Below, piece after piece: positions 1 through 64,000 of a DNA stretch of 64,000 bases. The stretch comes from Woeseiaceae bacterium. Its GTDB lineage: Bacteria; Pseudomonadota; Gammaproteobacteria; Steroidobacterales; Woeseiaceae. The stretch lies in assembly GCA_013042375.1 (NCBI GenBank), contig JABDQH010000073.1, forward strand, positions 1 through 64,000, written 5' to 3'. The translations under genes and the position numbers were made by a program. Each line of letters starts with the position of its first letter. The stretch's first letter is position 1. The notes beneath the pieces were generated by a model. That model was not told the origin of the DNA. It searched no databases and saw only the letters and a program-made list of their open reading frames with translations.

Positions 1-649
1 CCTGGACATTCCTGAACGAACCGTCACGACCGAACTGGTAGGTATCGTTGAACCAACAGTGGCGTTCCCCTTCAATACCCGTGTCGGAAATGTTGAACCA
101 GTCAGAATCCCCTGGGTTCAGACCAAGCCCGGCATATTCGAGCTTCCAATGGCCTTCCAGCGGACCAAGGCCTTCTTCCGGGCAGAACTCGCCACAGTAC
201 TCGGCGGCACTGCCGTCGGTGGTGCCGAGCACAACCGTACCGGCTTCACCACTGACGTCCTGGAATACGATCGAGAACTCGATCGGACCAACCGTGTCGG
301 CTTCGGTCATTTCACGCACGGCACCCCAATTTCTAATGCTGCCCGTTACCTCGGCCTCGGCGCCGCCGATGAAAACGGTGGGCTTCATGAGCGCTTCACT
401 GGCCTCAAAATCGATCCTGACCGCGTCACCCAGCTCGACAAAACCATCGGGCTGTACGGTGACGACCGTCAGGGTTGGCGGTGTGCCGTCCGGGCCGAAA
501 TCATCCTGAAGATTGTTTTCCGTGACAGTATTGCCAAGACCGTCACATGCGGACAGCACGAGCAGGCCTGTTATAGCCAGTATTGCACCCAGGCGACTGG
601 CAAACTTGCCAGGCAATCCGTGGTCTGAGTTGAAGATTTGCCGTTGCAT
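1..649 (-). CDS. Outer-membrane/surface lipoprotein of the glucan locus, 3' end outside window
   Basis: The reading frame is open from an ATG at 649 to the window edge, giving 216 residues with no stop. A good ribosome site, AGGGGG, sits 6-7 bases upstream of the ATG. The N-terminus is a lipoprotein signal ending LVLSAC with the lipidated Cys at about residue 35. An Ig-like stretch follows (about residues 55-145), then a region with the pattern W-K-L-E ... S-D-W-F ... C-W-F-N-D-T-Y-x-F-x-x-D-G-S-F. From memory, that last pattern is common in lipoproteins and GH16 proteins of beta-glucan loci. It lies 83 bases after the TonB receptor gene on the same strand, so it is probably co-transcribed and may bind glucan at the surface. 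Whether a catalytic domain follows cannot be seen here. Confidence 0.8.
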   Translation of the reverse strand, partial: MQRQIFNSDHGLPGKFASRLGAILAITGLLVLSACDGLGNTVTENNLQDDFGPDGTPPTLTVVTVQPDGFVELGDAVRIDFEASEALMKPTVFIGGAEAEVTGSIRNWGAVREMTEADTVGPIEFSIVFQDVSGEAGTVVLGTTDGSAAEYCGEFCPEEGLGPLEGHWKLEYAGLGLNPGDSDWFNISDTGIEGERHCWFNDTYQFGRDGSFRNVQ

Positions 650-732
650 TACGCCCCCTAAAATTTGGTCATTCAGTGCCCGACCAAGGCGAGATTGTGT
701 CTTTGACTGGAACATCAGTTTCAGCGCCTTCT

Positions 733-3700
733 TCAGAAGAAGTTGTAGCGCAACCCGAAGTCATATCTAGGACCACCCTGAACAGCCTGCAGCACCTGCT
801 GTTTCGACAGGCCGTAGACGTGTCTTGTCTCTTCGGTGAGGTTCAGGCCCGAGAAATATAGGGTGAGGTTGTCGTTGTAGTAATACGTAACGTTCAGGTC
901 CCATTGCCCGTAGGCTTCCACGTTGGTGGGATTGGTCCGCGTACCCTGAGCCTGCCCGGTGCCGGCAAGAAAATCGTCGCGCCAGTTGTAGGCAAGACGA
1001 ACCTGCAGGTCTTCACCGTCGTAGAAGCCGATCAGGTTGGCCGAATCACTGAGCCCGTTCAGGACGAACTGGCCTTCCAGGGAGTTGAAGTTGTCATAGG
1101 CTATGTCGCCGTTGACCAACGTCGCGTTGATAATGAAACCGAATCCGGACTCACCAAAATTGTGCTGCAGGTTGACCTCGAACCCGTCCAGATTGGCCGT
1201 TTTCTCGTTAATCGGTCGGCTGATATCGAAGACGACGGACGGATCGTTGGGTCCGCTGACAATCGTGTCGCCATCGACCAAAGGATCGTCCTGGTAATTG
1301 TCGAGGATGTACTGACCTATATCGGGAAAGTTGTTCGGATCCAGGCCACTTTCCTGAAGGGCGCGATTGAAGAGTTCACCGCCGATGATATTGGGAATCT
1401 CGAACAGGGTATCCGAGGTTCGGCCGGTGCCGATGAAGTTCTCTACGTCTTTGTCGAAATAGCCCACCGACAGGTAGCTGCCGTTGCCGTAGTACCACTC
1501 AAACGACAGATCGATGTTGAAAGACTGGATAGGAACGAGGCCCGGGTTACCCGAGGATGCCGTCGGCCTTACGTTACCAAAGTACTGGGTGCCGTCCGGT
1601 GACAGGCCGCCCTTGATGTCGTTGTAGCTGGGCCGGGTCATCGTCTCGCTGACCGACAATCGCATGACGATGTCCTCCCAGGGCTCGATGTCAAAATCGA
1701 AGTTGGGCAGCGTGACGTCATAGTTACCAAAGACGTTCTCGAAGCTCTGGATGACATTACCGTCCGCATCGCGCGCCTGCTCGATGTTCAGCTCGTTACC
1801 TGCGCCTATCCACGAAGACCCTGCCCACTGCACATCCTTTGCGGCAGACGTCACATCCGTCTCTTCGTAGCGAACGCCCACCTTCAGATTCGCAGGCACG
1901 TTGAAGAGGTCCCCGGACCAGTTGTACTGGAGGTAGACGGCCAGCGATTCCTCCGTGGTCCTGAGATCGCTGCTCCAGTCGGTCGAGGCGCAATAGCCGG
2001 TACCGCAATCACCCGTCTCAGCATAATCCTTGCCGCTCGAGGCGTAGGCCGCCTCGGCCCTTGCCTGGAGATCGGCGAGACTGGCCGTGAAGTACTCGGT
2101 CCACAGATCGGGATGTCCGCTGCCGGACAGCTCGTCGAACTGCCCCGCGATGCTTGCGCGATTGAGAATGTCCGAGATGTAACCGGGGGCCGCAGCGTCA
2201 GTTCCGTTAATACCGCCCCAGTTATCCAGCTGGACGCTGCTGCTCTGGGAACGGTTTGTAACCTCGGTCGTCTGCACGCCGAAATCGATACTCGAAGAAT
2301 CGAAGAAGTCGAAGCTGCCGGCGATCTTTGCCTGCTCGAGTTCCATCAAGGAGGCGCCGTTGCCGAACACGCTGCCCGTGATCAACATGTCATTCCTGTA
2401 AAGCGGACGATTTGCCTCGCCCCCGGAGTTCAGGTCCTGCACCAGGATCGGCAATTCCGCACCCGTGAGAATACTCTGGCCGACCTTGTTGAAGCTGGCC
2501 ATGCTGATGAGCGCACTCGTGCCGTTGGGGCTGTTTGCCCCGGTTTCGGCAGAGGCGTCGTTGTAGTCGAATTCCAGTCTGAGCCGATCGTTCAGCCACC
2601 ACTCGACGTTTAGGCCGGTCGATTCATTCAGGTTCTTCGAGCCATCCTCGCCGATACCCATGGCGAAGTCGCCATTACTGACCTCCTCCGAGTAGTAGAT
2701 CGGGCTGGCAATAGGGCCATCCGTCCATTCACTGGACTGAGAGAGGGCCGCCGTATTGGTGAACCAGGCCGACATGTTGCTGTAGGAGCGTTCCAGTTCG
2801 AACTCGGAGCGAATGTAATCGACCGTTGCGGTAATGCTGTCGGTCGGCGCCCACTGCAGCACGAGCTGGCCATTGGTCCTTTCAGTATCGAATTCTTCGA
2901 TCCTGTATCCCAGGTTCTGCGGGAAGGAGTAGTTCTCGTTAGCTGTCGTTGGCCGGTTTATCTGGTTCCCGTCATTCGGGATCAGGGGGTCAACGGTGCC
3001 GTCCGGAATCACGTCGTCACCCGGCCGGGTGTACCAACCATCAACGAATGCAGTGTTAACGCCGTTGTTTCTGATCTGATGGCTCGCTGTGATGGCGATG
3101 CCAAACTTGTCATCCAGGAAACGACCGACGTATATGCCGGAGAGCTCCGGGGTTACCTCATCGCCGGTGCGAGTCGATCTGTCGAACACAGTCCTCGCCG
3201 CGAGACTTGCGGTCGGCTCGCCTTCCAGCGGCTGGGGCGTCTGAATATCGATCGTCGAGCCGATACCGCCCGAGGGCACGTCGGCCCGGCCGGTCTTGTA
3301 AACCTTGACACCCGCTACGCCTTCCGACGCCAGGTCTCCGAAGTCAAAAGAGCGCGTGACGCCGTTGTGCGTCGGCATCTGGCGGCCGTTGACGGTCACG
3401 AGGTTGTATTCCGGACCGAAGCCGCGCACCGTCACCGTGCTGCCCTCACCGCGCTGCCGGTCGATGGAGACACCGGTTATACGCTGCAGGGACTCTGCCA
3501 GGTTCTGATCCGGGAACTTGCCGATATCCTCCGCGGAAATTGCGTCCACGACGCCGCTCGAACCGCGCTTGACGTCCATGGAACGCATCAAGCTGCCGCG
3601 GATACCCGTGGTGATGATCTCCTCGATGACTTCGCCGCCCTGGTCGTCTTGTGCGACGGACACCGAAGGCGCACCGAAGGTCGACCCCACCGCGACAGCG

Positions 3701-3744
3701 ACAGCCACAGCCAGCGGTTTCCTGGTAAATGAAGAATCTTGCAT
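733..3744 (-). CDS. TonB-dependent receptor, probable glucan oligosaccharide importer
   Basis: 1003 residues. There is a signal peptide (about 1-31), then a TonB-box-like EEIITTGIRGSL segment near residue 40, then a plug domain with VRGFGPEYN and VTVNGRQMPT. A long beta-barrel follows, ending in aromatic-terminated LRYNFF, the usual outer-membrane insertion signal. The length and the GIRGSL/KFPDQNLAESLQRITGVSI signature match the large TonB receptors of Proteobacteria that import oligosaccharides (TIGR01782-like, from memory). Its promoter overlaps a LacI-type palindrome and diverges from the CBM9/phosphorylase operon. The lipoprotein gene follows after 83 bases. It would import the oligosaccharides released by surface GH16 across the outer membrane. 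No SusD partner is visible. The substrate is inferred only from the neighbours. Confidence 0.92.
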   Translation of the reverse strand: MQDSSFTRKPLAVAVAVAVGSTFGAPSVSVAQDDQGGEVIEEIITTGIRGSLMRSMDVKRGSSGVVDAISAEDIGKFPDQNLAESLQRITGVSIDRQRGEGSTVTVRGFGPEYNLVTVNGRQMPTHNGVTRSFDFGDLASEGVAGVKVYKTGRADVPSGGIGSTIDIQTPQPLEGEPTASLAARTVFDRSTRTGDEVTPELSGIYVGRFLDDKFGIAITASHQIRNNGVNTAFVDGWYTRPGDDVIPDGTVDPLIPNDGNQINRPTTANENYSFPQNLGYRIEEFDTERTNGQLVLQWAPTDSITATVDYIRSEFELERSYSNMSAWFTNTAALSQSSEWTDGPIASPIYYSEEVSNGDFAMGIGEDGSKNLNESTGLNVEWWLNDRLRLEFDYNDASAETGANSPNGTSALISMASFNKVGQSILTGAELPILVQDLNSGGEANRPLYRNDMLITGSVFGNGASLMELEQAKIAGSFDFFDSSSIDFGVQTTEVTNRSQSSSVQLDNWGGINGTDAAAPGYISDILNRASIAGQFDELSGSGHPDLWTEYFTASLADLQARAEAAYASSGKDYAETGDCGTGYCASTDWSSDLRTTEESLAVYLQYNWSGDLFNVPANLKVGVRYEETDVTSAAKDVQWAGSSWIGAGNELNIEQARDADGNVIQSFENVFGNYDVTLPNFDFDIEPWEDIVMRLSVSETMTRPSYNDIKGGLSPDGTQYFGNVRPTASSGNPGLVPIQSFNIDLSFEWYYGNGSYLSVGYFDKDVENFIGTGRTSDTLFEIPNIIGGELFNRALQESGLDPNNFPDIGQYILDNYQDDPLVDGDTIVSGPNDPSVVFDISRPINEKTANLDGFEVNLQHNFGESGFGFIINATLVNGDIAYDNFNSLEGQFVLNGLSDSANLIGFYDGEDLQVRLAYNWRDDFLAGTGQAQGTRTNPTNVEAYGQWDLNVTYYYNDNLTLYFSGLNLTEETRHVYGLSKQQVLQAVQGGPRYDFGLRYNFF

Positions 3745-3852
3745 GCCTGAAGTCCCCCCGGGCTCGTAAACACGAAATGGTCGCTAAATTGTTGATTGTC
3801 AGGTCAGGTGCGCCGACGCTTGCCTGAGTTCCTAGAGCGTCGCCTGACCTAT

Positions 3853-3881
3853 TTGACAGCGTTGCCACTACCAGATATAAA
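3853..3881 (+). promoter_or_regulatory. Sigma-70-type promoter for the CBM9/phosphorylase operon
   Basis: TTGACA at 3853-3858, a 17-base spacer, and TATAAA at 3876-3881 (6/6 and 5/6 to consensus). It reads toward the gene starting at 4009. Its -35 lies inside the palindrome-like site 3854-3867. Its -10 overlaps the opposite-strand -10 of the TonB receptor promoter. Confidence 0.65.
3854..3867. promoter_or_regulatory. LacI-type operator, imperfect copy
   Basis: TGACAGCGTTGCCA differs by one base from the palindrome at 3888-3901. It covers the -35 of the rightward promoter. The two sites are 34 bases apart centre to centre, roughly three helical turns, so they could be bound on the same DNA face. 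Confidence 0.6.
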
Positions 3882-3902
3882 TTAAAATGACAGCGTTGTC
3901 AA
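3874..3902 (-). promoter_or_regulatory. Sigma-70-type promoter for the TonB receptor
   Basis: On the minus strand: TTGACA (3902-3897), a 17-base spacer, and TATATC (3879-3874, 4/6). The -35 forms one edge of the palindrome at 3888-3901. The -10 shares bases with the -10 of the divergent promoter, so the two polymerases would exclude each other. Confidence 0.6.
3888..3901. promoter_or_regulatory. LacI-type operator palindrome
   Basis: TGACAGCGTTGTCA is near-palindromic: TGACA and TGTCA arms around a CG centre, as LacI-family operators are built. The same sequence occurs upstream of the GH3 gene and, as TGACAGCGCTGTCA, upstream of the GH16 gene. A LacI regulator is encoded at 9198-10244. The site overlaps the -35 of the TonB receptor promoter, which predicts repression. 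Confidence 0.7.
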
Positions 3903-4008
3903 TAACTTCTAAAATCACAGCCGGCGGTCGTTCGCCGCGGCACATTACGTGCCACCGGACTGGATAAAATACTAAGAAACATGGGGAAATCCGCGCCGAT
4001 CGTCGCCA

Positions 4009-4785
4009 ATGAACGCCTTTCATATCTATAAGTCTCGCCCGCGGGTCGCCGCGCTCGGCATGCTCTGTGCGCTTGCCACGCTCGGGCAGACTGCTTGTGC
4101 TTCACCGACGCATCTCCCCGATCGCAGCAACTACGCGGCGCCGCGGGCAGCGGTCGCGCCCGTGGTCGATGGCGTAGCGGCCGATGCCGCCTGGGAACAG
4201 GCCCCCTGGCAGGACATCGGGCATCGCTGGCTTGGACCCGAGTATTCCGCCACGGACTTCAAGGGCCGCTTCAAGATGGTCTGGACCGAAGAGCGCATCT
4301 ACCTGCTCGCCGAGATCGTCGACGACATCCTGATCGACTCGCACCGCGACCCGCTGCTGCAGTACTGGGACGACGACTGCCTCGAGATCTTTATCGACGA
4401 GGACTTCTCGGGCGGCGAGCACCACTTCAATCACAACGCGTTCGCCTACCACTTTTCGCTCGACAACCAGGCGATCGATATCGGCACGGACCGCAAGGCC
4501 CGCAGCTATTCTCACCACACAGAGAGCCAGTGGTGGCAGCACGGTGACACGGTCATCTGGGAGGTCAGCATCGATATTTACGACGACAGCTACGTGGACG
4601 GCGGTGACAACGACCCGGTCGCGCTGGTTGCCGGCAAGGTCATCGGCCTGATGGTCGCCTATTGCGACAACGACGGCAGCGAGCTCAGGGAGAATTTCAT
4701 TGGCTCGGAGTCGGTCCCGACCGGCGCCAAGGACAGGGGCTACATCGACGCCGGCCTGTTCGGCAAGGTGGTGCTTGATGAGTAG
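4009..4785 (+). CDS. Secreted CBM9-like carbohydrate-binding protein
   Basis: 258 residues. The N-terminus is a signal peptide with a hydrophobic core and AC-ASP near residues 30-33. It could be a lipoprotein, but the lipobox is poor (QTAC). The mature part has the CBM9-type pattern of DOMON-fold sugar-binding proteins: VDGVAADAAWEQAPW, then FKMVWTEERIYLLAEIVD, then WDDDCLEIFIDEDF, and late GLMVAYCDNDG. No catalytic residues are recognisable. It is the first gene of the rightward operon and overlaps the next gene by 8 bases. It probably binds glucan or oligosaccharide in the periplasm or at the surface. Confidence 0.85.
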   Translation: MNAFHIYKSRPRVAALGMLCALATLGQTACASPTHLPDRSNYAAPRAAVAPVVDGVAADAAWEQAPWQDIGHRWLGPEYSATDFKGRFKMVWTEERIYLLAEIVDDILIDSHRDPLLQYWDDDCLEIFIDEDFSGGEHHFNHNAFAYHFSLDNQAIDIGTDRKARSYSHHTESQWWQHGDTVIWEVSIDIYDDSYVDGGDNDPVALVAGKVIGLMVAYCDNDGSELRENFIGSESVPTGAKDRGYIDAGLFGKVVLDE

Positions 4786-7700
4786 CGTCATGTCTTCGGA
4801 CCAGTTCGCGACGGCTCCAGGCGGAAACGACGTACACGGCGAATTCGTCGATTTCGACGGCGATCGCTACTACGCGATCCGCAACGTCGAAAAGATGGCG
4901 CCTTTTTTCGTCAGCGTCATTTCATCGGACGACCACTGGCTGTTCGTCTCCTCTACCGGCGGCCTGACGGCGGGACGCGTGTCCCCCGAGACGGCGCTGT
5001 TTCCCTACGAAACCGTCGACAAGCTGCATCTCTCGATCAACGATACGGGCCCTAAAACGATCGTCCGCGTTCGCGATGCCGGACGAACGCTTTGCTGGGA
5101 GCCTTTCAACACCGAGCATCGCAGGCGCTTCGCGATCCGGCGCAATCTCTACAAGAGCACGCTCGGCAACAAGCTGTGCTTCGAGGAAATCAACGAGGAA
5201 CTCGGGCTGGCGTTTCGCTATACGTGGTCGACGAGCGAGGAGTTCGGCTTCGTGCGCGACTGCGAGCTGCACAACCTCGGCGCCGGCGACACCGAGGTAG
5301 AAGTCCTCGACGGCGTGCAGAACGTGCTGCCCGCCGGAACGCCGCGGTTCACCCAGACCAACTCGAGCAACCTCGTGAACGCCTACAAGTGGGCGGAAAT
5401 CGATGAGTCCACGGGGCTCGCGTTCCTGGCCCTCTACTCCGGCATCACAGACCGGGCCGAACCCTGCGAGTCCCTGAAGGCGACGACCGTGTTCTGCCTC
5501 GGCGCCGAGAATCCCCGCTACCTCGTATCGTCGTCGCAGCTGGACGCGTTTCGCGCCGGCGCCGACATAGCGCCGGAACGGCACAGGCGCGGCATACGCT
5601 GCGCGTACTTCTGCGTGCAAAGCCTGGCGGTGGCGCCCGGCGAGGCGCACACCTGGCGCACCGTGATCGATGCGGAGCGCGACCAGGCCGAGGTCGTGGC
5701 GCTGCGCCATCGGCTGCGCGAACCCGAGCAGCTCACGAGGGACATCGACACCTCCGTCACCGCCGGGAGTGACGAACTCGCCCGCATCATGGCGGCGGCC
5801 GACGGCTTCCAGTCGACCGCCGAAGAGAACGTCTCCGCTCATCACTACGCCAACGTGCTGTTCAACGTCCTGCGCGGCGGCATCTTCGATGACGCCTACA
5901 CCATCGCGTCGCGCGATTTCCGCAAGACGATTGCGCAGTTCAACGCGCGCGTCGCCGAGCGTAATCGCGAGCTGCTGGCGAACCTGCCGCAGCGCCTGCG
6001 CTACAGGGAACTCCTCGAAGAAACGGACAAGTCGGGCGACGCCCAGCTGCAGCGTCTCGCCCTCGAGTACCTGCCGATCACGTTCGGCCGCCGGCACGGC
6101 GACCCGAGCCGTCCGTGGAACCAGTTTGCGATCGAGCTGAAAGACGAACAGGGAGAGGACCTGCTGTCCTACCAGGGCAACTGGCGCGACATCTTCCAGA
6201 ACTGGGAGGCGCTGGCGCTGAGCTACCCGGCGTTCGTCGAGAGCATGATTGCCAAGTTTGTCAACGCATCGACGGCCGACGGTTACAACCCCTACAGGAT
6301 CACCAAGGAAGGCATCGACTGGGAAGTCGAGGAGCCCGACAATCCCTGGAGCTACATCGGTTACTGGGGCGATCACCAGATTATCTACCTCCTGAAGCTG
6401 CTCGAACTGTCGCAGGGCTTCCATCCCGACACGCTGCACCAGATGCTGCGCCGGCCGCTGTTCTGCTACGCCAACGTGCCCTACCACATCAAGTCGTTCG
6501 AGCTGCTCGTCGAAGACCCGAAGAAGACCGTCGTTTACGACGAGGACCTCGCCAATACGATCGATGAGCGCGTGGCCTCGTTGGGCGCAGATGGCAAGCT
6601 GCTGCTCGACGACAGCGGGGACGTCCGCCAGGTCAATCTTCTCGAGAAACTGCTGGTGCCGCTGCTCGCGAAGCTGGGCAACCTGGTCGTCGATGGCGGT
6701 ATCTGGCTCAACACGCAGCGCCCCGAATGGAACGACGCGAACAACGCGCTGGTCGGCCAGGGGCTGTCGATGGTCACGCTGTATTACCTGCGGCGCTACC
6801 TGCGCTTCCTGCAGGAACTGCTCGACGAGGAGCAGGACGGCTTCGCGGTGTCCGCGCCCGTCGTCGAATGGCACCGCGCTACCGCCAAGGCACTGCAAAG
6901 CCTGCGGCAACAAGTCGACAAGAACGCGATCGACGACGAGGCGCGCCGCAGCTCGCTCGCGGCTCTCGGCGAGCCTGCTTCTGCCTATCGCGAATCGCTG
7001 TACTCGCGCGACGATCTCGACGCGCCTGTCGACCTTGCGGTGGACGAGATTCGCGCCATGCTCGCCGACGCGCTGGCCGTCACGGACCGCAGCATTGCGT
7101 CCAACAAGCGCGAGGACGGCCTGTATCACGCCTACAATATCGCCGACTTCGACGGGGACAGGCTGGGTGTCGAGCATCTCTACCCGATGCTGGAAGGCCA
7201 GGTCGCGGCGCTGAGCGCCGGCGCCGTGCCGGCGGCCGAGGCTGTCGACGTGCTCGAGGCCCTGTACGAGAGCGCCGTCTACCGCGCCGACCAGGATAGC
7301 TTCATGCTTTACCCCGACCGCGAGCTGCCCGGCTTCCTGGAGCGCAACCGCGTGCCCGAGGAGCGCGTCATGTCGATCCCGCTGCTGCGCGACATGCTTG
7401 ACGCGGGCGACACGCGGCTAATGCTGCGCGATGCCGACGGCGACATTCGCTTCAATGCCGACTTCCAGAATGCCGGCGATGTCCGTGAGACACTGCACGC
7501 AGTCAGAGCCGATTACGGCGACAAGGTTGCCGCGGCCCGGCGCGACGTCCTGGCGCTTTATGAAACGGTCTTCGACCACAAGGCCTTCACCGGCCGCTCC
7601 GGGACCATGTTCGGCTACGAGGGGCTTGGTTCCATCTACTGGCACATGGTGTCGAAGCTGCTCGTGGCCGTCGCGGAGAACTTCGTCGCAGCGCTCGATG

Positions 7701-8254
7701 ACGATGCGGACGAAGCAACCATCCAGAAGCTCGGTGAGCTTTATTACCGGGTGCGCATAGGCATCGGCTTCAACAAGACGCCGCTGGAGTACGGGGCGTT
7801 CCCGGTGGACCCCTACTCGCACACGCCGCAACATGCCGGTGCGCGTCAGCCCGGCATGACCGGCCAGGTCAAGGAAGAAATCCTGACGCGCTTCATCGAA
7901 CTCGGCATCCGGGTACGCAGCGGCGAGGTGTCGATCGAACCGGCGCTGCTGCGTCGCCGCGAGTTCGCCGATGCCGCCCGCAGCTTCCGCTATCTGGATG
8001 TCGACAAGAACTGGCAGACGCTCGAACTGCCGGCCGCCAGCCTCGCGTTCACCTGGTGCCAGGTCCCGTTCGTCTATGTGCTGCAGGACGGCGGCGCGAT
8101 CCCCGGGCTCGACATCGAGTTCGCCGACGGCACGTCTTCGCACTTCGAGACAGCCGGGCTGCCCGCGGAACTCGGTACCGCATTATTCGAACGAACGGGC
8201 CGCATCCGCACGGTCACTGTCACCGTCATAGCGGATACGTTGTTCGCCGACTAG
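4778..8254 (+). CDS. Large GH94/GH149/GH161-like protein, putative beta-1,3-glucan phosphorylase
   Basis: 1158 residues from the ATG at 4778, which has AAGGTGG about 8 bases upstream and overlaps the preceding stop. There is no signal peptide, so it is cytosolic. The N-terminal third looks like a beta-sandwich (WLFVSSTGGLTAGRV, KTIVRVRDAGRTLCWEPF). The middle looks like an alpha/alpha barrel: GNWRDIFQ at 467-474, YIGYWGDHQ, and PEWNDANNALVGQG with EWND at 650-653. The last resembles the DWND active-site motif of GH94 phosphorylases. Length, lack of export and the adjacent cytosolic GH17 suggest the beta-1,3-glucan phosphorylase families GH149/GH161, which act on laminarioligosaccharides to yield glucose-1-phosphate. 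The family call is from memory of motifs. A non-phosphorolytic GH94-related enzyme is possible. Confidence 0.6.
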   Translation: MSSVMSSDQFATAPGGNDVHGEFVDFDGDRYYAIRNVEKMAPFFVSVISSDDHWLFVSSTGGLTAGRVSPETALFPYETVDKLHLSINDTGPKTIVRVRDAGRTLCWEPFNTEHRRRFAIRRNLYKSTLGNKLCFEEINEELGLAFRYTWSTSEEFGFVRDCELHNLGAGDTEVEVLDGVQNVLPAGTPRFTQTNSSNLVNAYKWAEIDESTGLAFLALYSGITDRAEPCESLKATTVFCLGAENPRYLVSSSQLDAFRAGADIAPERHRRGIRCAYFCVQSLAVAPGEAHTWRTVIDAERDQAEVVALRHRLREPEQLTRDIDTSVTAGSDELARIMAAADGFQSTAEENVSAHHYANVLFNVLRGGIFDDAYTIASRDFRKTIAQFNARVAERNRELLANLPQRLRYRELLEETDKSGDAQLQRLALEYLPITFGRRHGDPSRPWNQFAIELKDEQGEDLLSYQGNWRDIFQNWEALALSYPAFVESMIAKFVNASTADGYNPYRITKEGIDWEVEEPDNPWSYIGYWGDHQIIYLLKLLELSQGFHPDTLHQMLRRPLFCYANVPYHIKSFELLVEDPKKTVVYDEDLANTIDERVASLGADGKLLLDDSGDVRQVNLLEKLLVPLLAKLGNLVVDGGIWLNTQRPEWNDANNALVGQGLSMVTLYYLRRYLRFLQELLDEEQDGFAVSAPVVEWHRATAKALQSLRQQVDKNAIDDEARRSSLAALGEPASAYRESLYSRDDLDAPVDLAVDEIRAMLADALAVTDRSIASNKREDGLYHAYNIADFDGDRLGVEHLYPMLEGQVAALSAGAVPAAEAVDVLEALYESAVYRADQDSFMLYPDRELPGFLERNRVPEERVMSIPLLRDMLDAGDTRLMLRDADGDIRFNADFQNAGDVRETLHAVRADYGDKVAAARRDVLALYETVFDHKAFTGRSGTMFGYEGLGSIYWHMVSKLLVAVAENFVAALDDDADEATIQKLGELYYRVRIGIGFNKTPLEYGAFPVDPYSHTPQHAGARQPGMTGQVKEEILTRFIELGIRVRSGEVSIEPALLRRREFADAARSFRYLDVDKNWQTLELPAASLAFTWCQVPFVYVLQDGGAIPGLDIEFADGTSSHFETAGLPAELGTALFERTGRIRTVTVTVIADTLFAD

Positions 8255-8273
8255 CAAGCTTAAGGAACTGAAA

Positions 8274-9161
8274 ATGTCACAACTCTACAAACGGCGCATG
8301 TCGCTGGCCGGCATCGACGTATCGTCAATGAGCACCGACGAGCTTCGCGCCCTTGTCCTGAAGATCCTCGAGGCAAAGATCCACGGGCTGTCGTTCAGCC
8401 CCTACACCGAAGGCCAGGGGCCGGGGGCGATCGTCACGGAGGCGCAAATACGCGAACGGCTGGCCGTTATCGAACCCTATGTTCGCTGGATCCGCACGTT
8501 TTCCTGTACCGACGGTCACGAACTGATTCCCGCGATTGCCCGCGAAAAGGGCATCAAGACCATGGTCGGCGTGTGGCTGGACGACGACCACGAGCACAAC
8601 GAACTCGAACTCGAGAACGCGATCCGCGTCGCCAAGGAAGGCCACGTCGATATTCTCGGCGTCGGCAACGAGGTGCTGCTGCGCGGCGAACTGTCCGAGG
8701 ACGAGCTGCTCGACTACATCAATCGCGCCAAACAGGCGCTGCCCGGTGTCGAGATCGGTTACGTCGATGCCTATTTCGAGTTTTCGGTGCACCCGCGCAT
8801 CACCGAGGCCTGCGACGTCCTGCTCGCCAACTGCTACCCGTTCTGGGAGGGCTGCTCTGCCGAACACGCGCTCCTGTACATGAAAGAAATGTATCGCGCC
8901 GCGCAGGGTGCCGGGGGCGGCAAGCGCGTCATCATCAGCGAAACCGGGTGGCCGAACATCGGCACCGCGGAAGGCGCGGCAGTGCCTTCCTATGAAAACG
9001 CGATCAAGTATTTTGTCGACACCTGCCAATGGGCCGAGGCCGAGGGTATCGAGATCTTCTACTTTTCCTCGTTCGACGAGGCCTGGAAAGTCGCTGCGGA
9101 AGGAGACGTCGGCGCCTACTGGGGGCTGTGGGACAAGGACGGCAAGCCCAAGTACTGGTGA
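8274..9161 (+). CDS. Cytosolic GH17 family glucanase/transglycosylase
   Basis: 295 residues with no signal peptide. GH17 fold signatures are clear: GLSFSPYTEGQGP near the start, the acid/base motif GVGNEVL (Glu133), an ANCYPFW strand, and the nucleophile motif ISETGWP (Glu223). GH17 enzymes cleave or transfer beta-1,3-glucan chains. It begins 19 bases after the putative phosphorylase and is followed 36 bases later by the LacI gene. A GH17 without export is unusual. It may shorten imported oligosaccharides, or transfer them, to feed the neighbouring phosphorylase or GH3. Confidence 0.88.
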   Translation: MSQLYKRRMSLAGIDVSSMSTDELRALVLKILEAKIHGLSFSPYTEGQGPGAIVTEAQIRERLAVIEPYVRWIRTFSCTDGHELIPAIAREKGIKTMVGVWLDDDHEHNELELENAIRVAKEGHVDILGVGNEVLLRGELSEDELLDYINRAKQALPGVEIGYVDAYFEFSVHPRITEACDVLLANCYPFWEGCSAEHALLYMKEMYRAAQGAGGGKRVIISETGWPNIGTAEGAAVPSYENAIKYFVDTCQWAEAEGIEIFYFSSFDEAWKVAAEGDVGAYWGLWDKDGKPKYW

Positions 9162-9197
9162 GGACGAGCCCGTTTCACGCCCAGGACCGGACCTGAC

Positions 9198-10244
9198 ATG
9201 CCCAGACCGACAATAGACGACGTTGCTACGCTGGCCGGCGTGTCGATAAAGACCGTCTCGCGCGTCGTCAACCGCGAACCGAACGTACGCGAGTCGACGC
9301 GGGAAAAGGTCGAAAAGGCGATCGCCGAACTCGACTATCGACCGAATACGTCGGCGCAGAATCTCGCGAGTCATCGCGCCCACCTGATCGTGCTGGTCTA
9401 TGACGATCCGGCTGCCTACGAGACCCCGAGCTCCGGCTACATCATCAGGATGCAGCAGGGCGCCCTCAAGGCATGCCGCGATGCCGGCTTCGAATTACTC
9501 ATATATCCGTGCAATTTCCGCCGTCAAGATGTGGGCAGGGAGTTGCAGAACCTGATTTACCGGGTACGCCCGGCCGGCATCATCGTCGCGGCGCCGCTGT
9601 CGAACATGCCCGCAATCGTTGGCGCCGTGAAAGAGACGGGCACGCCGTATGTCCGACTCGCGCACGGTACCAAAAATGGCAAGGAGTACTCCGTGGTCAC
9701 CAACGATCGCGAGTACAGCGCCGACATGACAAAGTACCTGGCCTCGCTCGGACATGAGCGTATCGCCTTCATCAAGGGCGATGTGCGACACAGGGCCGTT
9801 GGCAATCGATTCGACGGGTACCGGGACGGCCTCGAGGAAGCCGGGCTGCCCTATCGCGAGGAACTGGTCGCGCAGGGCGATAACTCGGTCGGTTCGGGCG
9901 AAGAATGCGCGGCCGAGTTGTTAGCGCGATCCCCTCGCCCGACCGCAATCTTCTGCGCCAATGACGACATGGCGGCAGGTGTCCTGCGCGTCGCGACACG
10001 ACTCGGTATTCGCGTGCCGGACCAGCTCTCGATTGCGGGTTGCGACGACATCGCGCTGACGCGGCAGCTGTATCCATCGCTGACGACGATCCGGCAACCG
10101 CTTGGCGCCATGGCCGAAGCGGCCTCCCTCGCGCTCATTGACGACTCGCGAGGCAAGCCGCGCGAGCCTCAGCTGGAGGTCATTGCCGGCAAGATCGAAA
10201 TTCGCGAATCGACGGCGCCACCGGCAGAGGCGGACGGGGCCTAG
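9198..10244 (+). CDS. LacI-family transcriptional regulator of the glucan locus
   Basis: 348 residues. The N-terminal helix-turn-helix reads TIDDVATLAGVSIKTVSRVVN, followed by the hinge-type YRPNTSAQNLASHR. The periplasmic-binding-protein-like sugar-sensing domain ends with TAIFCANDDMAAG and SIAGCDDIALTRQLYPSLTTIRQP, both standard for the family. It is the last gene of the rightward operon. Its stop overlaps, in CTAG, the stop of the convergent glycosidase operon. LacI-type palindromes occur at 3854, 3888, 19884 and 26112, which makes it the obvious candidate repressor, with self-control through the 3854 site. The inducing sugar is unknown, probably a glucan oligosaccharide or glucose phosphate. 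Confidence 0.95.
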   Translation: MPRPTIDDVATLAGVSIKTVSRVVNREPNVRESTREKVEKAIAELDYRPNTSAQNLASHRAHLIVLVYDDPAAYETPSSGYIIRMQQGALKACRDAGFELLIYPCNFRRQDVGRELQNLIYRVRPAGIIVAAPLSNMPAIVGAVKETGTPYVRLAHGTKNGKEYSVVTNDREYSADMTKYLASLGHERIAFIKGDVRHRAVGNRFDGYRDGLEEAGLPYREELVAQGDNSVGSGEECAAELLARSPRPTAIFCANDDMAAGVLRVATRLGIRVPDQLSIAGCDDIALTRQLYPSLTTIRQPLGAMAEAASLALIDDSRGKPREPQLEVIAGKIEIRESTAPPAEADGA

Positions 10245-12019
10245 CGGACGTAGCGAATGCTATCGAGGTAGATCGTGACGGGCGAGCGCCTGCCCTCCAG
10301 CGCAACCACGAAGCCGGTCTTGAGGCTCGTCAGGTCCTTGCGCTTGAGGTCGATCTCGAAGCGTTGCCACTCGTCCGTCAGCGCAAAGGTGCTGGTCTGG
10401 ACGATCGCCGAATCCGGGTAATCAGTATCGCTGCCGTTGAGACCCACGCCGAAATTGACCTTCTCCCCGCCGTACTCGCCGCGTGCATAGAACTCGAGCT
10501 TGCCGGCTCCGGTCAGGTCGAAGCCGCCGTCCTGGCTACCCCAGTTGTTGGGCGGATGCTGCCAGGCAATGCCCGCCCAGCCGAGCGTGCCCGTGTAGCG
10601 CATCCGGATCGCGTGCTCCCCCTCGTGGACGTCGTCCGCGAATTCCCCGTCGAGACTCAAGGCCTCGATGTTACCCATCCATCCCGAGGGCACCCAGGGC
10701 ATGTACTCGAAGCGGTCCTCGTAAACGGCCACCGGCATGCGCGGCCGCACCTCGCCTTTGACGAGCAGCGGGACGTTGGCCGTGGCGGCATTGCCGGCCG
10801 GATCGTAGGCGTAAGCGAACAACCGATAGGGACCGGGTTCATCGGGCATCTGAATCGTGGCCTTGCCGCCATCTGCCTCGAGCACTGCGCCCTCGATGTC
10901 GGGCAGCTGCGGGCGGAAGTCGCCGCCGGTCAGGTACTCGCCGGACTCGGGTCGCAGGAACCACCGCAAAGTGACCGGCTGGCCCTGCGGATCGCCGACA
11001 CGCGTACGTGCCTCAAATGTCGCACCAGGATCCAGCTTCGCATCCGTATCGATGACGATCGGCTCGATGGTCGGCGACGGGTCGGCCGGGGGCTCGCCCG
11101 ACCACAGTTCGGCCATGACATCAACAGCGCCGAGCTTGGCCCCGTCGTCGAGCGTCATGCCGAACCACGTCGCCGTGCCTTCCATCTTTGCGCCCCACAG
11201 GAACGCGTAGGCGCCGAGGGACTGGCCGCCCGACTCGAGCACGGCATTCTCGTAGCTTCGCCGGTAGAAATCGGCTTTTTCCGTGCTGGTCTGCTCGTAG
11301 GGAGCATCCCAGTCCGTCGTCGGCATCTCCCACGGTCCCACCGGTCCGAACTCCGTGATCACGTAAGGCTTGGTCCCGCCGCCCTCGCGCAGGCGCTCGG
11401 CGACCGACGGCGCACCACCGTAGGAATTGATGCCGTGAATGTCGATCGACGGGCTGCGCGCGTGCACCGACTCGATGCGCCCGCCGCCGAGCTCGGCCGT
11501 CACGGTCATCGTGGGGTGCTGCGGGTCGAGTTCCTTGACCATGGCGGCGACCTCGTTGACCGCGGCCCAGATGAGCGGGTCGTCGCCCGACTCGAAGCCC
11601 TCCATCTCGTTGCCGATGCCCCACAACAGCAGCGCGGGATGGTCACGCCAGGCGAGCACGGCTTCACGCGCGCTCTGCAGCTGGGCCTCGACCTGCTGCG
11701 GATCACGATAGTCGAAGCCGTGGCGCTCGTGGCCGAGCCAGATGCCGAGCGTGACGGTCATGCCGAGGCGGTGCGCCTCGTCGAGAATCTCGCCGGCGCC
11801 GTCGGCGCTCCAGGTGCGCACCGAGTTGGCGCCCGCGGCCGCGAGGCGTTGCAGCGGGCCGCTGCCGCCGGCACCACGAATCAGGTAGGGCTCGCCACCG
11901 CGCAGCAGCTGCCAGCCTTCTTCAGTTTCCCGCAGCTCAACGGGAACGGCCTCCGCCCCTACCACGCCTGGCAAGAGCAAGAGGCCGAGATACAGGTGCC
12001 TCAGGATCCGATTGAGCAC
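10241..12019 (-). CDS. Secreted clan GH-A glycoside hydrolase with C-terminal binding module
   Basis: 592 residues starting at GTG 12019, which shares one base with the upstream stop (TAGTG). A signal peptide (1-24) precedes a GH2-type TIM barrel: acid/base in WGIGNEMEG (Glu138), nucleophile in VITEFGPVG (Glu223). An Ig-like segment follows (about 320-420), then a C-terminal beta-sandwich (about 425-592) with DRFEYMPWVPSGWMGN, GKLEFYARG and YLDSIRYV, typical of carbohydrate-binding modules. The GH2 jelly-roll domains are absent, so it is not a classical GH2. The exact CAZy family is not certain. As the last gene of the GH16-led operon it probably acts on beta-glucan in the periplasm or at the surface. 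Confidence 0.85.
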   Translation of the reverse strand: MLNRILRHLYLGLLLLPGVVGAEAVPVELRETEEGWQLLRGGEPYLIRGAGGSGPLQRLAAAGANSVRTWSADGAGEILDEAHRLGMTVTLGIWLGHERHGFDYRDPQQVEAQLQSAREAVLAWRDHPALLLWGIGNEMEGFESGDDPLIWAAVNEVAAMVKELDPQHPTMTVTAELGGGRIESVHARSPSIDIHGINSYGGAPSVAERLREGGGTKPYVITEFGPVGPWEMPTTDWDAPYEQTSTEKADFYRRSYENAVLESGGQSLGAYAFLWGAKMEGTATWFGMTLDDGAKLGAVDVMAELWSGEPPADPSPTIEPIVIDTDAKLDPGATFEARTRVGDPQGQPVTLRWFLRPESGEYLTGGDFRPQLPDIEGAVLEADGGKATIQMPDEPGPYRLFAYAYDPAGNAATANVPLLVKGEVRPRMPVAVYEDRFEYMPWVPSGWMGNIEALSLDGEFADDVHEGEHAIRMRYTGTLGWAGIAWQHPPNNWGSQDGGFDLTGAGKLEFYARGEYGGEKVNFGVGLNGSDTDYPDSAIVQTSTFALTDEWQRFEIDLKRKDLTSLKTGFVVALEGRRSPVTIYLDSIRYVR

Positions 12020-12729
12020 TATCCCCCGACGGGAATGACGAGGCCGTCATCGAACAACGGCGGGGTGGCCGGCTCGTAGATGAATCCCCATCCAAGGAGC
12101 AGTTCAATCACGTTGCTCGGGTCACCGTCGACGAGGCGCCTGAAGCCCGTGGCTTCGGTTCGATACAGGTCGTCCGCCGCTCTCTCGTTCAGCGTCACGG
12201 GACCGAACTCGAAGACCGTAAACGACCCGTAGAAGATCTGGAGCACGGCTTGATACGCCTTCAGCGCCTGGTTGCGGATCAGCTCGTCGCTGTTGGCGTC
12301 GAACAATTCGTGCAGGGCCCGTGCCGTGTACCACTGGTTCTCGCCCGACGGTTGCCGCGCCAGCGCGGTTGCCCACAGGTAGAATCGTGCCTTGGCGCCC
12401 GTCGGTCCGGCGGGGATTGCGTTATTCAGCTCGAACTTGGACGGGCCATCCGGATCGTTGACGTTGAATTCGAACGTCGGGATGAACGCGTACGGATTCG
12501 CCGGGTCCTCGAGGACGCAGGTCTCGAAGCCGACGCCGACCTCGGCACAGGCGAGATTCAGGAGCGTGTCCGTGGGCAGGACGACCTCGTTGAAGAGGGT
12601 GCCGTCGCTGTCGCTCGGCGATTCGCAGCCGCCGGCCAGTAATGCCGCAAGCCCGAGCATCATCGGTGCCAGCAATCTCGTGCGCCACGGGGTGCCTTTG
12701 TATCGATTGAGGTTTTTCATGGTTTTCAT
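12019..12729 (-). CDS. Lipoprotein of unknown function in the glucan operon
   Basis: 236 residues. The lipoprotein signal ends LLAGGC with Cys35. The mature part begins with an acidic linker (SPSDSDG). It contains NLACAEVGVGFETCVLEDP, whose Cys pair may form a disulfide, and then a mostly helical stretch (KARFYLWATALARQPSGENQWYTARALHELFDANSDELIRNQALKAYQAVLQ, given as separate pieces of one region at about 110-165). I do not recognise the family. It lies between the barrel-fused glycosidase and the secreted glycosidase, 25 bases after the former, and overlaps the latter by one base. Co-expression suggests a helper at the membrane, for example a periplasmic partner of the barrel protein. Confidence 0.85.
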   Translation of the reverse strand: MKTMKNLNRYKGTPWRTRLLAPMMLGLAALLAGGCESPSDSDGTLFNEVVLPTDTLLNLACAEVGVGFETCVLEDPANPYAFIPTFEFNVNDPDGPSKFELNNAIPAGPTGAKARFYLWATALARQPSGENQWYTARALHELFDANSDELIRNQALKAYQAVLQIFYGSFTVFEFGPVTLNERAADDLYRTEATGFRRLVDGDPSNVIELLLGWGFIYEPATPPLFDDGLVIPVGG

Positions 12730-12754
12730 TTCCTAAGCTTTGCAGGCGCAGCCA

Positions 12755-15700
12755 TCAGAACTGGTACGTGAAGTACAGCACTGTCATGAAGATGTGGCCT
12801 CCTTCGAGTACCGGGTCCAGGTCCGAGTTCTCGTCGCCCGAACGGTATAGCGCGCGGATGCCGACCCTGGTCGCCTCCGCCTCGCCGACCGCCGACACGA
12901 AGCCACCGGCGTTACCGCCGAGGAGGATCGAGTAGTCGAGCTTGACCTGCTCGGGGTAGGTCGTGTTGAACTGCCGGTTGAAGTCGTACGGGCCCCAGGC
13001 GTCTTTCTTGTAGTAGCCCCGGAATGTGTGGCGGCCGCCGATGACGGCCTTCCAGTCGAATGTCCAGTAGTCGCGCGTGCCGCCTTCCGGCTCACCGGTC
13101 GACTGGTTGAAGCCCCTGACGATTTTCGTAATGAGCTTGTGCCCGGGCTTCGGATTGAAGACCATGCGACTCTGCACTGTCCACACGTCTTCCGCCGGCA
13201 GGCCCCGGCCGAAGGACGAGTTGGTTTCGAGCTCGGAGAGGAAGAACAGGTTTGCGTCCGTCGCCGTCGGGAACTCGGTGTAACCGCCGCCGAAGTCGAT
13301 CGCGAACTCGGCATCCTCTCGCCATTCGTTGTCCCAGGCGTAGAACTGGGTGGCACCCGTCGGATCATAGGTGACAAACAACTCGGCGGAGCGGGCCTCA
13401 CGATTGTCGAGCACGGCGAACGGATCGTTGTCCCGATCACGCGGGGATATGCCGGGAGACACCGCGCCGCCTCCGCCGGGAACCGGCAGGATGAACGGGT
13501 TCGCGTCCACGAGGTTGTCGCGATACATGAGGCGCGGGAAGACCATGAAATTGCCGAATTGCATGATCATGCCGGCTTCGTACTCGCGCTTGTTGCCGAG
13601 ACCCGAGTAAGGCAGGACGCTCGGATCGAAGACGCCGAAGACCTTGTGGTGCGCGCCGCCGTCGGCCACCAGGCCGGCATGGTGCGCCGAAACGTAGGTC
13701 TCGTTGCCCCACAGGGGCAGCGTCAGCTTCGCCTTGAAGCCGAGCGTGTCCTGGAAGTCGATCTTGTCGAGGAGCACGTCGCCATTGTCGCCTATGCGCG
13801 TGTACACGTCGTCGGCCTTCTCGGTGGCCGACATGATGCCGCCGAGTTCCAGCTTCCAGCCGTTCGAGAACGTGCGTTCAGCGAACAGCGTGGTCTGGCG
13901 CGACTGGCGCTCGGTTGCCTGCGTGGCGCTCGCGCCCTCACCGGAGCGGGCCACGTCCTCGGAATGGATGAAGGTCCAGTCGAACTTGCCTAATTTGAAG
14001 TCGTACTTGACAACGAATTTGGGGTTGGCGCCCCAGTACACCTCGGGGCCGAAGAGCAGGCGCAGGTTCTTGAACTTGTTCTTGCCCTGGATCTCGATGC
14101 CTTCGGGAGCCTTGGCGTTCCAGATGTCCGAGCCGTAGGTGTCGGTCGCTTCGCGCACCAGGCCGAAGAAGTCACCCTCGTAGCCCCAGTGAAAGCGCGG
14201 CGTGTGATAGAAGGCCGTGAGATCGAAATCTGCACCCTTGTACGTCGCCTCGAAGTCGTAGATCTCGACACGCTCGCCGCTGCTCAGGTCCGTCCGGCGA
14301 ATGAGTTCGATGGGCTCGTCAGTGCCGATATCAAGCTCGACCACGTCAAAGCCGACGAAGGGAAGCCCGCGATCGCCGTAGACGAACTCGAGCGGCTGTT
14401 TGTTGGCGACGTTGCCGAGGACGTTCAGCGTGAACTGTCCTTCGAGGTCCTGCGTCGGCTGGAATTCGAAGTCCAGGAACACCATCTGGCCGTCCTCGAA
14501 CGTGATGCCGTCCTCACCTTCCTCATCGGTGCTCACCTCGGAGCCGCGCATGACGAATTCGGCCTGCACCCTGCCGCTCTTGAAACCCAGCTTGGCCTTG
14601 CCCTCTTCAACCTCGCTCTTGAGCTGGCGCACCTCGCCCTTGAGCTCGAGGTAGTCCATGTTCATGTCGTTGATGGCCTGGTTGAACGCCGCTTTCTTGT
14701 TCAGGTACGGGTCCATGCCCCAGATGTCTTTCAACACGTCGTACGCCATGCGGGGGCGCGCCGTGTAGACGCCGTCGGAATTGGGCGTACCGAGGGCGGC
14801 GATACCGAACCACTCCTCGTTCATGTTGTTCTTGCCTTCTGCCCAGTCGAAAAGATAGGCCTGGTTGGACCACGAGGCATTATTGTCCTGCGTGTCGAGG
14901 TTTTCCTCCTGCAGGTACTTCCACCACTCGTCGCGCCATTCGAAGACGTAGCCGCCGATCGAGTTGCCTTCCTCGCCGTTGCCCCACGCCTTGTTGTACA
15001 TCTCCTGCCACTGGTCCTTGAGCAGCCGTGCCTGCGAAACCTGGTCCTCGCGGAATTCGCGGGCATTAAAGGCGTCGGAGCCGAACTCGAAGAACATGAC
15101 CGGCAGGTCCAGTTTCTCGTCGACCTCCTTCCACAGCGTCGTGAAGCTCGGGCCGCGGTAGACGTTGCTGCCGAGGATGTCGAGGTCCGGCATCAGCTCG
15201 GCGATCAGGTCGATGTACTGGACGTCGCCGTTGACGATCGTGAACGGCACGTGCGGCGCAATTGCCTTGCCGTCCTTGATGACCTCGTTGAAGAGGCTGT
15301 AGAGATACCGCGCCTTGGCCGTATTCTGCTCACCCTCGGGGAGGTTCTCGATCTCGAAGCTCGACCACGACAGGCCGTAGTTGCTCTCATTGCCGAATGC
15401 GAACATCAGGACGCCCGGCGTGTCCTTGTAGCGGTTGACGATCTCGAGCATGTCGGCCTTGAGCGTCGCTCGCGTCAGCGGATCCGAGTAGTCGGTAAAC
15501 GGAACCCACTTACCCCCGATGTTGTAGCCGTAGCGGCCCATCAGCGGGTTCACGACGAACATGATGCCGTGCTCTTTGTAGATGTAGGTGACCCACTTCG
15601 GCGGGATCATCGCGAAACTGCGAATGGAGTTGACGTTGGCCGCCTTCAGAAGGCCCATGTCGTAGTCGAGGACATCGCGGATGTGGTCGTCGGGCTCGCC

Positions 15701-15928
15701 CCACAGGTTGTAGGAGTAATTCTGGCCTCGCGGCGAGTAACTCCAGACAACGCCTTTGGCATAGAAGTCCTGGCCGTTGACCTGGAGCCTCCAGCCGTTT
15801 TCGTCCTTCACCGTCGTGACGACATCGGCCGCCTGCGCGGGCGCGCCGTACGACAAAAGAATGACGACGCTCAGAGCGATGACACTGAGGAGACTCATCA
15901 GCCTCCTGGTAGTTTTCGTTCCCGTCAT
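12755..15928 (-). CDS. Glycoside hydrolase fused to an outer-membrane beta-barrel
   Basis: 1057 residues from the ATG at 15928, chosen because it places a clean signal peptide (about 1-34) at the N-terminus. An in-frame GTG at 16003 overlaps the upstream stop and is an alternative start. Residues about 35-405 are a clan GH-A TIM barrel with acid/base in MFAFGNESN (Glu181) and nucleophile in MFFEFGSDAF (Glu281). A predicted coiled coil follows (about 408-446, ELKGEVRQLKSEVEEGKAKL). Residues about 450-1057 are rich in alternating aromatic/polar strands and end in MTVLYFTYQF, an outer-membrane barrel terminal signature. Length and order suggest an enzyme tethered to its own porin-like barrel. 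It lies between the CBM lipoprotein and another lipoprotein in the GH16 operon. The barrel family is not identified. Confidence 0.85.
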   Translation of the reverse strand: MTGTKTTRRLMSLLSVIALSVVILLSYGAPAQAADVVTTVKDENGWRLQVNGQDFYAKGVVWSYSPRGQNYSYNLWGEPDDHIRDVLDYDMGLLKAANVNSIRSFAMIPPKWVTYIYKEHGIMFVVNPLMGRYGYNIGGKWVPFTDYSDPLTRATLKADMLEIVNRYKDTPGVLMFAFGNESNYGLSWSSFEIENLPEGEQNTAKARYLYSLFNEVIKDGKAIAPHVPFTIVNGDVQYIDLIAELMPDLDILGSNVYRGPSFTTLWKEVDEKLDLPVMFFEFGSDAFNAREFREDQVSQARLLKDQWQEMYNKAWGNGEEGNSIGGYVFEWRDEWWKYLQEENLDTQDNNASWSNQAYLFDWAEGKNNMNEEWFGIAALGTPNSDGVYTARPRMAYDVLKDIWGMDPYLNKKAAFNQAINDMNMDYLELKGEVRQLKSEVEEGKAKLGFKSGRVQAEFVMRGSEVSTDEEGEDGITFEDGQMVFLDFEFQPTQDLEGQFTLNVLGNVANKQPLEFVYGDRGLPFVGFDVVELDIGTDEPIELIRRTDLSSGERVEIYDFEATYKGADFDLTAFYHTPRFHWGYEGDFFGLVREATDTYGSDIWNAKAPEGIEIQGKNKFKNLRLLFGPEVYWGANPKFVVKYDFKLGKFDWTFIHSEDVARSGEGASATQATERQSRQTTLFAERTFSNGWKLELGGIMSATEKADDVYTRIGDNGDVLLDKIDFQDTLGFKAKLTLPLWGNETYVSAHHAGLVADGGAHHKVFGVFDPSVLPYSGLGNKREYEAGMIMQFGNFMVFPRLMYRDNLVDANPFILPVPGGGGAVSPGISPRDRDNDPFAVLDNREARSAELFVTYDPTGATQFYAWDNEWREDAEFAIDFGGGYTEFPTATDANLFFLSELETNSSFGRGLPAEDVWTVQSRMVFNPKPGHKLITKIVRGFNQSTGEPEGGTRDYWTFDWKAVIGGRHTFRGYYKKDAWGPYDFNRQFNTTYPEQVKLDYSILLGGNAGGFVSAVGEAEATRVGIRALYRSGDENSDLDPVLEGGHIFMTVLYFTYQF

Positions 15929-15999
15929 AGCCAGTACTCTTTGATTTGATTCGTTCTTTTGAGAAGTATTGAAGGTCTGCATGGTCTCGGCCGCCCGAC

Positions 16000-18795
16000 T
16001 CACGGGTTAATCACGAAGGTGACGTTGTCGAAGTAGGCGTCTACTCCACAAGCAGGGTCCCCGCCACAAGCCGCCTTCAGCTGCAGCGTTACACCGCCGC
16101 TCACATCGCGTCCTGTTTCACCGGCGGCATTCGTTCCAGCGGTCACAGTGCCCGAATAAGTCATCCAGGTTGCCGACGGGAAGTAGGGGTCTGGCGGGCC
16201 GACGAAATCCCGGTCTCCCACATCTTCGCCAGCGGCATTCAGGAAAATCACTTCGACGAATACGACACCGCCGGCCCCTGCCAGGGACCCGTACAGATCG
16301 AAGGAAACATCGATAGCATCGCCCTGCTGGACTACACCTGCGGCCAGGGCGACCTGGCTCAGGAGGACGTCTTGCGGGGCCGCAGTGGTTCGCAGCCTGC
16401 CGAAGGTGCCTGTGCGACCATCCAACGTATCGGACTCGATAGTGATGGTTCCGTTGTCACCCAATGTCCAACCGGTAAAGTCGCCGGTTTCGAAATCACC
16501 GTTGACGAAGGTACCGTCGCCGCCGCCACCGGCGCCGCCACCGGCACCGGAGTTACTGAAGCCGACATCGGTCAGCAGGAATACAAACGCGGCATCGCCC
16601 TGGTCACCCGGCGGTCCGATCAGCCAGCCAGTGTGGCTGTCGATGTTCTCCTGGAAGCTGAACTCCGCCAGCGGGATTTCCAGCTGGAACCAGCCATCGC
16701 CCAGGTCCGTTGCACCCGCGTACGTGGCCAGATCCACTGTCGCGACACTGTCATCACCGCCGCCAATCAGCTTGACCTCAACGGTGCCCAGCGGCGAGCC
16801 CTTCACCTTCGCGTTGAAGGTGTCGTAGCCGGCTGCGATCGGGTTGGCGTAACCATTGACCGCCAGGAACGCCACCCAGGCATCAGGACCGTAACCGTTG
16901 CCGGCCGTGACCGCGATCACCGGGTCATACGTCGAATCCGCAAACTCGAAGTCGAAGCTCGCGCCGGAACCAAAGGTCTGCGGTCCGGAAACATCCGCTA
17001 TAAAGTCGGGGATCGCGACGTCCGCCGGTGCCGACGTACCGAACAGTACGAAGTCCGGCGTGATGCCAGCGTCACCGCCACCATCGGCACTGCTGAAGCC
17101 GACGTCGGTCACCAGGAAGACAAATGCAGCATCGCCCTGGTCGCCCGGCGGCCCGATCAGCCAGCCGGTGTGACCGTCGATGTTCTCCTGGAAGGTGAAC
17201 TCCGAGAGCGGAATCTCCAGCTGGAACCAGCCATCGCCCAGATCCGTTGCACCCGCGTACGTGGCCAGATCCACTGTCGCAACACTGTCATCGCCGTTGC
17301 CGATCAGCTTGACCTCAATGGTGCCCAGCGGCGAACCCTTGACCTTCGCGTTGAAGGTGTCGTAGCCGGCCGCAATGGGGTTGGCGTAGCCATTGACCGC
17401 CAGGAACGCTACCCAGAGATCCGGGCCGTAGCCGTTGCCGGCCGTAACCGCAATCACCGGGTCATAGGTCGAGTCCGCGAACTCGAAGTCGAAGCTCGCG
17501 CCCGAACCAAAGGTCTGCGGTCCGGAAACATCCGCTACAAAGTCGGGGATCGGAACGTCCGCCGGTGCCGACGTACCGAACAGCACAAAGTCCGGCGTGA
17601 TACCGGCGCCGGGGCCGCCACCGCCACTGTCAACGGCGTTGAACGTGATGTCATCGAGGTAAACGACGTTGTCCGCCGCACGGGCGTCAAAGTCGGGGAA
17701 GATCACCAACCCCGTGATATCGGTGTTGTTCGGGTCGCCGATCACGCCAGAGAAATCGAACTCCAGCTCCTCCCACTGATCAACCACCGTGTTTGGCACC
17801 AGGATCTCGCCCGTCGAACCCGTCGCGGCATCTTCGAACTTGATACCGACGTTACTGATGACCGACTTCCATACTTTGATCCTGACGATCGCGTTGCTGG
17901 CGTCCAGCGTGAACGTCGGCAAGTCCTGGGTTACGAAGCCAGCGAACGGCTGACCTGCCTGCCTGGCCGTAAACTGGGCCACACGGGCCGAGGTGTTGGC
18001 ACCGCTCGCATCCGGGTTATCGATTACCAGGAGCGGCGGATTGTCGTCGTTTTCGAACACGGTCCAGGCGAAGGCTTCGCCCTGGCCGTCTACTTCAAAG
18101 TCCACCGGCCCAAGCGTCGCAGGACCAGGGCCAGGGCCGCCGCCATCACCGCAGCTCTCGACCTGCGTGATCTCGTCGTAGTAGAAGGTCCAGTCGTCCG
18201 GGTTGACCGCGGCATCGCCGAGCTCGTTCACGTCGAAGATGAAGGTAATGCCGGTCACGGGCGCGCCACCGGCCGCCGTTCCCGTGAAGTCGAAGCACAG
18301 CTCTTCCCACGAGCTGCTGCCGGACTGGTTGGCGACGCGCTCCTGGCCCAGGCCCTCGAGCTTGAAGTTGATCGGAACGTCGCGCGATGCCCAGACCAGC
18401 ATCGTAAACGCCTCGCCCTCGGAGAAGTCGAAGCCCTGCGGCAGCTGCAGCGTACTGCCGCCGAAGGTCTTGCCGGACTCGGCCCTGAATTTCTGCATCT
18501 GCACGACCTTTTCGGTCGCGTTCAGGCCGCTCATGTCCGGGTTGTCGATGATGAGGCTTACACCGCCCTCGAAGCCGGGCTCGTTCCCGCCGCCTACAAA
18601 ATCGAACGGGCCGCAGACATCCTCGAAGTTGATGACGTCGCAGAAGCCCTCGGGGATCGGATCCGGCGGCGGCGCCGGCGTTCCGGCGAGCGGTGTCGGT
18701 CCAGAGCCCTCGCCATAGAAGCAGCCCGTCAATACGAGGGCAGGAAGTAAGGACGTCAGTGCGCGTGGCACGCGTTTGTCTACGCTAAAAAACAT
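16000..18795 (-). CDS. Multi-domain surface carbohydrate-binding lipoprotein
   Basis: 931 residues. The lipoprotein signal ends VLTGC (Cys25), followed by a Pro-rich linker. At least five beta-sandwich modules follow: about 50-215; about 225-390; two near-identical modules at about 397-567 and 576-746; and a C-terminal CBM4/9-like module beginning VNGDFETGDFTGWTLGDNG (about 760-931). Gly/Asp-rich linkers separate them. No catalytic motif is seen. It starts 60 bases after the GH16 gene and its stop overlaps the alternative GTG of the barrel-fusion gene. The architecture fits a surface glycan-binding protein that captures glucan chains for GH16 and the TonB receptor. Confidence 0.88.
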   Translation of the reverse strand: MFFSVDKRVPRALTSLLPALVLTGCFYGEGSGPTPLAGTPAPPPDPIPEGFCDVINFEDVCGPFDFVGGGNEPGFEGGVSLIIDNPDMSGLNATEKVVQMQKFRAESGKTFGGSTLQLPQGFDFSEGEAFTMLVWASRDVPINFKLEGLGQERVANQSGSSSWEELCFDFTGTAAGGAPVTGITFIFDVNELGDAAVNPDDWTFYYDEITQVESCGDGGGPGPGPATLGPVDFEVDGQGEAFAWTVFENDDNPPLLVIDNPDASGANTSARVAQFTARQAGQPFAGFVTQDLPTFTLDASNAIVRIKVWKSVISNVGIKFEDAATGSTGEILVPNTVVDQWEELEFDFSGVIGDPNNTDITGLVIFPDFDARAADNVVYLDDITFNAVDSGGGGPGAGITPDFVLFGTSAPADVPIPDFVADVSGPQTFGSGASFDFEFADSTYDPVIAVTAGNGYGPDLWVAFLAVNGYANPIAAGYDTFNAKVKGSPLGTIEVKLIGNGDDSVATVDLATYAGATDLGDGWFQLEIPLSEFTFQENIDGHTGWLIGPPGDQGDAAFVFLVTDVGFSSADGGGDAGITPDFVLFGTSAPADVAIPDFIADVSGPQTFGSGASFDFEFADSTYDPVIAVTAGNGYGPDAWVAFLAVNGYANPIAAGYDTFNAKVKGSPLGTVEVKLIGGGDDSVATVDLATYAGATDLGDGWFQLEIPLAEFSFQENIDSHTGWLIGPPGDQGDAAFVFLLTDVGFSNSGAGGGAGGGGDGTFVNGDFETGDFTGWTLGDNGTITIESDTLDGRTGTFGRLRTTAAPQDVLLSQVALAAGVVQQGDAIDVSFDLYGSLAGAGGVVFVEVIFLNAAGEDVGDRDFVGPPDPYFPSATWMTYSGTVTAGTNAAGETGRDVSGGVTLQLKAACGGDPACGVDAYFDNVTFVINP
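16559..17070 (-). repeat. Tandem module repeat, downstream copy
   Basis: About 512 bases closely matching 17096-17607 with a period of 537 bases (179 codons). It encodes the second of two near-identical binding modules, both containing ADSTYDPVIAVTAGNGYGPD and WLIGPPGDQGDAAFVFL. Differences are scattered, many at third codon positions. Confidence 0.9.
17096..17607 (-). repeat. Tandem module repeat, upstream copy
   Basis: First-translated copy of the 512-base duplicated module. The protein copies differ at only a few positions (for example PDLWVAF versus PDAWVAF, and GNGDDS versus GGGDDS). Confidence 0.9.
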
Positions 18796-18855
18796 GGGCG
18801 AAGTCTCTGCTGAATTTAAATTGCGTCTGTTGTTCTTGTTCGCGAGTGCCGGTGT

Positions 18856-19803
18856 CTACTGGGGTGCGCCCGAGTAAACCCGGACCCAGTCGACTTCCAT
18901 CGTGGCCGGGAACACCGTGTCTGCGTTGGGTGGCCCGGGCAAATTGCCGCCGACCGCGACGTTGAAGATGATGTAAAAGGGCACATCGAAGGGCGCCGGG
19001 AATGGGCTCGTCGAATACCAATTGTTCTTCATCGCGTACATCACGTCATCGACGTACCAGCGAACCTCGTCCGCGTCCCATTCGACGGCGTAAACGTGGA
19101 ACTCTTCCTGGGCATTGGCAGGCACGACGTACGACGTGGTATCGAACACCCAGTCATCAGGGAAGCTGGTGCCGTAGTGGATCGTGCCGATGATGGAGTT
19201 CTTACCAAAGACGCCCAGGTTGTAGGCCTCCATGATGTCGATCTCGCCGGCGGCGGGCCAGATACCGTAGGGGCTGTCCTGAGACAGCAACCAGAATGCC
19301 GGCCAGATACCCTGCCCGCCCGGCAGCCGCATACGCGCCTCGATGCGGCCGTAACGGAAGGCGAAGCGATCGCGCGTGTTGATGCGCGCCGACGTGTAGT
19401 CGAAGCGCCCGATCGATTGCTTGCGGGCCTCGATCTTCAACAGCCCGTCCTCGAGCCGCGCGTTGTCGGGCAGGTAGTACTCGAGCTCGTTGTTGCCCCA
19501 CCCGGGGATGCCGTACTCGCTGCCGTCACCGGTTTCGAACAACCACCTACCGGGGTCGAGCGCGTCGCCGTTGAATTCGTCGCTCCAGACGAGGGTCGGG
19601 GCGACTCCCTCGACCACTTCGAGGTTGTTGGCGACCGTCAGGATCGGAACGCTGGTGTTGACGTTCGATTGCGCCGGGACCACGGGGTCAGGCGCGACCT
19701 CGACAGCGGAGTAAAGAATCGGCGGTTCACCGGTATCGCAGCCAACAAGCAACACGCCAGTCGCGAGCAGCGCGACACTCAGTCTTGATACATGCAAATG
19801 CAT
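18856..19803 (-). CDS. GH16 laminarinase-type endo-beta-1,3-glucanase lipoprotein
   Basis: 315 residues from the ATG at 19803, which has GGGGG nine bases upstream. A GTG at 19827 is a weaker alternative. The lipoprotein signal ends LLVGC (Cys22). The catalytic domain spans about 70-315 with LVWSDEFNG, WGNNELEYY, INTRDRFAFRYGRIEAR and the GH16 signature GEIDIMEA: nucleophile Glu187, Asp189, acid/base Glu192. The extra Met in the signature is the beta-bulge form typical of laminarinases and bacterial endo-1,3(4)-glucanases. The C-terminus FPATMEVDWVRVY is also standard. It leads the five-gene leftward operon and probably makes the first cut in the glucan at the cell surface. Confidence 0.95.
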   Translation of the reverse strand: MHLHVSRLSVALLATGVLLVGCDTGEPPILYSAVEVAPDPVVPAQSNVNTSVPILTVANNLEVVEGVAPTLVWSDEFNGDALDPGRWLFETGDGSEYGIPGWGNNELEYYLPDNARLEDGLLKIEARKQSIGRFDYTSARINTRDRFAFRYGRIEARMRLPGGQGIWPAFWLLSQDSPYGIWPAAGEIDIMEAYNLGVFGKNSIIGTIHYGTSFPDDWVFDTTSYVVPANAQEEFHVYAVEWDADEVRWYVDDVMYAMKNNWYSTSPFPAPFDVPFYIIFNVAVGGNLPGPPNADTVFPATMEVDWVRVYSGAPQ

Positions 19804-19869
19804 TCTCGTATTCCCCCGGGATTGCACGGAACTGGTTATTTTGAGACTAACTTTTTCTTGTAAGCATAC

Positions 19870-19898
19870 GTATTACAGGATCATGACAGCGCTGTCAA
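19870..19898 (-). promoter_or_regulatory. Promoter of the GH16-led operon
   Basis: On the minus strand: TTGACA (19898-19893), a 17-base spacer, and TAATAC (19875-19870, a weak -10). The -35 is built into the operator palindrome, as at the other two regulated leftward promoters. The predicted leader is about 60 bases. Confidence 0.55.
19884..19897. promoter_or_regulatory. LacI-type operator, perfect palindrome
   Basis: TGACAGCGCTGTCA is perfectly self-complementary over 14 bases. It lies about 80 bases upstream of the GH16 start and covers the -35. It matches the sites at 3888 and 26112 except at one central base. Confidence 0.7.
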
Positions 19899-19963
19899 TT
19901 GCGGCGAATACGTAACAATTTGTAACTGGCCTCTCGAACGCCGGATTTTGGGTGCCCGAAACG

Positions 19964-19988
19964 AAAAGAGCCGGGCAGTGCCCGGCTC
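19964..19988 (-). terminator. Rho-independent terminator after the small protein gene
   Basis: Ten-base stem GAGCCGGGCA/TGCCCGGCTC at 19968-19977 and 19979-19988, with TTTTCG following on the minus strand. It ends the 20017-20211 transcript and separates it from the GH16 promoter. Confidence 0.7.
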
Positions 19989-20016
19989 TCAATCATGTTC
20001 GATGGTTGGCCTCATG

Positions 20017-20211
20017 TCATGTGGCCCAGCGGACCCGTGGCCGGGCCTCTCTGATTTCCGGCCCGGACTCCGCAGAGTCGAGCCGCACGTCTCGTGCAAT
20101 GACGATGCGGTCGCGATGGACCTTCGGCATTGCCGTAAACGGGGGCATGAGCGCCGCGGATCCAAGCGCGAGCAAGAACCGGTCGAACATTCCTTTTTCC
20201 TTCTGGTTCAT
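20017..20211 (-). CDS. Small protein of unknown function (64 residues)
   Basis: A very strong ribosome site, AGGAGG, lies eight bases upstream of the ATG at 20211, and a terminator lies 30 bases downstream, so it looks like a genuine gene. The sequence begins MNQKEKGMFDRFLLALGSAA, a short basic start plus a hydrophobic stretch (about 8-25) that could be a membrane segment. It then becomes charged and ends RPRVRWAT. No family is recognised. It lies between the GH16 promoter and the LysR gene. A leader-peptide or membrane microprotein role is possible but unsupported. Confidence 0.55.
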   Translation of the reverse strand: MNQKEKGMFDRFLLALGSAALMPPFTAMPKVHRDRIVIARDVRLDSAESGPEIREARPRVRWAT

Positions 20212-20341
20212 GGTCTTACCTCCTAAGTAACGACGTTTTTCCAGTGCACGACAAAGAGCTTTTCCCTGCCGTACGCGCGCACGATAAGGTGTTCGCCTGC
20301 CATCGACAAACGAAAAAAAGTCAGGTTCGGGTTAAGAAAAA

Positions 20342-21235
20342 CTAAGGCTTGGCCGCGAAGCGCTCGAGTATCCAGCTGCGCAGCGTGTCCACGGCCGGAT
20401 TCGCGGATCGTTCATCCTGTGAGACGAGGTAATACGACACGTCGGCGACGAGCTCATCCTCGAAAAGGCGCACGATCGTACGCTGTTTGAACCACTGTTC
20501 GGCGATCGGCACGGGCACGAGGGCGGCCCCGATCCCCTGCTCGGCGGCCCGGACGACGGCAATCATCGAGTCGAGCCGCGTCACCCTGGCGTCCTCCGGC
20601 AATGCGATCCCGGTCGAATTCGACCATTCCTTCCAGGCCTTGGGTCGCGTGTCGTGCACGATCAGCGGGAAGTCGCTGACGATGCGCTTGTCTTTGACCT
20701 TGACCGTCTTCCTGAAAGCGGCGGAACCCGCGGGCACCATGCGCAATGGAAACAACAGGTCGGCGCGCGTTCCGGCGGGCGCCTTGCTAAAGAGGCGGAT
20801 CGACAGGTCCGCTTCGGCCGGAAGTTTTTCCGACGCCTCGTCGCTCGTGCCTACCTGGATGTCGATCTCCGGATGCCTGGCCGTGAACTCGCTCAGACGC
20901 GGCACGAAGAACTCGCTCGCGAAGAACGGCTGTACCGAGATGCGGACGGACTTGCGGCGCCCCGCCTTGCGGAAGTCGGCGACCAGCGCATCCAGCTGCT
21001 CGAGCAGCGGGCGCAGTGCTTCATACAACGCGCGGCCATCCTCGGTCAGCACGACCTCGCGCGCGCTGCGCTCGAACAAGCGCAGCCCGAGCTCTTCCTC
21101 GAGACTCTTGACCTGCTGGCTGACCGCGGACGCCGTCACGAACAGCTCGCTGGCCGCCGTCTTGAAGCTTTGGTAGCGCGCAGCGACGCAAAAGGTGCGC
21201 AGGCCGCGCAGCGAGCTTCGGGGTGGACTTTTCAT
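20342..21235 (-). CDS. LysR-family transcriptional regulator (GcvA-like)
   Basis: 297 residues. The N-terminal winged helix-turn-helix reads LRTFCVAARYQSFKTAASELFVTASAVSQQVKSLEEELGLRLFER (residues about 11-55, the classic LysR pattern). An effector domain of the periplasmic-binding type follows, with GcvA-like features (FFVPRLSEFTARHPEIDIQV, GIGAALVPVPIAEQWF). It begins 21 bases after the GH17 lipoprotein stop, so it is probably the last gene of the GH3-porter-GH17 operon. Targets and effector are not visible. It may link glucan use to central metabolism. Confidence 0.92.
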   Translation of the reverse strand: MKSPPRSSLRGLRTFCVAARYQSFKTAASELFVTASAVSQQVKSLEEELGLRLFERSAREVVLTEDGRALYEALRPLLEQLDALVADFRKAGRRKSVRISVQPFFASEFFVPRLSEFTARHPEIDIQVGTSDEASEKLPAEADLSIRLFSKAPAGTRADLLFPLRMVPAGSAAFRKTVKVKDKRIVSDFPLIVHDTRPKAWKEWSNSTGIALPEDARVTRLDSMIAVVRAAEQGIGAALVPVPIAEQWFKQRTIVRLFEDELVADVSYYLVSQDERSANPAVDTLRSWILERFAAKP

Positions 21236-21256
21236 TGCTGGAACCGGGTGATTCGA

Positions 21257-22276
21257 TTACTGCATGACGAGCTTGGGGGTGCGATCGACAAAGAAGATAC
21301 CCCAGTGCTTCTCCGCACCGTCCTCATTGTCCGGGTCGCCCTTCCAGGGCTCGTCGAACGCCTCGAAGAAAAACACGCTCACGTTGGCTGCCGTCGCCCA
21401 GTCGAGGAGCTCGCGGTAGTAGCGCGCCTGGTTCTCCTCGCTCGCCTCGCCGGGGAACTCCTCGGCCGTAGTGGCCCAGCCGGCCTCGAGAATGGCGATC
21501 GGCTTGTCCGGCAGTGCCGCGTGCACGCCCTCGATATTCTCGATCGTGTACGACAGGCCCTCGTCGATCGTCTTGTCCTCCCACGCCGCGTACGTGTGCA
21601 CGCCGAGAAAGTCGACGACCTCGGCCAGCGGCGCGCCGTCCGCTATCCACCACTCGTAGTTATCGGCGACGGTCACGGGTTGCGTCGTCGCCGCCTTTAC
21701 ATGGCGGACGTACTCGATGACGCGCTCGAGCGGCACCATGTGATCGTTCCATTCGACGAGCGCCTCGTTGCCGACGTTGATGGCGACGACGATGTCGTCG
21801 TACTCGTTGGCAAGCTCGATGGCCTGCTCGATCTCCTCGCCGTTCTTGACCGCGTTCGCCGCCAGTTCTTCGTCAGGAATAGGCTCGTCGAGCCACGGGC
21901 AGCCTTCGTGATTGCTGAACTCAGCGTCCAGCCAGATGCCGAGCAGCACCTTGACCGGCAGCTCGTGCTCGCGGATCAGCTCGAGCGTCGTGACCGTATT
22001 CTCCTTGCTGTCGTACATGCGGATCAGGTTGAAATCGTGGTCCACGAGGATCTGCAGGTCCTCGAGAATCTCTTCCTGGCTCGGGTTGTTGGCGCCCGCG
22101 CCGCGGTCGGGATGTTGTCCTCCGCGAAAGCCCGAATAGGACATCGCCATGACCTCACCCTGCAACAGGGCGTCGGGTGCTTGTGTGAAATCAGCGTCGG
22201 CCGGCGACGAGTCATCGGATGTGGAACAGGCAGTAGTCATAAGCGCAAGACCCAGCAATACAGGTAGTTTGTTCAT
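21257..22276 (-). CDS. GH17 family lipoprotein, periplasmic or surface glucanase
   Basis: 339 residues from the ATG at 22276, whose ATGA overlaps the stop of the sugar porter. The frame stays open further upstream, but that stretch is antisense-like and Arg-rich and lies inside the porter gene. The signal is lipoprotein-like, ending MTTAC (Cys17). Acid/base is in NVGNEALVEWND (Glu171), nucleophile in AILEAGWAT (Glu264), with GFRGGQHPDRG near the start as in bacterial GH17. It would trim beta-1,3-glucan oligosaccharides after import. With the cytosolic copy at 8274 the locus has two GH17 proteins in different compartments. Confidence 0.9.
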   Translation of the reverse strand: MNKLPVLLGLALMTTACSTSDDSSPADADFTQAPDALLQGEVMAMSYSGFRGGQHPDRGAGANNPSQEEILEDLQILVDHDFNLIRMYDSKENTVTTLELIREHELPVKVLLGIWLDAEFSNHEGCPWLDEPIPDEELAANAVKNGEEIEQAIELANEYDDIVVAINVGNEALVEWNDHMVPLERVIEYVRHVKAATTQPVTVADNYEWWIADGAPLAEVVDFLGVHTYAAWEDKTIDEGLSYTIENIEGVHAALPDKPIAILEAGWATTAEEFPGEASEENQARYYRELLDWATAANVSVFFFEAFDEPWKGDPDNEDGAEKHWGIFFVDRTPKLVMQ

Positions 22277-23835
22277 TTTTTTTCCCCAACGAGCAGGTCC
22301 TCCAGTTCTTCGAGCGAGCGGCCGCGCGTTTCGGGCAGGATGCGCATGAGCAATACCAACCCGATCACGGCGAAGCCGCCGTAGATAAGAAACGTCAGCG
22401 CATTGCCGAGATTCTCGAGCTCCCACGGGAACACCAGCTGCACGCCGAAACTGACCGCCGAGTTGATCAGCCCGGCGAACGAGATCGCCAGGCCGCGCAG
22501 CTGGTTCGGGAAAAGCTCGGAGAACAGCACCCACATGACCCGCCCGAGCGACACGGCGAAACTGGAGACAAAGCCGAGAATGCCGAAGAGTATCAGAGCC
22601 GCGTTAAGATCGACGGCAGCGCTGACCAGCAGGGATTCGTTCTCCTTGAATGCCTGCGCGCCGATCGCCGCCGACACGCCTTCGCGAAATTCGACGTCGC
22701 TGCCGAACTCGACATCGAGCACCTGCTGCAAAGCCGCTTTATCGACGCCTGGCGGAAGGTCGATGTCGGCCGGCAGGGTATAGGTCGCCGAGCCGAAGCC
22801 GTAGGACAGCAGGAACATGCACACGGCGATCCCGGCCAGGCCGAAGCCGAGCAAGGGCCGTCGGCCGAGCCTGTCGATCAGCAGCATCGCCGTGACCGTG
22901 AACACGAGGTTGACGATGCCGACGAGCACGGCCTGCATGAACGCCGCGTCGGTGCCGACGCCGGACTGCTCGAAAATCATCGGCGCATAGAAGAACACCG
23001 AGTTGATGCCCGTGATCTGCTGCAGGATGGCGACGGACACACCAATGGTCAGGACGAGACGCATCGCGGGTGCAAAAAGCTCCTTGAGCGGCAGCTTCGC
23101 CGCCGTGTCCGCATCGTGAAGGCTCTGCTCGACGGCCGCGAGATTCGCTTTTGCCGTCGCCTCATCGCTGGCCTTTGCGAACACCGCGAGGGCTTCGTCG
23201 CGGCGGCCCTGCATGGCCAGCCAGCGCGGGCTTTCGGGAACCAGGAACAGGGCAAAGAAGTAGATGACGGCGGGCAGGGATTCTACGCCCAGCATCCAGC
23301 GCCACGGGTGCGCGTCCAGGCCGAGTGCGCCAGCCCATTCGAGGCCGGATTGTCCGAGGCGCAGGATCAGGTAATTGCTGAAGAACGCGATCGATATGCC
23401 GAGCACGATGTTGAGCTGGTTGAACGACACCATGCGGCCGCGCTGCGCCGGCGGCGCGATCTCGGCGATGTACATCGGTGCGATTATCAGCGCGGCGCCG
23501 ACGCCGAGGCCGCCCAGCATGCGCGCCATCACGAGCGAGATGAAATCCGGCGCGAGCGCCGACCAGACGGCCGACACGGCAAACAGCAGCGCCGCCACCT
23601 TGAGTACGGGCCTGCGGCCGACGCGATCGCTGATCGGGCCCGCCAGCATCATCGCGAGCGTCGCCGTCAGCGTTAGTGACGCGACCGACCAGCCGAGCTG
23701 GATTTTCGTCAGCGCAAATTCCGTTTCGATGAATCCGACGACACCCGAAATCACGGACGCATCGAAACCCATGAGAAAACCGCCCAGGGCCACGATAAGC
23801 GCGACCAGAATCGAAAATCGATTTGCAGTAGCCAT
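22273..23835 (-). CDS. Sugar porter of the major facilitator superfamily
   Basis: 520 residues with about 12 membrane segments. Sugar-porter signatures are all present: GGFLMGFDASVISGV in helix 1, PISDRVGRRPVLK after helix 2, APPAQRGRMVSFNQLNIVLG, PESPRWLAMQGR after helix 6, QQITGINSVFFYAP in helix 7, and PETRGRSLEELE at the end. The loop between helices 9 and 10 is unusually long (about residues 345-400). It lies 12 bases after the GH3 gene and overlaps the GH17 gene by four bases. It most likely brings glucose or short glucose oligomers through the inner membrane by proton symport. Confidence 0.93.
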   Translation of the reverse strand: MATANRFSILVALIVALGGFLMGFDASVISGVVGFIETEFALTKIQLGWSVASLTLTATLAMMLAGPISDRVGRRPVLKVAALLFAVSAVWSALAPDFISLVMARMLGGLGVGAALIIAPMYIAEIAPPAQRGRMVSFNQLNIVLGISIAFFSNYLILRLGQSGLEWAGALGLDAHPWRWMLGVESLPAVIYFFALFLVPESPRWLAMQGRRDEALAVFAKASDEATAKANLAAVEQSLHDADTAAKLPLKELFAPAMRLVLTIGVSVAILQQITGINSVFFYAPMIFEQSGVGTDAAFMQAVLVGIVNLVFTVTAMLLIDRLGRRPLLGFGLAGIAVCMFLLSYGFGSATYTLPADIDLPPGVDKAALQQVLDVEFGSDVEFREGVSAAIGAQAFKENESLLVSAAVDLNAALILFGILGFVSSFAVSLGRVMWVLFSELFPNQLRGLAISFAGLINSAVSFGVQLVFPWELENLGNALTFLIYGGFAVIGLVLLMRILPETRGRSLEELEDLLVGEKK

Positions 23836-23847
23836 CAGTGACGCCGG

Positions 23848-26073
23848 CTAGGACCTGGATGCCACGATACGAAACGCCGTGTGCAGGTCGATGTCCGAGC
23901 TGCCGCCGATCCACGCATGAAAGAGGCCCGGCTCGACGACACGCCTGCCGTCTCGCCCGCTGAATGTGAGATCGTCGGTGTGCAGATCGAAACTCACGGT
24001 GCGCGTCTCGCCCGGCCGCAGACGCTCCCGCCGGAACCCCTTGAGCTCCTTGACGGGCCGCGTGATGCTGCCAACGAGATCGCGCGTGTAGAGCTGCACG
24101 ACCTCCTCCGCCTCGACGTCACCGCGATTGCTGAGTTCGGCGCTGATCGTCACCGTGCCACCCAGCTCGATCTCGTCATCACTGACGCGGACGTTTTCGT
24201 AGACGAAGTTCGTATACGACAGGCCGTGGCCAAACGGGAACAGCGGTGTGAAACACGTGTCGAGGTGGAACGCGCTCATGCCGAGCGACGTTTGCGGCGC
24301 GAACGCTTCGATGTCGTCGATATGCACGACGTTGTCGCGGTTGGGTGGCTTGCCGCCGTTCTTCTGGCTGTAGTAGATCGGTATCTGCCCGACGACGCGT
24401 GGAAACGTCGCCGGCAGCTTGCCGGACGGCGACTCGATGCCGAACAGCAGGTCGGCAATCGCCGGCCCGCCCATCGTGCCCGGGTGCCACGCGTACAGGA
24501 TTGCATCGACCTCGCCGACCACATCGGAAAGAGTCAGCGGCCGGCCGGCCAGTATCACGGCGATTACGGGCTTGCCGGCGGCGCGCACACGGCGTACGAG
24601 TTCCTCCTGCGCGCCGGGCAAGCCGATGTCGGCCCGGGAATGCGCTTCGCCCGACAGGATCGACTCTTCCCCGAGGAACAGCAGCACCGCATCGCACTGC
24701 GCCGCCGTGCTGGCGGCGACGTCGAAATCGGCGGTGTCGCGGCTGCGGGAGTTTTGCATGGCCCGAACGTAGCGCACGTCGACATCCTCGCCCACGAAAT
24801 CGCGGATCGCGGTCAGCGGCGTGACGCTCAGGTCCGGGTCGCCGTCGAAGATCCACGTGCCGAGTTGCTCGTAGGGCGCATCGGCCAGCGGACCGATAAC
24901 GGCGAGCGACGAGACGGCACCCGTATCGAGCGGCAGTGCGCGTGCATTGTTTTTGAGCAGGACACAGCTTTGCAGGGCCGCAAGCCGCGCGGCCTCGAGC
25001 GCCGGTTCACTGGCGTAGCCGGGAAGCGACTCCGGGTCCGTGTACGGGTTCTCGAACAGGCCGAGGTCGAACTTGAGGGTCAGTATCTTCATGACTGCCG
25101 CATCGATGCGCGCCTCGCTCACACGGCCCTCTTCGACCAGGCCTGAGAGGTTTCCGCTGAAGGCGTCGCCGGCCATCTCCATGTCGACGCCGGCATCGAC
25201 GGCCTCGCAGGCCGACTCGCGGTCGTTTTCGGTGAGTCCGTGTATCTGCAGTTGCCGAATCGAGTCCCAGTCGCTGACGACGAAGCCGTCGAAGTCCCAT
25301 TCACCGCGCAGCACCTCGGTAAGGATGTAACGGTTGCCCGTCGCGGGCACCCCGTTCAGGTCCGAAAACGAGGTCATCACCGTCGACACGCCGGCGTCCA
25401 CGGCCGCATTGAACGGGCGGAAGTAGACGTTGCGCAACTTGGTGTCGGGGATATTCGTCGTCGCATAATCGCGGCCGCTTTCAACGGCGCCGTAGCCGGC
25501 GAAGTGCTTGGCGCAGGCCGCGATCGATCCGTTTGTGGCGAGGCTGTCGCCCTGGAAGCCCTTCACCATCGCCACGCCGAGCGTACTGGTCAGCAGGACG
25601 CACTCGCCGAAGCTCTCGGCGATGCGGCCCCAGCGCGGGTCGCGTGAGATGTCGATCATCGGCGCGAACGTCCAGTTGACGCCGCACTTCGCCGCCTCGC
25701 GCGCCGCCACGCGAGCGCCCTCTTCGACAAGCTCCGGATTCCAGGTCGCGCCCTGGCCGAGCGGAATCGGAAAGATCGTCTTGAAGCCGTGAATGACATC
25801 GCGCCCGATCAGCAAGGGAATGCCGAGCCGGCTTTCTTCGACGGCGATGCGCTGCAGCTCGTTGATGATACCGACGTCGACATTGTTGATGACCGAGCCG
25901 ATGTCGCCGGCACGCAGGCGCTCTGCCAGGTAGTCTGGCGCGTAGCCGTGCGTCGCCTCGACCTGGCTCATCTGGCCGATCTTCTCGGCCAGCGTCATTT
26001 CCGAAAGCAATGCTTGCGCCCGCTCGCGCGCTTCCGGTCGCCGCGTCAATGTGTCTGCGCTGGTTGCAGTCAT
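23848..26073 (-). CDS. GH3 family beta-glucosidase
   Basis: 741 residues with no signal peptide, so cytosolic by sequence. The GH3 N-terminal barrel shows KIGQMSQVE, GIPLLIGRDVIHGF, CAKHFAGYGAVESGRDY and the nucleophile motif GFVVSDWDS (Asp268). The second alpha/beta domain and a C-terminal fibronectin-III-like domain (from about 640, VQLYTRDLVGSITRPVKELKGF) complete the BglX-like layout. It heads the operon with the porter and GH17. Its promoter overlaps a LacI-type palindrome. It would release glucose from imported beta-glucan oligosaccharides. Confidence 0.95.
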   Translation of the reverse strand: MTATSADTLTRRPEARERAQALLSEMTLAEKIGQMSQVEATHGYAPDYLAERLRAGDIGSVINNVDVGIINELQRIAVEESRLGIPLLIGRDVIHGFKTIFPIPLGQGATWNPELVEEGARVAAREAAKCGVNWTFAPMIDISRDPRWGRIAESFGECVLLTSTLGVAMVKGFQGDSLATNGSIAACAKHFAGYGAVESGRDYATTNIPDTKLRNVYFRPFNAAVDAGVSTVMTSFSDLNGVPATGNRYILTEVLRGEWDFDGFVVSDWDSIRQLQIHGLTENDRESACEAVDAGVDMEMAGDAFSGNLSGLVEEGRVSEARIDAAVMKILTLKFDLGLFENPYTDPESLPGYASEPALEAARLAALQSCVLLKNNARALPLDTGAVSSLAVIGPLADAPYEQLGTWIFDGDPDLSVTPLTAIRDFVGEDVDVRYVRAMQNSRSRDTADFDVAASTAAQCDAVLLFLGEESILSGEAHSRADIGLPGAQEELVRRVRAAGKPVIAVILAGRPLTLSDVVGEVDAILYAWHPGTMGGPAIADLLFGIESPSGKLPATFPRVVGQIPIYYSQKNGGKPPNRDNVVHIDDIEAFAPQTSLGMSAFHLDTCFTPLFPFGHGLSYTNFVYENVRVSDDEIELGGTVTISAELSNRGDVEAEEVVQLYTRDLVGSITRPVKELKGFRRERLRPGETRTVSFDLHTDDLTFSGRDGRRVVEPGLFHAWIGGSSDIDLHTAFRIVASRS

Positions 26074-26097
26074 GATATTCTCGCGTGAATCGCCCGG

Positions 26098-26126
26098 CTT
26101 TTAGCAACGATTGACAGCGTTGTCAA
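26098..26126 (-). promoter_or_regulatory. Promoter of the GH3 operon
   Basis: On the minus strand: TTGACA (26126-26121), a 17-base spacer, and TAAAAG (26103-26098, 4/6). The -35 forms the edge of the LacI-type palindrome, repeating the arrangement at 3874-3902 and 19870-19898. The divergent transporter probably uses the same intergenic region, but I see no convincing rightward -10. Confidence 0.55.
26112..26125. promoter_or_regulatory. LacI-type operator between the GH3 and GPH transporter genes
   Basis: TGACAGCGTTGTCA is identical to the site at 3888-3901. It lies about 40 bases upstream of the GH3 start and 54 bases upstream of the divergent transporter start, so one bound repressor could act on both. 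Confidence 0.7.
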
Positions 26127-26178
26127 TTTGTTACACGATGATTCGCGGGGCATATAAGAATAACTGCTGGGGGGCACC

Positions 26179-27615
26179 ATGAGCACCGCGACTCACTTCG
26201 AAACCGCGCCCGAGGACCGCATACCGTTCAGACAGAAGGTCGTCTACGGGCTGGGTGCCTTCGTAAACAACACGCTTGCCGATGCCATCGGTCGCATGAT
26301 GATCGTGCTGAACCTCGGCCTCGGCATGAACCCGGCGCTCGTGGGTCTGCTCGGGGCACTGCCGCGCCTGACCGACGCCATCACCGACCCGCTCATGGGC
26401 TACATCTCGGATAACACGAGATCGAAATGGGGAAGGCGCCGTCCCTACATGTTCGTCGGCGCGATATCCGTCGCCATCGTCTTCACGCTCCTGTGGCAAC
26501 TGCCTCCGGGCAAGAGCGAGGGCTGGTACTTCTGGTACTTCCTGGGCGGATCGCTGATCTTCTTCCTCGCCTACACGGTTTATGCAACGCCGTGGGTCGC
26601 ACTGGGATACGAGCTGACGCCGGATTACCACGAACGCACGCGTCTCATGGGCGTGCAGAACTTCTTCGGCAACATCGCCTACATGATCTCGCCCTATTTT
26701 CTCCTGATCATGTACCTGCCCGTGTTCGGCGACGTCGTCACGGGCGCCGGCTACCTCGCGATGATCATTGCCGTCGTCGTCATATCCCTCGGTGTCCTGC
26801 CCGCGATCTTCCTGCGCGAGCGGTTCAAGCACGCCGCCGCCGAGGACGGCGAAGAGCCGGGACCTGGCGGCGTCGGCCACATCATCATGGATTTCCTGCG
26901 CGGCTTCGGCAAGACGCTGGCGTTCAAGCCATTCCTCAAACTCTGCATCGCCACCTTCCTCGTCTTCAACGGTTTCATCCTGATAGCGGCATTCCAGTCT
27001 TACGTGATCATCTACTACGTGTTCCAGGGTGACCAGGCCGCGGGTGCCGCGTTCGTCGGGCACTCCGGGCTCGTGCAGGCGCTGTCGGCACTCGTCGTCA
27101 TCGGCATCGTCACGTACCTTGCGACCAAGATCGGCAAACGCCGGGCGTTTTTCGTGTCGACGGGTATCTCGATGATCGGCTATGCGCTCAAGTGGTTCGT
27201 CTACACGCCCGACAATCCGTGGCTCGTGCTGATTCCCGCGCCGCTGATGGCGTTCGGCCTGGCCGGCCTGTTCACGCTGATGCCATCAATGGTGGCCGAC
27301 GTCGTCGACGCCGATGAACTCAAGACGCACGAGCGGCGCGAAGGCATGTACGGCTCGATCTTCTGGTGGGTCGTCAAGCTCGGCCAGTCGGCCGCGATAC
27401 TGGGCGGCGGACTGCTGCTCGTCTGGACCGGCTTCGACGTCAATCTCGGCGGCAACCAGACGCCCGAGGCAATCAGGCTCATGCGAATCTGCGATGCGTT
27501 CATTCCCTGCATCGCGTCGGCCATTGCCATATATTCGATCGCGACGTTCTCGATCACCGAAGAACGCGCGCACGAAATCCGCCAGGAACTCGAGGCTCGT
27601 CGCGGCAAGGGCTGA
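26179..27615 (+). CDS. GPH/MelB-type oligosaccharide symporter
   Basis: 478 residues with about 12 membrane segments. A GGGG ribosome site lies just before the ATG. The N-terminal half carries the glycoside-pentoside-hexuronide signatures: VVYGLGAFVNNTLADAIGRMM, RLTDAITDPLMGYISDNTRSKWGRRRPYM and YELTPDYHERTRLMGVQNFF. The second half has VDADELKTHERREGMYGSIFWWVVKLGQ, which fits the family's C-terminal motif (about residues 375-403). It diverges from the GH3 operon across a shared operator. Such transporters often carry di- to oligosaccharides, so this one is a good candidate for delivering laminarioligosaccharides to the cytosolic enzymes. Confidence 0.92.
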   Translation: MSTATHFETAPEDRIPFRQKVVYGLGAFVNNTLADAIGRMMIVLNLGLGMNPALVGLLGALPRLTDAITDPLMGYISDNTRSKWGRRRPYMFVGAISVAIVFTLLWQLPPGKSEGWYFWYFLGGSLIFFLAYTVYATPWVALGYELTPDYHERTRLMGVQNFFGNIAYMISPYFLLIMYLPVFGDVVTGAGYLAMIIAVVVISLGVLPAIFLRERFKHAAAEDGEEPGPGGVGHIIMDFLRGFGKTLAFKPFLKLCIATFLVFNGFILIAAFQSYVIIYYVFQGDQAAGAAFVGHSGLVQALSALVVIGIVTYLATKIGKRRAFFVSTGISMIGYALKWFVYTPDNPWLVLIPAPLMAFGLAGLFTLMPSMVADVVDADELKTHERREGMYGSIFWWVVKLGQSAAILGGGLLLVWTGFDVNLGGNQTPEAIRLMRICDAFIPCIASAIAIYSIATFSITEERAHEIRQELEARRGKG

Positions 27616-27638
27616 GCGACCGGGTCGGCCAACGAAGC

Positions 27639-27666
27639 GGGGCCCGACCGTCTCCGGCCGGGCCCC
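27639..27666. terminator. GC-rich hairpin between convergent genes
   Basis: GGGGCCCG at 27639-27646 pairs with CGGGCCCC at 27659-27666, extended by three more pairs around a TCTC loop. No T-run follows on either strand, so terminator function is uncertain. Confidence 0.4.
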
Positions 27667-27696
27667 GGTACCCTCGGAGAGAGAGCAGAGAAGTCG

Positions 27697-28305
27697 TTAG
27701 TAGTCCTGCTCGGCGAACAGCGGGCGGTTCCTCGTGACGAAGGCGTCCACGAGGCCGTTTGCCTCGGCGATTTGCTCGGGCGTCATGCGCGATGCAATAA
27801 AGTCGCGCTTGTCGGTCGCATTCACGTCGCCGAGCTTGTGCGCGATGCTGAACCACTTGTAAGCCTTGACCGGATCGTACGAATCCAGGAAATCGAGCGC
27901 ATAGTAGCGACCGAGCGACACCTGGGCTTCCGTGTTGCCCTGCTCGGCTGCCAGCTGGTACCACTCGTTGGCTTTCGTTTCGTCCTGGGGAACACCCCAT
28001 CCGTTCTGGTACATGACAGCCATATTGAACTGGGCATCGGCGTGACCCTGCTCGGCCGCGATACCGTAATACTTGATGGCGAGAGCGTCGTCCATGTCGA
28101 CGCCGAAGCCATTGCCGTACATCAGCCCCAAACCGTAGGCCGCGCTGGCGTTGCCTGAATCGGCCAGCTCCTGCCACTCGGCCTTCGCCGTCGCGTAGTC
28201 GACCGAATTGTAGGCATTCCAGCCTTTGTCGACGTCGCCCGACCACGCGAACGTGGCATACAAGACCAGGGAAGCCGTAACTGGAAGAGCTGAAGTCCTG
28301 CGCAT
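27697..28305 (-). CDS. Secreted Sel1-repeat (SLR) protein
   Basis: 202 residues from the ATG at 28305, which has GGAAGG about nine bases upstream and starts a proper signal peptide (MRRTSALPVTASLVLYATFAWS). The mature part holds three to four Sel1-like repeats with the A-x-x-x-Y-G-L-G-x-M-Y-x-N-G-x-G-V pattern, for example YGLGLMYGNGFGVDMDDA and FNMAVMYQNGWGVPQDETKA. Sel1 repeats are protein-protein interaction solenoids. It is a single convergent gene with its own promoter region. The partner is unknown. Confidence 0.88.
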   Translation of the reverse strand: MRRTSALPVTASLVLYATFAWSGDVDKGWNAYNSVDYATAKAEWQELADSGNASAAYGLGLMYGNGFGVDMDDALAIKYYGIAAEQGHADAQFNMAVMYQNGWGVPQDETKANEWYQLAAEQGNTEAQVSLGRYYALDFLDSYDPVKAYKWFSIAHKLGDVNATDKRDFIASRMTPEQIAEANGLVDAFVTRNRPLFAEQDY

Positions 28306-28403
28306 AATGAATACCTTCCCGATCTCTGCAACGCACGCTCTCGCATGCCCGATTATGATCCCAACGGGCCCGCCAAGGGCCAATTCGGGGATGTACCTAG
28401 GGC

Positions 28404-28498
28404 TGTGGGAGCGGCTTTATACCCCGAGGGCACCTAGGCCGCGAACCCATTCGGGCCTGAAGGCCCTCCCACACTTCGGGCCTGAAGGCCCTCCCACA
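28404..28498. repeat. REP/REPIN-like element
   Basis: Two direct copies of a 24-base unit (28450-28473 and 28475-28498) read, on the minus strand, TGTGGGAGGGCCTTCAGG and onward. Each is internally palindromic (GGGCCTTCAGGCCC). An inverted related head, TGTGGGAGCGGCTTTAT, is at 28404-28420. The TGTGGGAG head is the form used by Pseudomonas/Xanthomonas-type REP sequences mobilised by RAYT transposases. It lies between the Sel1 and XdhC genes. Confidence 0.75.
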
Positions 28499-28517
28499 GA
28501 TTGGTTACAATCGCACA

Positions 28518-29459
28518 ATGCCGCACCCCAAGGCACATTCTGCCGATCCCCCACCCGATGGTCCATCGACCCGCTTGACGAGTCGATTCATCGGTTTTTT
28601 CGACGAACGGCGTGCAGGCAACAAACCGCTCGTGCTGGTCACGGTCGTCGATACCGGCGGTTCTTCATACAGCAAGGCGGGACACCTCGTATTGATCGGC
28701 GACGACAGCGACGCCGCGGGCATCGTGTCGGGTGGCTGTCTCGAGGGCGACCTGGCCGATCGCGCCACCCGTGTATTGGCCGAGGGCGTTGCGGCTTTCG
28801 TCGACTACGACCTGCGTGACGACGACGAAGTATTCGGACTCGGCGTCGGCTGCGACGGCACGATGCGCCTGCTGCTGCAGCCGTTGACCGCCGCCAATCA
28901 TTACGAGCCGCTCGCATCGATCGTCGCGGCGCTGCAGGACGGGGCCCGGATCGACGCCCCGTTCGCGACCGGTAACGGCCAAGAGACGATCGACATCCGC
29001 ATACACCGGCCGCCGAACCTGCTCATACTCGGCGCGGGCCCGGACATCTCGCCGCTGCTCGGCATGGTCGAAGCGCTCGGCTGGAATGCATCGGTCAGTG
29101 ACCACCGGCAACACTATGTCGACAGGCTCGGGCCCGGGGTCGCCGAGTGCCGGCCGGCCGCAGCCGTGGCATCACAGATCGACCTCGGCCGCTTCGATGC
29201 GGCGATCGTCATGAGCCATCACCTTGCCAGCGATCGCAGCTACCTTGGCGCCCTGGCCGAGACCGACATCCCGTTCGTCGGCCTGCTCGGGCCGCCGCGC
29301 CGTCGCGAGCGGCTCCTCGACGAACTCGGCGACGCCGCGAAGGGTCTCGGGGACCGCCTGCGCTCGCCCGTGGGCAAGAAGATCGGCGGCCGCGGTCCGG
29401 CCGCAATCGCGCTCGAGATCGTGGCCGAGCTTCAGGCGTTCTTCTCCGCGCGCGACTAA
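28518..29459 (+). CDS. XdhC family protein (molybdoenzyme maturation)
   Basis: 313 residues. The N-terminal XdhC/CoxI domain (about 20-120) has VLVTVVDTGGSSYSKAG, SGGCLEGDLADRA and GLGVGCDGTMRLLL. A C-terminal Rossmann domain has NLLILGAGPDISPLL and later GLLGPPRRRERLL. XdhC proteins bind molybdenum cofactor and assist its sulfuration and insertion into xanthine-dehydrogenase-type enzymes. Its stop overlaps the convergent MobA-like gene (CTAA). No molybdo-hydroxylase subunit is in the window. The start at 28518 is accepted, but an internal start near residue 18-20 is possible. Confidence 0.9.
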   Translation: MPHPKAHSADPPPDGPSTRLTSRFIGFFDERRAGNKPLVLVTVVDTGGSSYSKAGHLVLIGDDSDAAGIVSGGCLEGDLADRATRVLAEGVAAFVDYDLRDDDEVFGLGVGCDGTMRLLLQPLTAANHYEPLASIVAALQDGARIDAPFATGNGQETIDIRIHRPPNLLILGAGPDISPLLGMVEALGWNASVSDHRQHYVDRLGPGVAECRPAAAVASQIDLGRFDAAIVMSHHLASDRSYLGALAETDIPFVGLLGPPRRRERLLDELGDAAKGLGDRLRSPVGKKIGGRGPAAIALEIVAELQAFFSARD

Positions 29460-30022
29460 TCGAGCCTCGCAAGATCGTCCGGCGTGTCGACGTCGAAGGC
29501 GGCAGGTTCGAAGGTCACTGTCCCCACTCGCTCCGCATGGGCACGCAAAATGCGTTTTGCGCCGCTGTCGTCATTCAGTGATGCAAGCTCGGAGAAATAC
29601 GCGCTGCCGAACAGCACGGGCGGGCCCTGCGTGTCCGCGTAGGACGTCGCCACGATGCCGCCCTCCTCGCCATCCCACGTGGCCACGAGTGCGCGCAGGT
29701 GAGCGGCGGTGACGAGGGGCTGGTCGCCGAGCACGATGACAAGGGCCTCCGTTTCGCCGTCGCAGGCGTCGGCGGATGTCGCGATGCTGGTGCCGATGCC
29801 GCTCTCGAAACCCGGGTTGCACACGACCCGGGCCGAGTAGTTCGCCGCGAGTTCGGCGAAAGGCTCGTCACCCGTCACGAGCAGGACATTGCCTAAACCC
29901 GCTTCGGACACGGCGGTCAGCACATGTTCGAGCACGGGCCTCCCGCTCCATGTTTCGAGCAGTTTTTGCCGGCCGAATCGTGCGGCTTTGCCCGCGGCGA
30001 GAATGGCGACTGCGACGCTCAT
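29456..30022 (-). CDS. MobA/MocA-like molybdenum cofactor nucleotidyltransferase
   Basis: 188 residues from the ATG at 30022 (MSVAVAILAAGKAARFGRQK). The N-terminal nucleotide-binding loop LAAGKAARFGRQKLL, then VLGDQPLVTAAHLRAL and a terminal FDVDTPDDLARL, are the marks of the MocA/MobA NTP-transferase family that attaches CMP or GMP to molybdopterin. It converges on XdhC with overlapping stops. Both act in maturation of molybdo-hydroxylases, which supports MocA (cytidylyl) over MobA. The exact nucleotide is not decided by sequence alone. Confidence 0.88.
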   Translation of the reverse strand: MSVAVAILAAGKAARFGRQKLLETWSGRPVLEHVLTAVSEAGLGNVLLVTGDEPFAELAANYSARVVCNPGFESGIGTSIATSADACDGETEALVIVLGDQPLVTAAHLRALVATWDGEEGGIVATSYADTQGPPVLFGSAYFSELASLNDDSGAKRILRAHAERVGTVTFEPAAFDVDTPDDLARLD

Positions 30023-30129
30023 CGTTCGATGATACAAGAGGTCGGCCGCGATGATCGTCGTGAAAGTGTCCGAAAATTCGCCGCCGATACTGGTATGGTG
30101 CCCAATATTTTCACAGACAGGCAAGGAAC

Positions 30130-30558
30130 ATGAGCGTAGCTAAATCAGGCGATACCGTACGCATCCATTACACCGGCACCCTCGACGACGGCACCGAGTT
30201 CGATTCATCGGCCGGACGGGAGCCGCTTGAGTTCACCCTCGGCAGCGGCCAGGTGATCTCAGGATTCGACGATGCGGTCTCGGGCATGACAATTGGCGAC
30301 AAAAAGTCGGTCCGCATGGAGGCCGACCAGGCTTACGGCGAACGCCGCGATGAACTGGTCCAGGAGGTGCCGCGCAGCGCGTTGCCGGACGAGATCAAAC
30401 CCGAAGAAGGCATGGCGCTGCAGAGCCAGAGCCCCGAGGGTCACATCATGAACCTCGTCGTCACGGGCGTCGCGGACGCGTCGATCACGGTCGACGCCAA
30501 TCACCCGCTCGCCGGGCACGCGCTGAGCTTCGACATCGAGCTGGTGGCAATCGACTAG
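30130..30558 (+). CDS. FKBP-type peptidyl-prolyl isomerase, SlyD-like
   Basis: 142 residues. It opens with VRIHYTGTLDDGTEFDSS and the FKBP core GSGQVISGFDDAVSGM, has an IF-domain insertion with YGERRDELVQEVP, and ends with the SlyD-type DANHPLAGHALSFDIELVAID. The His-rich metal-binding tail of E. coli SlyD is absent, so it is the short form. It is a cytosolic folding catalyst and chaperone. It sits alone between the divergent MocA-like gene and a convergent transporter gene. Confidence 0.93.
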   Translation: MSVAKSGDTVRIHYTGTLDDGTEFDSSAGREPLEFTLGSGQVISGFDDAVSGMTIGDKKSVRMEADQAYGERRDELVQEVPRSALPDEIKPEEGMALQSQSPEGHIMNLVVTGVADASITVDANHPLAGHALSFDIELVAID

Positions 30559-30584
30559 AGCGATAGCGGTCTGTCAGCCGCAAG

Positions 30585-31916
30585 TCACCGGATGTTAAGG
30601 CGGTACGCGAGCACGGCCGATACCGCCATCGGGATCGCGAAGATGACGAAATTAGCGGCGATACCGAGGCCCCCGGCGATCAGGTAGCCGGCCGCGGCCG
30701 GGCCGATGACGGCGCCGAGGCGCCCGAGGCCGATCGCCCAGCCGATACCGGTGCTGCGCACGTCGGTCGGATAGGACTTGGCGGCCGCGCTGTACATGGC
30801 CGTGAAACCGCCCTGCTGGAACAGGCCGACGAAGAAGATGATGACGAGCAGCAGCCCGAGCCTGGCCGGCGCCGCTGCGTAGACCACCATGCCGATCGCG
30901 GATAACAGGAAGAACACTGCGATCAGGCTGGTCAGCTTCAGGCGCGTCGAGAACACGCCCAGCGTGTAGATGCCGATGATCGCGCCAAGGTTCATCAGGA
31001 AAAACGCGCTGCGGCCGTCGCCGGCCGTGAAGCCCGCGTCCTCGACCAGCTTGGGTACCCAGCTCAGCAGGAAATACAGGGCCGTGAAGCTCAGGAAGAA
31101 GGTCGACCACAGCATCAGCGTGGTACGGCGATGTTCCCTCGCGCCGAGCTTCATGAGCGTGGCCACGAAACCGGCACCGCGCGTATTACCCGTCGCCGGT
31201 GGCGCGGGCAGCTCATCGAGCGGCGCCTTGCCGAGGCGCCCGAGGATCTCGTTGATCCGCTGCAGCGCGTTGGCCGGCCGGCGCTCGAGCAGGTACTTGA
31301 GCGATTCGGGGATCAGCAGCAGCGCGATCACGACCATGACTAGCGTCAGGACGCCGCCGAACCAGAACATGCCGCGCCAGCCGAATTCCGGCATGATCGC
31401 GGCGGCCGCAACCGAGGTCATCATCGCGCCCGCCGGGTAGCCCGACGTCACGATTGCGACCGACAGCGCGCGGTACCTGTCGGGGCTGTATTCGTCGGCC
31501 AGGGTCGCCTGGCTCGCGAGCATGGCGCCGGCCCCGAGCCCGGCCAGGAAGCGCAGGACGACGAACTCCGTTAGCGACGAGGCCGTGGCCGTCAGCAGCA
31601 CCGACACGCCGAGCACGAGGATCGAAACGATAATGGTCTTGCGGCGCCCGATGATGTCCGAGACCGGCGCCAGGAACATTGCCCCGCCCATCATGCCCGC
31701 GAGCGCAAAGCTGAAGATCCAGCCGAGCCGCTCCGGCGTGATCGCCATCTCGGTGCCGACGGCACCCGCGACAACCGCCATCGCCGTGATGTCGAAACCG
31801 TCGAGCATGTTGAACAGGAAACACAGGGCGATGACCAGCAGCTGCTGGCCGCTGACGCGGCCGTCGTCGATGATCGCGTGAACGCGTTGCTGGCTGCTGA
31901 CGGTTTCTTCCTGCAC
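30585..31916 (-). CDS. MFS transporter, aromatic-acid/H+ symporter type
   Basis: 443 residues from GTG 31916, which has AGGGA about ten bases upstream. The frame stays open to GTG 32000 without a better start. It has twelve membrane segments. Signatures are FLFNMLDGFDITAMAVV in helix 1 (AAHS-type D-G-x-D), PVSDIIGRRKTIIV after helix 2, LRFLAGLGAGAMLASQATLADEY, PESLKYLLERRP in the mid-loop, and YPTDVRSTGIGWAIGLGRLGAVIGP (helix 11 region). Substrates in this family are aromatic or small organic acids. No catabolic genes are adjacent, so the substrate stays open. Confidence 0.88.
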   Translation of the reverse strand: MQEETVSSQQRVHAIIDDGRVSGQQLLVIALCFLFNMLDGFDITAMAVVAGAVGTEMAITPERLGWIFSFALAGMMGGAMFLAPVSDIIGRRKTIIVSILVLGVSVLLTATASSLTEFVVLRFLAGLGAGAMLASQATLADEYSPDRYRALSVAIVTSGYPAGAMMTSVAAAAIMPEFGWRGMFWFGGVLTLVMVVIALLLIPESLKYLLERRPANALQRINEILGRLGKAPLDELPAPPATGNTRGAGFVATLMKLGAREHRRTTLMLWSTFFLSFTALYFLLSWVPKLVEDAGFTAGDGRSAFFLMNLGAIIGIYTLGVFSTRLKLTSLIAVFFLLSAIGMVVYAAAPARLGLLLVIIFFVGLFQQGGFTAMYSAAAKSYPTDVRSTGIGWAIGLGRLGAVIGPAAAGYLIAGGLGIAANFVIFAIPMAVSAVLAYRLNIR

Positions 31917-32048
31917 GTTTCGCTTTCCCTGGCGTGGCGTCACGCGATCATACACAACACGCCCCGTTTCGGCCTGCGGATGACCACGATTACCTGCCAC
32001 TTAAAATCGACTAGAATGCGTGGCTGATTTTTTACGCAGGGCTAAGCA

Positions 32049-33074
32049 GTGATCAAGACAGACGTCGTTATCGTCGGCGCAGGGCCGTGTGGCCTGTTCC
32101 AGGTGTTCGAACTCGGTCTCCTGGGCCTCAAGGCCGAGATCGTCGACAGCCTCCGGCAGCCGGGTGGGCAATGTACCGAGCTCTATCCCGACAAGCCGAT
32201 CTACGACATTCCCGCCATACCCATGTGCACGGGTGAGGAGCTGACGACTGACCTGCTAAAACAGATCGAACCGTTTCCTCCGGGGATGCACCTCGGCGAG
32301 GAAGTCACGGTCGTCAGGGTGAATGACGACGAGACCTTCTATGTCGAGACGCGCGCCGGCAAGCAGTTCGAAGCCAAAGCCATTGTCATCGCGGCAGGCG
32401 TCGGTTCGTTCCAGCCGCGTGGCTTGCGCGTGCCGGACGTCGAGCAATACGAAGGCAAGAGCCTGCATTATCGCGTGCGCGACCCCGAGAAGTTCGCGGG
32501 CAAGCGCCTCGTCATCCTGGGCGGCGGCGATTCGGCCCTCGACTGGGTGGTCGAGCTGGCCGGCATTGCCGAACACATCACGCTCGTGCACCGGCGCGAC
32601 GAATATCGCGCTGTGCCCGCCACGGTCGAGACCATGCGCGGACTCGAGTCACAGGGCAAAGTCACGACGATCGAGAGCGCCAAGGCGAAGGCGATCACGG
32701 GCAAGGACGGGATGGTCGAGTCCATCACGATCCAGCCCAAAGAAGGCGATGCCGTCGAGGTCCCGGCCGACGACGTGCTCGTGTTCTTCGGCCTCGCCCC
32801 GAAGCTCGGGCCGATCGCCGAGTGGGGCCTCGACATCAACCGCAAGACGATCAACGTCGACACCGAAAAATTCGAGACCTCGACGCCCGGTATCTACGCG
32901 GTCGGCGACATCAACTACTACCCGGGCAAGAAGAAGCTGATCCTGTGCGGCTTCCACGAGGCGGCGCTCGCCGCATTCGCGATCAAGCAGCGCATCGAGC
33001 CGGACAAGAAAGTGCACGTCCAGTACACGACGACGAGCCCGATCATGCACGAAAGGCTCGGCGTCGAGGACTGA
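32049..33074 (+). CDS. Ferredoxin/flavodoxin-NADP+ reductase, TrxR-like type
   Basis: 341 residues from GTG 32049. FAD-binding GAGPCGLFQVFELG is at 10-23. The NADPH-binding motif GGGDSALDW is in the middle, with VHRRDEYRA just after it. STPGIYAVGDINYYPGKKKLILCGFHEAA near the end is the FAD-binding C-terminal motif. The CxxC redox pair of thioredoxin reductase is absent, which points to the YumC-like ferredoxin-NADP+ reductase group. It is cytosolic. It converges, with a two-base gap, on the membrane-protein gene at 33077. Confidence 0.9.
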   Translation: MIKTDVVIVGAGPCGLFQVFELGLLGLKAEIVDSLRQPGGQCTELYPDKPIYDIPAIPMCTGEELTTDLLKQIEPFPPGMHLGEEVTVVRVNDDETFYVETRAGKQFEAKAIVIAAGVGSFQPRGLRVPDVEQYEGKSLHYRVRDPEKFAGKRLVILGGGDSALDWVVELAGIAEHITLVHRRDEYRAVPATVETMRGLESQGKVTTIESAKAKAITGKDGMVESITIQPKEGDAVEVPADDVLVFFGLAPKLGPIAEWGLDINRKTINVDTEKFETSTPGIYAVGDINYYPGKKKLILCGFHEAALAAFAIKQRIEPDKKVHVQYTTTSPIMHERLGVED

Positions 33075-33076
33075 CT

Positions 33077-33529
33077 TTATTCGGACGGCGCGAGCTTCTC
33101 CGCGACGATACCGAGCACGATCGCGCCGATGATCGTGTAGATCGCGGCGTCGATGCCCCACCAGATCCAGATCTTACTGGGCAGGTTGAAGACGCCCGAC
33201 CAGGCCGCCATCAGGCACGCGCCCCACAGCCACATGGCAATGCCGAATTTCAAACCGCGCTGCCACGCGGGCCCTCTCAGCGCGCCGCGGAACACCATGT
33301 AGATCCCCGCGAGGATGAACGACGTGATGATGCCGGTCGTGATCCACATGGGCATCAGCGCCGCCATGTCGGGCGGATCCTGCACGAGTTCCGGGCGCCA
33401 GAAGCTCTCGGTGGCCCGGTAGGCCTCGTCGAGGACGCCTTCGTGGATGAACACGCCGCCCGCCATCGATACGACAAACGCGGTCACGTAGTAAGCCAGG
33501 CCGCCCAGTACAATCGCTTTCCAGTTCAT
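33077..33529 (-). CDS. Four-helix membrane protein of unknown function
   Basis: 150 residues with four likely membrane segments (about 5-28, 60-82, 94-112 and 120-142). A periplasmic loop of about 30 residues lies between the first two. A strong GGGGAGGGGG ribosome site lies seven bases before the ATG. The polar loops (IHEGVLDEAYRATESFWRPE) do not recall a named family, although the layout resembles small DUF1761-type proteins. It is a single gene bounded by hairpins. No function is assigned. Confidence 0.8.
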   Translation of the reverse strand: MNWKAIVLGGLAYYVTAFVVSMAGGVFIHEGVLDEAYRATESFWRPELVQDPPDMAALMPMWITTGIITSFILAGIYMVFRGALRGPAWQRGLKFGIAMWLWGACLMAAWSGVFNLPSKIWIWWGIDAAIYTIIGAIVLGIVAEKLAPSE

Positions 33530-33562
33530 TGATCCCCCTCCCCTGTTCTTTTTGTCAATATA

Positions 33563-33580
33563 ACCAGCTTAGTAGCTGGT
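33563..33580 (-). terminator. Hairpin after the S9 peptidase gene
   Basis: ACCAGCT/AGCTGGT arms at 33563-33569 and 33574-33580 around TAGT, then TATATTG on the minus strand. It is a weak terminator candidate between the peptidase stop (33613) and the next gene (start 33529). Confidence 0.4.
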
Positions 33581-33612
33581 CGGGGTAACGTCCAGAAAGG
33601 GAGGGCCGGCCC

Positions 33613-35631
33613 CTAGTCGTCGATGGCCGCCGTCTGTACGCCGTCCCCGCCGAAGCAGTTCGGTGACGCGAGCCACCCGAGCATCTCCTCGTAGAGCTTG
33701 AGCTGATGCTCGAAGTACAGCGTGTTGTAGAAGTGGTCGGCTCCCTCGAGCTTGACGAGCTTGTAGGTCTTGCCGTGCTCCTCGAGCCTGTCCGCATAGC
33801 GCGTGGCGTTGTAGTACTGCACACGCTGATCGACGTCACCGTGCACGAGCATCACCGGCACGTTGACCTTCTCGACTTCCTCGGCCGGCCGAATGCCACT
33901 GTCGCGGTTTTCCAGCACGACCTTCGTCTGCGCCCGGATCCGGAACGTGTTCTTGAATTCGTTCGAGAACCAGACCGGATCGGCGACGGCAGCGCCGGCG
34001 ATGACGCACTGGTAGAGCTGCGGCGTGCGTGACGCCGCGACCAGCGCAGCGTATCCACCGTAGGACCAGCCGAACATCGCCATGCGATCCGGATCGGCAA
34101 GACCCTTCTCGACGAGGTACAACGCGCCATCGTCCTTGTCGTCCTGCGCCGCGCGACCGAGCGCGCCGTCCTTGAAGCCCGCCTTGAAGTGCTCGAGGCC
34201 GTAGCCTCGCGAAATGCGGTACTGCGGCTGCATTACCATGTAGCCGTAGTTGGCCAGCACCTGTGCCCACTCGTCGTAGACGATCGTCTCGAGCACCTCG
34301 GGCCCGCCGTGCGGCAACACGATGAGAGGGAACGGCCCTTCGCCGTTCGGTATCGTGACGTGGGCACCAATCGTCAGGCCATCGCGCGCCTTGTAGCGCA
34401 CGTAGCGCGTACTGGCGAGCTTCTCCGGCTCGAGCAGCGGCTGCTGGCTGCCGACCATCGTGAATTCGCCGTTCCTGTACATGTAGTACGTGCCCGGATC
34501 GCGCGGCCCCGAGTTCACGACCATCATCGTATTACCGTCACGCGAGCGGGACGTGACGCGCACGTAGTGCGCATAGGGAATCAGCTCCTCGAGCTGCTTG
34601 TAAGTAGCGCCTTCGATCTCATCGAAGTACTCGTAGCGATGCTTGTCCTTGAAATAGCTCACGGCCGTAATCGACCCGGGGCGCGCCCAGGCGTTGCTGT
34701 GATAGCGCACGCCGAGCACATCGACGTCGTTACGACGATAAAGCAGCTCATCGAATTTCTTGGTCTCGGTGTTGAAAGACCAGAGACCGGCAAAATTGTG
34801 GCCGTTGTGTGCCCTGACGATCAGGTTGCCCGGTACAGCCTCGTCCTTGCCCAGGATCTCGAAGTCCTCGAAGCTTTCTTCGGGCTGCCGATAGAGCTCG
34901 TCCCAGCCTTTGCCGCCCTTCGGACGGTAATACCAGACGTAGGACTGTGACTGCGTATCGAGGCCGCGCCCGATGTAGGGATCGCCGTCGGCGTCGAAGT
35001 CGAACTGCGCCATGTCGATGCGCCCGCGAATCGCGAGCTGCTTCGTGCCTTTCTTGAGGTTGAGCCGGTAGTAGGCCCGCGGGCGAAACGCCTCACCGAA
35101 GCCCAGACCTTCGTCCACACCCGGTTGCGTCGAGACCATGATCGTGTCCGGGTCATTCTCGAGCAGACTTTCGATGTTGGGGTTCGAGACGCCGAAGTCG
35201 TCGAATTCGAGCTCGTCGATATTGAGACGCGTGATGCGGCCCTCGTAGACACCCTGGTTCTGGCCCTCGATCTTCTTGCGCACTTTCTGCCTGAGGAGCA
35301 TGACCATCTCGCGATCGCTGACCCACTGGATCGCCTGGATCTCCATCGGATCGGAGTTGACAAGGATCGGATCGGGATCGTCGAGATTGTCCGTGTCGTA
35401 GATGTGCAGGACCGGGTCGCCGTCCTTGCTCAGGATCTTGAGCATGCCGATGTGCTTGCCGTCCGGCGACACCGCGGCATTGCTGACGACCTCTCGCAGA
35501 GCCCAGTATTCGAGCGGATAGGGCTCGTTCGCCGTTGCGCCGTCGTCAGCCAGCGCGTTGCCGCCAAGTACGGGCAATCCAAGCAGCCCGAGCCAAACCA
35601 TCAGCACGCGTGCCATTGAGGGAGATGTCAT
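33613..35631 (-). CDS. Secreted prolyl-oligopeptidase-family (S9) serine peptidase
   Basis: 672 residues from the ATG at 35631, which has GAGGA eight bases upstream. A signal peptide is present (about 1-27). The N-terminal beta-propeller-like region (about 40-400) includes AAVSPDGKHIGML. The alpha/beta-hydrolase domain has GWSYGGYAAL (Ser523), HGDVDQRV (Asp601) and GADHFYN (His633), the full S9 triad. It probably works in the periplasm on oligopeptides. It follows a TonB receptor gene with a hairpin between them, a pairing common in peptide-using marine Proteobacteria. Confidence 0.93.
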   Translation of the reverse strand: MTSPSMARVLMVWLGLLGLPVLGGNALADDGATANEPYPLEYWALREVVSNAAVSPDGKHIGMLKILSKDGDPVLHIYDTDNLDDPDPILVNSDPMEIQAIQWVSDREMVMLLRQKVRKKIEGQNQGVYEGRITRLNIDELEFDDFGVSNPNIESLLENDPDTIMVSTQPGVDEGLGFGEAFRPRAYYRLNLKKGTKQLAIRGRIDMAQFDFDADGDPYIGRGLDTQSQSYVWYYRPKGGKGWDELYRQPEESFEDFEILGKDEAVPGNLIVRAHNGHNFAGLWSFNTETKKFDELLYRRNDVDVLGVRYHSNAWARPGSITAVSYFKDKHRYEYFDEIEGATYKQLEELIPYAHYVRVTSRSRDGNTMMVVNSGPRDPGTYYMYRNGEFTMVGSQQPLLEPEKLASTRYVRYKARDGLTIGAHVTIPNGEGPFPLIVLPHGGPEVLETIVYDEWAQVLANYGYMVMQPQYRISRGYGLEHFKAGFKDGALGRAAQDDKDDGALYLVEKGLADPDRMAMFGWSYGGYAALVAASRTPQLYQCVIAGAAVADPVWFSNEFKNTFRIRAQTKVVLENRDSGIRPAEEVEKVNVPVMLVHGDVDQRVQYYNATRYADRLEEHGKTYKLVKLEGADHFYNTLYFEHQLKLYEEMLGWLASPNCFGGDGVQTAAIDD

Positions 35632-35695
35632 AGTCAGGTCCTCAACCAATATCGAATGCGGCGCCGAAAGCAGACACCGCTCTATATAGACAAGA

Positions 35696-35723
35696 AAGCC
35701 TGCAGGATTACTCCCGCAGGCTT
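35696..35723 (-). terminator. Hairpin between TonB receptor and S9 peptidase
   Basis: A perfect eight-base stem AAGCCTGC/GCAGGCTT with a 12-base loop is followed on the minus strand by TTCTTGTC. It starts 20 bases after the receptor stop. It may terminate part of the transcription and lower peptidase expression relative to the receptor. Confidence 0.5.
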
Positions 35724-35742
35724 CCAAGTCTAGCAAAAAACC

Positions 35743-38700
35743 TCAGAACGACAGGTCGTCGAACGACGCCGATACGTTGATGAAGTACTGGCGTCCCTGC
35801 ACGTCGTAACCACGGCCAAGCGGCACGTTCGAACGGTCGTAGACGACCACGCGACCGTCGATCAGCGGCGGCTCTTCGTCGAAGACGTTGCGCGCACCGA
35901 AACCGACCGTGTAGACGTCGCCATAGTAGTAAAACGACAGGTCGTGACGGAAGTAGTTCTCGACCTCACCGACCGGCTGGCAATCGACGTCGCCCCTGGC
36001 TTCGCCGGCACAGGTCCACGAGTCGCCCTCGCCATACCAGGCGGCACCCGAGAACGGCCAGTCTTCCCGGACGTCCGGATCGATCCCGGCATTGGACAGG
36101 TAGCGGGTCGCCCACGTCAGGCGGTAGTCGCCGAAATCGGCGCGGAAGATACCCTGGCCTTCCCACTCCGGTACACCCAGTTCGCCAAGATCGCTGTCGG
36201 CCGAGACCGAACCGTCGATATCCGAGATGAACAGGTCAGAGAGTTCGAGCTTGCGGTTGAAGTTCAGGTCCGCCGCGAAGTCAACGGCTTTGCCGAATAC
36301 CGACGTCGGCCAGTCGAGCGCGAGGTTTACGTCGACACCCCTCGCCTTGAGCGAGTCGCGGTTGATGAAGTTCTGGTCGACTTCCTCGATCAGGCCGAAC
36401 ATGCCCCCACCGAGGTCCTCTCGCCGGACGGCCTGGCAGAAGGGGCTGTCGCCCTCGGAATCGTCGTAGCAGTCGTTGATCGCACCCTGGAAGCTGAACT
36501 GGACGATCTCGTCCCTGATCTCGATCTCGTAGTAGGTCGCGCCGATCGACAGGTCGAAGGCCTCAAAATAAGGCTGCTCCCACGCAAAGCCGGCCGTCCA
36601 GGACTCGGACTTTTCTTCATCCAGGCCGGTCTGGCCGACGAACTGCAGTACTTCCACCGAGACAAACGGTGACGAGGTCGCATTTGCCGCGACGATTCCG
36701 AGCGTCGTCGGGTCAACGCCATCGTCGATGCAGTTCTGAATCACGACGGGGCTGCGATTATCGAGACCCGGGTCGTATGTCAGACCGCCGTCGATGTCCA
36801 GGATCAACGCGTCAGAGGGGACGACACAGGGATCGAATCCGGTAGCGAACCCGCTGAGACCCTCGAGGAAGTTCTCACGCAGGTTCGGGGCGCGATAGGA
36901 CGTGCCGATCGTGCCGCGCAGCAACAGGGAGTCGATCGGGCGCCACGAGAGCTTGCCCGAATAGGTCCAGGCGCCGCCGTAGAATTCGTCGTCGGTGTGC
37001 CTCGTAGAGACGTTCGCCGTCAGCTCCTCGAAGCCCGTAACGCCGGCCAGGATCGGCACCTCGACTTCGACGAACCACTCCTTGGTGTCTTTCTCACCGG
37101 TCGCGCCTTTGTCCTTGAAGAAGCCCCAGAGCTGACCTTCGGAAGCAACTTCGTTCGGCAGCGACTCGATATCGTCGTTGCGGAACTCGTACCCGATCGC
37201 CATTCCGACCGAGCCGGCAGGCAGCTCGAAAACATCGCCCGTCAGGAGCAGGTTGACGTATGCCTGCTTGTATCGCGTATCAATGAAGCGGTCGGCAAAC
37301 AGAAAATCGCGCTCTGCCTGGGTCGCGAGTTCGTTACTAAGGAGACCCTGGTACAGGGACGGCGCGAACACGTTGACCGGCACACAGGGACCGCCGTCAG
37401 GCGTACCGCAGACCACCTGGCCGTTTTCGATGCGTGAGGTATTCAGCGAGTACTCGAGCCTGTCTTCCCTCACACCCGGGCGCAGCGATGTGCCCTTGCT
37501 TTCGCTGAGGACATAGGCGATATCGAAGCCCATGTTATCGAGCGAGCCGACGTTGAGCATCGGCAGATCGCCCTTGAGGCCGCCGACGAAGCGCACCTGA
37601 TCGACTTCGATCCAGCCTTGATTGCGGTCACCCGCAATCGAGAACTGTGCCTCGAGCGGTCGCGGCACGCCAGGTCCGCCACCCGGGAGGAAGTCATTCC
37701 ATGCCGGCGTAAGGCCAAATGCGCCTGGCGTGCAATCTTCCTGCGCGATATCGAAGAAATTCAGGCAGGCATCGATGACGGAAATCGTGCCACCACCGAA
37801 CAGGAGTGCTTGCTGAAACTCAGCGATGTACTGGGGGTTCGTCCAGATGTTGTCGTAGGCGAGCCAGCAGTCCGTGCCGTTGACGCCATCCGGGTTACAG
37901 ATGTTGTAGGGATTCTCTCCGATGACTTCCTCTTGAATGACGGCACCGGCATCGAAGAAATAGGTCTCACGCTTGTTGTACGTCGCCTCGAAATACGGCG
38001 TGATGTTCATGTCACCTTCGAACGTGTATTCGCCGTACGCCATGATGCTGACGCGCTCACGGTCCGGCAACAGATGCGTCGTGTTGTCCTCGCTCGCGAT
38101 GAAGTAATCCGTGAAGTCGACGTCGGGCTGACCGTCGCCGTCCTGGTCGAGGACGATATCGAACGGGCCGGTCGCTTCGGACCAGTTCGGAATGCCGACA
38201 TTACTCGTGCCTTCCGTGAAGTAGATCGACCCGAACTGGCCGTTGTTATCGAAGACACGCTGCGAGCCGAACGAAGTAACGCAGGGCGTCTCTTTCATGC
38301 CGTACTGTTCGGCGTACGAGATGTTCGTCGTGCGAATCTCGCCGGACGGCGTCCGCTCGCGGTAGGTCGCGCAGTCTGCGGTCCAGGGACGGTCGGCGTA
38401 GGTGACAGCCTCGCCGTCGCTGTATTCAGCGCCGATACCGATGAAGCCGCGATCGAAGTTGGCTCCCCATGCCACGCTGATCGTGTTCTCGATGCCGTTG
38501 CTGTGCTCGGGCATGCGCGTATAAGCCTCGAGTTCGAGGCCGTCGAAGTCCTTGCGCAAGATGACGTTGGCAACGCCGGCTACAGCATCGGATCCGTAAA
38601 TCGACGATGCGCCATCGAGCAGAATCTCGTAACGACTGACCAGCGTGCTCGGCAGGACATTGAGGTCGGGCGCGATGGGTACACCCTCGACACCCGCAGG

Positions 38701-39108
38701 CGAGATGCGACGGCCGTTCAGCAATACGAGCGTACGTGATGCGCCGAGACCCCTGAGGTCGGCTGTGGATGCGCCCGGGCCGTTGTCGAGCACGAAGCCG
38801 CCGAAGGTCGTGTCGAACTGGACACCGGCAGACGCGGAACTGTCCTGCATGATCGTGCCCGGATCGATCGCACCCAGGTTACGGGAGACCTCGCCGGTGA
38901 TGACTTGCAGCGGTGCAACGCTCGAGAAGGTGTCGCGACGAAGGCGTGAGCCCGTTACGACAATTTCCTCGCGGACGTCGTCGTCAAGACCGTCATCGAC
39001 ATCGTCAACGGCGTCTTGCGCCATTGCGAATGGTGACGCGAGTGCGAGTGAGAAGATCGCAGTGCCTAAAAGGCGTAGCCACGGCGACGTGTCAGGTCTT
39101 TCCTTCAT
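35743..39108 (-). CDS. TonB-dependent receptor, probable peptide or cofactor importer
   Basis: 1121 residues. Signal peptide about 1-30, acidic linker DDVDDGLDDDVREE, TonB box EEIVVTGSRLRR, then a plug with DLRGLGASRTLVLLNGRRI and the EILLDGASSIYGSDAVAGVANVIL segment (about 160-185, split here only for reference). A large beta-barrel follows, ending FINVSASFDDLSF with the terminal Phe. The plug type (VTGSRL, LNGRR, YGSDAVAGV) is that of the large 'TonB-dependent receptor plug' proteins often paired with peptidases. The downstream S9 peptidase supports peptide import. It differs from the glucan receptor at 733-3744. Confidence 0.93.
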   Translation of the reverse strand: MKERPDTSPWLRLLGTAIFSLALASPFAMAQDAVDDVDDGLDDDVREEIVVTGSRLRRDTFSSVAPLQVITGEVSRNLGAIDPGTIMQDSSASAGVQFDTTFGGFVLDNGPGASTADLRGLGASRTLVLLNGRRISPAGVEGVPIAPDLNVLPSTLVSRYEILLDGASSIYGSDAVAGVANVILRKDFDGLELEAYTRMPEHSNGIENTISVAWGANFDRGFIGIGAEYSDGEAVTYADRPWTADCATYRERTPSGEIRTTNISYAEQYGMKETPCVTSFGSQRVFDNNGQFGSIYFTEGTSNVGIPNWSEATGPFDIVLDQDGDGQPDVDFTDYFIASEDNTTHLLPDRERVSIMAYGEYTFEGDMNITPYFEATYNKRETYFFDAGAVIQEEVIGENPYNICNPDGVNGTDCWLAYDNIWTNPQYIAEFQQALLFGGGTISVIDACLNFFDIAQEDCTPGAFGLTPAWNDFLPGGGPGVPRPLEAQFSIAGDRNQGWIEVDQVRFVGGLKGDLPMLNVGSLDNMGFDIAYVLSESKGTSLRPGVREDRLEYSLNTSRIENGQVVCGTPDGGPCVPVNVFAPSLYQGLLSNELATQAERDFLFADRFIDTRYKQAYVNLLLTGDVFELPAGSVGMAIGYEFRNDDIESLPNEVASEGQLWGFFKDKGATGEKDTKEWFVEVEVPILAGVTGFEELTANVSTRHTDDEFYGGAWTYSGKLSWRPIDSLLLRGTIGTSYRAPNLRENFLEGLSGFATGFDPCVVPSDALILDIDGGLTYDPGLDNRSPVVIQNCIDDGVDPTTLGIVAANATSSPFVSVEVLQFVGQTGLDEEKSESWTAGFAWEQPYFEAFDLSIGATYYEIEIRDEIVQFSFQGAINDCYDDSEGDSPFCQAVRREDLGGGMFGLIEEVDQNFINRDSLKARGVDVNLALDWPTSVFGKAVDFAADLNFNRKLELSDLFISDIDGSVSADSDLGELGVPEWEGQGIFRADFGDYRLTWATRYLSNAGIDPDVREDWPFSGAAWYGEGDSWTCAGEARGDVDCQPVGEVENYFRHDLSFYYYGDVYTVGFGARNVFDEEPPLIDGRVVVYDRSNVPLGRGYDVQGRQYFINVSASFDDLSF

Positions 39109-39485
39109 GGTTCATCCCCATTTGCCGTTATTTGATATGTGGTCGCAAGATTTTCGTTGACGTAACACTTGCAAACTTCTTGTTGTCGGCCAACGCCAAG
39201 AGCCGGCCCAGTAGTTGCTGCGGCTGACTGGCGACGGTGAGCGATTTTCTGGGGCCTGTTGCCCGAGAGCGACAGGTCTTGCGCCGAGTGTAGCAATGGG
39301 TCTGCGGCCTGTCTATGCGTAACGAACGAGTTGTTGCGGGCGCACAACAGCCTCTGATTGCGGCCGTCAGGATTGGCGTAGATGCTCGCTTTAGGCCGTC
39401 GGGATGACGCTCAGCATACCCATCGGGCAGTGGCCACGCCGGGAAACTGGCCGGACATAATGCAGCGGCGTACCCGGCCCCGGAT
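39109..39485. other. Intergenic region upstream of the TonB receptor
   Basis: About 375 bases with no supported gene. A 132-codon frame on the minus strand runs through it but lacks a ribosome site and looks random. The region should hold the receptor promoter. I see no clear -35/-10 pair and no LacI-type palindrome. Confidence 0.6.
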
Positions 39486-39504
39486 GAACCACCTTCGGTG
39501 GTTC
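39486..39504. repeat. Short perfect hairpin
   Basis: GAACCACC/GGTGGTTC with a TTC loop, followed on the plus strand by GGAAAAAA. It is adjacent to the larger inverted repeat and the tRNA. No function assigned. Confidence 0.45.
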
Positions 39505-39513
39505 GGAAAAAAG

Positions 39514-39560
39514 AGGTGACAGTCACCCTAATTCCGTTGGAATTAGGGTGACTGTCACCT
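39514..39560 (-). terminator. Perfect 22-base inverted repeat, probable tRNA-Met terminator
   Basis: Arms at 39514-39535 and 39539-39560 match perfectly around a three-base GTT loop. On the minus strand the stem is followed by CTTTTTTCC, so it has terminator form, and it lies 10 bases after the tRNA-Met 3' end. The arm itself contains GGTGACAGTCACC, a palindrome, so it is also a REP-like element. Confidence 0.65.
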
Positions 39561-39570
39561 TCTGATTGCC

Positions 39571-39647
39571 TGGTGGTGATGGGTGGAATTGAACCACCGA
39601 CCTGCGGGTTATGAGTCCGCCGCTCTAACCATCTGAGCTACATCACC
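39571..39647 (-). tRNA. tRNA-Met (CAT), elongator type
   Basis: Cloverleaf on the minus strand: acceptor GGTGATG/CATCACC, D-arm AGCTCAGATGGTTAGAGC, anticodon loop CTCATAA with CAT at 39613-39611, T-arm GGTGGTTCAATTCCACC, and an encoded CCA at 39573-39571. The paired 1:72 position and the body resemble elongator tRNA-Met. A CAU-reading tRNA-Ile2 cannot be fully excluded. Confidence 0.93.
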
Positions 39648-39756
39648 TTATATAGGGTCGCGGCACGGGTCCGCGAGGGGCGCAGATTCTCGCGGCGCAG
39701 CCCCGGCCTGTCAAGGGATTGTACGCCTGCTGACCTGGTTCCGGTACAGTGCCGCC

Positions 39757-40374
39757 ATGGACTTCGTCTATACGCTGGAAATGCTCGGCACGGCGGCATT
39801 CGCCGTCTCAGGGGCGCTGGCCGCCTCACGCAAGGGCATGGACATTTTCGGCTTCTGCGTGCTGGCGCTGATGCCGGCCGTCGGCGGCGGCACGATCCGC
39901 GACATCATCATCGACCGGGTTCCGGTCTTCTGGGTCAGCGACAACCGCTACGTCGCGGTCGCGATCATTGCCGCATTGGTGATCTTCTTCGCCCCGCACA
40001 ACAAGCCGGGCGGACGCCGCCGGCTGCTGATCTGGGCCGATGCGCTGGGGCTTGCGCTGTTCGCGGCGCTCGGCACCGAGATCTGCCTGCAGCACGAGAC
40101 CGGGCCGCTCGTCGCCGTCATGCTCGGCGTCACGACGGCCGTGACGGGCGGCATGATCCGCGACGTCATCTGCAACGAGATACCGCTGATCCTGTCGCGC
40201 GAAATCTACGCAACCGCGGCGTTCGCGGCTAGCCTCGCCTATGTCGCGGCCGACGAGCTGGCCCTGGCGCAACCGCTGCCGCTGGCTATTGCCGTCGTCA
40301 CGGGCCTCGTCGTGCGTGGCCTCGCGATTGCGTTTAACTGGTCGCTGCCGTCTTTCGGCGCGGAAAGGCCCTAG
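39757..40374 (+). CDS. TRIC-type/UPF0126 membrane channel protein
   Basis: 205 residues with about seven membrane segments and the duplicated UPF0126 layout. The paired signatures GGGTIRDIIIDRVPVFW (first half) and GGMIRDVICNEIPLIL (second half) are clear. Bacterial members (YadS-like) are related to trimeric intracellular cation channels and are proposed potassium-permeable channels. It lies in the inner membrane. It runs divergently from tRNA-Met and converges on the zinc-ribbon gene. Confidence 0.92.
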   Translation: MDFVYTLEMLGTAAFAVSGALAASRKGMDIFGFCVLALMPAVGGGTIRDIIIDRVPVFWVSDNRYVAVAIIAALVIFFAPHNKPGGRRRLLIWADALGLALFAALGTEICLQHETGPLVAVMLGVTTAVTGGMIRDVICNEIPLILSREIYATAAFAASLAYVAADELALAQPLPLAIAVVTGLVVRGLAIAFNWSLPSFGAERP

Positions 40375-40377
40375 GCT

Positions 40378-40569
40378 CTATAAAGAGCAGCTCATGTCCT
40401 GGCCGCAGCACAGCGGCGACTTGATCTTGCCGTGGCCGTTCGGGCAGCTCGAAATCTGTACTTCCTTGCCCTCGCCTACCTCCAGCGTGCCGTTCTCGAG
40501 CGGTGCATCGCACTTACCGCAGGTCGCGTTGACGCTCATGCCGCACTTCTCACAGGTATACGTTGCCAT
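40378..40569 (-). CDS. Small zinc-ribbon protein
   Basis: 63 residues from the ATG at 40569, which has GGGGA a few bases upstream. Cys pairs CEKC (6-9), CGKC and later SCPNGHGKIKSPLCCGQDM form two candidate zinc sites. The compact rubredoxin/zinc-ribbon-like form resembles small proteins of unknown role seen across Proteobacteria. It is cytosolic. Function unknown. Confidence 0.8.
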   Translation of the reverse strand: MATYTCEKCGMSVNATCGKCDAPLENGTLEVGEGKEVQISSCPNGHGKIKSPLCCGQDMSCSL

Positions 40570-40745
40570 GATTTCCCCTTCGTTGGATGTACTGTCGCAG
40601 CAACGGATCATACCGCGAAGGCGGCGCTCAAGGCACACGTTCCGGGGACTGTGAACCCCGTAACATTTTCCTGAATACGTATAGACATATGGTCTCATTA
40701 CGAGATACAATGTATATACATACTTAGAGCACGGAGGGTATCGTG

Positions 40746-41027
40746 ATGTTTCGACAGATACTCAACAAACTGGCAGTTACCATTGCGTTCGGCGCGGGCG
40801 CAATCCTGACGGCAATGGTCCTCGACATCGGCGCGGTGCAGGCCTACCTCGGCATGGCTCCGTTGCCCGCCGCAGACCTGCTGCGCATCGGACTCACCTA
40901 TGTGGGAGTGGCACTATCGACCGGCCTGGTCGTGGACGGCATACGCCTGATTTCTGCAAGCTGGTGGCACAAAGACGCGCAGGCCGGCCATAAGCTCGAG
41001 AACCTCTTCCAGGCCAACCTCGCCTAG
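40746..41027 (+). CDS. Small two-helix membrane protein
   Basis: 93 residues from the ATG at 40746, with GGAGGG seven bases upstream (a GTG one codon earlier is possible). There are two hydrophobic stretches (about 8-35 and 44-66) and a charged amphipathic C-terminus (WWHKDAQAGHKLENLFQ). No family recognised. It stands alone, convergent with ychF. Confidence 0.7.
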   Translation: MFRQILNKLAVTIAFGAGAILTAMVLDIGAVQAYLGMAPLPAADLLRIGLTYVGVALSTGLVVDGIRLISASWWHKDAQAGHKLENLFQANLA

Positions 41028-41044
41028 CGGCAGGCCGCTGCCGC
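41027..41044. terminator. Hairpin between convergent genes
   Basis: GCGGCAG/CTGCCGC arms around GCCG just after the small membrane protein stop. There is no T-run, so low confidence as a terminator. Confidence 0.3.
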
Positions 41045-41059
41045 ACAGGGCTGTATTCC

Positions 41060-42151
41060 CTAGACATTGAACCGGAAGAGCATTACGTCGCCTTCCCGGA
41101 CGACGTAGTCTTTCCCCTCGAGGCGCAGCTTGCCCGCTTCTTTCGCGCCCTGCTCGCCGCCGAGCGCGACGAAGTCGTCATATGAAATTGTCTCGGCGCG
41201 GATAAAGCCCTTCTCGAAATCCGTGTGAATCTCGCCCGCGGCCTGCGGCGCCGTGGCGCCGACCTTGGTCGTCCAGGCGCGCACCTCTTTCGGTCCCGTC
41301 GTGAAGAACGTCTGCAATCTGAGCAGATTGTAGCCATGGCGAATGACACGATTCAGGCCCGGCTCCTTGGCGCCGAAATCGGCGAGGAACTCGGCCTTGT
41401 CCTCGTCATCGAGCACCGCGATCTCGGCCTCGATCGCCGCGCAAATGGCGACGACCTCGGCGCCGTCCGCGGCCGCGTATTCCTCGACAGCCTTGAGGTG
41501 CGGGTTGTCGACGAAGCCGTCCTCGTCGACGTTGGCCACGTACATGACGGGCTTGTCCGTGATCAGGTGGACGCTTTTCAGGATCTCCTCCTGCAGCTCC
41601 GTCTTTTCGAGCGTGCGGACCGGCCTGCCTTCATCCAGGTGCGCCTTGATACCGGCCAGCGCATCGCGCCGCGCGACGTCCTCCTTCTGCCCCGTCTTGG
41701 CCGCGCGCGTCGCCTTGTCGAGCGCGCGCTCGACGGACTCGAGATCGGCCAGCGCGAGCTCGGTGTTGATCGTCTCGATATCGTCGACCGGGTTGATCGC
41801 GCCGGACACGTGCGTTACGTCGTCGTTTTCGAAACAGCGCACGACATGGGCAACGGCGTTGGTCTCGCGGATATTGGCAAGAAACTGGTTGCCCAGGCCC
41901 TCACCTTTGGATGCGCCGGCGACGAGGCCCGCGATGTCGACGAACTCCATCGTCGTCGGGATGACCTTGGCCGGTTTGACGATGGCCGCCAGCGAGTCGA
42001 GGCGCGGGTCGGGCACCTGCACGACGCCGACGTTCGGCTCGATCGTGCAGAACGGATAGTTCTCGGCCGCGATCTCGGCCGCGGTCAGCGCGTTGAATAG
42101 CGTCGATTTGCCGACGTTCGGCAGCCCGACGATGCCACAGGTAATCGCCAT
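41060..42151 (-). CDS. ychF: YchF/OLA1 family GTP-dependent nucleotide-binding protein
   Basis: 363 residues, the usual length. The P-loop [15 protein letters not shown] is at 8-22, with [22 protein letters not shown] as the switch II region. A coiled-coil domain and the C-terminal TGS domain ([30 protein letters not shown], at about 315-345) are present, ending DVMLFRFNV. YchF binds ATP/GTP and associates with ribosomes in translation and stress. It lies three bases after pth, the normal gammaproteobacterial linkage. Confidence 0.97.
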
Positions 42152-42154
42152 ATT

Positions 42155-42745
42155 TCAGTCTACGGTTTGGTCTTTCGTGTGCAGTTTCTTCATGGCCGCG
42201 TTGACGTCGCCGTCGACGAGATCGGGCATCATGTCGATCGCGTCGTCGATGTTGCGTTCGACGGCGGCCTCGACATCGCCCGAGCCGCGCTTCAGGACGT
42301 AATTCGTGACCTTGTGTTTCTCACCCGGGTGACCTACTCCGAGCCGCAGCCGCAGGAAATCCGCGCCGCAGTGCCGGATGATGTCACGCAGGCCGTTGTG
42401 CCCACCGTGACCGCCGCCGGCCTTGAGACGCACGGTGCCGGGCGGCAGGTCGATTTCGTCGTGCGCGACGAGAAGCTCCGCCGGCCTGAGTCGATAGTAG
42501 TCCATGACGGCGCGAATCGGCTGGCCGCTGAGGTTCATGTAGCTCTGCGGTTTGACCAGCCAGACGTCCTCGCCATGCAGGTTGATGCGACAGAAGTCCG
42601 CATCGAACTTCTTCTCGTAGCGATAGCTGCCGCCGTACTTGCGGGCGAGCGCGTCCACGAACCAGAACCCGGCGTTGTGCAGGGTTCGTTCGTACTTCTC
42701 CTCGGGGTTTCCCAGCCCGGCAATGATGCGAATCGGTTTCGGCAT
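42155..42745 (-). CDS. pth: Peptidyl-tRNA hydrolase
   Basis: 196 residues. Signatures: IAGLGNPEEKYERTLHNAGFW with catalytic His in LHNAGF, the conserved KPQSYMNLSGQ, and HDEIDLPPGTVRLKAGGGHGGHNGLRDI (about 93-120). It recycles peptidyl-tRNA released from ribosomes. It lies between rplY and ychF, as usual. Confidence 0.97.
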   Translation of the reverse strand: MPKPIRIIAGLGNPEEKYERTLHNAGFWFVDALARKYGGSYRYEKKFDADFCRINLHGEDVWLVKPQSYMNLSGQPIRAVMDYYRLRPAELLVAHDEIDLPPGTVRLKAGGGHGGHNGLRDIIRHCGADFLRLRLGVGHPGEKHKVTNYVLKRGSGDVEAAVERNIDDAIDMMPDLVDGDVNAAMKKLHTKDQTVD

Positions 42746-42829
42746 GGCGTGCGCATGTTAAACGATACGGGTCAACGCCGCTCCCGGCCATCCATGGCCG
42801 CCGCGGCATAAGTACATCCTTGTACAAAA

Positions 42830-42855
42830 AAAAGACCGCCTCGCGGCGGTCTTTT
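42830..42855. terminator. Bidirectional-form terminator after rplY
   Basis: Eleven-base arms AAAAGACCGCC and GGCGGTCTTTT at 42830-42840 and 42845-42855 around TCGC. On the minus strand a run of T (complement of 42826-42833) follows. It ends the rplY transcript before pth. Confidence 0.85.
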
Positions 42856-42875
42856 CGCAGATTGCGTCGTCGCGC

Positions 42876-43574
42876 TTACTCTTCTGTCGGCTCTTCGCCG
42901 GCGTCTTCTGCGGCAGGCGCCTCTTCGTCGCCAACCGGAACAGCACCCGGCTCGACGCCTTCCTCGAGCTCTTCCGGCTCCTCGATGACCACTTCCTTGA
43001 TGACGTGGATCGAGACCACCGGGCGGTCGGCCTCCTCGCCCTGCGCCAGGGCAGGAATGCTGACGCCCTCGGGCAGCGGAATATCCGACAGCTTGAGCAT
43101 GTCGTCGAGTTCGAGCTCGGTGATATCGAGTTCCAGGTATTCCGGCAGGTGCTTCGGCAGGCAGACGACCTCGACCTCGGTCATCATGTACTGCACCTTG
43201 CCGCCGCCTTCCTTCACGCCCAGGGCGACGTCTTCGCCGAGGAAGTGAACCGGCACGAGCATCTTGATTTCCTCGTCCGCGACGATGCGCTGGAAGTCGA
43301 GGTGCATGATCTGCGGCTTCGACGGATGACGCTGCACGGCTTTCAGGATAGCGGACTGGCTCTTGTCGCCGACCTTGATCTCCAGAATGCTCGAGTAGAA
43401 CTTCTCGTTCTCGAGCTGCTGGACGACGCGGTTGTGGTCGAACGCGAGTGCCCGCGGCGGGCGCCCGGCACCGTAGATGATTGCGGGTACCATTCCGCTA
43501 TGACGCAGGCGGCGGCTCGCACCTTTCCCCTGGTCTTCACGGATATCCGCAATCAGATCAAAATCGTCTCTCAT
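42876..43574 (-). CDS. rplY: Ribosomal protein bL25, Ctc/TL5 long form
   Basis: 232 residues from the ATG at 43574 (GGAG seven bases upstream). An upstream in-frame ATG at 43586 has no ribosome site. The N-terminal 5S-rRNA-binding L25 domain has GKGASRRLRHSGMVPAIIYG, and HLDFQRIVADEEIKMLVPV starts the TL5 C-terminal domain. The acidic tail (EELEEGVEPGAVPVGDEEAP) is typical of the long form. Gammaproteobacteria such as E. coli have the short form, but many environmental lineages carry the long one. Confidence 0.95.
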   Translation of the reverse strand: MRDDFDLIADIREDQGKGASRRLRHSGMVPAIIYGAGRPPRALAFDHNRVVQQLENEKFYSSILEIKVGDKSQSAILKAVQRHPSKPQIMHLDFQRIVADEEIKMLVPVHFLGEDVALGVKEGGGKVQYMMTEVEVVCLPKHLPEYLELDITELELDDMLKLSDIPLPEGVSIPALAQGEEADRPVVSIHVIKEVVIEEPEELEEGVEPGAVPVGDEEAPAAEDAGEEPTEE

Positions 43575-43685
43575 GACGGTCTCCATATCTGATTGATTTT
43601 GCTGATTTTTTCTCAACGACATACCCGCAGAGATCGCGACCAATCGCTGCGGGGGCGCGCATGTTAACCGAAAGCACCTGCCATT

Positions 43686-43807
43686 AGAAGGGGGGACATG
43701 CTCTAGCGTGTCCCCCATCCGGTCGGGATACGTGGCGTAGCCCAGGAAGAACCTGAATTGCGTATCGGACACCAGTGGGGGACACGCTAAAGCATGTCCC
43801 CCCTTCT
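43686..43807. repeat. Paired 32-base inverted repeat (REPIN-like)
   Basis: Arms at 43686-43717 and 43776-43807 are inverted copies with one mismatch, separated by 58 bases. Each arm is itself an imperfect palindrome (GGGGGACATGC...GCGTGTCCCCC). The right arm ends on the stop codon of the hydrolase gene. It sits between that gene and rplY. Confidence 0.85.
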
Positions 43808-44798
43808 ACTCCGCGTGCAGGATGCGCTGCCAGACCGCGCCGAGGTCGCCGCGGTCGAATAGCAGCATCAGGCGCTCGGGCTCTAGCGGCTTCCAGTGCG
43901 GATTGCCGCGTTCGGCGACGACGTGCCGAAATACGTAGCTCGGCTCCTGCCCCATGCGCAGATCGGTGATGACGAGGCGGCCGTCCTCGACGTCGGCCCT
44001 GATGAAATCAGCGGCAAACCAGCGCAGCCGCTGCACTGCCCAGAGATCGCTCGCCTCGGCAAGCGCACGGGTATCGGAGGCGTAGGTCCTGAATGCCATG
44101 CGGCCCTCGTCAATGAGCAGCGAATCGAAGCCTTCCGCATAGCCATCGTCGGTCAACACGACGACCCGCCAGAGAACGGAGTTCAACGGCGTGGGTGTCG
44201 AGAACATGGCCCGGTACTCGACGCCCGCGTCGGCCAGCGCGCTATGTGCCTGTTGTTCTGCCAGCGTCTTGGCAACCCACGTCCAGCCGAGATACGCACT
44301 GCTCAATGCCAGTCCTGCCACCACTACCTTGCTCGCCGACGGCCGCAGTGCCCAGCCGGACAGCGCAATAACCCCGACGATCAGGGGCAACGTGAAGAGC
44401 GGGTCGATAATGAACATCGTCGCCCAGCTGGTCGGCGTCACCGCCAGCGGCCACAGCAATTGCGTGCCGTACGCCGTGTGCGCGTCAATCAGGGGGTGGG
44501 TGACCAGCGCGAGGAATATGCCTGCGAACCAGGGCCGCGGCGCGGCGCGGACCGGCGCCCACCAGCGCCGCAGTGCCAGCCAGATTACAACGGCAACGCC
44601 GGGCAGGACGAACAGGGAATGACTGAAGCCGCGGTGGTAGGTGAAGTTCCGGACCGCGTCGCCAAAATCGATGAAAATGTCGAGGTCGGGCAAGGTGCCG
44701 AGCATGGCACCCGCCAGCAGTGCCCTGCGACGATGCTCGCGCGGCACGCATACCGCCGTCACGCAGGCGCCCAGCGCCGCTTGGGTGATCGAGTCCAA
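43806..44798 (-). CDS. Membrane-bound metal-dependent hydrolase, YdjM/DUF457 family
   Basis: 330 residues with several membrane segments. The N-terminus MDSITQAALGACVTAV, the metal-ligand motifs GTLPDLDIFIDFG and YHRGFSHSLFVLP, and ALVTHPLIDAHTAYGTQLLWP are the family's conserved His/Asp sites. A soluble C-terminal part (about 195-330) has no known role. It starts three bases after the prs stop, so it is read from the prs promoter. It is followed by the inverted-repeat element, and it separates prs from rplY. Confidence 0.88.
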   Translation of the reverse strand: MDSITQAALGACVTAVCVPREHRRRALLAGAMLGTLPDLDIFIDFGDAVRNFTYHRGFSHSLFVLPGVAVVIWLALRRWWAPVRAAPRPWFAGIFLALVTHPLIDAHTAYGTQLLWPLAVTPTSWATMFIIDPLFTLPLIVGVIALSGWALRPSASKVVVAGLALSSAYLGWTWVAKTLAEQQAHSALADAGVEYRAMFSTPTPLNSVLWRVVVLTDDGYAEGFDSLLIDEGRMAFRTYASDTRALAEASDLWAVQRLRWFAADFIRADVEDGRLVITDLRMGQEPSYVFRHVVAERGNPHWKPLEPERLMLLFDRGDLGAVWQRILHAE

Positions 44799-44801
44799 GA
44801 C

Positions 44802-45755
44802 TCAGTCGACGTACAGGGAGGAAACAGACTCCTCGTCGCTGATGCGGCGCATCGTCTCGGCGAGCATCTCGGCGACGGAGAGCTGGCGGATCTTGCTGCA
44901 GGCGTGGGCCTCGCCGTTCAATGGAATCGTATCGGTGACGACCACCTCGTCGAGTTCCGATTCGGCGATGCGGCTGACGGCCGGGCCCGACAGCACGGCG
45001 TGCGTGATGTAGGCCGACACGGTCTCGGCGCCATGGTTCTTGAGCGCCTGCGCCGCCTGGCAGAGCGTGCCGGCCGTATCGACCATGTCGTCAATCATGA
45101 CGCAGTTCTTGCCATCGACTTCGCCGATGATGTTCATGACCTCGGACTGGTTGGCCTTGTCGCGACGCTTGTCGATGATGGCGAGATCGGCGTCGCCGAG
45201 GCGCTTGGCCAGCGCGCGTGCGCGCACGACGCCGCCGACGTCGGGCGAGACGACCATCATGTCCCTGTACTTCTGCTTCCAGACGTCGCCCAGCAGGATG
45301 GGCGAGGCATAGACGTTGTCGACGGCGATATCGAAGAAGCCCTGGATCTGGTCGGCATGCAGGTCGACGGTCAGGACTCGATCGACGCCGGCGGTGCCGA
45401 TCAGCTTGGCGACGAGCTTGGCCGTAATCGGCACGCGCGATGAACGCGGCCGACGATCCTGGCGCGCGAAACCGAAATATGGGATCACGGCCGTAATGCG
45501 GGCGGCCGAGGCGCGGCGGGCCGCGTCCACCATGACCAGCAGTTCCATGAGGTTCTCGGCCGTCGGCGGGCAGGTCGGCTGCACGATGAAGGTCTCGCGG
45601 CCGCGGATGTTCTCGAGAATTTCGACGTTGATCTCGCCGTCCGAGAACCGGCCAACCTGGGCCCGGGCAAGCGGAATGCGGAGGTAGCGAGCAATATCCT
45701 GCGCGAGCTGCGGATGGGCGTTACCCGAAAAAACCGCCATGGTTGCGAGGTCCAC
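44802..45755 (-). CDS. prs: Ribose-phosphate pyrophosphokinase
   Basis: 317 residues, full length. Motifs: [20 protein letters not shown] and [11 protein letters not shown], the PRPP-binding site [18 protein letters not shown], and the flexible-loop [18 protein letters not shown]. It makes PRPP from ribose-5-phosphate and ATP for nucleotide, His and Trp synthesis. It lies directly downstream of tRNA-Gln, the standard arrangement. Confidence 0.98.
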
Positions 45756-45778
45756 GCTGCCTCCCCTTATTGTCTGAA

Positions 45779-45853
45779 TGGCTGGGGCGGCAGGATTCGA
45801 ACCTGCGATTCACGGGATCAAAACCCGTTGCCTTACCACTTGGCTACGCCCCA
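45779..45853 (-). tRNA. tRNA-Gln (TTG)
   Basis: Cloverleaf on the minus strand: acceptor TGGGGCG/CGCCCCA, D-arm AGCCAAGTGGTAAGGC, anticodon stem-loop ACGGG-TTTTGAT-CCCGT with TTG, T-arm GCAGGTTCGAATCCTGC, and an encoded CCA. It starts with T, normal for tRNA-Gln. It lies upstream of prs, as in other gammaproteobacteria. Confidence 0.96.
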
Positions 45854-45902
45854 ATAGCGAATCCGCGTTGCGGCGCAATTGTGCGGTGAGGTCCGGTGGG
45901 TG

Positions 45903-46502
45903 TCAATTTTCGAAAAATGACCAGCGATCGATGACCATGCGCACGCGCGTATCGGGGTTCGTGGCCGTCAGGATGCGGGGCATTTGCCGGCCGCCGCCTT
46001 CCGCGTAGCGCGAGATCGTGACGGTCCAGCCGCCCTGCTCGAGGCGCCTCAGGCGACCCTTCTCGTCAACCTCCGTCTCGGCCGAAACCGCCGGATCGGG
46101 TATGCCCAGCGCCCAGTAGCGCAGGCTCGTCACGGGGATGGTCCAGCCGTAGCGCCAGTAAAGATCGGTTTCGGCATTCTCGAGGCGGGTCTCGGTGCCG
46201 TCCTTGTCGGTCAGGCGTACCGTATCGCCCTCGCCGTCGATGCGCACGGTGCCGATGCCGAGCGGCCCGCCCACCGACGCGTCGAACGCATCGCCCTGTT
46301 GCGCCCAGTCGAATCGTCCGTTGAAGCCTTCATCGCCTGCCTTGACGGCGATGCGGCCGCGAAACTGCCAGTTGCGAAGCGCGCCGAGCACTGCGTTGCG
46401 CGTCTCCCACGTATCCATGGCGGGCAGCTGGATCGAAGCCGGCAGGGTCGCGCAGCCGGCGAGCACCAGCAGCGCCAAGACAAGAGACGCCCTACGGAGC
46501 AT
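45903..46502 (-). CDS. lolB: Outer-membrane lipoprotein LolB
   Basis: 199 residues. The lipoprotein signal ends LVLAGC (Cys17). The LolB core has NWQFRGRIAVKAGDEGFNGRFDWAQQGD, GPLGIGTVRI, and TDLYWRYGWTIPVTSLRYWALGIP (about 113-136). LolB accepts lipoproteins from LolA and inserts them in the outer membrane, relevant here because many lipoproteins are encoded in the window. It overlaps the TPR gene by 11 bases. The usual downstream ispE is absent. Confidence 0.94.
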   Translation of the reverse strand: MLRRASLVLALLVLAGCATLPASIQLPAMDTWETRNAVLGALRNWQFRGRIAVKAGDEGFNGRFDWAQQGDAFDASVGGPLGIGTVRIDGEGDTVRLTDKDGTETRLENAETDLYWRYGWTIPVTSLRYWALGIPDPAVSAETEVDEKGRLRRLEQGGWTVTISRYAEGGGRQMPRILTATNPDTRVRMVIDRWSFFEN

Positions 46503-48174
46503 CGGTGAAGAGGCGCTGGCGCACGTCCTCCAGCAGTTCGCTGTCCGACGTCATTTCCTCGGCTGCCTCGAGCCGCTGCAGCGCTTCGTCGCGTCGCCCG
46601 AGCGCGACCAGGGTCTCGACGACGTGTGCGGCAACCTCGTGGTCCGGCAGCTTGGCATAGGCGCGTTCGAGCTGCGCGAGCGCTTCCTCGAAATTGCCCA
46701 GCTTGAACAGCACCCAGCCGAGGCTATCGATGATCGCCGGGCTGTCCGGGTCGTACTTGATCGCCTTGCGGATCAGCTTTTCGGCTTCGCGGTAACGATC
46801 GGTGCGATCGGCCAGCGTGTAGCCGTAGGCATTGAGAGACAGGGCGCTCTTCGGCCATCGCCGGACGGCGTCGGCGTAGCTGGCGAGCGCTTCGTCGACG
46901 CGGTCCATGCGCACGAGGAGCTCGGCGCGACTCAGGATCGTGCTCTCGTCGTCCGGCCGGAAGCGAACGGCCATATCGTAGTACTTGAGCGCCTCGTCGT
47001 ATTCGCGGGCCAGCGCCAGCACCATCGCCCGGGTTTGCGTGGCCGCGACGGCATTCGACGGCGAGTCGTCGGCGAAGTCGTCGAGCAGTTGCACCGCGGC
47101 CTTCAGGTTGTCGTTCTCCTCCACCAGCAACACAGCCGCGCGCCGCTGCGCGGCGATCGCGTTCGAGCCGCGCCGTACCCCGCTGTAGAAACGGATGGCG
47201 CGATCGATTTCGTCCCGCTGATCCGAGATGCGCCCGAGATAGAAGAGTGCGTCCATGCGGAACTGGCCGCTCATCAGTATGTCGTTGAAGTCGTCCCACG
47301 CGGCGTCGAGCCGTCCCTCGTGGAAGTTGATGATAGCCATCAGGCGCACTGCATCCGTGCGGCCGGACTGCTCCAGCAGAATCTGGTTCACCTGGCTCAG
47401 CGCGTCGTCGGCGCGACCGGCCATCATGTAGAGTATCGCCAGCTCCATGCGCGCGTCGGGATCGGGATCGAAATCGTCGCCGATGATCCGCGCCGTGTAG
47501 TCGATCGCTTCGTCGACATCACCGCGCGCCAGCAGTGCACGCGAGTAGAGCAGTTTCGACTTCAGGTGCTCGGGATCGAGTTCGATCGCCCGCTGCACGC
47601 GTTCGATAGCGTGGTCTACATCACCGCTTCTCAAAGCGAGCGTGGCAACGGCGTAGTGCGCCAGCGAGGAGTCGCCGTGCGCTTTCGCGAGGGTGCGCAT
47701 GATCGCATCGGCATCCGCGGGATCGCCATCTTCGGACAGGTAGGGCAACAGCTTGACGAGCTGCTCGCCCGGCGGCCCGTCTTTCTCGTTGACCAGGCGC
47801 GCAAAGTGCCGCTTCGCGGCCCGGGTATCGCCCGTGCGGTAGCTGAGCTGTGCGAGGAACAGGCGCGCTTCGCGACTGTCACCGTCCAGCTCGACCCAGC
47901 GTTTCGCCGCGCGCAGGGCTTCCTCGTCGAACCCGTATACGAGACCCGTTGCGGCTGCCTGTCGGGCGACGTCGGGGTTGTCGCTGAGTTCCGCTGCCTT
48001 GCGATACTCGACGACCGCCATAAGGTAGTCGTCGCGCTGCAACGCCATCTCGGCCTGCAGGATATAAGCGTTGACGTCGGCGTAGTCGGGTTCATCGGCG
48101 GCAGCGGCGGGACCGGCCAGGGCGACCAGCACGCTCAGCACGAGCGCGGCCGGCCATCGTCGGGGTTCATGCAT
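46492..48174 (-). CDS. Secreted TPR-repeat protein
   Basis: 560 residues. A signal peptide (about 1-26, ending PAAAADE) is followed by tetratricopeptide repeats along the whole length, for example AEMALQRDDYLMAVVEYRKA, HAIERVQRAIELDPEHLKSK and YREAEKLIRKAIKYDPDSPA. It corresponds to the TPR protein commonly upstream of lolB in gammaproteobacteria. It is periplasmic or outer-membrane associated. It diverges from hemA and shares that promoter region. Confidence 0.92.
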   Translation of the reverse strand: MHEPRRWPAALVLSVLVALAGPAAAADEPDYADVNAYILQAEMALQRDDYLMAVVEYRKAAELSDNPDVARQAAATGLVYGFDEEALRAAKRWVELDGDSREARLFLAQLSYRTGDTRAAKRHFARLVNEKDGPPGEQLVKLLPYLSEDGDPADADAIMRTLAKAHGDSSLAHYAVATLALRSGDVDHAIERVQRAIELDPEHLKSKLLYSRALLARGDVDEAIDYTARIIGDDFDPDPDARMELAILYMMAGRADDALSQVNQILLEQSGRTDAVRLMAIINFHEGRLDAAWDDFNDILMSGQFRMDALFYLGRISDQRDEIDRAIRFYSGVRRGSNAIAAQRRAAVLLVEENDNLKAAVQLLDDFADDSPSNAVAATQTRAMVLALAREYDEALKYYDMAVRFRPDDESTILSRAELLVRMDRVDEALASYADAVRRWPKSALSLNAYGYTLADRTDRYREAEKLIRKAIKYDPDSPAIIDSLGWVLFKLGNFEEALAQLERAYAKLPDHEVAAHVVETLVALGRRDEALQRLEAAEEMTSDSELLEDVRQRLFTDAP

Positions 48175-48290
48175 ACATCGTCGTCCGGTTACTGCTTGCC
48201 TTTACAGAGACAGGGAACTCGCCGTTCAGTTCGCTTATCATACGTATTCCGAAGTTCTCGAGCGCCATGTTGGGCGCCAACCCGTTGCGT

Positions 48291-49544
48291 ATGCCGCTGC
48301 AAATTCTCGGCCTGAACCATAACACGGCACCTGTGGAAATACGTGAGCGAGTCGCCTATGCGGGCGACCAGGTTGGCGACGCGTTGCAGCGGCTAGTTTC
48401 GTTCGATGCCGTGGACGAAGCGGTTCTCTTATCGACGTGTAACCGCACCGAGATCTACGCGGTCAGTGACGACGGCGGACGCGAGCAGATCCGGGAATGG
48501 CTGAGCACCGATCGGGGTCTGGGCGACGCGATTGACGGCTCGCTGTTCACGCTCGACGACGAGGATGCCATTCGCCACATTTTCCGGGTTGCCTGCGGCC
48601 TCGACTCGATGGTGCTCGGCGAACCACAGATACTCGGCCAGCTAAAGGACGCCTTCCGCCATGCCCAGGGCGTGGGCACTATCGGCGGCAACCTGAGCCG
48701 CCTGTTCCAGCACACGTTCGCGGTCGCGAAAAAGGTGCGCACCGACACGGAGATCGGCGCCAGTCCCGTGTCGGTGGCATCGGCGGCCGTGCACCTCGCG
48801 CAACAATTCTTCGCCGGCTTCAAAAGGCACACGGCCCTGCTCGTCGGTGCCGGCGTAACGATCGAGCTCGTCGCGAAACACCTGGTCAGCAACGAGATCG
48901 GGCGCCTGTTTGTCGCCAATCGCAGCATCGAGCGGGCGCAGGAGCTCGCCGGGCAGTTCGGCGGGTTTGCGCTGCCGCTGTCCGAAATCGAAGGCACGCT
49001 GCCCGAGGCCGATATTCTGATCACGTCGACGGCGGCGACCGAGCCCGTGGTGACCGCGGCGCAGGTCGAGGCGGCTATCAAAGCGCGCAGGCGCAAACCG
49101 ATATTCGCCTGCGACATCGCCGTGCCGCGCGACATCGAAGCGGCGGCGGGCGATCTCGCGGATTTCTACCTGTATACGATCGACGATCTCGACAGGGTCA
49201 TACTTGAGAATCAGGGTAGTCGCGAAGCTGCCGCCGTCGAGGCGCATCGCCTGCTGGACGATGAGATTCGGCGTTACATGGCCATCGAGCGTTCGAAGCA
49301 GGTCGCGCCTTTTATCTCGACGCTGCGGGAATCGCACGAAGCGGTCCGCAAGCAGGTTGCCAAGAAGGCGCGCCGGCGCATGGCGCGCGGCGAATCGGCC
49401 GAGGACGCGATCGAGTTTGCGACGGCGTCACTGATGAAGAAGATGCTGCACAGGCCCAGCGTTGCGCTGCGCAAGGCCGGCGAACAATCCGATGCGGAAC
49501 TGATCGCGGCGGCACGCAAGCTGTTCGGTCTCGACGAGACTTGA
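48291..49544 (+). CDS. hemA: Glutamyl-tRNA reductase
   Basis: 417 residues from the ATG at 48291, which aligns with the usual start ([16 protein letters not shown]). An in-frame ATG at 48267 is an alternative. The catalytic Cys is in [29 protein letters not shown], the NADPH-binding region [16 protein letters not shown] and a C-terminal dimerisation domain are present. It converts glutamyl-tRNA to glutamate-1-semialdehyde, the first step of heme synthesis. That makes it relevant to the octaheme cytochrome encoded nearby. prfA follows after one base. Confidence 0.96.
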
Positions 49545-49545
49545 G

Positions 49546-50631
49546 ATGAAAGAGTCGATTCGTCTCAAGCTCGAATCCGTGCGCGATCGATTCGAGGAAA
49601 TCGCGGGCCTTCTCGCCGACCCGGTCGTCATTGCGGACCAGAACCAGTTCCGTGATCTGTCGAAAGAGTACGCGCGCGTCGAACCGGTCGTGCAGTCGTT
49701 CCAGCGCTACGAGGGAATACTCGACGACATCGCCGCGGCCGAGGAAATGGCCGGCGACGCGGACATGGACGTACGGCAGATGGGCGAGGAAGAACTCGCG
49801 GACCTCGAGGCGCGGCGCGAACAACTGCTCGCCGACCTGCAAAAAGCGCTGATTCCGCCCGACCCCTACGACGACAGCAATGTCTACCTCGAGATTCGCG
49901 CCGGCACGGGCGGTGACGAAGCCGCGATATTTGCGGGCGACCTGTTCCGCATGTATTCGAAGTACGCCGAGACCATGCGCTGGCAAATCGAGATTCTCTC
50001 GGCGCGCGAAGGCGAGCACGGCGGCTTCAAGGAGATCATCAGTCGCATCACGGGCAGCAAGACTTACGCGAAACTGAAGTTCGAGTCGGGCGCTCACCGC
50101 GTGCAGCGCGTCCCGGCGACCGAATCTCAGGGCCGCATCCACACCTCGGCCTGCACGGTCGCCGTGTTGCCCGAGCCCGATGAGGTCGAGGAGGTCGACA
50201 TCAACACGGCCGACCTGCGCATCGATACCTATCGCGCGTCGGGTGCCGGCGGGCAGCATGTCAACAAGACGGACTCGGCCGTGCGCATTACGCACCTGCC
50301 GAGCGGAATCGTCGTCGAATGCCAGGACGAGCGTTCGCAGCACAAGAACAAGGCGCGGGCGCTGTCGCTGCTGCAGGCGCGCCTGCTCGACCAGCAGGTG
50401 GCGGCACAGGAAACAGAACAGGCCGCGCAGCGCAAACTGCTCGTCGGCTCGGGCGATCGCTCGGAGCGCATCCGCACCTACAATTACCCGCAGGGCCGCG
50501 TCACCGATCACCGCATCAACCTGACGCTCTACAAGCTCGACGAAATCCTCGCAGGCAGCCTCGACCAGGTCATCGAACCGTTGACCAACGAGTACCAGGC
50601 CGACCAGCTCGCCGCACTCGGCGAACACTGA
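49546..50631 (+). CDS. prfA: Peptide chain release factor 1
   Basis: 361 residues. The stop-codon-reading motif PAT lies in [16 protein letters not shown]. The GGQ peptidyl-hydrolysis motif is at 235-237 in [17 protein letters not shown]1 ends translation at UAA/UAG. It is coupled to hemA (one-base gap). The usual next gene prmC, which methylates the GGQ Gln, is displaced to 55054. Confidence 0.98.
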
Positions 50632-50636
50632 GCGTT

Positions 50637-50831
50637 TCAATCCTCGTACTGGAAAATCTCCTCGATAGGTAGCCCGAACAGGCGCGCAGCCTTGAAGGCG
50701 AGCGGCAGACTCGGATCGAACTTGCCTTTCTCGATCGCGTTGATGGTCTGCCGCGACACGTCGAGCTCCCCGGCCAGTTGCGCCTGGGTCCAGTCGCGCT
50801 CGGCGCGCAGCACCTTGAGACGGTTTTTCAC
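50637..50831 (-). CDS. Small XRE-family helix-turn-helix regulator
   Basis: 64 residues. The sequence LRAERDWTQAQLAGELDVSRQTINAIEKGKFDPSLPLAFKAARLFG (8-53) is a complete HTH_3 domain, and IEEIFQYED ends it as in YgzD/YozG-type mini-regulators. It overlaps by four bases the membrane-protein gene upstream, a conserved pairing in which the regulator controls the pair. Confidence 0.92.
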   Translation of the reverse strand: MKNRLKVLRAERDWTQAQLAGELDVSRQTINAIEKGKFDPSLPLAFKAARLFGLPIEEIFQYED

Positions 50832-51247
50832 TGGTACCTCCGTCGGCCGAGCAATATCCCCAGCAGGTACACCACGGAAACGAGCATGACGAGATAGGAG
50901 ATCTCGGCATCGAATGCGATAACCTCGACGATGTCGGCCGTCGAGTACGCCAGGCCCGCAACCAGGCCGACGCCCAGCGCAAGCGCCATCGCATCGATCT
51001 GGATCTTGCGCTGCAGCTCGTCAAGCCCATCGAGGTGGCGCTTGTTCGCGATCAGCATGAAGGCGCCGACCACCAGGTTGACGAGAATCGCCACGAGCGA
51101 CAGCGTCTTGCTCGTCCACAGGAATGTCGGTCCGAAGACCGCCAGTGCCATCGTTATCAACCAGGCGGCCGTCCACGCGCCGAGACGTACCGTGTTTTGC
51201 CGGGCGCGCTCTTCCAGGCTGCCGGACCTTGTACCTGCTTTTTTCAT
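50828..51247 (-). CDS. Four-helix membrane protein paired with XRE regulator
   Basis: 139 residues from the ATG at 51247, which has GGAG eight bases upstream (an ATG at 51262 is possible). Four membrane segments lie at about 27-48, 52-72, 88-108 and 112-132. The cytoplasmic loop ANKRHLDGLDELQRKIQIDAMA is the most distinctive part and is usual for the membrane partner of YgzD-like regulators. No transport motif. Function unknown. Confidence 0.85.
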   Translation of the reverse strand: MKKAGTRSGSLEERARQNTVRLGAWTAAWLITMALAVFGPTFLWTSKTLSLVAILVNLVVGAFMLIANKRHLDGLDELQRKIQIDAMALALGVGLVAGLAYSTADIVEVIAFDAEISYLVMLVSVVYLLGILLGRRRYQ

Positions 51248-51393
51248 TAGTCTAATCTCCATTACAAAAAGTCGTGTAAACTTTACATACCGTACGTCAC
51301 CGATGACATGGTGTCAAGTGACCTTTACTTTTTATGGCAATGGATTCGCGGGCGTCTCGCCCGCGGCAAAGAACCGGGACCGTTCAGAAAATT

Positions 51394-51474
51394 GGGGTCA
51401 GACCTTTTTCACAATCTTCGCGTTAATTGTGAAAAAGGTCTGACCCCCATTTAAGCGTGACCCCCATTTAAGCG
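51394..51474. repeat. REP-like inverted repeat plus tandem 17-mer
   Basis: Perfect 22-base arms at 51394-51415 and 51426-51447 (GGGGTCAGACC...) flank a ten-base loop. Two adjacent copies of TGACCCCCATTTAAGCG follow (51441-51457 and 51458-51474). The second copy contains the stop codon of the ACR3 gene. The GGGGTCAGACC family is familiar from RAYT-associated repeats in gammaproteobacteria (from memory). Confidence 0.85.
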
Positions 51475-52490
51475 CGTTCGTACCAGCCCTTGCTGGCGTT
51501 GACGATCTTCACGACCGAGAGCATGACCGGCACCTCGACGAGGACGCCGACGACGGTTGCGAGCGCCGCGCCGGACTCGAAGCCGAACAGGACGATGGCC
51601 GTCGCGACGGCAAGCTCAAAGAAGTTGCTCGCACCGATCAGCGCCGACGGCGCCGCGACGCAGTGCGCCACGCCGAATGCCCGGTTGAGCAGGTAGGCCA
51701 GCCCAGAATTGAAATAGACCTGGATCAGGATCGGGATCGCGAGCAGCGCGATGATCAGCGGCTGGCGGATGATCTGCTCGCCCTGGAAACCGAACAGCAA
51801 CACGAGCGTCGCGAGCAGCGCCACGATCGACACGGGTCCGAGTCGGGTCAGCGCCGCCTGCAGGGCAGGCTCGCCGCCGGTGCCGAGCAGGAACCTGCGT
51901 ATGACCTGGCCCGCGATGACGGGCACGACGATGTACATCGCCACCGACAGCAGCAGCGTTTCCCACGGCACCGTGATCGCCGAGATGCCAAGCAACAGCG
52001 CAACGATCGGCGCAAACGCGAAGATCATGATGACGTCGTTGACGGCCACCTGGCTCAGTGTGAAATGCGGCTCACCGTCGCAGAGATTGCTCCACACGAA
52101 CACCATCGCCGTGCACGGCGCGGCGGCGAGAATGATGAGTCCCGCAATATACGAGTTGATCTGTTCGGCGGGCAGATACGGCGCAAACAGGTTGCCGATG
52201 AACAGCCAGCCGAGCAGGGCCATCGAAAAGGGCTTGACGGCCCAGTTGATGAACAGCGTCACGCCAACGCCGCGCCAGTGCTCGCGCACCTTGTGCAGCG
52301 CGCCGAAGTCGATCTTGACGAGCATCGGGATGATCATGAGCCAGATCAGCACGGCGACCGGCAGGTTGACGCGGGCGACCTCCATGGCGCCGACGGCCTG
52401 GAAGACCGCCGGGAAGGCATGCCCGAGCGCGACGCCGACAACGATGCAGATCGCCACCCAGGCCGTGAGGTAACGCTCGAATATGTTCAC
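51468..52490 (-). CDS. ACR3-family arsenite efflux transporter
   Basis: 340 residues from GTG 52490, whose GTGA overlaps the CGL stop. There are ten membrane segments. IILAAAPCTAMVFVWSNLCDGEP carries the ACR3 Cys, with VNDVIMIFAFAPIV and the late ALIGASNFFELAVATAIVLFG, both family hallmarks. It extrudes arsenite or related metalloids through the inner membrane. No arsR or arsC is adjacent. The C-terminal Ala and stop (ERA-TAA) come from the repeat element. Confidence 0.92.
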   Translation of the reverse strand: MNIFERYLTAWVAICIVVGVALGHAFPAVFQAVGAMEVARVNLPVAVLIWLMIIPMLVKIDFGALHKVREHWRGVGVTLFINWAVKPFSMALLGWLFIGNLFAPYLPAEQINSYIAGLIILAAAPCTAMVFVWSNLCDGEPHFTLSQVAVNDVIMIFAFAPIVALLLGISAITVPWETLLLSVAMYIVVPVIAGQVIRRFLLGTGGEPALQAALTRLGPVSIVALLATLVLLFGFQGEQIIRQPLIIALLAIPILIQVYFNSGLAYLLNRAFGVAHCVAAPSALIGASNFFELAVATAIVLFGFESGAALATVVGVLVEVPVMLSVVKIVNASKGWYERA

Positions 52491-53650
52491 GGATGCGTGC
52501 CGCCCAGCGCCTGGTCGAGATCGGCGATGAGATCGTCAGCGTCCTCGATACCGACGGACAGTCGAATCAGCGTATCGCTGATGCCGAGTTCGGCTCGCGC
52601 CTCGGCCGGCACGCTGGCGTGCGTCATGATGGCCGGATGATCGACGAGGCTCTCGACGCCGCCGAGGCTTTCGGCCAGCGAGAACACCTCGCAGCGCTCC
52701 AGGAAGCGTCGCGCGTCGGTAAGGTCGCCGTCGATGAAGAACGTCACGATGCCACCGTATCCTGGCATCTGCTGCGCGGCGAGCTCGTGCTGCGGATGCG
52801 ACGCGAGCCCCGGGTAGACCACGCTCTCGACCTTGTCGTGCCCCGCCAGCCACTCGGCGATACGCAGCGCACTGTGGCAGTGACGCTGCATGCGCACGTC
52901 GAGCGTCTTGATGCCGCGCAGCGCGAGGAAGCTATCGAACGGACCCGCAACCGAGCCGATCGAATTTTGCAGGTAGGCGAGGCGCTCCGCGAGTTCGTCA
53001 TCGTTGACTACGACGACGCCGCCGATCATGTCCGAGTGACCGTTGATGAACTTGGTCGCCGAATGCATGACGATATCGCAGCCGAACTCGAGCGGGCGTT
53101 GCAGGCAGGGCGTCGCGAAGGTGTTGTCGACGACGACCAGCGCCCCGCTGGGCTTCGCGACGCCGACGATGGCCTCGAGGTCGACGAGCTTGAGGAGCGG
53201 ATTGGTCGGCGACTCGATCCAGACGAGCGCCGTGTCGTCGCGCATCACGCGTTGCGCCGCGTCGAGGTCGCTCAGGTCCGCGTAGCTGAAGTCGAGGCCG
53301 GCACTGCGCTCGCGCACACCGGAAAACAGGCGGCGCGTGCCGCCGTAGAGGTCGTCCATCGCGACGACGTGAGCGCCGGAGTCCACGAGCTCGAGTATCG
53401 TCGCGGTCGCCGCCATCCCTGACGCGAAGGCGAAGCCGTGACTGCCCGACTCGAGATCGGCGATACAGCGCTCGTAGGCACCGCGCGTCGGGTTTTGCGT
53501 GCGCGAGTACTCGTAACCCTTGTGCACGCCGGGACTCTCCTGCACATAGGTCGAGGTCGCGTAGATCGGCGGCATGATCGCGCCCGTCGTAGGATCCGGT
53601 TCCTGTCCCGCATGGATCGTGCGCGTCGCGAAGCGTTTCTTATTCGTCAT
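52487..53650 (-). CDS. Cystathionine gamma-lyase/synthase family PLP enzyme
   Basis: 387 residues. Features: [37 protein letters not shown], and the PLP-lysine motif [32 protein letters not shown] and [19 protein letters not shown] complete the fold. Paired with the cystathionine beta-synthase gene eight bases upstream, it is more probably the gamma-lyase of reverse transsulfuration, releasing cysteine. A gamma-synthase role cannot be excluded by sequence. Confidence 0.93.
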
Positions 53651-53658
53651 TGTCGGTC

Positions 53659-55020
53659 CTACATCTGCCGGCGCAGGTAGTTGAGCACATCCGCTCGTGT
53701 GATCAGCCCGAGAAACTGCTCGCCGTCCATGATTGCCGCATAAGGCTGCACGCGCAACATGGCGACGAGGTTATTGAGGCTCTCGGATTTGTCGAGCTTG
53801 ATGAATGCCGACTCCATCGCCTCGCGGACTTCGGCCGTCATCAGGTCGGGGTGCCCGTAGACGAAATGGATGATCGTATCCTCGGTGACGACGCCGATGA
53901 GCCGGCCGTCCTCCATGACCGGGAGCTGCGAGAATCCGGCGTTGCGCAGGCGATTGTGCGCCGTCGTCAGCACGTCGGTCGGGCCGATCGTGATCGTCGC
54001 GCGCTCGTCGTGAGGCCGGCCGATCAGGTCGCGCAGATCGCCGTGCTCGTCGCGCTGGACGAAACCCTGGTCCTCGAGCCAGAAGTCGTTGTACAGCTTC
54101 GACAGGTACTTGTTGCCCGTATCGCAGGCGAAGGTCACAACGCGCTTCGGCTCGGTCTGTTCGCGGCAGTACTTGAGCGCCGCGGCCAGCAGCGTTCCGC
54201 TCGACGAGCCGGCGAGCACGCCCTCCTTGCGCAGCAAGTTACGCGCCGCGGCGAAGGACTCCGCGTCGGAGATGGCATATGCCTTCACGACCTTGTCGAA
54301 ATCCGCGATATCCGGGATGAAATCCTCGCCGATGCCCTCGACCAGCCAGCTGCCGCCCTCACCCAGCTCACCCTTATTGATGTAGTCGGCGAGAATCGAG
54401 CCGACGGGATCCGCGAGCACGAGGTCGACCTGTGGGGCGTGTTCCCTGAGGAACTTGCCAATACCCGTCACGGTGCCGCTCGAACCGACGCCGAGCACGA
54501 TCGCATCGAGGTCGCCGCCCATCTGCGCGAGGATCTCGGGCGCCGTCCCGGTCTCGTGCGCCAGCGGGTTGTCGGGGTTGCCGAACTGGTTGATGAAGTA
54601 GGCGCCGCGCCGCTCGGCAATGCTCTTGCCGAGGTCCTGGTAGTACTCCGGGTGCCCGCGGCCGACATCCGAGCGTGTCAGGATCACTTCGGCGCCCATC
54701 GCGCGCAGGTTGAAGATCTTCTCCTGGCTCATCTTGTCGGGCAGAACGATCACGAGGTGGTACCCTTTCTGCGCCGCGACCAGCGCGAGGCCGAGCCCCG
54801 TGTTGCCGGCCGTGGCCTCGACGATCGTGTCGCCGGGACTGATGTCGCCGCGCTTCTCGGCCTCCTCGACCATGGATATGCCGATGCGGTCCTTGATCGA
54901 ACCGCCGGGGTTCATGAGCTCGAGCTTGAGAAAGAGGCGACACTTTCCCGTGTCGATGCGCGTTACCTCGAGCATCGGCGTGTTGCCGACCATGTCGAGG
55001 ATGTTGGAATACACGGTCAT
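53659..55020 (-). CDS. Cystathionine beta-synthase with C-terminal CBS pair
   Basis: 453 residues from the ATG at 55020. The frame continues upstream through prmC, but those sequences are antisense. The N-terminal PLP domain has NPGGSIKDRIGISMVEEAEK with the PLP lysine, EATAGNTGLGLALVAAQKGY, and GVGSSGTVTGIGKFL. The last 130 residues are two CBS domains (RATITIGPTDVLTTAHNRL and SFIKLDKSESLNNLV-like, ending GLITRADVLNYL). It condenses serine and homocysteine. It leads the CBS-CGL-ACR3 operon and diverges from prmC. Confidence 0.94.
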   Translation of the reverse strand: MTVYSNILDMVGNTPMLEVTRIDTGKCRLFLKLELMNPGGSIKDRIGISMVEEAEKRGDISPGDTIVEATAGNTGLGLALVAAQKGYHLVIVLPDKMSQEKIFNLRAMGAEVILTRSDVGRGHPEYYQDLGKSIAERRGAYFINQFGNPDNPLAHETGTAPEILAQMGGDLDAIVLGVGSSGTVTGIGKFLREHAPQVDLVLADPVGSILADYINKGELGEGGSWLVEGIGEDFIPDIADFDKVVKAYAISDAESFAAARNLLRKEGVLAGSSSGTLLAAALKYCREQTEPKRVVTFACDTGNKYLSKLYNDFWLEDQGFVQRDEHGDLRDLIGRPHDERATITIGPTDVLTTAHNRLRNAGFSQLPVMEDGRLIGVVTEDTIIHFVYGHPDLMTAEVREAMESAFIKLDKSESLNNLVAMLRVQPYAAIMDGEQFLGLITRADVLNYLRRQM

Positions 55021-55053
55021 GGATAAGGTAGTTACCGCAGAAATTGTCGGCGA

Positions 55054-55920
55054 GTGTACTGCAACGTGAGACTTGATGCCGCAATAGCCGCAGCGACGGA
55101 GCGCCTGCGCGACGCCAGCGAGTCGCCAAGGCTCGACGCTGAGATCCTGCTCGGCCGCACGATCAACATGCCGCGCAGCTATCTCTTTGCCCATCCCGAA
55201 GACGAACTCGACGAGCTGACGCTGGCGCGCTTCGAGGACGTGCTCGCGAGACGCGAGGCCGGGATGCCCATGGCCTATATCATGGGTATCAGGGAGTTCT
55301 GGTCGCGCGAGTTCGCGGTCAGCCCGGCGACGCTCGTGCCGCGTCCCGAGACCGAGATCCTCGTCAATCTCGCCCTCTGCGAGATTCCGCGCGACGCCGC
55401 GTGGGAAGTGCTCGATCTCGGCACGGGCAGCGGCGCGATCGCGGTTTCGATCGCCTGCGAGCGACCGCTGTGCCAGGTGACGGCCGTCGACAACAGCGAG
55501 GAAGCGCTGGCCGTCGCACGCGAGAATGCGCGAGCGCTGGCACGCGGCAATGTCACCTGCGAGCTCGGCAACTGGGCCGAACCCGTCCAGGGGCGCACAT
55601 TCGACGTCATCGTGTCGAATCCGCCCTACGTGCGCCGCGACGACGAGCACCTGGCCGGGCTGCGATACGAACCGCAGGCCGCGCTGGTCGCGGGCGAGGA
55701 CGGGCTCGACGCGATCCGCGTGCTGGCCGCCGCCTGTGGCGAGCTGCTCGTCGACGGCGGACTGCTGCTGGTCGAGCACGGTGCCGTCCAGGCCGCCGCG
55801 GTCGCCGATCTGCTCGGCGAGCACGGCTGGACTGACGTCGCGTGTCACAGCGACCTCGCGGGCCTGCCGCGCGTGACAGCCGCGCGCCGGGGTGGTAAAC
55901 AGGCGCCCCCGGAGAAATAA
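55054..55920 (+). CDS. prmC: Release factor glutamine N5-methyltransferase
   Basis: 288 residues from GTG 55054 (GTG 55066 is an alternative). The N-terminal substrate-recognition bundle ([50 protein letters not shown]) is followed by SAM motif [16 protein letters not shown] and the catalytic NPPY in [12 protein letters not shown]. It methylates the GGQ glutamine of release factors. Normally beside prfA; here the two are 4.4 kb apart, with the XRE pair and the CBS-CGL-ACR3 operon between. Confidence 0.95.
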
Positions 55921-55930
55921 ACGAGACACC

Positions 55931-56416
55931 ATGATCACGATCAAGACCAACCATGGCGATATTTCGGTCGAGCTGTTCGACGAGCAGGCGCCTCTCAGCT
56001 GCGAGAACTTCCGGCAGTACGTCAAGGACGGACATTTTGATGGCACGATCTTCCATCGCGTCATCCCGAACTTCATGATCCAGGGCGGCGGCATGGATGA
56101 GAACATGACCTCGAAACAGACCCGCGCCCCGATCAAGAACGAGGCCGACAACGGCCTGAGCAACGAGCGCGGCACCCTGGCCATGGCGCGCACGATGGTC
56201 GTCGACAGCGCCACGGCCCAGTTTTTTATCAACCTGAGCAACAACGACTTCCTCGACCACGGCACGCGCGATTTCGGTTACGCCGTGTTCGGCCGGGTAA
56301 CCGACGGTATGGACGTCGTTGACGCGATCGCTGCCGTGCCCACCGGCAATCGCGCCGGGCACCAGGACGTGCCGGTCGAGGCCGTCACGATCACCGGGGC
56401 CAAGATCGGGGAATAA
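55931..56416 (+). CDS. ppiB: Cyclophilin-type peptidyl-prolyl isomerase
   Basis: 161 residues from the ATG at 55931. Cyclophilin core: [29 protein letters not shown] with the catalytic Arg in FHRV, then [12 protein letters not shown] and [15 protein letters not shown]. No signal peptide, so it is the cytosolic PpiB form. It begins ten bases after prmC and is followed two bases later by the EEP gene, forming an operon. Confidence 0.95.
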
Positions 56417-56417
56417 C

Positions 56418-57356
56418 GTGCGTCGAGGGAGAGCAACGCTGGTCGGCCTGCTGCAGGCAGGCGCCATCGTTACGCTCGTCTGTTCGCTGCTGGCTTTCGT
56501 GCCCGCCGATCATTTCGCGGTTCAGCTGTTTACGCATTTTCGCCTGCAGTACCTGGGCGCCGCACTGCTCCTGCTGATCGTCCTGGCCGCGCTGCGGGAT
56601 CGCAACTTTGCGCTCGCATCGCTCGTCGCCGTGCTGGCCAACGCCGGTGTCGTCGTGCCCTGGTACAACGGCGGCGCGCAGGCAGCCGTTGGCGAGACCA
56701 GTATCAAGGTCGTGCTGGCCAACCTGTTGTCGACGAATGCCGAGCACGAACGGCTATTGGAGCTCGTTGACTCGGAACAGCCCGACGTGCTGTTCCTGCT
56801 GGAGGTTTCGCCCGCCTGGGAGGCGGCGCTCGAGCGTCTCGACTCCCGCTACCCGCACCGCGTCATCGAAGCGCGCGAGGGCAACTTTGGCATCGCCCTG
56901 TTGTCGCGACTGCCGCTCGCCTCGAGTGGCGTCATCGTCAGCGAACCCTTCAGCTTCCCCACGATCGTCGCCACGCTCGACGCATCGCGGACCAAACTCG
57001 GCGTCGTTGTGACCCACCCGATGATTCCGCTCGGCACGAACAACTACGAGGCGCGCAACGCGCAGCTGCGCGGCCTCGCGGATCTGATACGGGGAATGGA
57101 AGGGCCGCGGCTACTGGCCGGCGACCTCAACGCCAGCATGTGGGACCGCAACTATCGGATGTTCGAGAACCGCACCCGGCTCAGGAATGCACGCCGCGGG
57201 CACGGCATCCTGCCGACGTGGCCGACGTTCATGCCGATCGCGATGATCCCGATCGATCACGTGCTCGTTTCCGCAGAGATCGGTGTCGAGAGCGTGCATG
57301 CGGGCCCGGCCATCGGCTCGGATCACCTCCCGCTGGTCGTCACGGTCGCACTGTAA
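56418..57356 (+). CDS. Membrane-anchored endonuclease/exonuclease/phosphatase-family protein
   Basis: 312 residues from GTG 56418, with GGGGA five bases upstream. Three N-terminal membrane segments (about 8-28, 40-58 and 65-80) precede an EEP domain: VVLANLLSTNAEHERLL with the metal-binding Asn, LFLLEVSPAW with Glu, and the later THPMIPLG, LLAGDLNASMWDRNY, and terminal GSDHLPLVVTVAL. The catalytic domain is predicted periplasmic. The family contains phosphodiesterases and nucleases, and the substrate is not indicated. Distal gene of the prmC-ppiB operon. Confidence 0.9.
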   Translation: MRRGRATLVGLLQAGAIVTLVCSLLAFVPADHFAVQLFTHFRLQYLGAALLLLIVLAALRDRNFALASLVAVLANAGVVVPWYNGGAQAAVGETSIKVVLANLLSTNAEHERLLELVDSEQPDVLFLLEVSPAWEAALERLDSRYPHRVIEAREGNFGIALLSRLPLASSGVIVSEPFSFPTIVATLDASRTKLGVVVTHPMIPLGTNNYEARNAQLRGLADLIRGMEGPRLLAGDLNASMWDRNYRMFENRTRLRNARRGHGILPTWPTFMPIAMIPIDHVLVSAEIGVESVHAGPAIGSDHLPLVVTVAL

Positions 57357-57382
57357 CGACCAGCGGGATTCCTGCGTGCAGC

Positions 57383-57715
57383 TTATTCGCCAGACTGGCG
57401 AATCCGGAAGCGCTTGATCTCGTCCTCCTCGTTGATCGCGCAGTTGCTGGCGTACTCGCGAATAACCGCATCCCCATCGCCGTAAACGATCGTGCGGATG
57501 GACATGCGGTGACCCGAGACGCGACGCTCCCAGGTCACGACATCGTGCCTGACGCCCGTCGCGTCGGCGTAGTCGGCGTTGTGCGCAACTTCGGCAACGC
57601 AGGCGTCCACGCTGCTCTTCGGCGCATCCTCGGAAAAATCGGGCACCGCAAGCGCCAGGTTGGCAGCGAGCAGTCCGGTGAGGCCCAGGGATACTGCGGT
57701 TTTGCGATACATCAT
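57383..57715 (-). CDS. Small secreted protein under TetR-type control
   Basis: 110 residues from the ATG at 57715 (AAGGAG six bases upstream). A signal peptide (about 1-23, ending ALAVP) precedes a mature domain with two cysteines (VDACVAEV and ASNCAIN), probably a disulfide. No family recognised. It resembles small periplasmic proteins of about 90 residues found beside regulators. Two of the three CAGAAY-N4-RTTCTG palindromes lie in its upstream region, the nearer only 28 bases before the start. Confidence 0.85.
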   Translation of the reverse strand: MMYRKTAVSLGLTGLLAANLALAVPDFSEDAPKSSVDACVAEVAHNADYADATGVRHDVVTWERRVSGHRMSIRTIVYGDGDAVIREYASNCAINEEDEIKRFRIRQSGE

Positions 57716-57742
57716 GGTCTTCTCCTTGGTGCTAAAGTATTC

Positions 57743-57758
57743 CAGAACTATCGTTCTG
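57743..57758. promoter_or_regulatory. TetR-type operator, site 1
   Basis: CAGAACTATCGTTCTG has perfect six-base arms around a four-base centre. It lies 28 bases upstream of the small secreted protein start. Confidence 0.65.
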
Positions 57759-57799
57759 ATTTTGCTCAAAAAAACGCATCTCTCGATGCAGTTCAGAAA

Positions 57800-57815
57800 C
57801 AGAATAGCTATTCTG
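57800..57815. promoter_or_regulatory. TetR-type operator, site 2
   Basis: CAGAATAGCTATTCTG is a perfect 16-base palindrome, 57 bases from site 1. It contains, on the minus strand, a TATTCT placed exactly as in the tetR promoter at site 3, with a weak T-rich -35 17 bases further up. It probably covers the -10 of the small-protein promoter. Confidence 0.65.
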
Positions 57816-57833
57816 ATTAAGTCAAAAAAAACC

Positions 57834-58418
57834 TCAGGCCTTGAGTCCGTTCAGCATGCTATCGACGATGGCGTCGAGCGTTTTCTTCGGAAATCCGGTG
57901 CGTCCGAGCACCACCAGGCCGAACATGGTGCTGGTCAGCATCTCGCCGGCCGCGTCGACGTCGACGTCCTTGCCCACTTCGCCACGCCCCTTGGCAGAGT
58001 CAAGACCGATCGAGAAGGCTTTGGACATGCGCTTCATCAGCCGCTGCAGTACACCGCGCAGCTCCTCGTCCTGCGGCGCCAGCTCCATCGCCGTGTGAAT
58101 AAACAGGCAACCCTTGTTCTGATCGGGGCTGCACATGTCGGCGACGCGCTCTTCGAAGATGCTGCGAATGTGATCGAGCGACGCGCCGGGCTCGAGGAGG
58201 CGCAGGAAAGAGCGCTTGCCCATGCCCTCGGCATACTGCTCGAGCGCCTGCTCGAACAGCTCGCGCTTGTTGCCGAACGTGCCGTAGAGCCCGTAGCGGC
58301 TGACGCCGGTCGCCTGCACGATGTCCTCCATCGAGGTCTCCGAGTACCCCTTGGAAGCGAATAAATCCACGACCTGCCCCAGGGCGGTCGACGGATCGAA
58401 TGCGCGTGCTCTATTCAT
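57834..58418 (-). CDS. TetR/AcrR-family repressor
   Basis: 194 residues. The N-terminal DNA-binding domain reads ALGQVVDLFASKGYSETSMEDIVQATGVSRYGLYGTFGNKRELFEQAL (12-60), of the YjdC/ComR-like subgroup with SRYGLYGTFGNK. The ligand domain contains NKGCLFIHTAMELAPQDEE and a Cys near residue 95. It lies between operators 2 and 3 and overlaps the propeller gene by four bases (ATGA). Its own promoter lies inside the end of that gene with the operator on the -10. Confidence 0.93.
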   Translation of the reverse strand: MNRARAFDPSTALGQVVDLFASKGYSETSMEDIVQATGVSRYGLYGTFGNKRELFEQALEQYAEGMGKRSFLRLLEPGASLDHIRSIFEERVADMCSPDQNKGCLFIHTAMELAPQDEELRGVLQRLMKRMSKAFSIGLDSAKGRGEVGKDVDVDAAGEMLTSTMFGLVVLGRTGFPKKTLDAIVDSMLNGLKA

Positions 58419-59713
58419 CGTGGATCAGAATAGTCATTCTGATTAGCAGTGTCAAGCGCTTCCCGCTCGATCAGCGAAATTTCCAGAACGATCGGTCCGG
58501 AAAGCCCGGCGGGCAGGCGATTCTCCGGGTCAAACCGGTTCCAGTGGCTGTTGGCAACGAAAAAGAAATCGTCGCCCTGCACGACGCCCAGCGTCGGTTC
58601 GTCGAATTGCGGCAGATTGGCCGCGACGATGCGACTGTAGATCGCGCCCTCCCCCGCATTGAGCAGCCGGAACGTCGCGACGCGGTGCGGCCGAATCCCA
58701 TTCTGGATGGCGACCAGTTCGTCGCCACGACGATACAGGCCGTCGATACCGAAGTCGGTCCCGAGCGGCATGACCAGCATCTTCTCGAGCTCGCCGTCCG
58801 CGAGGGAAACGCGGTACAGCCCCCCGACGTAATCGGCGACGAAGAGATGCTCGCCCGTCGCATCCAGAACGAGCCCCTGCGGCGAAACGAACGTACCGCG
58901 CTCGACAAGAGGCGTATATGCATCGCGTTCGATGTCGTAGCGGTACACGGCGCCGGTCAGGCTGTCTGTCGTGTAGATCGTGTTGCCGGCGATGACCAGA
59001 TCGCCCAGCACCTGGCGTTCTTCGAATTGTGGCAGCAGCGCCGCCCGCGTCACCTTGCCGGTCAACGGATCCAGGCGAAACAGACCGGCTTTACCGAGAT
59101 CCTCGCCGACGTCGGCCAGTTGCGCGACGGCCGCGCTGGCGAACCACAGGCTGCCGTCATCATGAAAACGCATGCCGAATACGCTCCAGTGGCCTTGCCG
59201 GTCGCTCACGACCTTGCCGTCGCGGAGCACGCGCGCCTGGTGAATGCTGCCGAGCCAGACAGCGCCGGCCGCATCGATGGCGATGCCCTCGGGTACGAAG
59301 CGGTCTTCGTCCAGCTGCACTGCGATCCGGGCGCTGCCGACGGGCTGGTGCAGCGCCGCAACGCGCTGCCGGTACGATTCCCATTCGGGAAGGTCGCGCA
59401 CTGCGGCGAAGTCATCCATGCCTGCGACGCCGAAGTCGATCCCGTTGTTGAGCAGTACGGTCAGGTTGCCCAGTGCCGCCCGCGGCTCGCCGTTGAGCGC
59501 GTTCGCGAGGGCGAGATTAAACAGGGCACCCGGGTACCCGGGGCGCGCAAGCAGCGCTCGTTCGCCGGCTGTGACCATCGTGGGATAGTCCTGTGCCTGG
59601 TACGCGGCGACGAGATCCGCACGCGCCTCGGCGTAGTCGTCCGCCAGCGCGGAATGGCACATGACCGCCAATGCGGAAGCAATGCAGATACTGCGGCCAG
59701 CAACCATCTTCAC
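58415..59713 (-). CDS. Periplasmic SMP-30/NHL-type beta-propeller with N-terminal TPR
   Basis: 432 residues from GTG 59713, with GGGGA about seven bases upstream (ATG 59707 possible). Signal peptide about 1-24. A short TPR-like region follows (AYQAQDYPTMVTAGERALLARPGYPGALFNLALANALNG, about 37-75). A six-bladed propeller then has repeats such as PEGIAIDAAGAVWLGS, SPQGLVLDATGEHLFVADY and GIDGLYRRGDELVAIQNG. These are typical of SMP-30/gluconolactonase-like folds. The metal and substrate residues cannot be assigned. It ends inside the tetR promoter. Confidence 0.88.
   Translation of the reverse strand: MKMVAGRSICIASALAVMCHSALADDYAEARADLVAAYQAQDYPTMVTAGERALLARPGYPGALFNLALANALNGEPRAALGNLTVLLNNGIDFGVAGMDDFAAVRDLPEWESYRQRVAALHQPVGSARIAVQLDEDRFVPEGIAIDAAGAVWLGSIHQARVLRDGKVVSDRQGHWSVFGMRFHDDGSLWFASAAVAQLADVGEDLGKAGLFRLDPLTGKVTRAALLPQFEERQVLGDLVIAGNTIYTTDSLTGAVYRYDIERDAYTPLVERGTFVSPQGLVLDATGEHLFVADYVGGLYRVSLADGELEKMLVMPLGTDFGIDGLYRRGDELVAIQNGIRPHRVATFRLLNAGEGAIYSRIVAANLPQFDEPTLGVVQGDDFFFVANSHWNRFDPENRLPAGLSGPIVLEISLIEREALDTANQNDYSDPR
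58426..58441. promoter_or_regulatory. TetR-type operator, site 3, on the tetR promoter
   Basis: CAGAATAGTCATTCTG has perfect six-base arms. It covers the -10 of the tetR promoter and lies within the last codons of the propeller gene. Confidence 0.7.
58427..58455 (-). promoter_or_regulatory. tetR promoter inside the preceding gene
   Basis: On the minus strand: TTGACA (58455-58450), 17-base spacer, TATTCT (58432-58427, 4/6). The predicted start of transcription is about 58420, only one or two bases before the tetR ATG, so a nearly leaderless mRNA is expected. Confidence 0.6.
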
Positions 59714-59851
59714 GCTTTATCCCCTGGTTTCTCTCGTCCGGCCATAGGTCCGACCGCGAGGGTCACGCATAGTTTAATTGCCCGGCCGGTCGGCCGGGGC
59801 ATAGAATGAAACTGCACGTCCCTGACAACAAAAAGCTGCGGGAGTCGCCCT

Positions 59852-61132
59852 ATGCAAACCGTCCTGCGAATCGCGTTCGTCGCGACCACCCTGCTCCTCG
59901 CCAGCCCGCTCGTCGCCGATGACGACTGCGTCGACTGCCACCGCGACGAGACACGCAATATCGTCAATGACTGGCAGATCAGCCGTCACCACACGGAAAA
60001 TGTCAGTTGCAGCGATTGCCACAAAGGCCGACACAAGTCGGCCGATGACGTGCACCGCCTGCGCACCGTGACGGCAGACACCTGCGCGAAGTGTCATGAG
60101 GAGAAGTTCGAGCAGTTTTCGAGAGGCAAGCACGCGCTCGCCTGGGCCGCCGTCGAGTCCATGCCGACGACGCATGCACTGCCGATGGCGCTGTCCCATG
60201 GCATGAAGGGCTGTGGCGGCTGCCACAAGCTGGGTCTCAAGTCCGAGGAGGTCGTCGAGCAGCTCAAGGCCGAGGGCAGCATGTTCGGCCACGCCTCCTG
60301 CGATGCCTGCCACACGCGCCACACCTTCTCGGTCGTCGAGGCACAGCAGCCGCAGGCCTGCCAGACCTGTCACATGGGCTTCGACCATCCACAGTGGGAA
60401 ATGTGGTCATCCTCGAAGCACGGCGTGCGCTTCCTGCTGGCGCAGAACGGCACGCTCCCCGACACGACGCCGGCGCCGACCTGCCAGACCTGCCACATGA
60501 TCGACGGCGATCACGAAGTGCGCACGGCGTGGGGATTCCTGGCCGTGCGCCTGCCGCTACCCGAGGATGAGCAGTGGGCTGCGGATCAGGTCACGATCCT
60601 GCAGGCGCTCGGGGTACTCGATCCCGACGGCAACCCGACCGCGCGCCTCGACGTCGTCAAGGCGGCCGATGTCGCCCGCCTGACGCAGGAAGACTTCGAC
60701 CGCGAACGCGACAAGATGATCGGCGTCTGCGAAGACTGCCACTCCGGCAACTTCGCGCGCGCGGAACTGGCCAAGGCCGACGACCTGATACGCGAGGCCG
60801 ACCACCTGCTCGCCGAGGCGATTCGCGAGATCACGGCCCTGTACGAGGAAGGCATACTGGCGCAACCGGAAGGCTACGCGCACGCATTTCCCGACCTCCT
60901 GACCTTCCACGATGCGCCGACGTCGATCGAACAGACGCTGTTCGAGATGCACCTAAAGCACCGCATGCGTGCGTTCCAGGGCGCGTTCCACGCCAACCCG
61001 GATTACGCGCTGTGGTACGGATGGAGCGAGATGGTGCGCGACCTGCAGCACATTCGCGAACAGGCGAAGGAACTACGGCGTCACGCGGAACATCATCCGG
61101 AGGAGAGTCAGGCGGCCGCGGCGGGATCGTAG
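59852..61132 (+). CDS. Octaheme c-type cytochrome, hydroxylamine-oxidoreductase-like
   Basis: 426 residues. Signal peptide about 1-22. Eight CxxCH sites with Cys at 26, 53, 78, 121, 150, 170, 211 and 293. The spacing, with seven sites in the first half, one late, and a long helical C-terminal part (about 300-415), matches octaheme HAO-family enzymes. [17 protein letters not shown] is in the usual late-heme region. The Tyr needed for the heme crosslink of true HAO is not evident, so a reductive role (nitrite or hydroxylamine reduction) is as likely. It is periplasmic. No cytochrome partner is adjacent. The end overlaps metH by 25 bases, convergent. Confidence 0.88.
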
Positions 61133-64000
61133 CCGAGGTTCGGGGCCAGCCATTTCTCCGCTTCTTCCACGCTGATGCCCTTGCGCGCGGCGTAGGACTC
61201 GACCTGGTCGCGGTCGATCCGGCCGACCGCGAAGTACCTGGCGTCGGGATGGGAAAAGTAGAATCCGCTGACAGCCGCCGTCGGATACATGGCGTAGGAT
61301 TCGGTGAGCCTGAGCCCGATACTGCTCTCGACACCGAGCAACGCCCACAGCTTGGCCTTTTCCGTGTGATCCGGGCACGCCGGGTACCCGGGCGCCGGGC
61401 GTATACCCCGGTAGTCTTCGGCGATCAGCGCCTGGTTCGACAACTGCTCGTCCGGGGCGTAGGCCCAGAACTCGCGCCGCGTGCGCTCATGCATGTATTC
61501 GGCCAGCGCCTCGGCGAGCCGGTCGGCCAGCGCCTTGAGGACGATGGCATTGTAATCGTCGTGCGCCTTCTCGAAACGCTCGACGTGCTGTTCTATACCG
61601 ATGCCCGCCGTGACCGCGAACGCGCCGATGTAGTCCTGACCCGAGGGCGCAACGTAGTCCGCGAGGCAGGACTGTGCCTGGCCCGGTGATTTCGAGCGCT
61701 GCTGGCGCAGGTGCACGAGGCGATGCAGGGCCTCTTCGCGATCCTCGTCGGCAAACACGAGAATGTCGTCGTGATCGGCCGCGTTCGCGGGATGGAACCC
61801 GAGTACCGCACGCGCCGTCAGCCATTTCTCGTCGATGATCTTCTCGAGCATCGCGCTCGCGTCGTCGAACAGCGCACTGGCCGCCTCGCCCACCGTCGCA
61901 TCCTCGAGGATTTGCGGGAACTTGCCGTGGAACTCCCAGGCATTGAAGAACGGCATCCAGTCGATGTACTCGCGCAGCACGGCCAGATCGATGTCGTCGA
62001 ACACGCGATTGCCGAGGAACGCGGGCCGCGGGGCCGTGTACGACGCCCAGTCGATCTCGTGCCTGCGCGCACGCGCGTCCGCGAGTGCCAGCGCGGGCGC
62101 CAGGCGCTTCTTGTTGGCATGCTGCGCACGACGACGCTCGTTGTCCTTGCGGTTCTTCGCCACGATCTGCGCACGCGTATCCGTCTCGACGAGCGCCTGC
62201 GCGACGCCGACGGATCGGGACGCGTCTTTCACATAGATGACCGGACCCTCGTAACGCGGCTCGATCTTGACGGCCGTGTGTGCGGGCGACGTCGTCGCAC
62301 CGCCGATGAGCAGCGGCAGGTCCATACCGAGCCGCTGCATCTCACTGGCGACGTGTACCATCTCGTCGAGTGACGGCGTGATCAGCCCGGAGAGGCCGAT
62401 GATGTCGGCCTCCTCCCGCCTCGCCGCCTCGAGAATGCGGTCGCAGGACACCATGACGCCGAGATCGACAACCTCGAAATTGTTGCACTGCAGCACGACG
62501 CCGACGATGTTCTTGCCGATGTCGTGCACGTCTCCCTTGACGGTCGCGAGCACGATGCGGCCGTTGGCGCGGCGCACGCCGTCTTTCTCATCCTCGATGA
62601 ACGGCACGAGGTGACCGACGGCTTTCTTCATGACGCGTGCCGACTTGACGACCTGCGGCAGGAACATCTTGCCGGCACCGAACAGGTCGCCGACGACGTT
62701 CATGCCGGCCATGAGCGGCCCCTCGATGACGTCGAGCGGCCGCGTGGCAGCCTGGCGCGCCTCTTCCGTATCGTCGATGACGTATTCGTCGACGCCGTTG
62801 ACCAGTGCGTACTCGAGGCGCTTGCTCACCTCGAGCTCGCGCCAGGAAAGGTCCTGGCTCCTGGCGGCGGCCCCGCTCTTCTGGTCCTTGTAGCGCTCGG
62901 CAACCGCGAGGAGCCGCTCGGTCCCGTCCGGCAAGCGGTTCAGGACGACGTCTTCGACGGCGTCGCGCAGGTCGTCCGGCAGGTCTTCGTAGATCGCGAG
63001 CTGTCCCGCGTTAACGATACCCATGTCCATTCCGGCGCGAATCGCGTGATACAGGAACACCGAGTGAATCGCCTCGCGCACAACGTTGTTGCCGCGGAAC
63101 GAGAACGACACGTTGCTCACACCGCCACTGACGAGCGCGTGCGGCAACGACGCCTTGATCGTGCGCGTCGCTTCGATGAAGTCGAGACCGTAGCTCGCAT
63201 GCTCCTCGATGCCCGTCGCGACCGCGAAAATATTGGGATCGAAAATGATATCGGCCGGGTCGAAGCCGACCTTGTCAACCAGCACCTCGTAGGAACGCCG
63301 ACAAATCTCGACCTTGCGTTCGATCGTGTCGGCCTGGCCCTGCTCGTCGAAGGCCATGATGATCACGGCAGCGCCGTAGTCCAGGCACAGATTGGCCTGC
63401 GCGATGAACTCGGCCTCACCCTCCTTGAGCGAGATCGAATTGACAACAGCCTTGCCTTGTACGCACTTGAGGCCGGCCTCGATGACGGACCACTTCGATG
63501 AATCGATCATCAGCGGAAGGCGCGCAACGTCGGGCTCGGCGGCAATCAGGTTCAGGAACGTGACCATCGCCTTCTCGGAATCGAGCATGCCTTCGTCCAT
63601 GTTGACGTCGATGATCTGGGCGCCGTTCTCGACCTGCTGGCGTGCAACCGTGACGGCTGCGGCGTAGTCGTCGGCCTCGATCATGCGGCGGAAAATCGCC
63701 GACCCGGTGACGTTGCAGCGCTCGCCAACGTTGACGAACAGGTCGTCGGGGCCGATGTTGCAGGGCTCGAGCCCGGCGAGACGACAACGCACGGGCGGTT
63801 CGGGAATCTCGCGCGGCGCGACGCCGTCGACGCCGTCGCGCAACGCGCGCATGTGTTCGGGCGTCGTGCCGCAGCAGCCGCCGACCAGGTTCACGAGGCC
63901 GTCGGCGGCAAACTCGCCGACGATGCCCGCCATTTGTGCGGGCGACTCGTCGTACTCGCCAAATTCGTTGGGCAGGCCCGCGTTGGGATAGGCACTGACG
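61108..64000 (-). CDS. metH: Cobalamin-dependent methionine synthase, 5' end outside window
   Basis: At least 963 residues, with the frame open through the window edge at 64000. The N-terminal homocysteine domain is only represented by its tail, including the zinc-ligand [10 protein letters not shown]. The pterin-binding domain ([37 protein letters not shown]) comes next, then the cap with cobalamin domain carrying [13 protein letters not shown] (the B12-ligating His). The AdoMet reactivation domain follows to the C-terminal [13 protein letters not shown], with [12 protein letters not shown]. It makes methionine from homocysteine and methyl-folate. Confidence 0.97.

Follow-up and report, generated by a model that had tools for sequence, protein, structure and literature searches.

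A glycoside hydrolase fused to a predicted outer-membrane beta-barrel in bacterial laminarin loci

We analyzed a 64,000-nucleotide stretch of a Woeseiaceae contig (the window) and find that it encodes, on the minus strand at 12755..15928, a 1057-amino-acid protein (counted from ATG 15928) in which a glycoside hydrolase (GH) is joined to a predicted outer-membrane beta-barrel. The chain begins with a signal peptide, followed by a GH domain (residues 36-410), a helix (residues 424-444) and a C-terminal region from residue 448. Judged by its occurrence across genomes, this fusion is a regular part of laminarin loci and no curiosity. We consider it fairly probable that the protein is an outer-membrane channel-hydrolase for beta-1,3-glucan oligosaccharides, with the GH tethered on the periplasmic side so that passage is followed by cleavage. 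The folds of this model are predicted; membrane orientation, sugar conduction, substrate and order of events are what we infer.

The original prediction placed a GH-barrel fusion at these coordinates without stating a strand. The open reading frame is real and is found on the minus strand; read as plus, 12755-15928 is broken by stops. Three in-frame starts are present (GTG 16003, ATG 15982 and ATG 15928); residues are numbered from the last, and the true start may lie upstream at ATG 15982 or at GTG 16003, where the sequence GTGA overlaps the upstream gene's stop codon. The gene is single-copy in its source genome, which is 84% complete. A scan for homologs, using one genome per species, yielded at least 80 loci. 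Among the loci listed, at least 43 hold full-length fused frames, a count that includes the window and one duplicate, and isolates are among them. Carriers are Woeseiaceae, other Gammaproteobacteria, Mariprofundus, Flavobacteriaceae, a Lewinellaceae MAG, Cloacimonadota and a spirochaete MAG. A profile of the barrel matches 69/349 Flavobacteriaceae genomes, nearly always in frames longer than 1030 amino acids, as well as 17/125 genomes in the phylum of the Cloacimonadota locus and 4/339 sampled Gammaproteobacteria genomes. It is on these counts that we call the fusion a regular locus part, and the suggestion that this domain order is not a standard component of glucan loci does not stand. The same distribution bears on whether the frame is an assembly or annotation join of two neighboring genes, an idea whose probability is close to nil. 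Nothing was found in its support, one gene split by an apparent frameshift (L090) being the nearest thing to it, and because full-length fusions recur in independent genomes of several phyla, isolates among them, we rule it out.

Relatives consisting of the GH alone are also found. In a tree of the GH part they are interspersed with fused forms in Bacteroidota, requiring at least 7-11 changes. In two of them (L027 and L068) the linker is kept and is then followed by a stop; this state speaks for the barrel having been lost repeatedly. No barrel remnants were detected by tblastn behind GH-only genes. Nor was a barrel of the same close family established without its GH in Flavobacteriaceae or the sampled Gammaproteobacteria; the short barrel frames that we looked at were contig ends, fragments or frameshifts such as that in L090. 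Three Bacteroidales GH-only relatives (L067, L074 and L077) are extended at the C-terminus by a further domain of about 270 residues.

The GH domain (14699..15823, minus strand) is predicted to adopt a clan GH-A TIM barrel. An alignment of the GH part from 34 sequences shows N180-E181 and E281 to be invariant, and the two glutamates align with E137 and E220 of BuGH158. We therefore predict Glu181 (15386..15388) as the acid/base and Glu281 (15086..15088) as the nucleophile, in agreement with the clan-A barrel and catalytic pair proposed originally. The Asn-Glu acid/base motif, the second glutamate and the predicted fold together place the domain in clan GH-A. A fold search with the domain returned GH158 and GH157 enzymes at the top, with 11-23% identity in the structural alignments. 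Both families consist of endo-beta-1,3-glucanases, which for GH157 agrees with the laminari-oligosaccharide complexes named in structure titles. A profile of 34 relatives searched against the PDB gave GH158 first (6pal, E 7e-12; 9oro, E 4.5e-9), followed by GH2 enzymes. These profile values cover the domain partially and single-sequence phmmer gives E 0.005-0.07, compared with E 1e-100 for the true GH158 next door, so we do not assign the domain to GH158; by profile and fold it is a clan GH-A relative near GH157 and GH158. Nor do we place it in GH2, as it scores 13.8 bits with the Pfam GH2 TIM model against a cut-off of 21 and starts, in the predicted fold, at residue 36 without the usual GH2 N-terminal sandwich domains. 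We predict activity on beta-1,3-glucan of the GH157/GH158 kind. In BuGH158, mutation of E137 and E220, the catalytic residues, abolished activity (PMC7157763).

By its gene content, the surrounding locus is a laminarin (beta-1,3/1,6-glucan) locus. Its gene order is GH149, GH17, LacI, GH158, small lipoprotein, fusion, CBM-like lipoprotein, GH16, LysR, GH17, MFS and GH3. On the plus strand lie a GH149 beta-1,3-glucan phosphorylase (4700..8254; 1692 bits, cut-off 1150), a GH17 enzyme (8274..9161, by Pfam) and an annotated LacI-family regulator (9198..10244). On the minus strand follow the GH158 enzyme with a weak C-terminal CBM30-like domain (10241..12019) and, beyond the fusion, a multi-repeat lipoprotein with CBM-like repeats (16000..18795; weak Pfam CBM_4_9), whose stop codon overlaps the outermost of the possible starts of the fusion. 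Pfam further identifies a GH16 lipoprotein that is a predicted laminarinase (18856..19827), a GH17 enzyme (21257..22534), an MFS sugar transporter (22273..23835) and a GH3 beta-glucosidase (23848..26073), all on the minus strand. The true start of this second GH17, which overlaps the MFS gene in the list of open reading frames, is probably further in; the GH17 frame overlapping the MFS end (21257-23835, minus) is the unfused counterpart of a Formosa MFS-GH17 fusion. An annotated TonB-dependent receptor (733..3744, minus strand) marks the locus edge. Across the sampled loci, a GH149 homolog is found in at least 60, and many also hold a TonB receptor or SusC. Published Woeseiaceae laminarin loci contain GH3, GH16, GH17, GH149 and GH158 (PMC12175321). 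ARAGORN calls a tRNA-Thr at 7207-7300 (minus strand), antisense within the GH149 gene; this is probably a false positive.

The C-terminal region (residues 448-1057; 12758..14587, minus strand) was matched in sequence by nothing in Pfam, NCBIfam or the PDB. When residues 443-1057 were folded alone with AlphaFold2, using a 41-sequence alignment, one large barrel resulted (pLDDT 83, pTM 0.80), in which DSSP finds about 22 main strands, rising to 24-26 if two hairpins within the loops also cross the membrane. Its fold neighbors in the PDB are AlgE, the OprD/Occ porins, ScrY, LamB, chitoporin and TonB transporters, and the ushers PapC and FimD are among the top ones, aligned over the whole length. 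The model thus bears out the proposal that the last 600 or so residues close into one barrel, and together with the fold matches it rules out soluble beta-sandwich repeats for this part. With its signal peptide, predicted closed barrel and fold matches, the protein is placed among outer-membrane beta-barrel proteins. It does not appear to be a TonB-dependent transporter or SusC protein, as Pfam finds no Plug and the barrel follows directly after GH and linker. A plugless barrel of 22 strands would be very wide, and the long conserved loops may serve to close it. The terminal Phe, put forward originally as an insertion signal, is retained by most relatives in Gammaproteobacteria and Cloacimonadota, but Bacteroidota proteins end otherwise, for example in ...HINIGK.

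The best VIA fold match to the barrel, AlgE at Z 16, raises the possibility of an export machine, in which the barrel would secrete beta-glucan and a periplasmic GH would trim it, as in AlgE/AlgK or PgaA/PgaB. The small lipoprotein next to the fusion has a TPR-like appearance, and exporters of this kind include periplasmic TPR parts (PMC9384988). We nevertheless regard export as very unlikely because the locus is catabolic, with its GH149 phosphorylase, GH3, MFS transporter and LacI regulator. No polymer synthase turned up among those conserved neighbors that could be identified, and we do not class the protein with exporters of the AlgE/PgaA type.

Another possibility is that the barrel transports nothing and simply tethers the GH to the periplasmic side of the outer membrane. 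The GH-only versions that persist in many Bacteroidota fit this idea, since their interspersion shows that the enzyme can be kept when the barrel is not, making the barrel dispensable for it. However, a lipid anchor would be far cheaper, and several relatives appear to use one. The barrel is also strongly conserved, with 34 invariant columns in the alignment, several of them within long loops. We therefore think a pure anchor quite improbable and retain the channel-hydrolase as the preferred reading.

GH and barrel are connected by a linker (residues 424-444; 14597..14659, minus strand). The full-chain model and the linker alignment agree on a single helix of about 21 residues whose heptad-like spacing is confined to proteobacterial members, and Bacteroidota members have a different conserved linker, LMDAVLRARGDKAALGG, instead of the helix. 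The coiled coil described originally thus holds as a short, coiled-coil-like helix in proteobacterial members and was otherwise overstated. The pTM of the full-chain model is 0.57, too low to fix how GH and barrel are arranged relative to each other.

Orientation can be approached through the loops of the barrel model. In the DSSP assignment, the mean length is 27 residues for loops that follow odd strands and 6 (median 3) for turns that follow even ones. Both termini lie on the short-turn side and are therefore expected in the periplasm by the usual turn rule. The fused proteins have ordinary signal peptides; that of the window protein (residues 1-33; 15830..15928, minus strand, cleavage site approximate) has no lipobox in a simple lipobox scan. 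The same scan finds no lipobox in most GH-only relatives and classifies some as lipoproteins. Considering the turn rule, the plain signal peptides of most GH-only relatives and the fusions of the GH with a small-lipoprotein domain described below, the enzyme most likely resides in the periplasm at the inner mouth of the barrel.

The earlier preference was for an enzyme on the cell surface, either exported by the barrel in the manner of an autotransporter or anchored outside by it. An arrangement of signal peptide, passenger, helix and barrel with a C-terminal Phe does resemble a classical autotransporter, and the GH-only lipoproteins are possibly surface-exposed. The translocator of classical (type Va) autotransporters is a C-terminal barrel of about 12 strands and 280 residues, recognized by PF03797. 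Here, the barrel has about 610 residues and 22 strands, too large for that class, and neither PF03797 nor any other autotransporter family of Pfam matches the fusion protein. Together with the position of both termini and the plain signal peptides, this makes a surface enzyme unlikely in our view. What had been offered as an inverted option, namely a periplasmic enzyme trimming sugar that enters, appears to fit the models best.

The gene downstream of the fusion provides a further line of evidence. In the window it encodes a small helical lipoprotein (12019..12729, minus strand; lipobox ...LAGGC), belonging to a family that lies 3' of the fusion outside Bacteroidota and has no match in Pfam, NCBIfam or the PDB. 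It has no Pfam TPR match, its TPR-like character being assigned by eye from the sequence. Among the loci listed, the 3' neighbor is one of two lipoprotein families in all 43 of 43 non-redundant fused loci in which a neighbor is visible, and neither family lies 3' of a GH-only gene in any of 33 loci (0/33), by a hand count from neighbor tables in which related genomes are not independent. The small helical family accounts for 23 loci, all outside Bacteroidota, and a CBM-like family for 20 loci in Bacteroidota. The former number includes two barrel ends at contig edges (L004 and L021) and one locus found by profile only (L025). One homolog cluster that lumped the small lipoprotein with GH16 and CBM proteins was divided further. 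Three gammaproteobacterial GH-only loci, representing two lineages, keep the GH but lack what flanks it on either side, the CBM protein 5' as well as the barrel and the lipoprotein 3'.

Spirochaetes and other genomes of the same phylum contain these parts in other combinations. In the fusion-bearing spirochaete MAG, one protein joins the domain of the small lipoprotein to a distantly related barrel (L094:1631-4048). In this MAG and in other genomes of its phylum, the domain is also found joined to the GH domain (L113:859-2811, L115:6313-8316, and also L117, L118 and L119). Spirochaetes also contain unfused, distantly related barrels of 620-651 amino acids (L114:6276-8135 and L120:1843-3795). 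Their operons further include CBM-like lipoproteins, a LacI-like regulator and, as a gene of its own, a clan GH-A enzyme that matches the GH profile. Counting proteins of the window, L094 and L113 types, fusions among GH, lipoprotein and barrel exist in every pairwise combination. Because spirochaetes join the lipoprotein domain with either the GH or a related barrel, these findings point to the three as one module, and we infer that the downstream lipoprotein is a partner of the fusion. The strict lipoprotein linkage of fused loci and the lipoprotein-domain fusions in spirochaetes are new here.

Under the channel-hydrolase model, CBM-rich lipoproteins would present glucan outside the cell, where surface enzymes would release oligosaccharides. 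The C-terminal barrel in the outer membrane would let these through, and the N-terminal GH, held on its short linker at the periplasmic inner mouth, would cut them as they come in, so that immediate cleavage after passage would make entry one-way. The partner lipoprotein would be helical in the window and in most other phyla and CBM-like in Bacteroidota. As a TonB receptor or SusC is also present in many loci, the barrel is possibly not the main importer. There is a real chance that the fusion forms the core of a distinct uptake system. A bolder and more doubtful proposal, which we offer tentatively, is a TonB-independent uptake machine parallel to SusCD, built from three interchangeable parts (the GH, a helical lipoprotein and a large barrel without a plug) together with CBM lipoproteins; hydrolysis at its inner mouth would turn diffusion into one-way entry. 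If true, it would represent a new class of glycan importer in at least four phyla.

Laminarin ranks among the major carbon stores of algae, and models of its uptake are built almost entirely on SusCD and TonB receptors. Here, a widespread gene of laminarin loci, which seems to have been recorded for its GH part only, carries a large predicted barrel absent from the family libraries searched; both this barrel and the small lipoprotein need new family models. Should the barrel conduct oligosaccharides, these would have a second way in, one that costs no energy and is coupled to hydrolysis, and vectorial catalysis at the outer membrane could be studied in a simple experimental system.

The gene may already have appeared in print under another label. 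In Muricauda laminarin PULs, the gene in the corresponding part is listed in the main text as a GH2 beta-glycosidase, with no mention of a barrel (PMC13188888). That gene belongs to the upstream part of a locus that opens with a LuxR-type gene and also has GH16 and GH149; the Allomuricauda locus L045 is alike, the fusion sitting there between a LuxR-type regulator and GH16. By gene content and order, the Muricauda gene is probably the fusion gene. Our search of open full text found no GH fused to an outer-membrane barrel and brought up only MFS-GH17, cytochrome-porins and exopolysaccharide exporters.

Several known systems share individual features with the fusion. In the sucrose porin ScrY, a periplasmic N-terminal coiled coil directly precedes the outer-membrane barrel. 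FapF likewise has an N-terminal coiled coil before its barrel (PMC6173795). Both share with the fusion a helix before the barrel, but carry no enzyme and have smaller barrels. The AlgE/AlgK and PgaA/PgaB exporters combine a barrel with a periplasmic TPR part, and in PgaB with a GH (PMC5933820, PMC9384988); unlike the catabolic window locus, they are export systems with a synthase. BuGH158 (PMC7157763) and LaGH157 resemble the GH domain in giving the best profile (GH158) and fold matches, in their catalytic glutamates and in coming from beta-1,3-glucan loci, yet identity in the structural alignments is low, as noted above, there is no family-level match, and the window has a true GH158 next door. 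Cyc2, a fused cytochrome-porin (PMC8406198), likewise unites a catalytic domain and an outer-membrane porin in one chain, a likeness of description and not of sequence; its catalysis is electron transfer in iron oxidation. A parallel from the same type of locus is the transporter-CAZyme fusion MFS-GH17 (FbGH17B) of Formosa laminarin PULs, which is common in marine Flavobacteriia and for which coupling of hydrolysis and uptake has been proposed (PMC6246565). It too joins a glycoside hydrolase to a membrane transporter, but as an inner-membrane helical transporter with a C-terminal GH17, whereas the window protein is predicted to be an outer-membrane barrel with an N-terminal GH157/158-like domain. 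The one-way uptake suggested here for the outer membrane would follow the same logic as that proposed for Formosa MFS-GH17 (PMC6246565).
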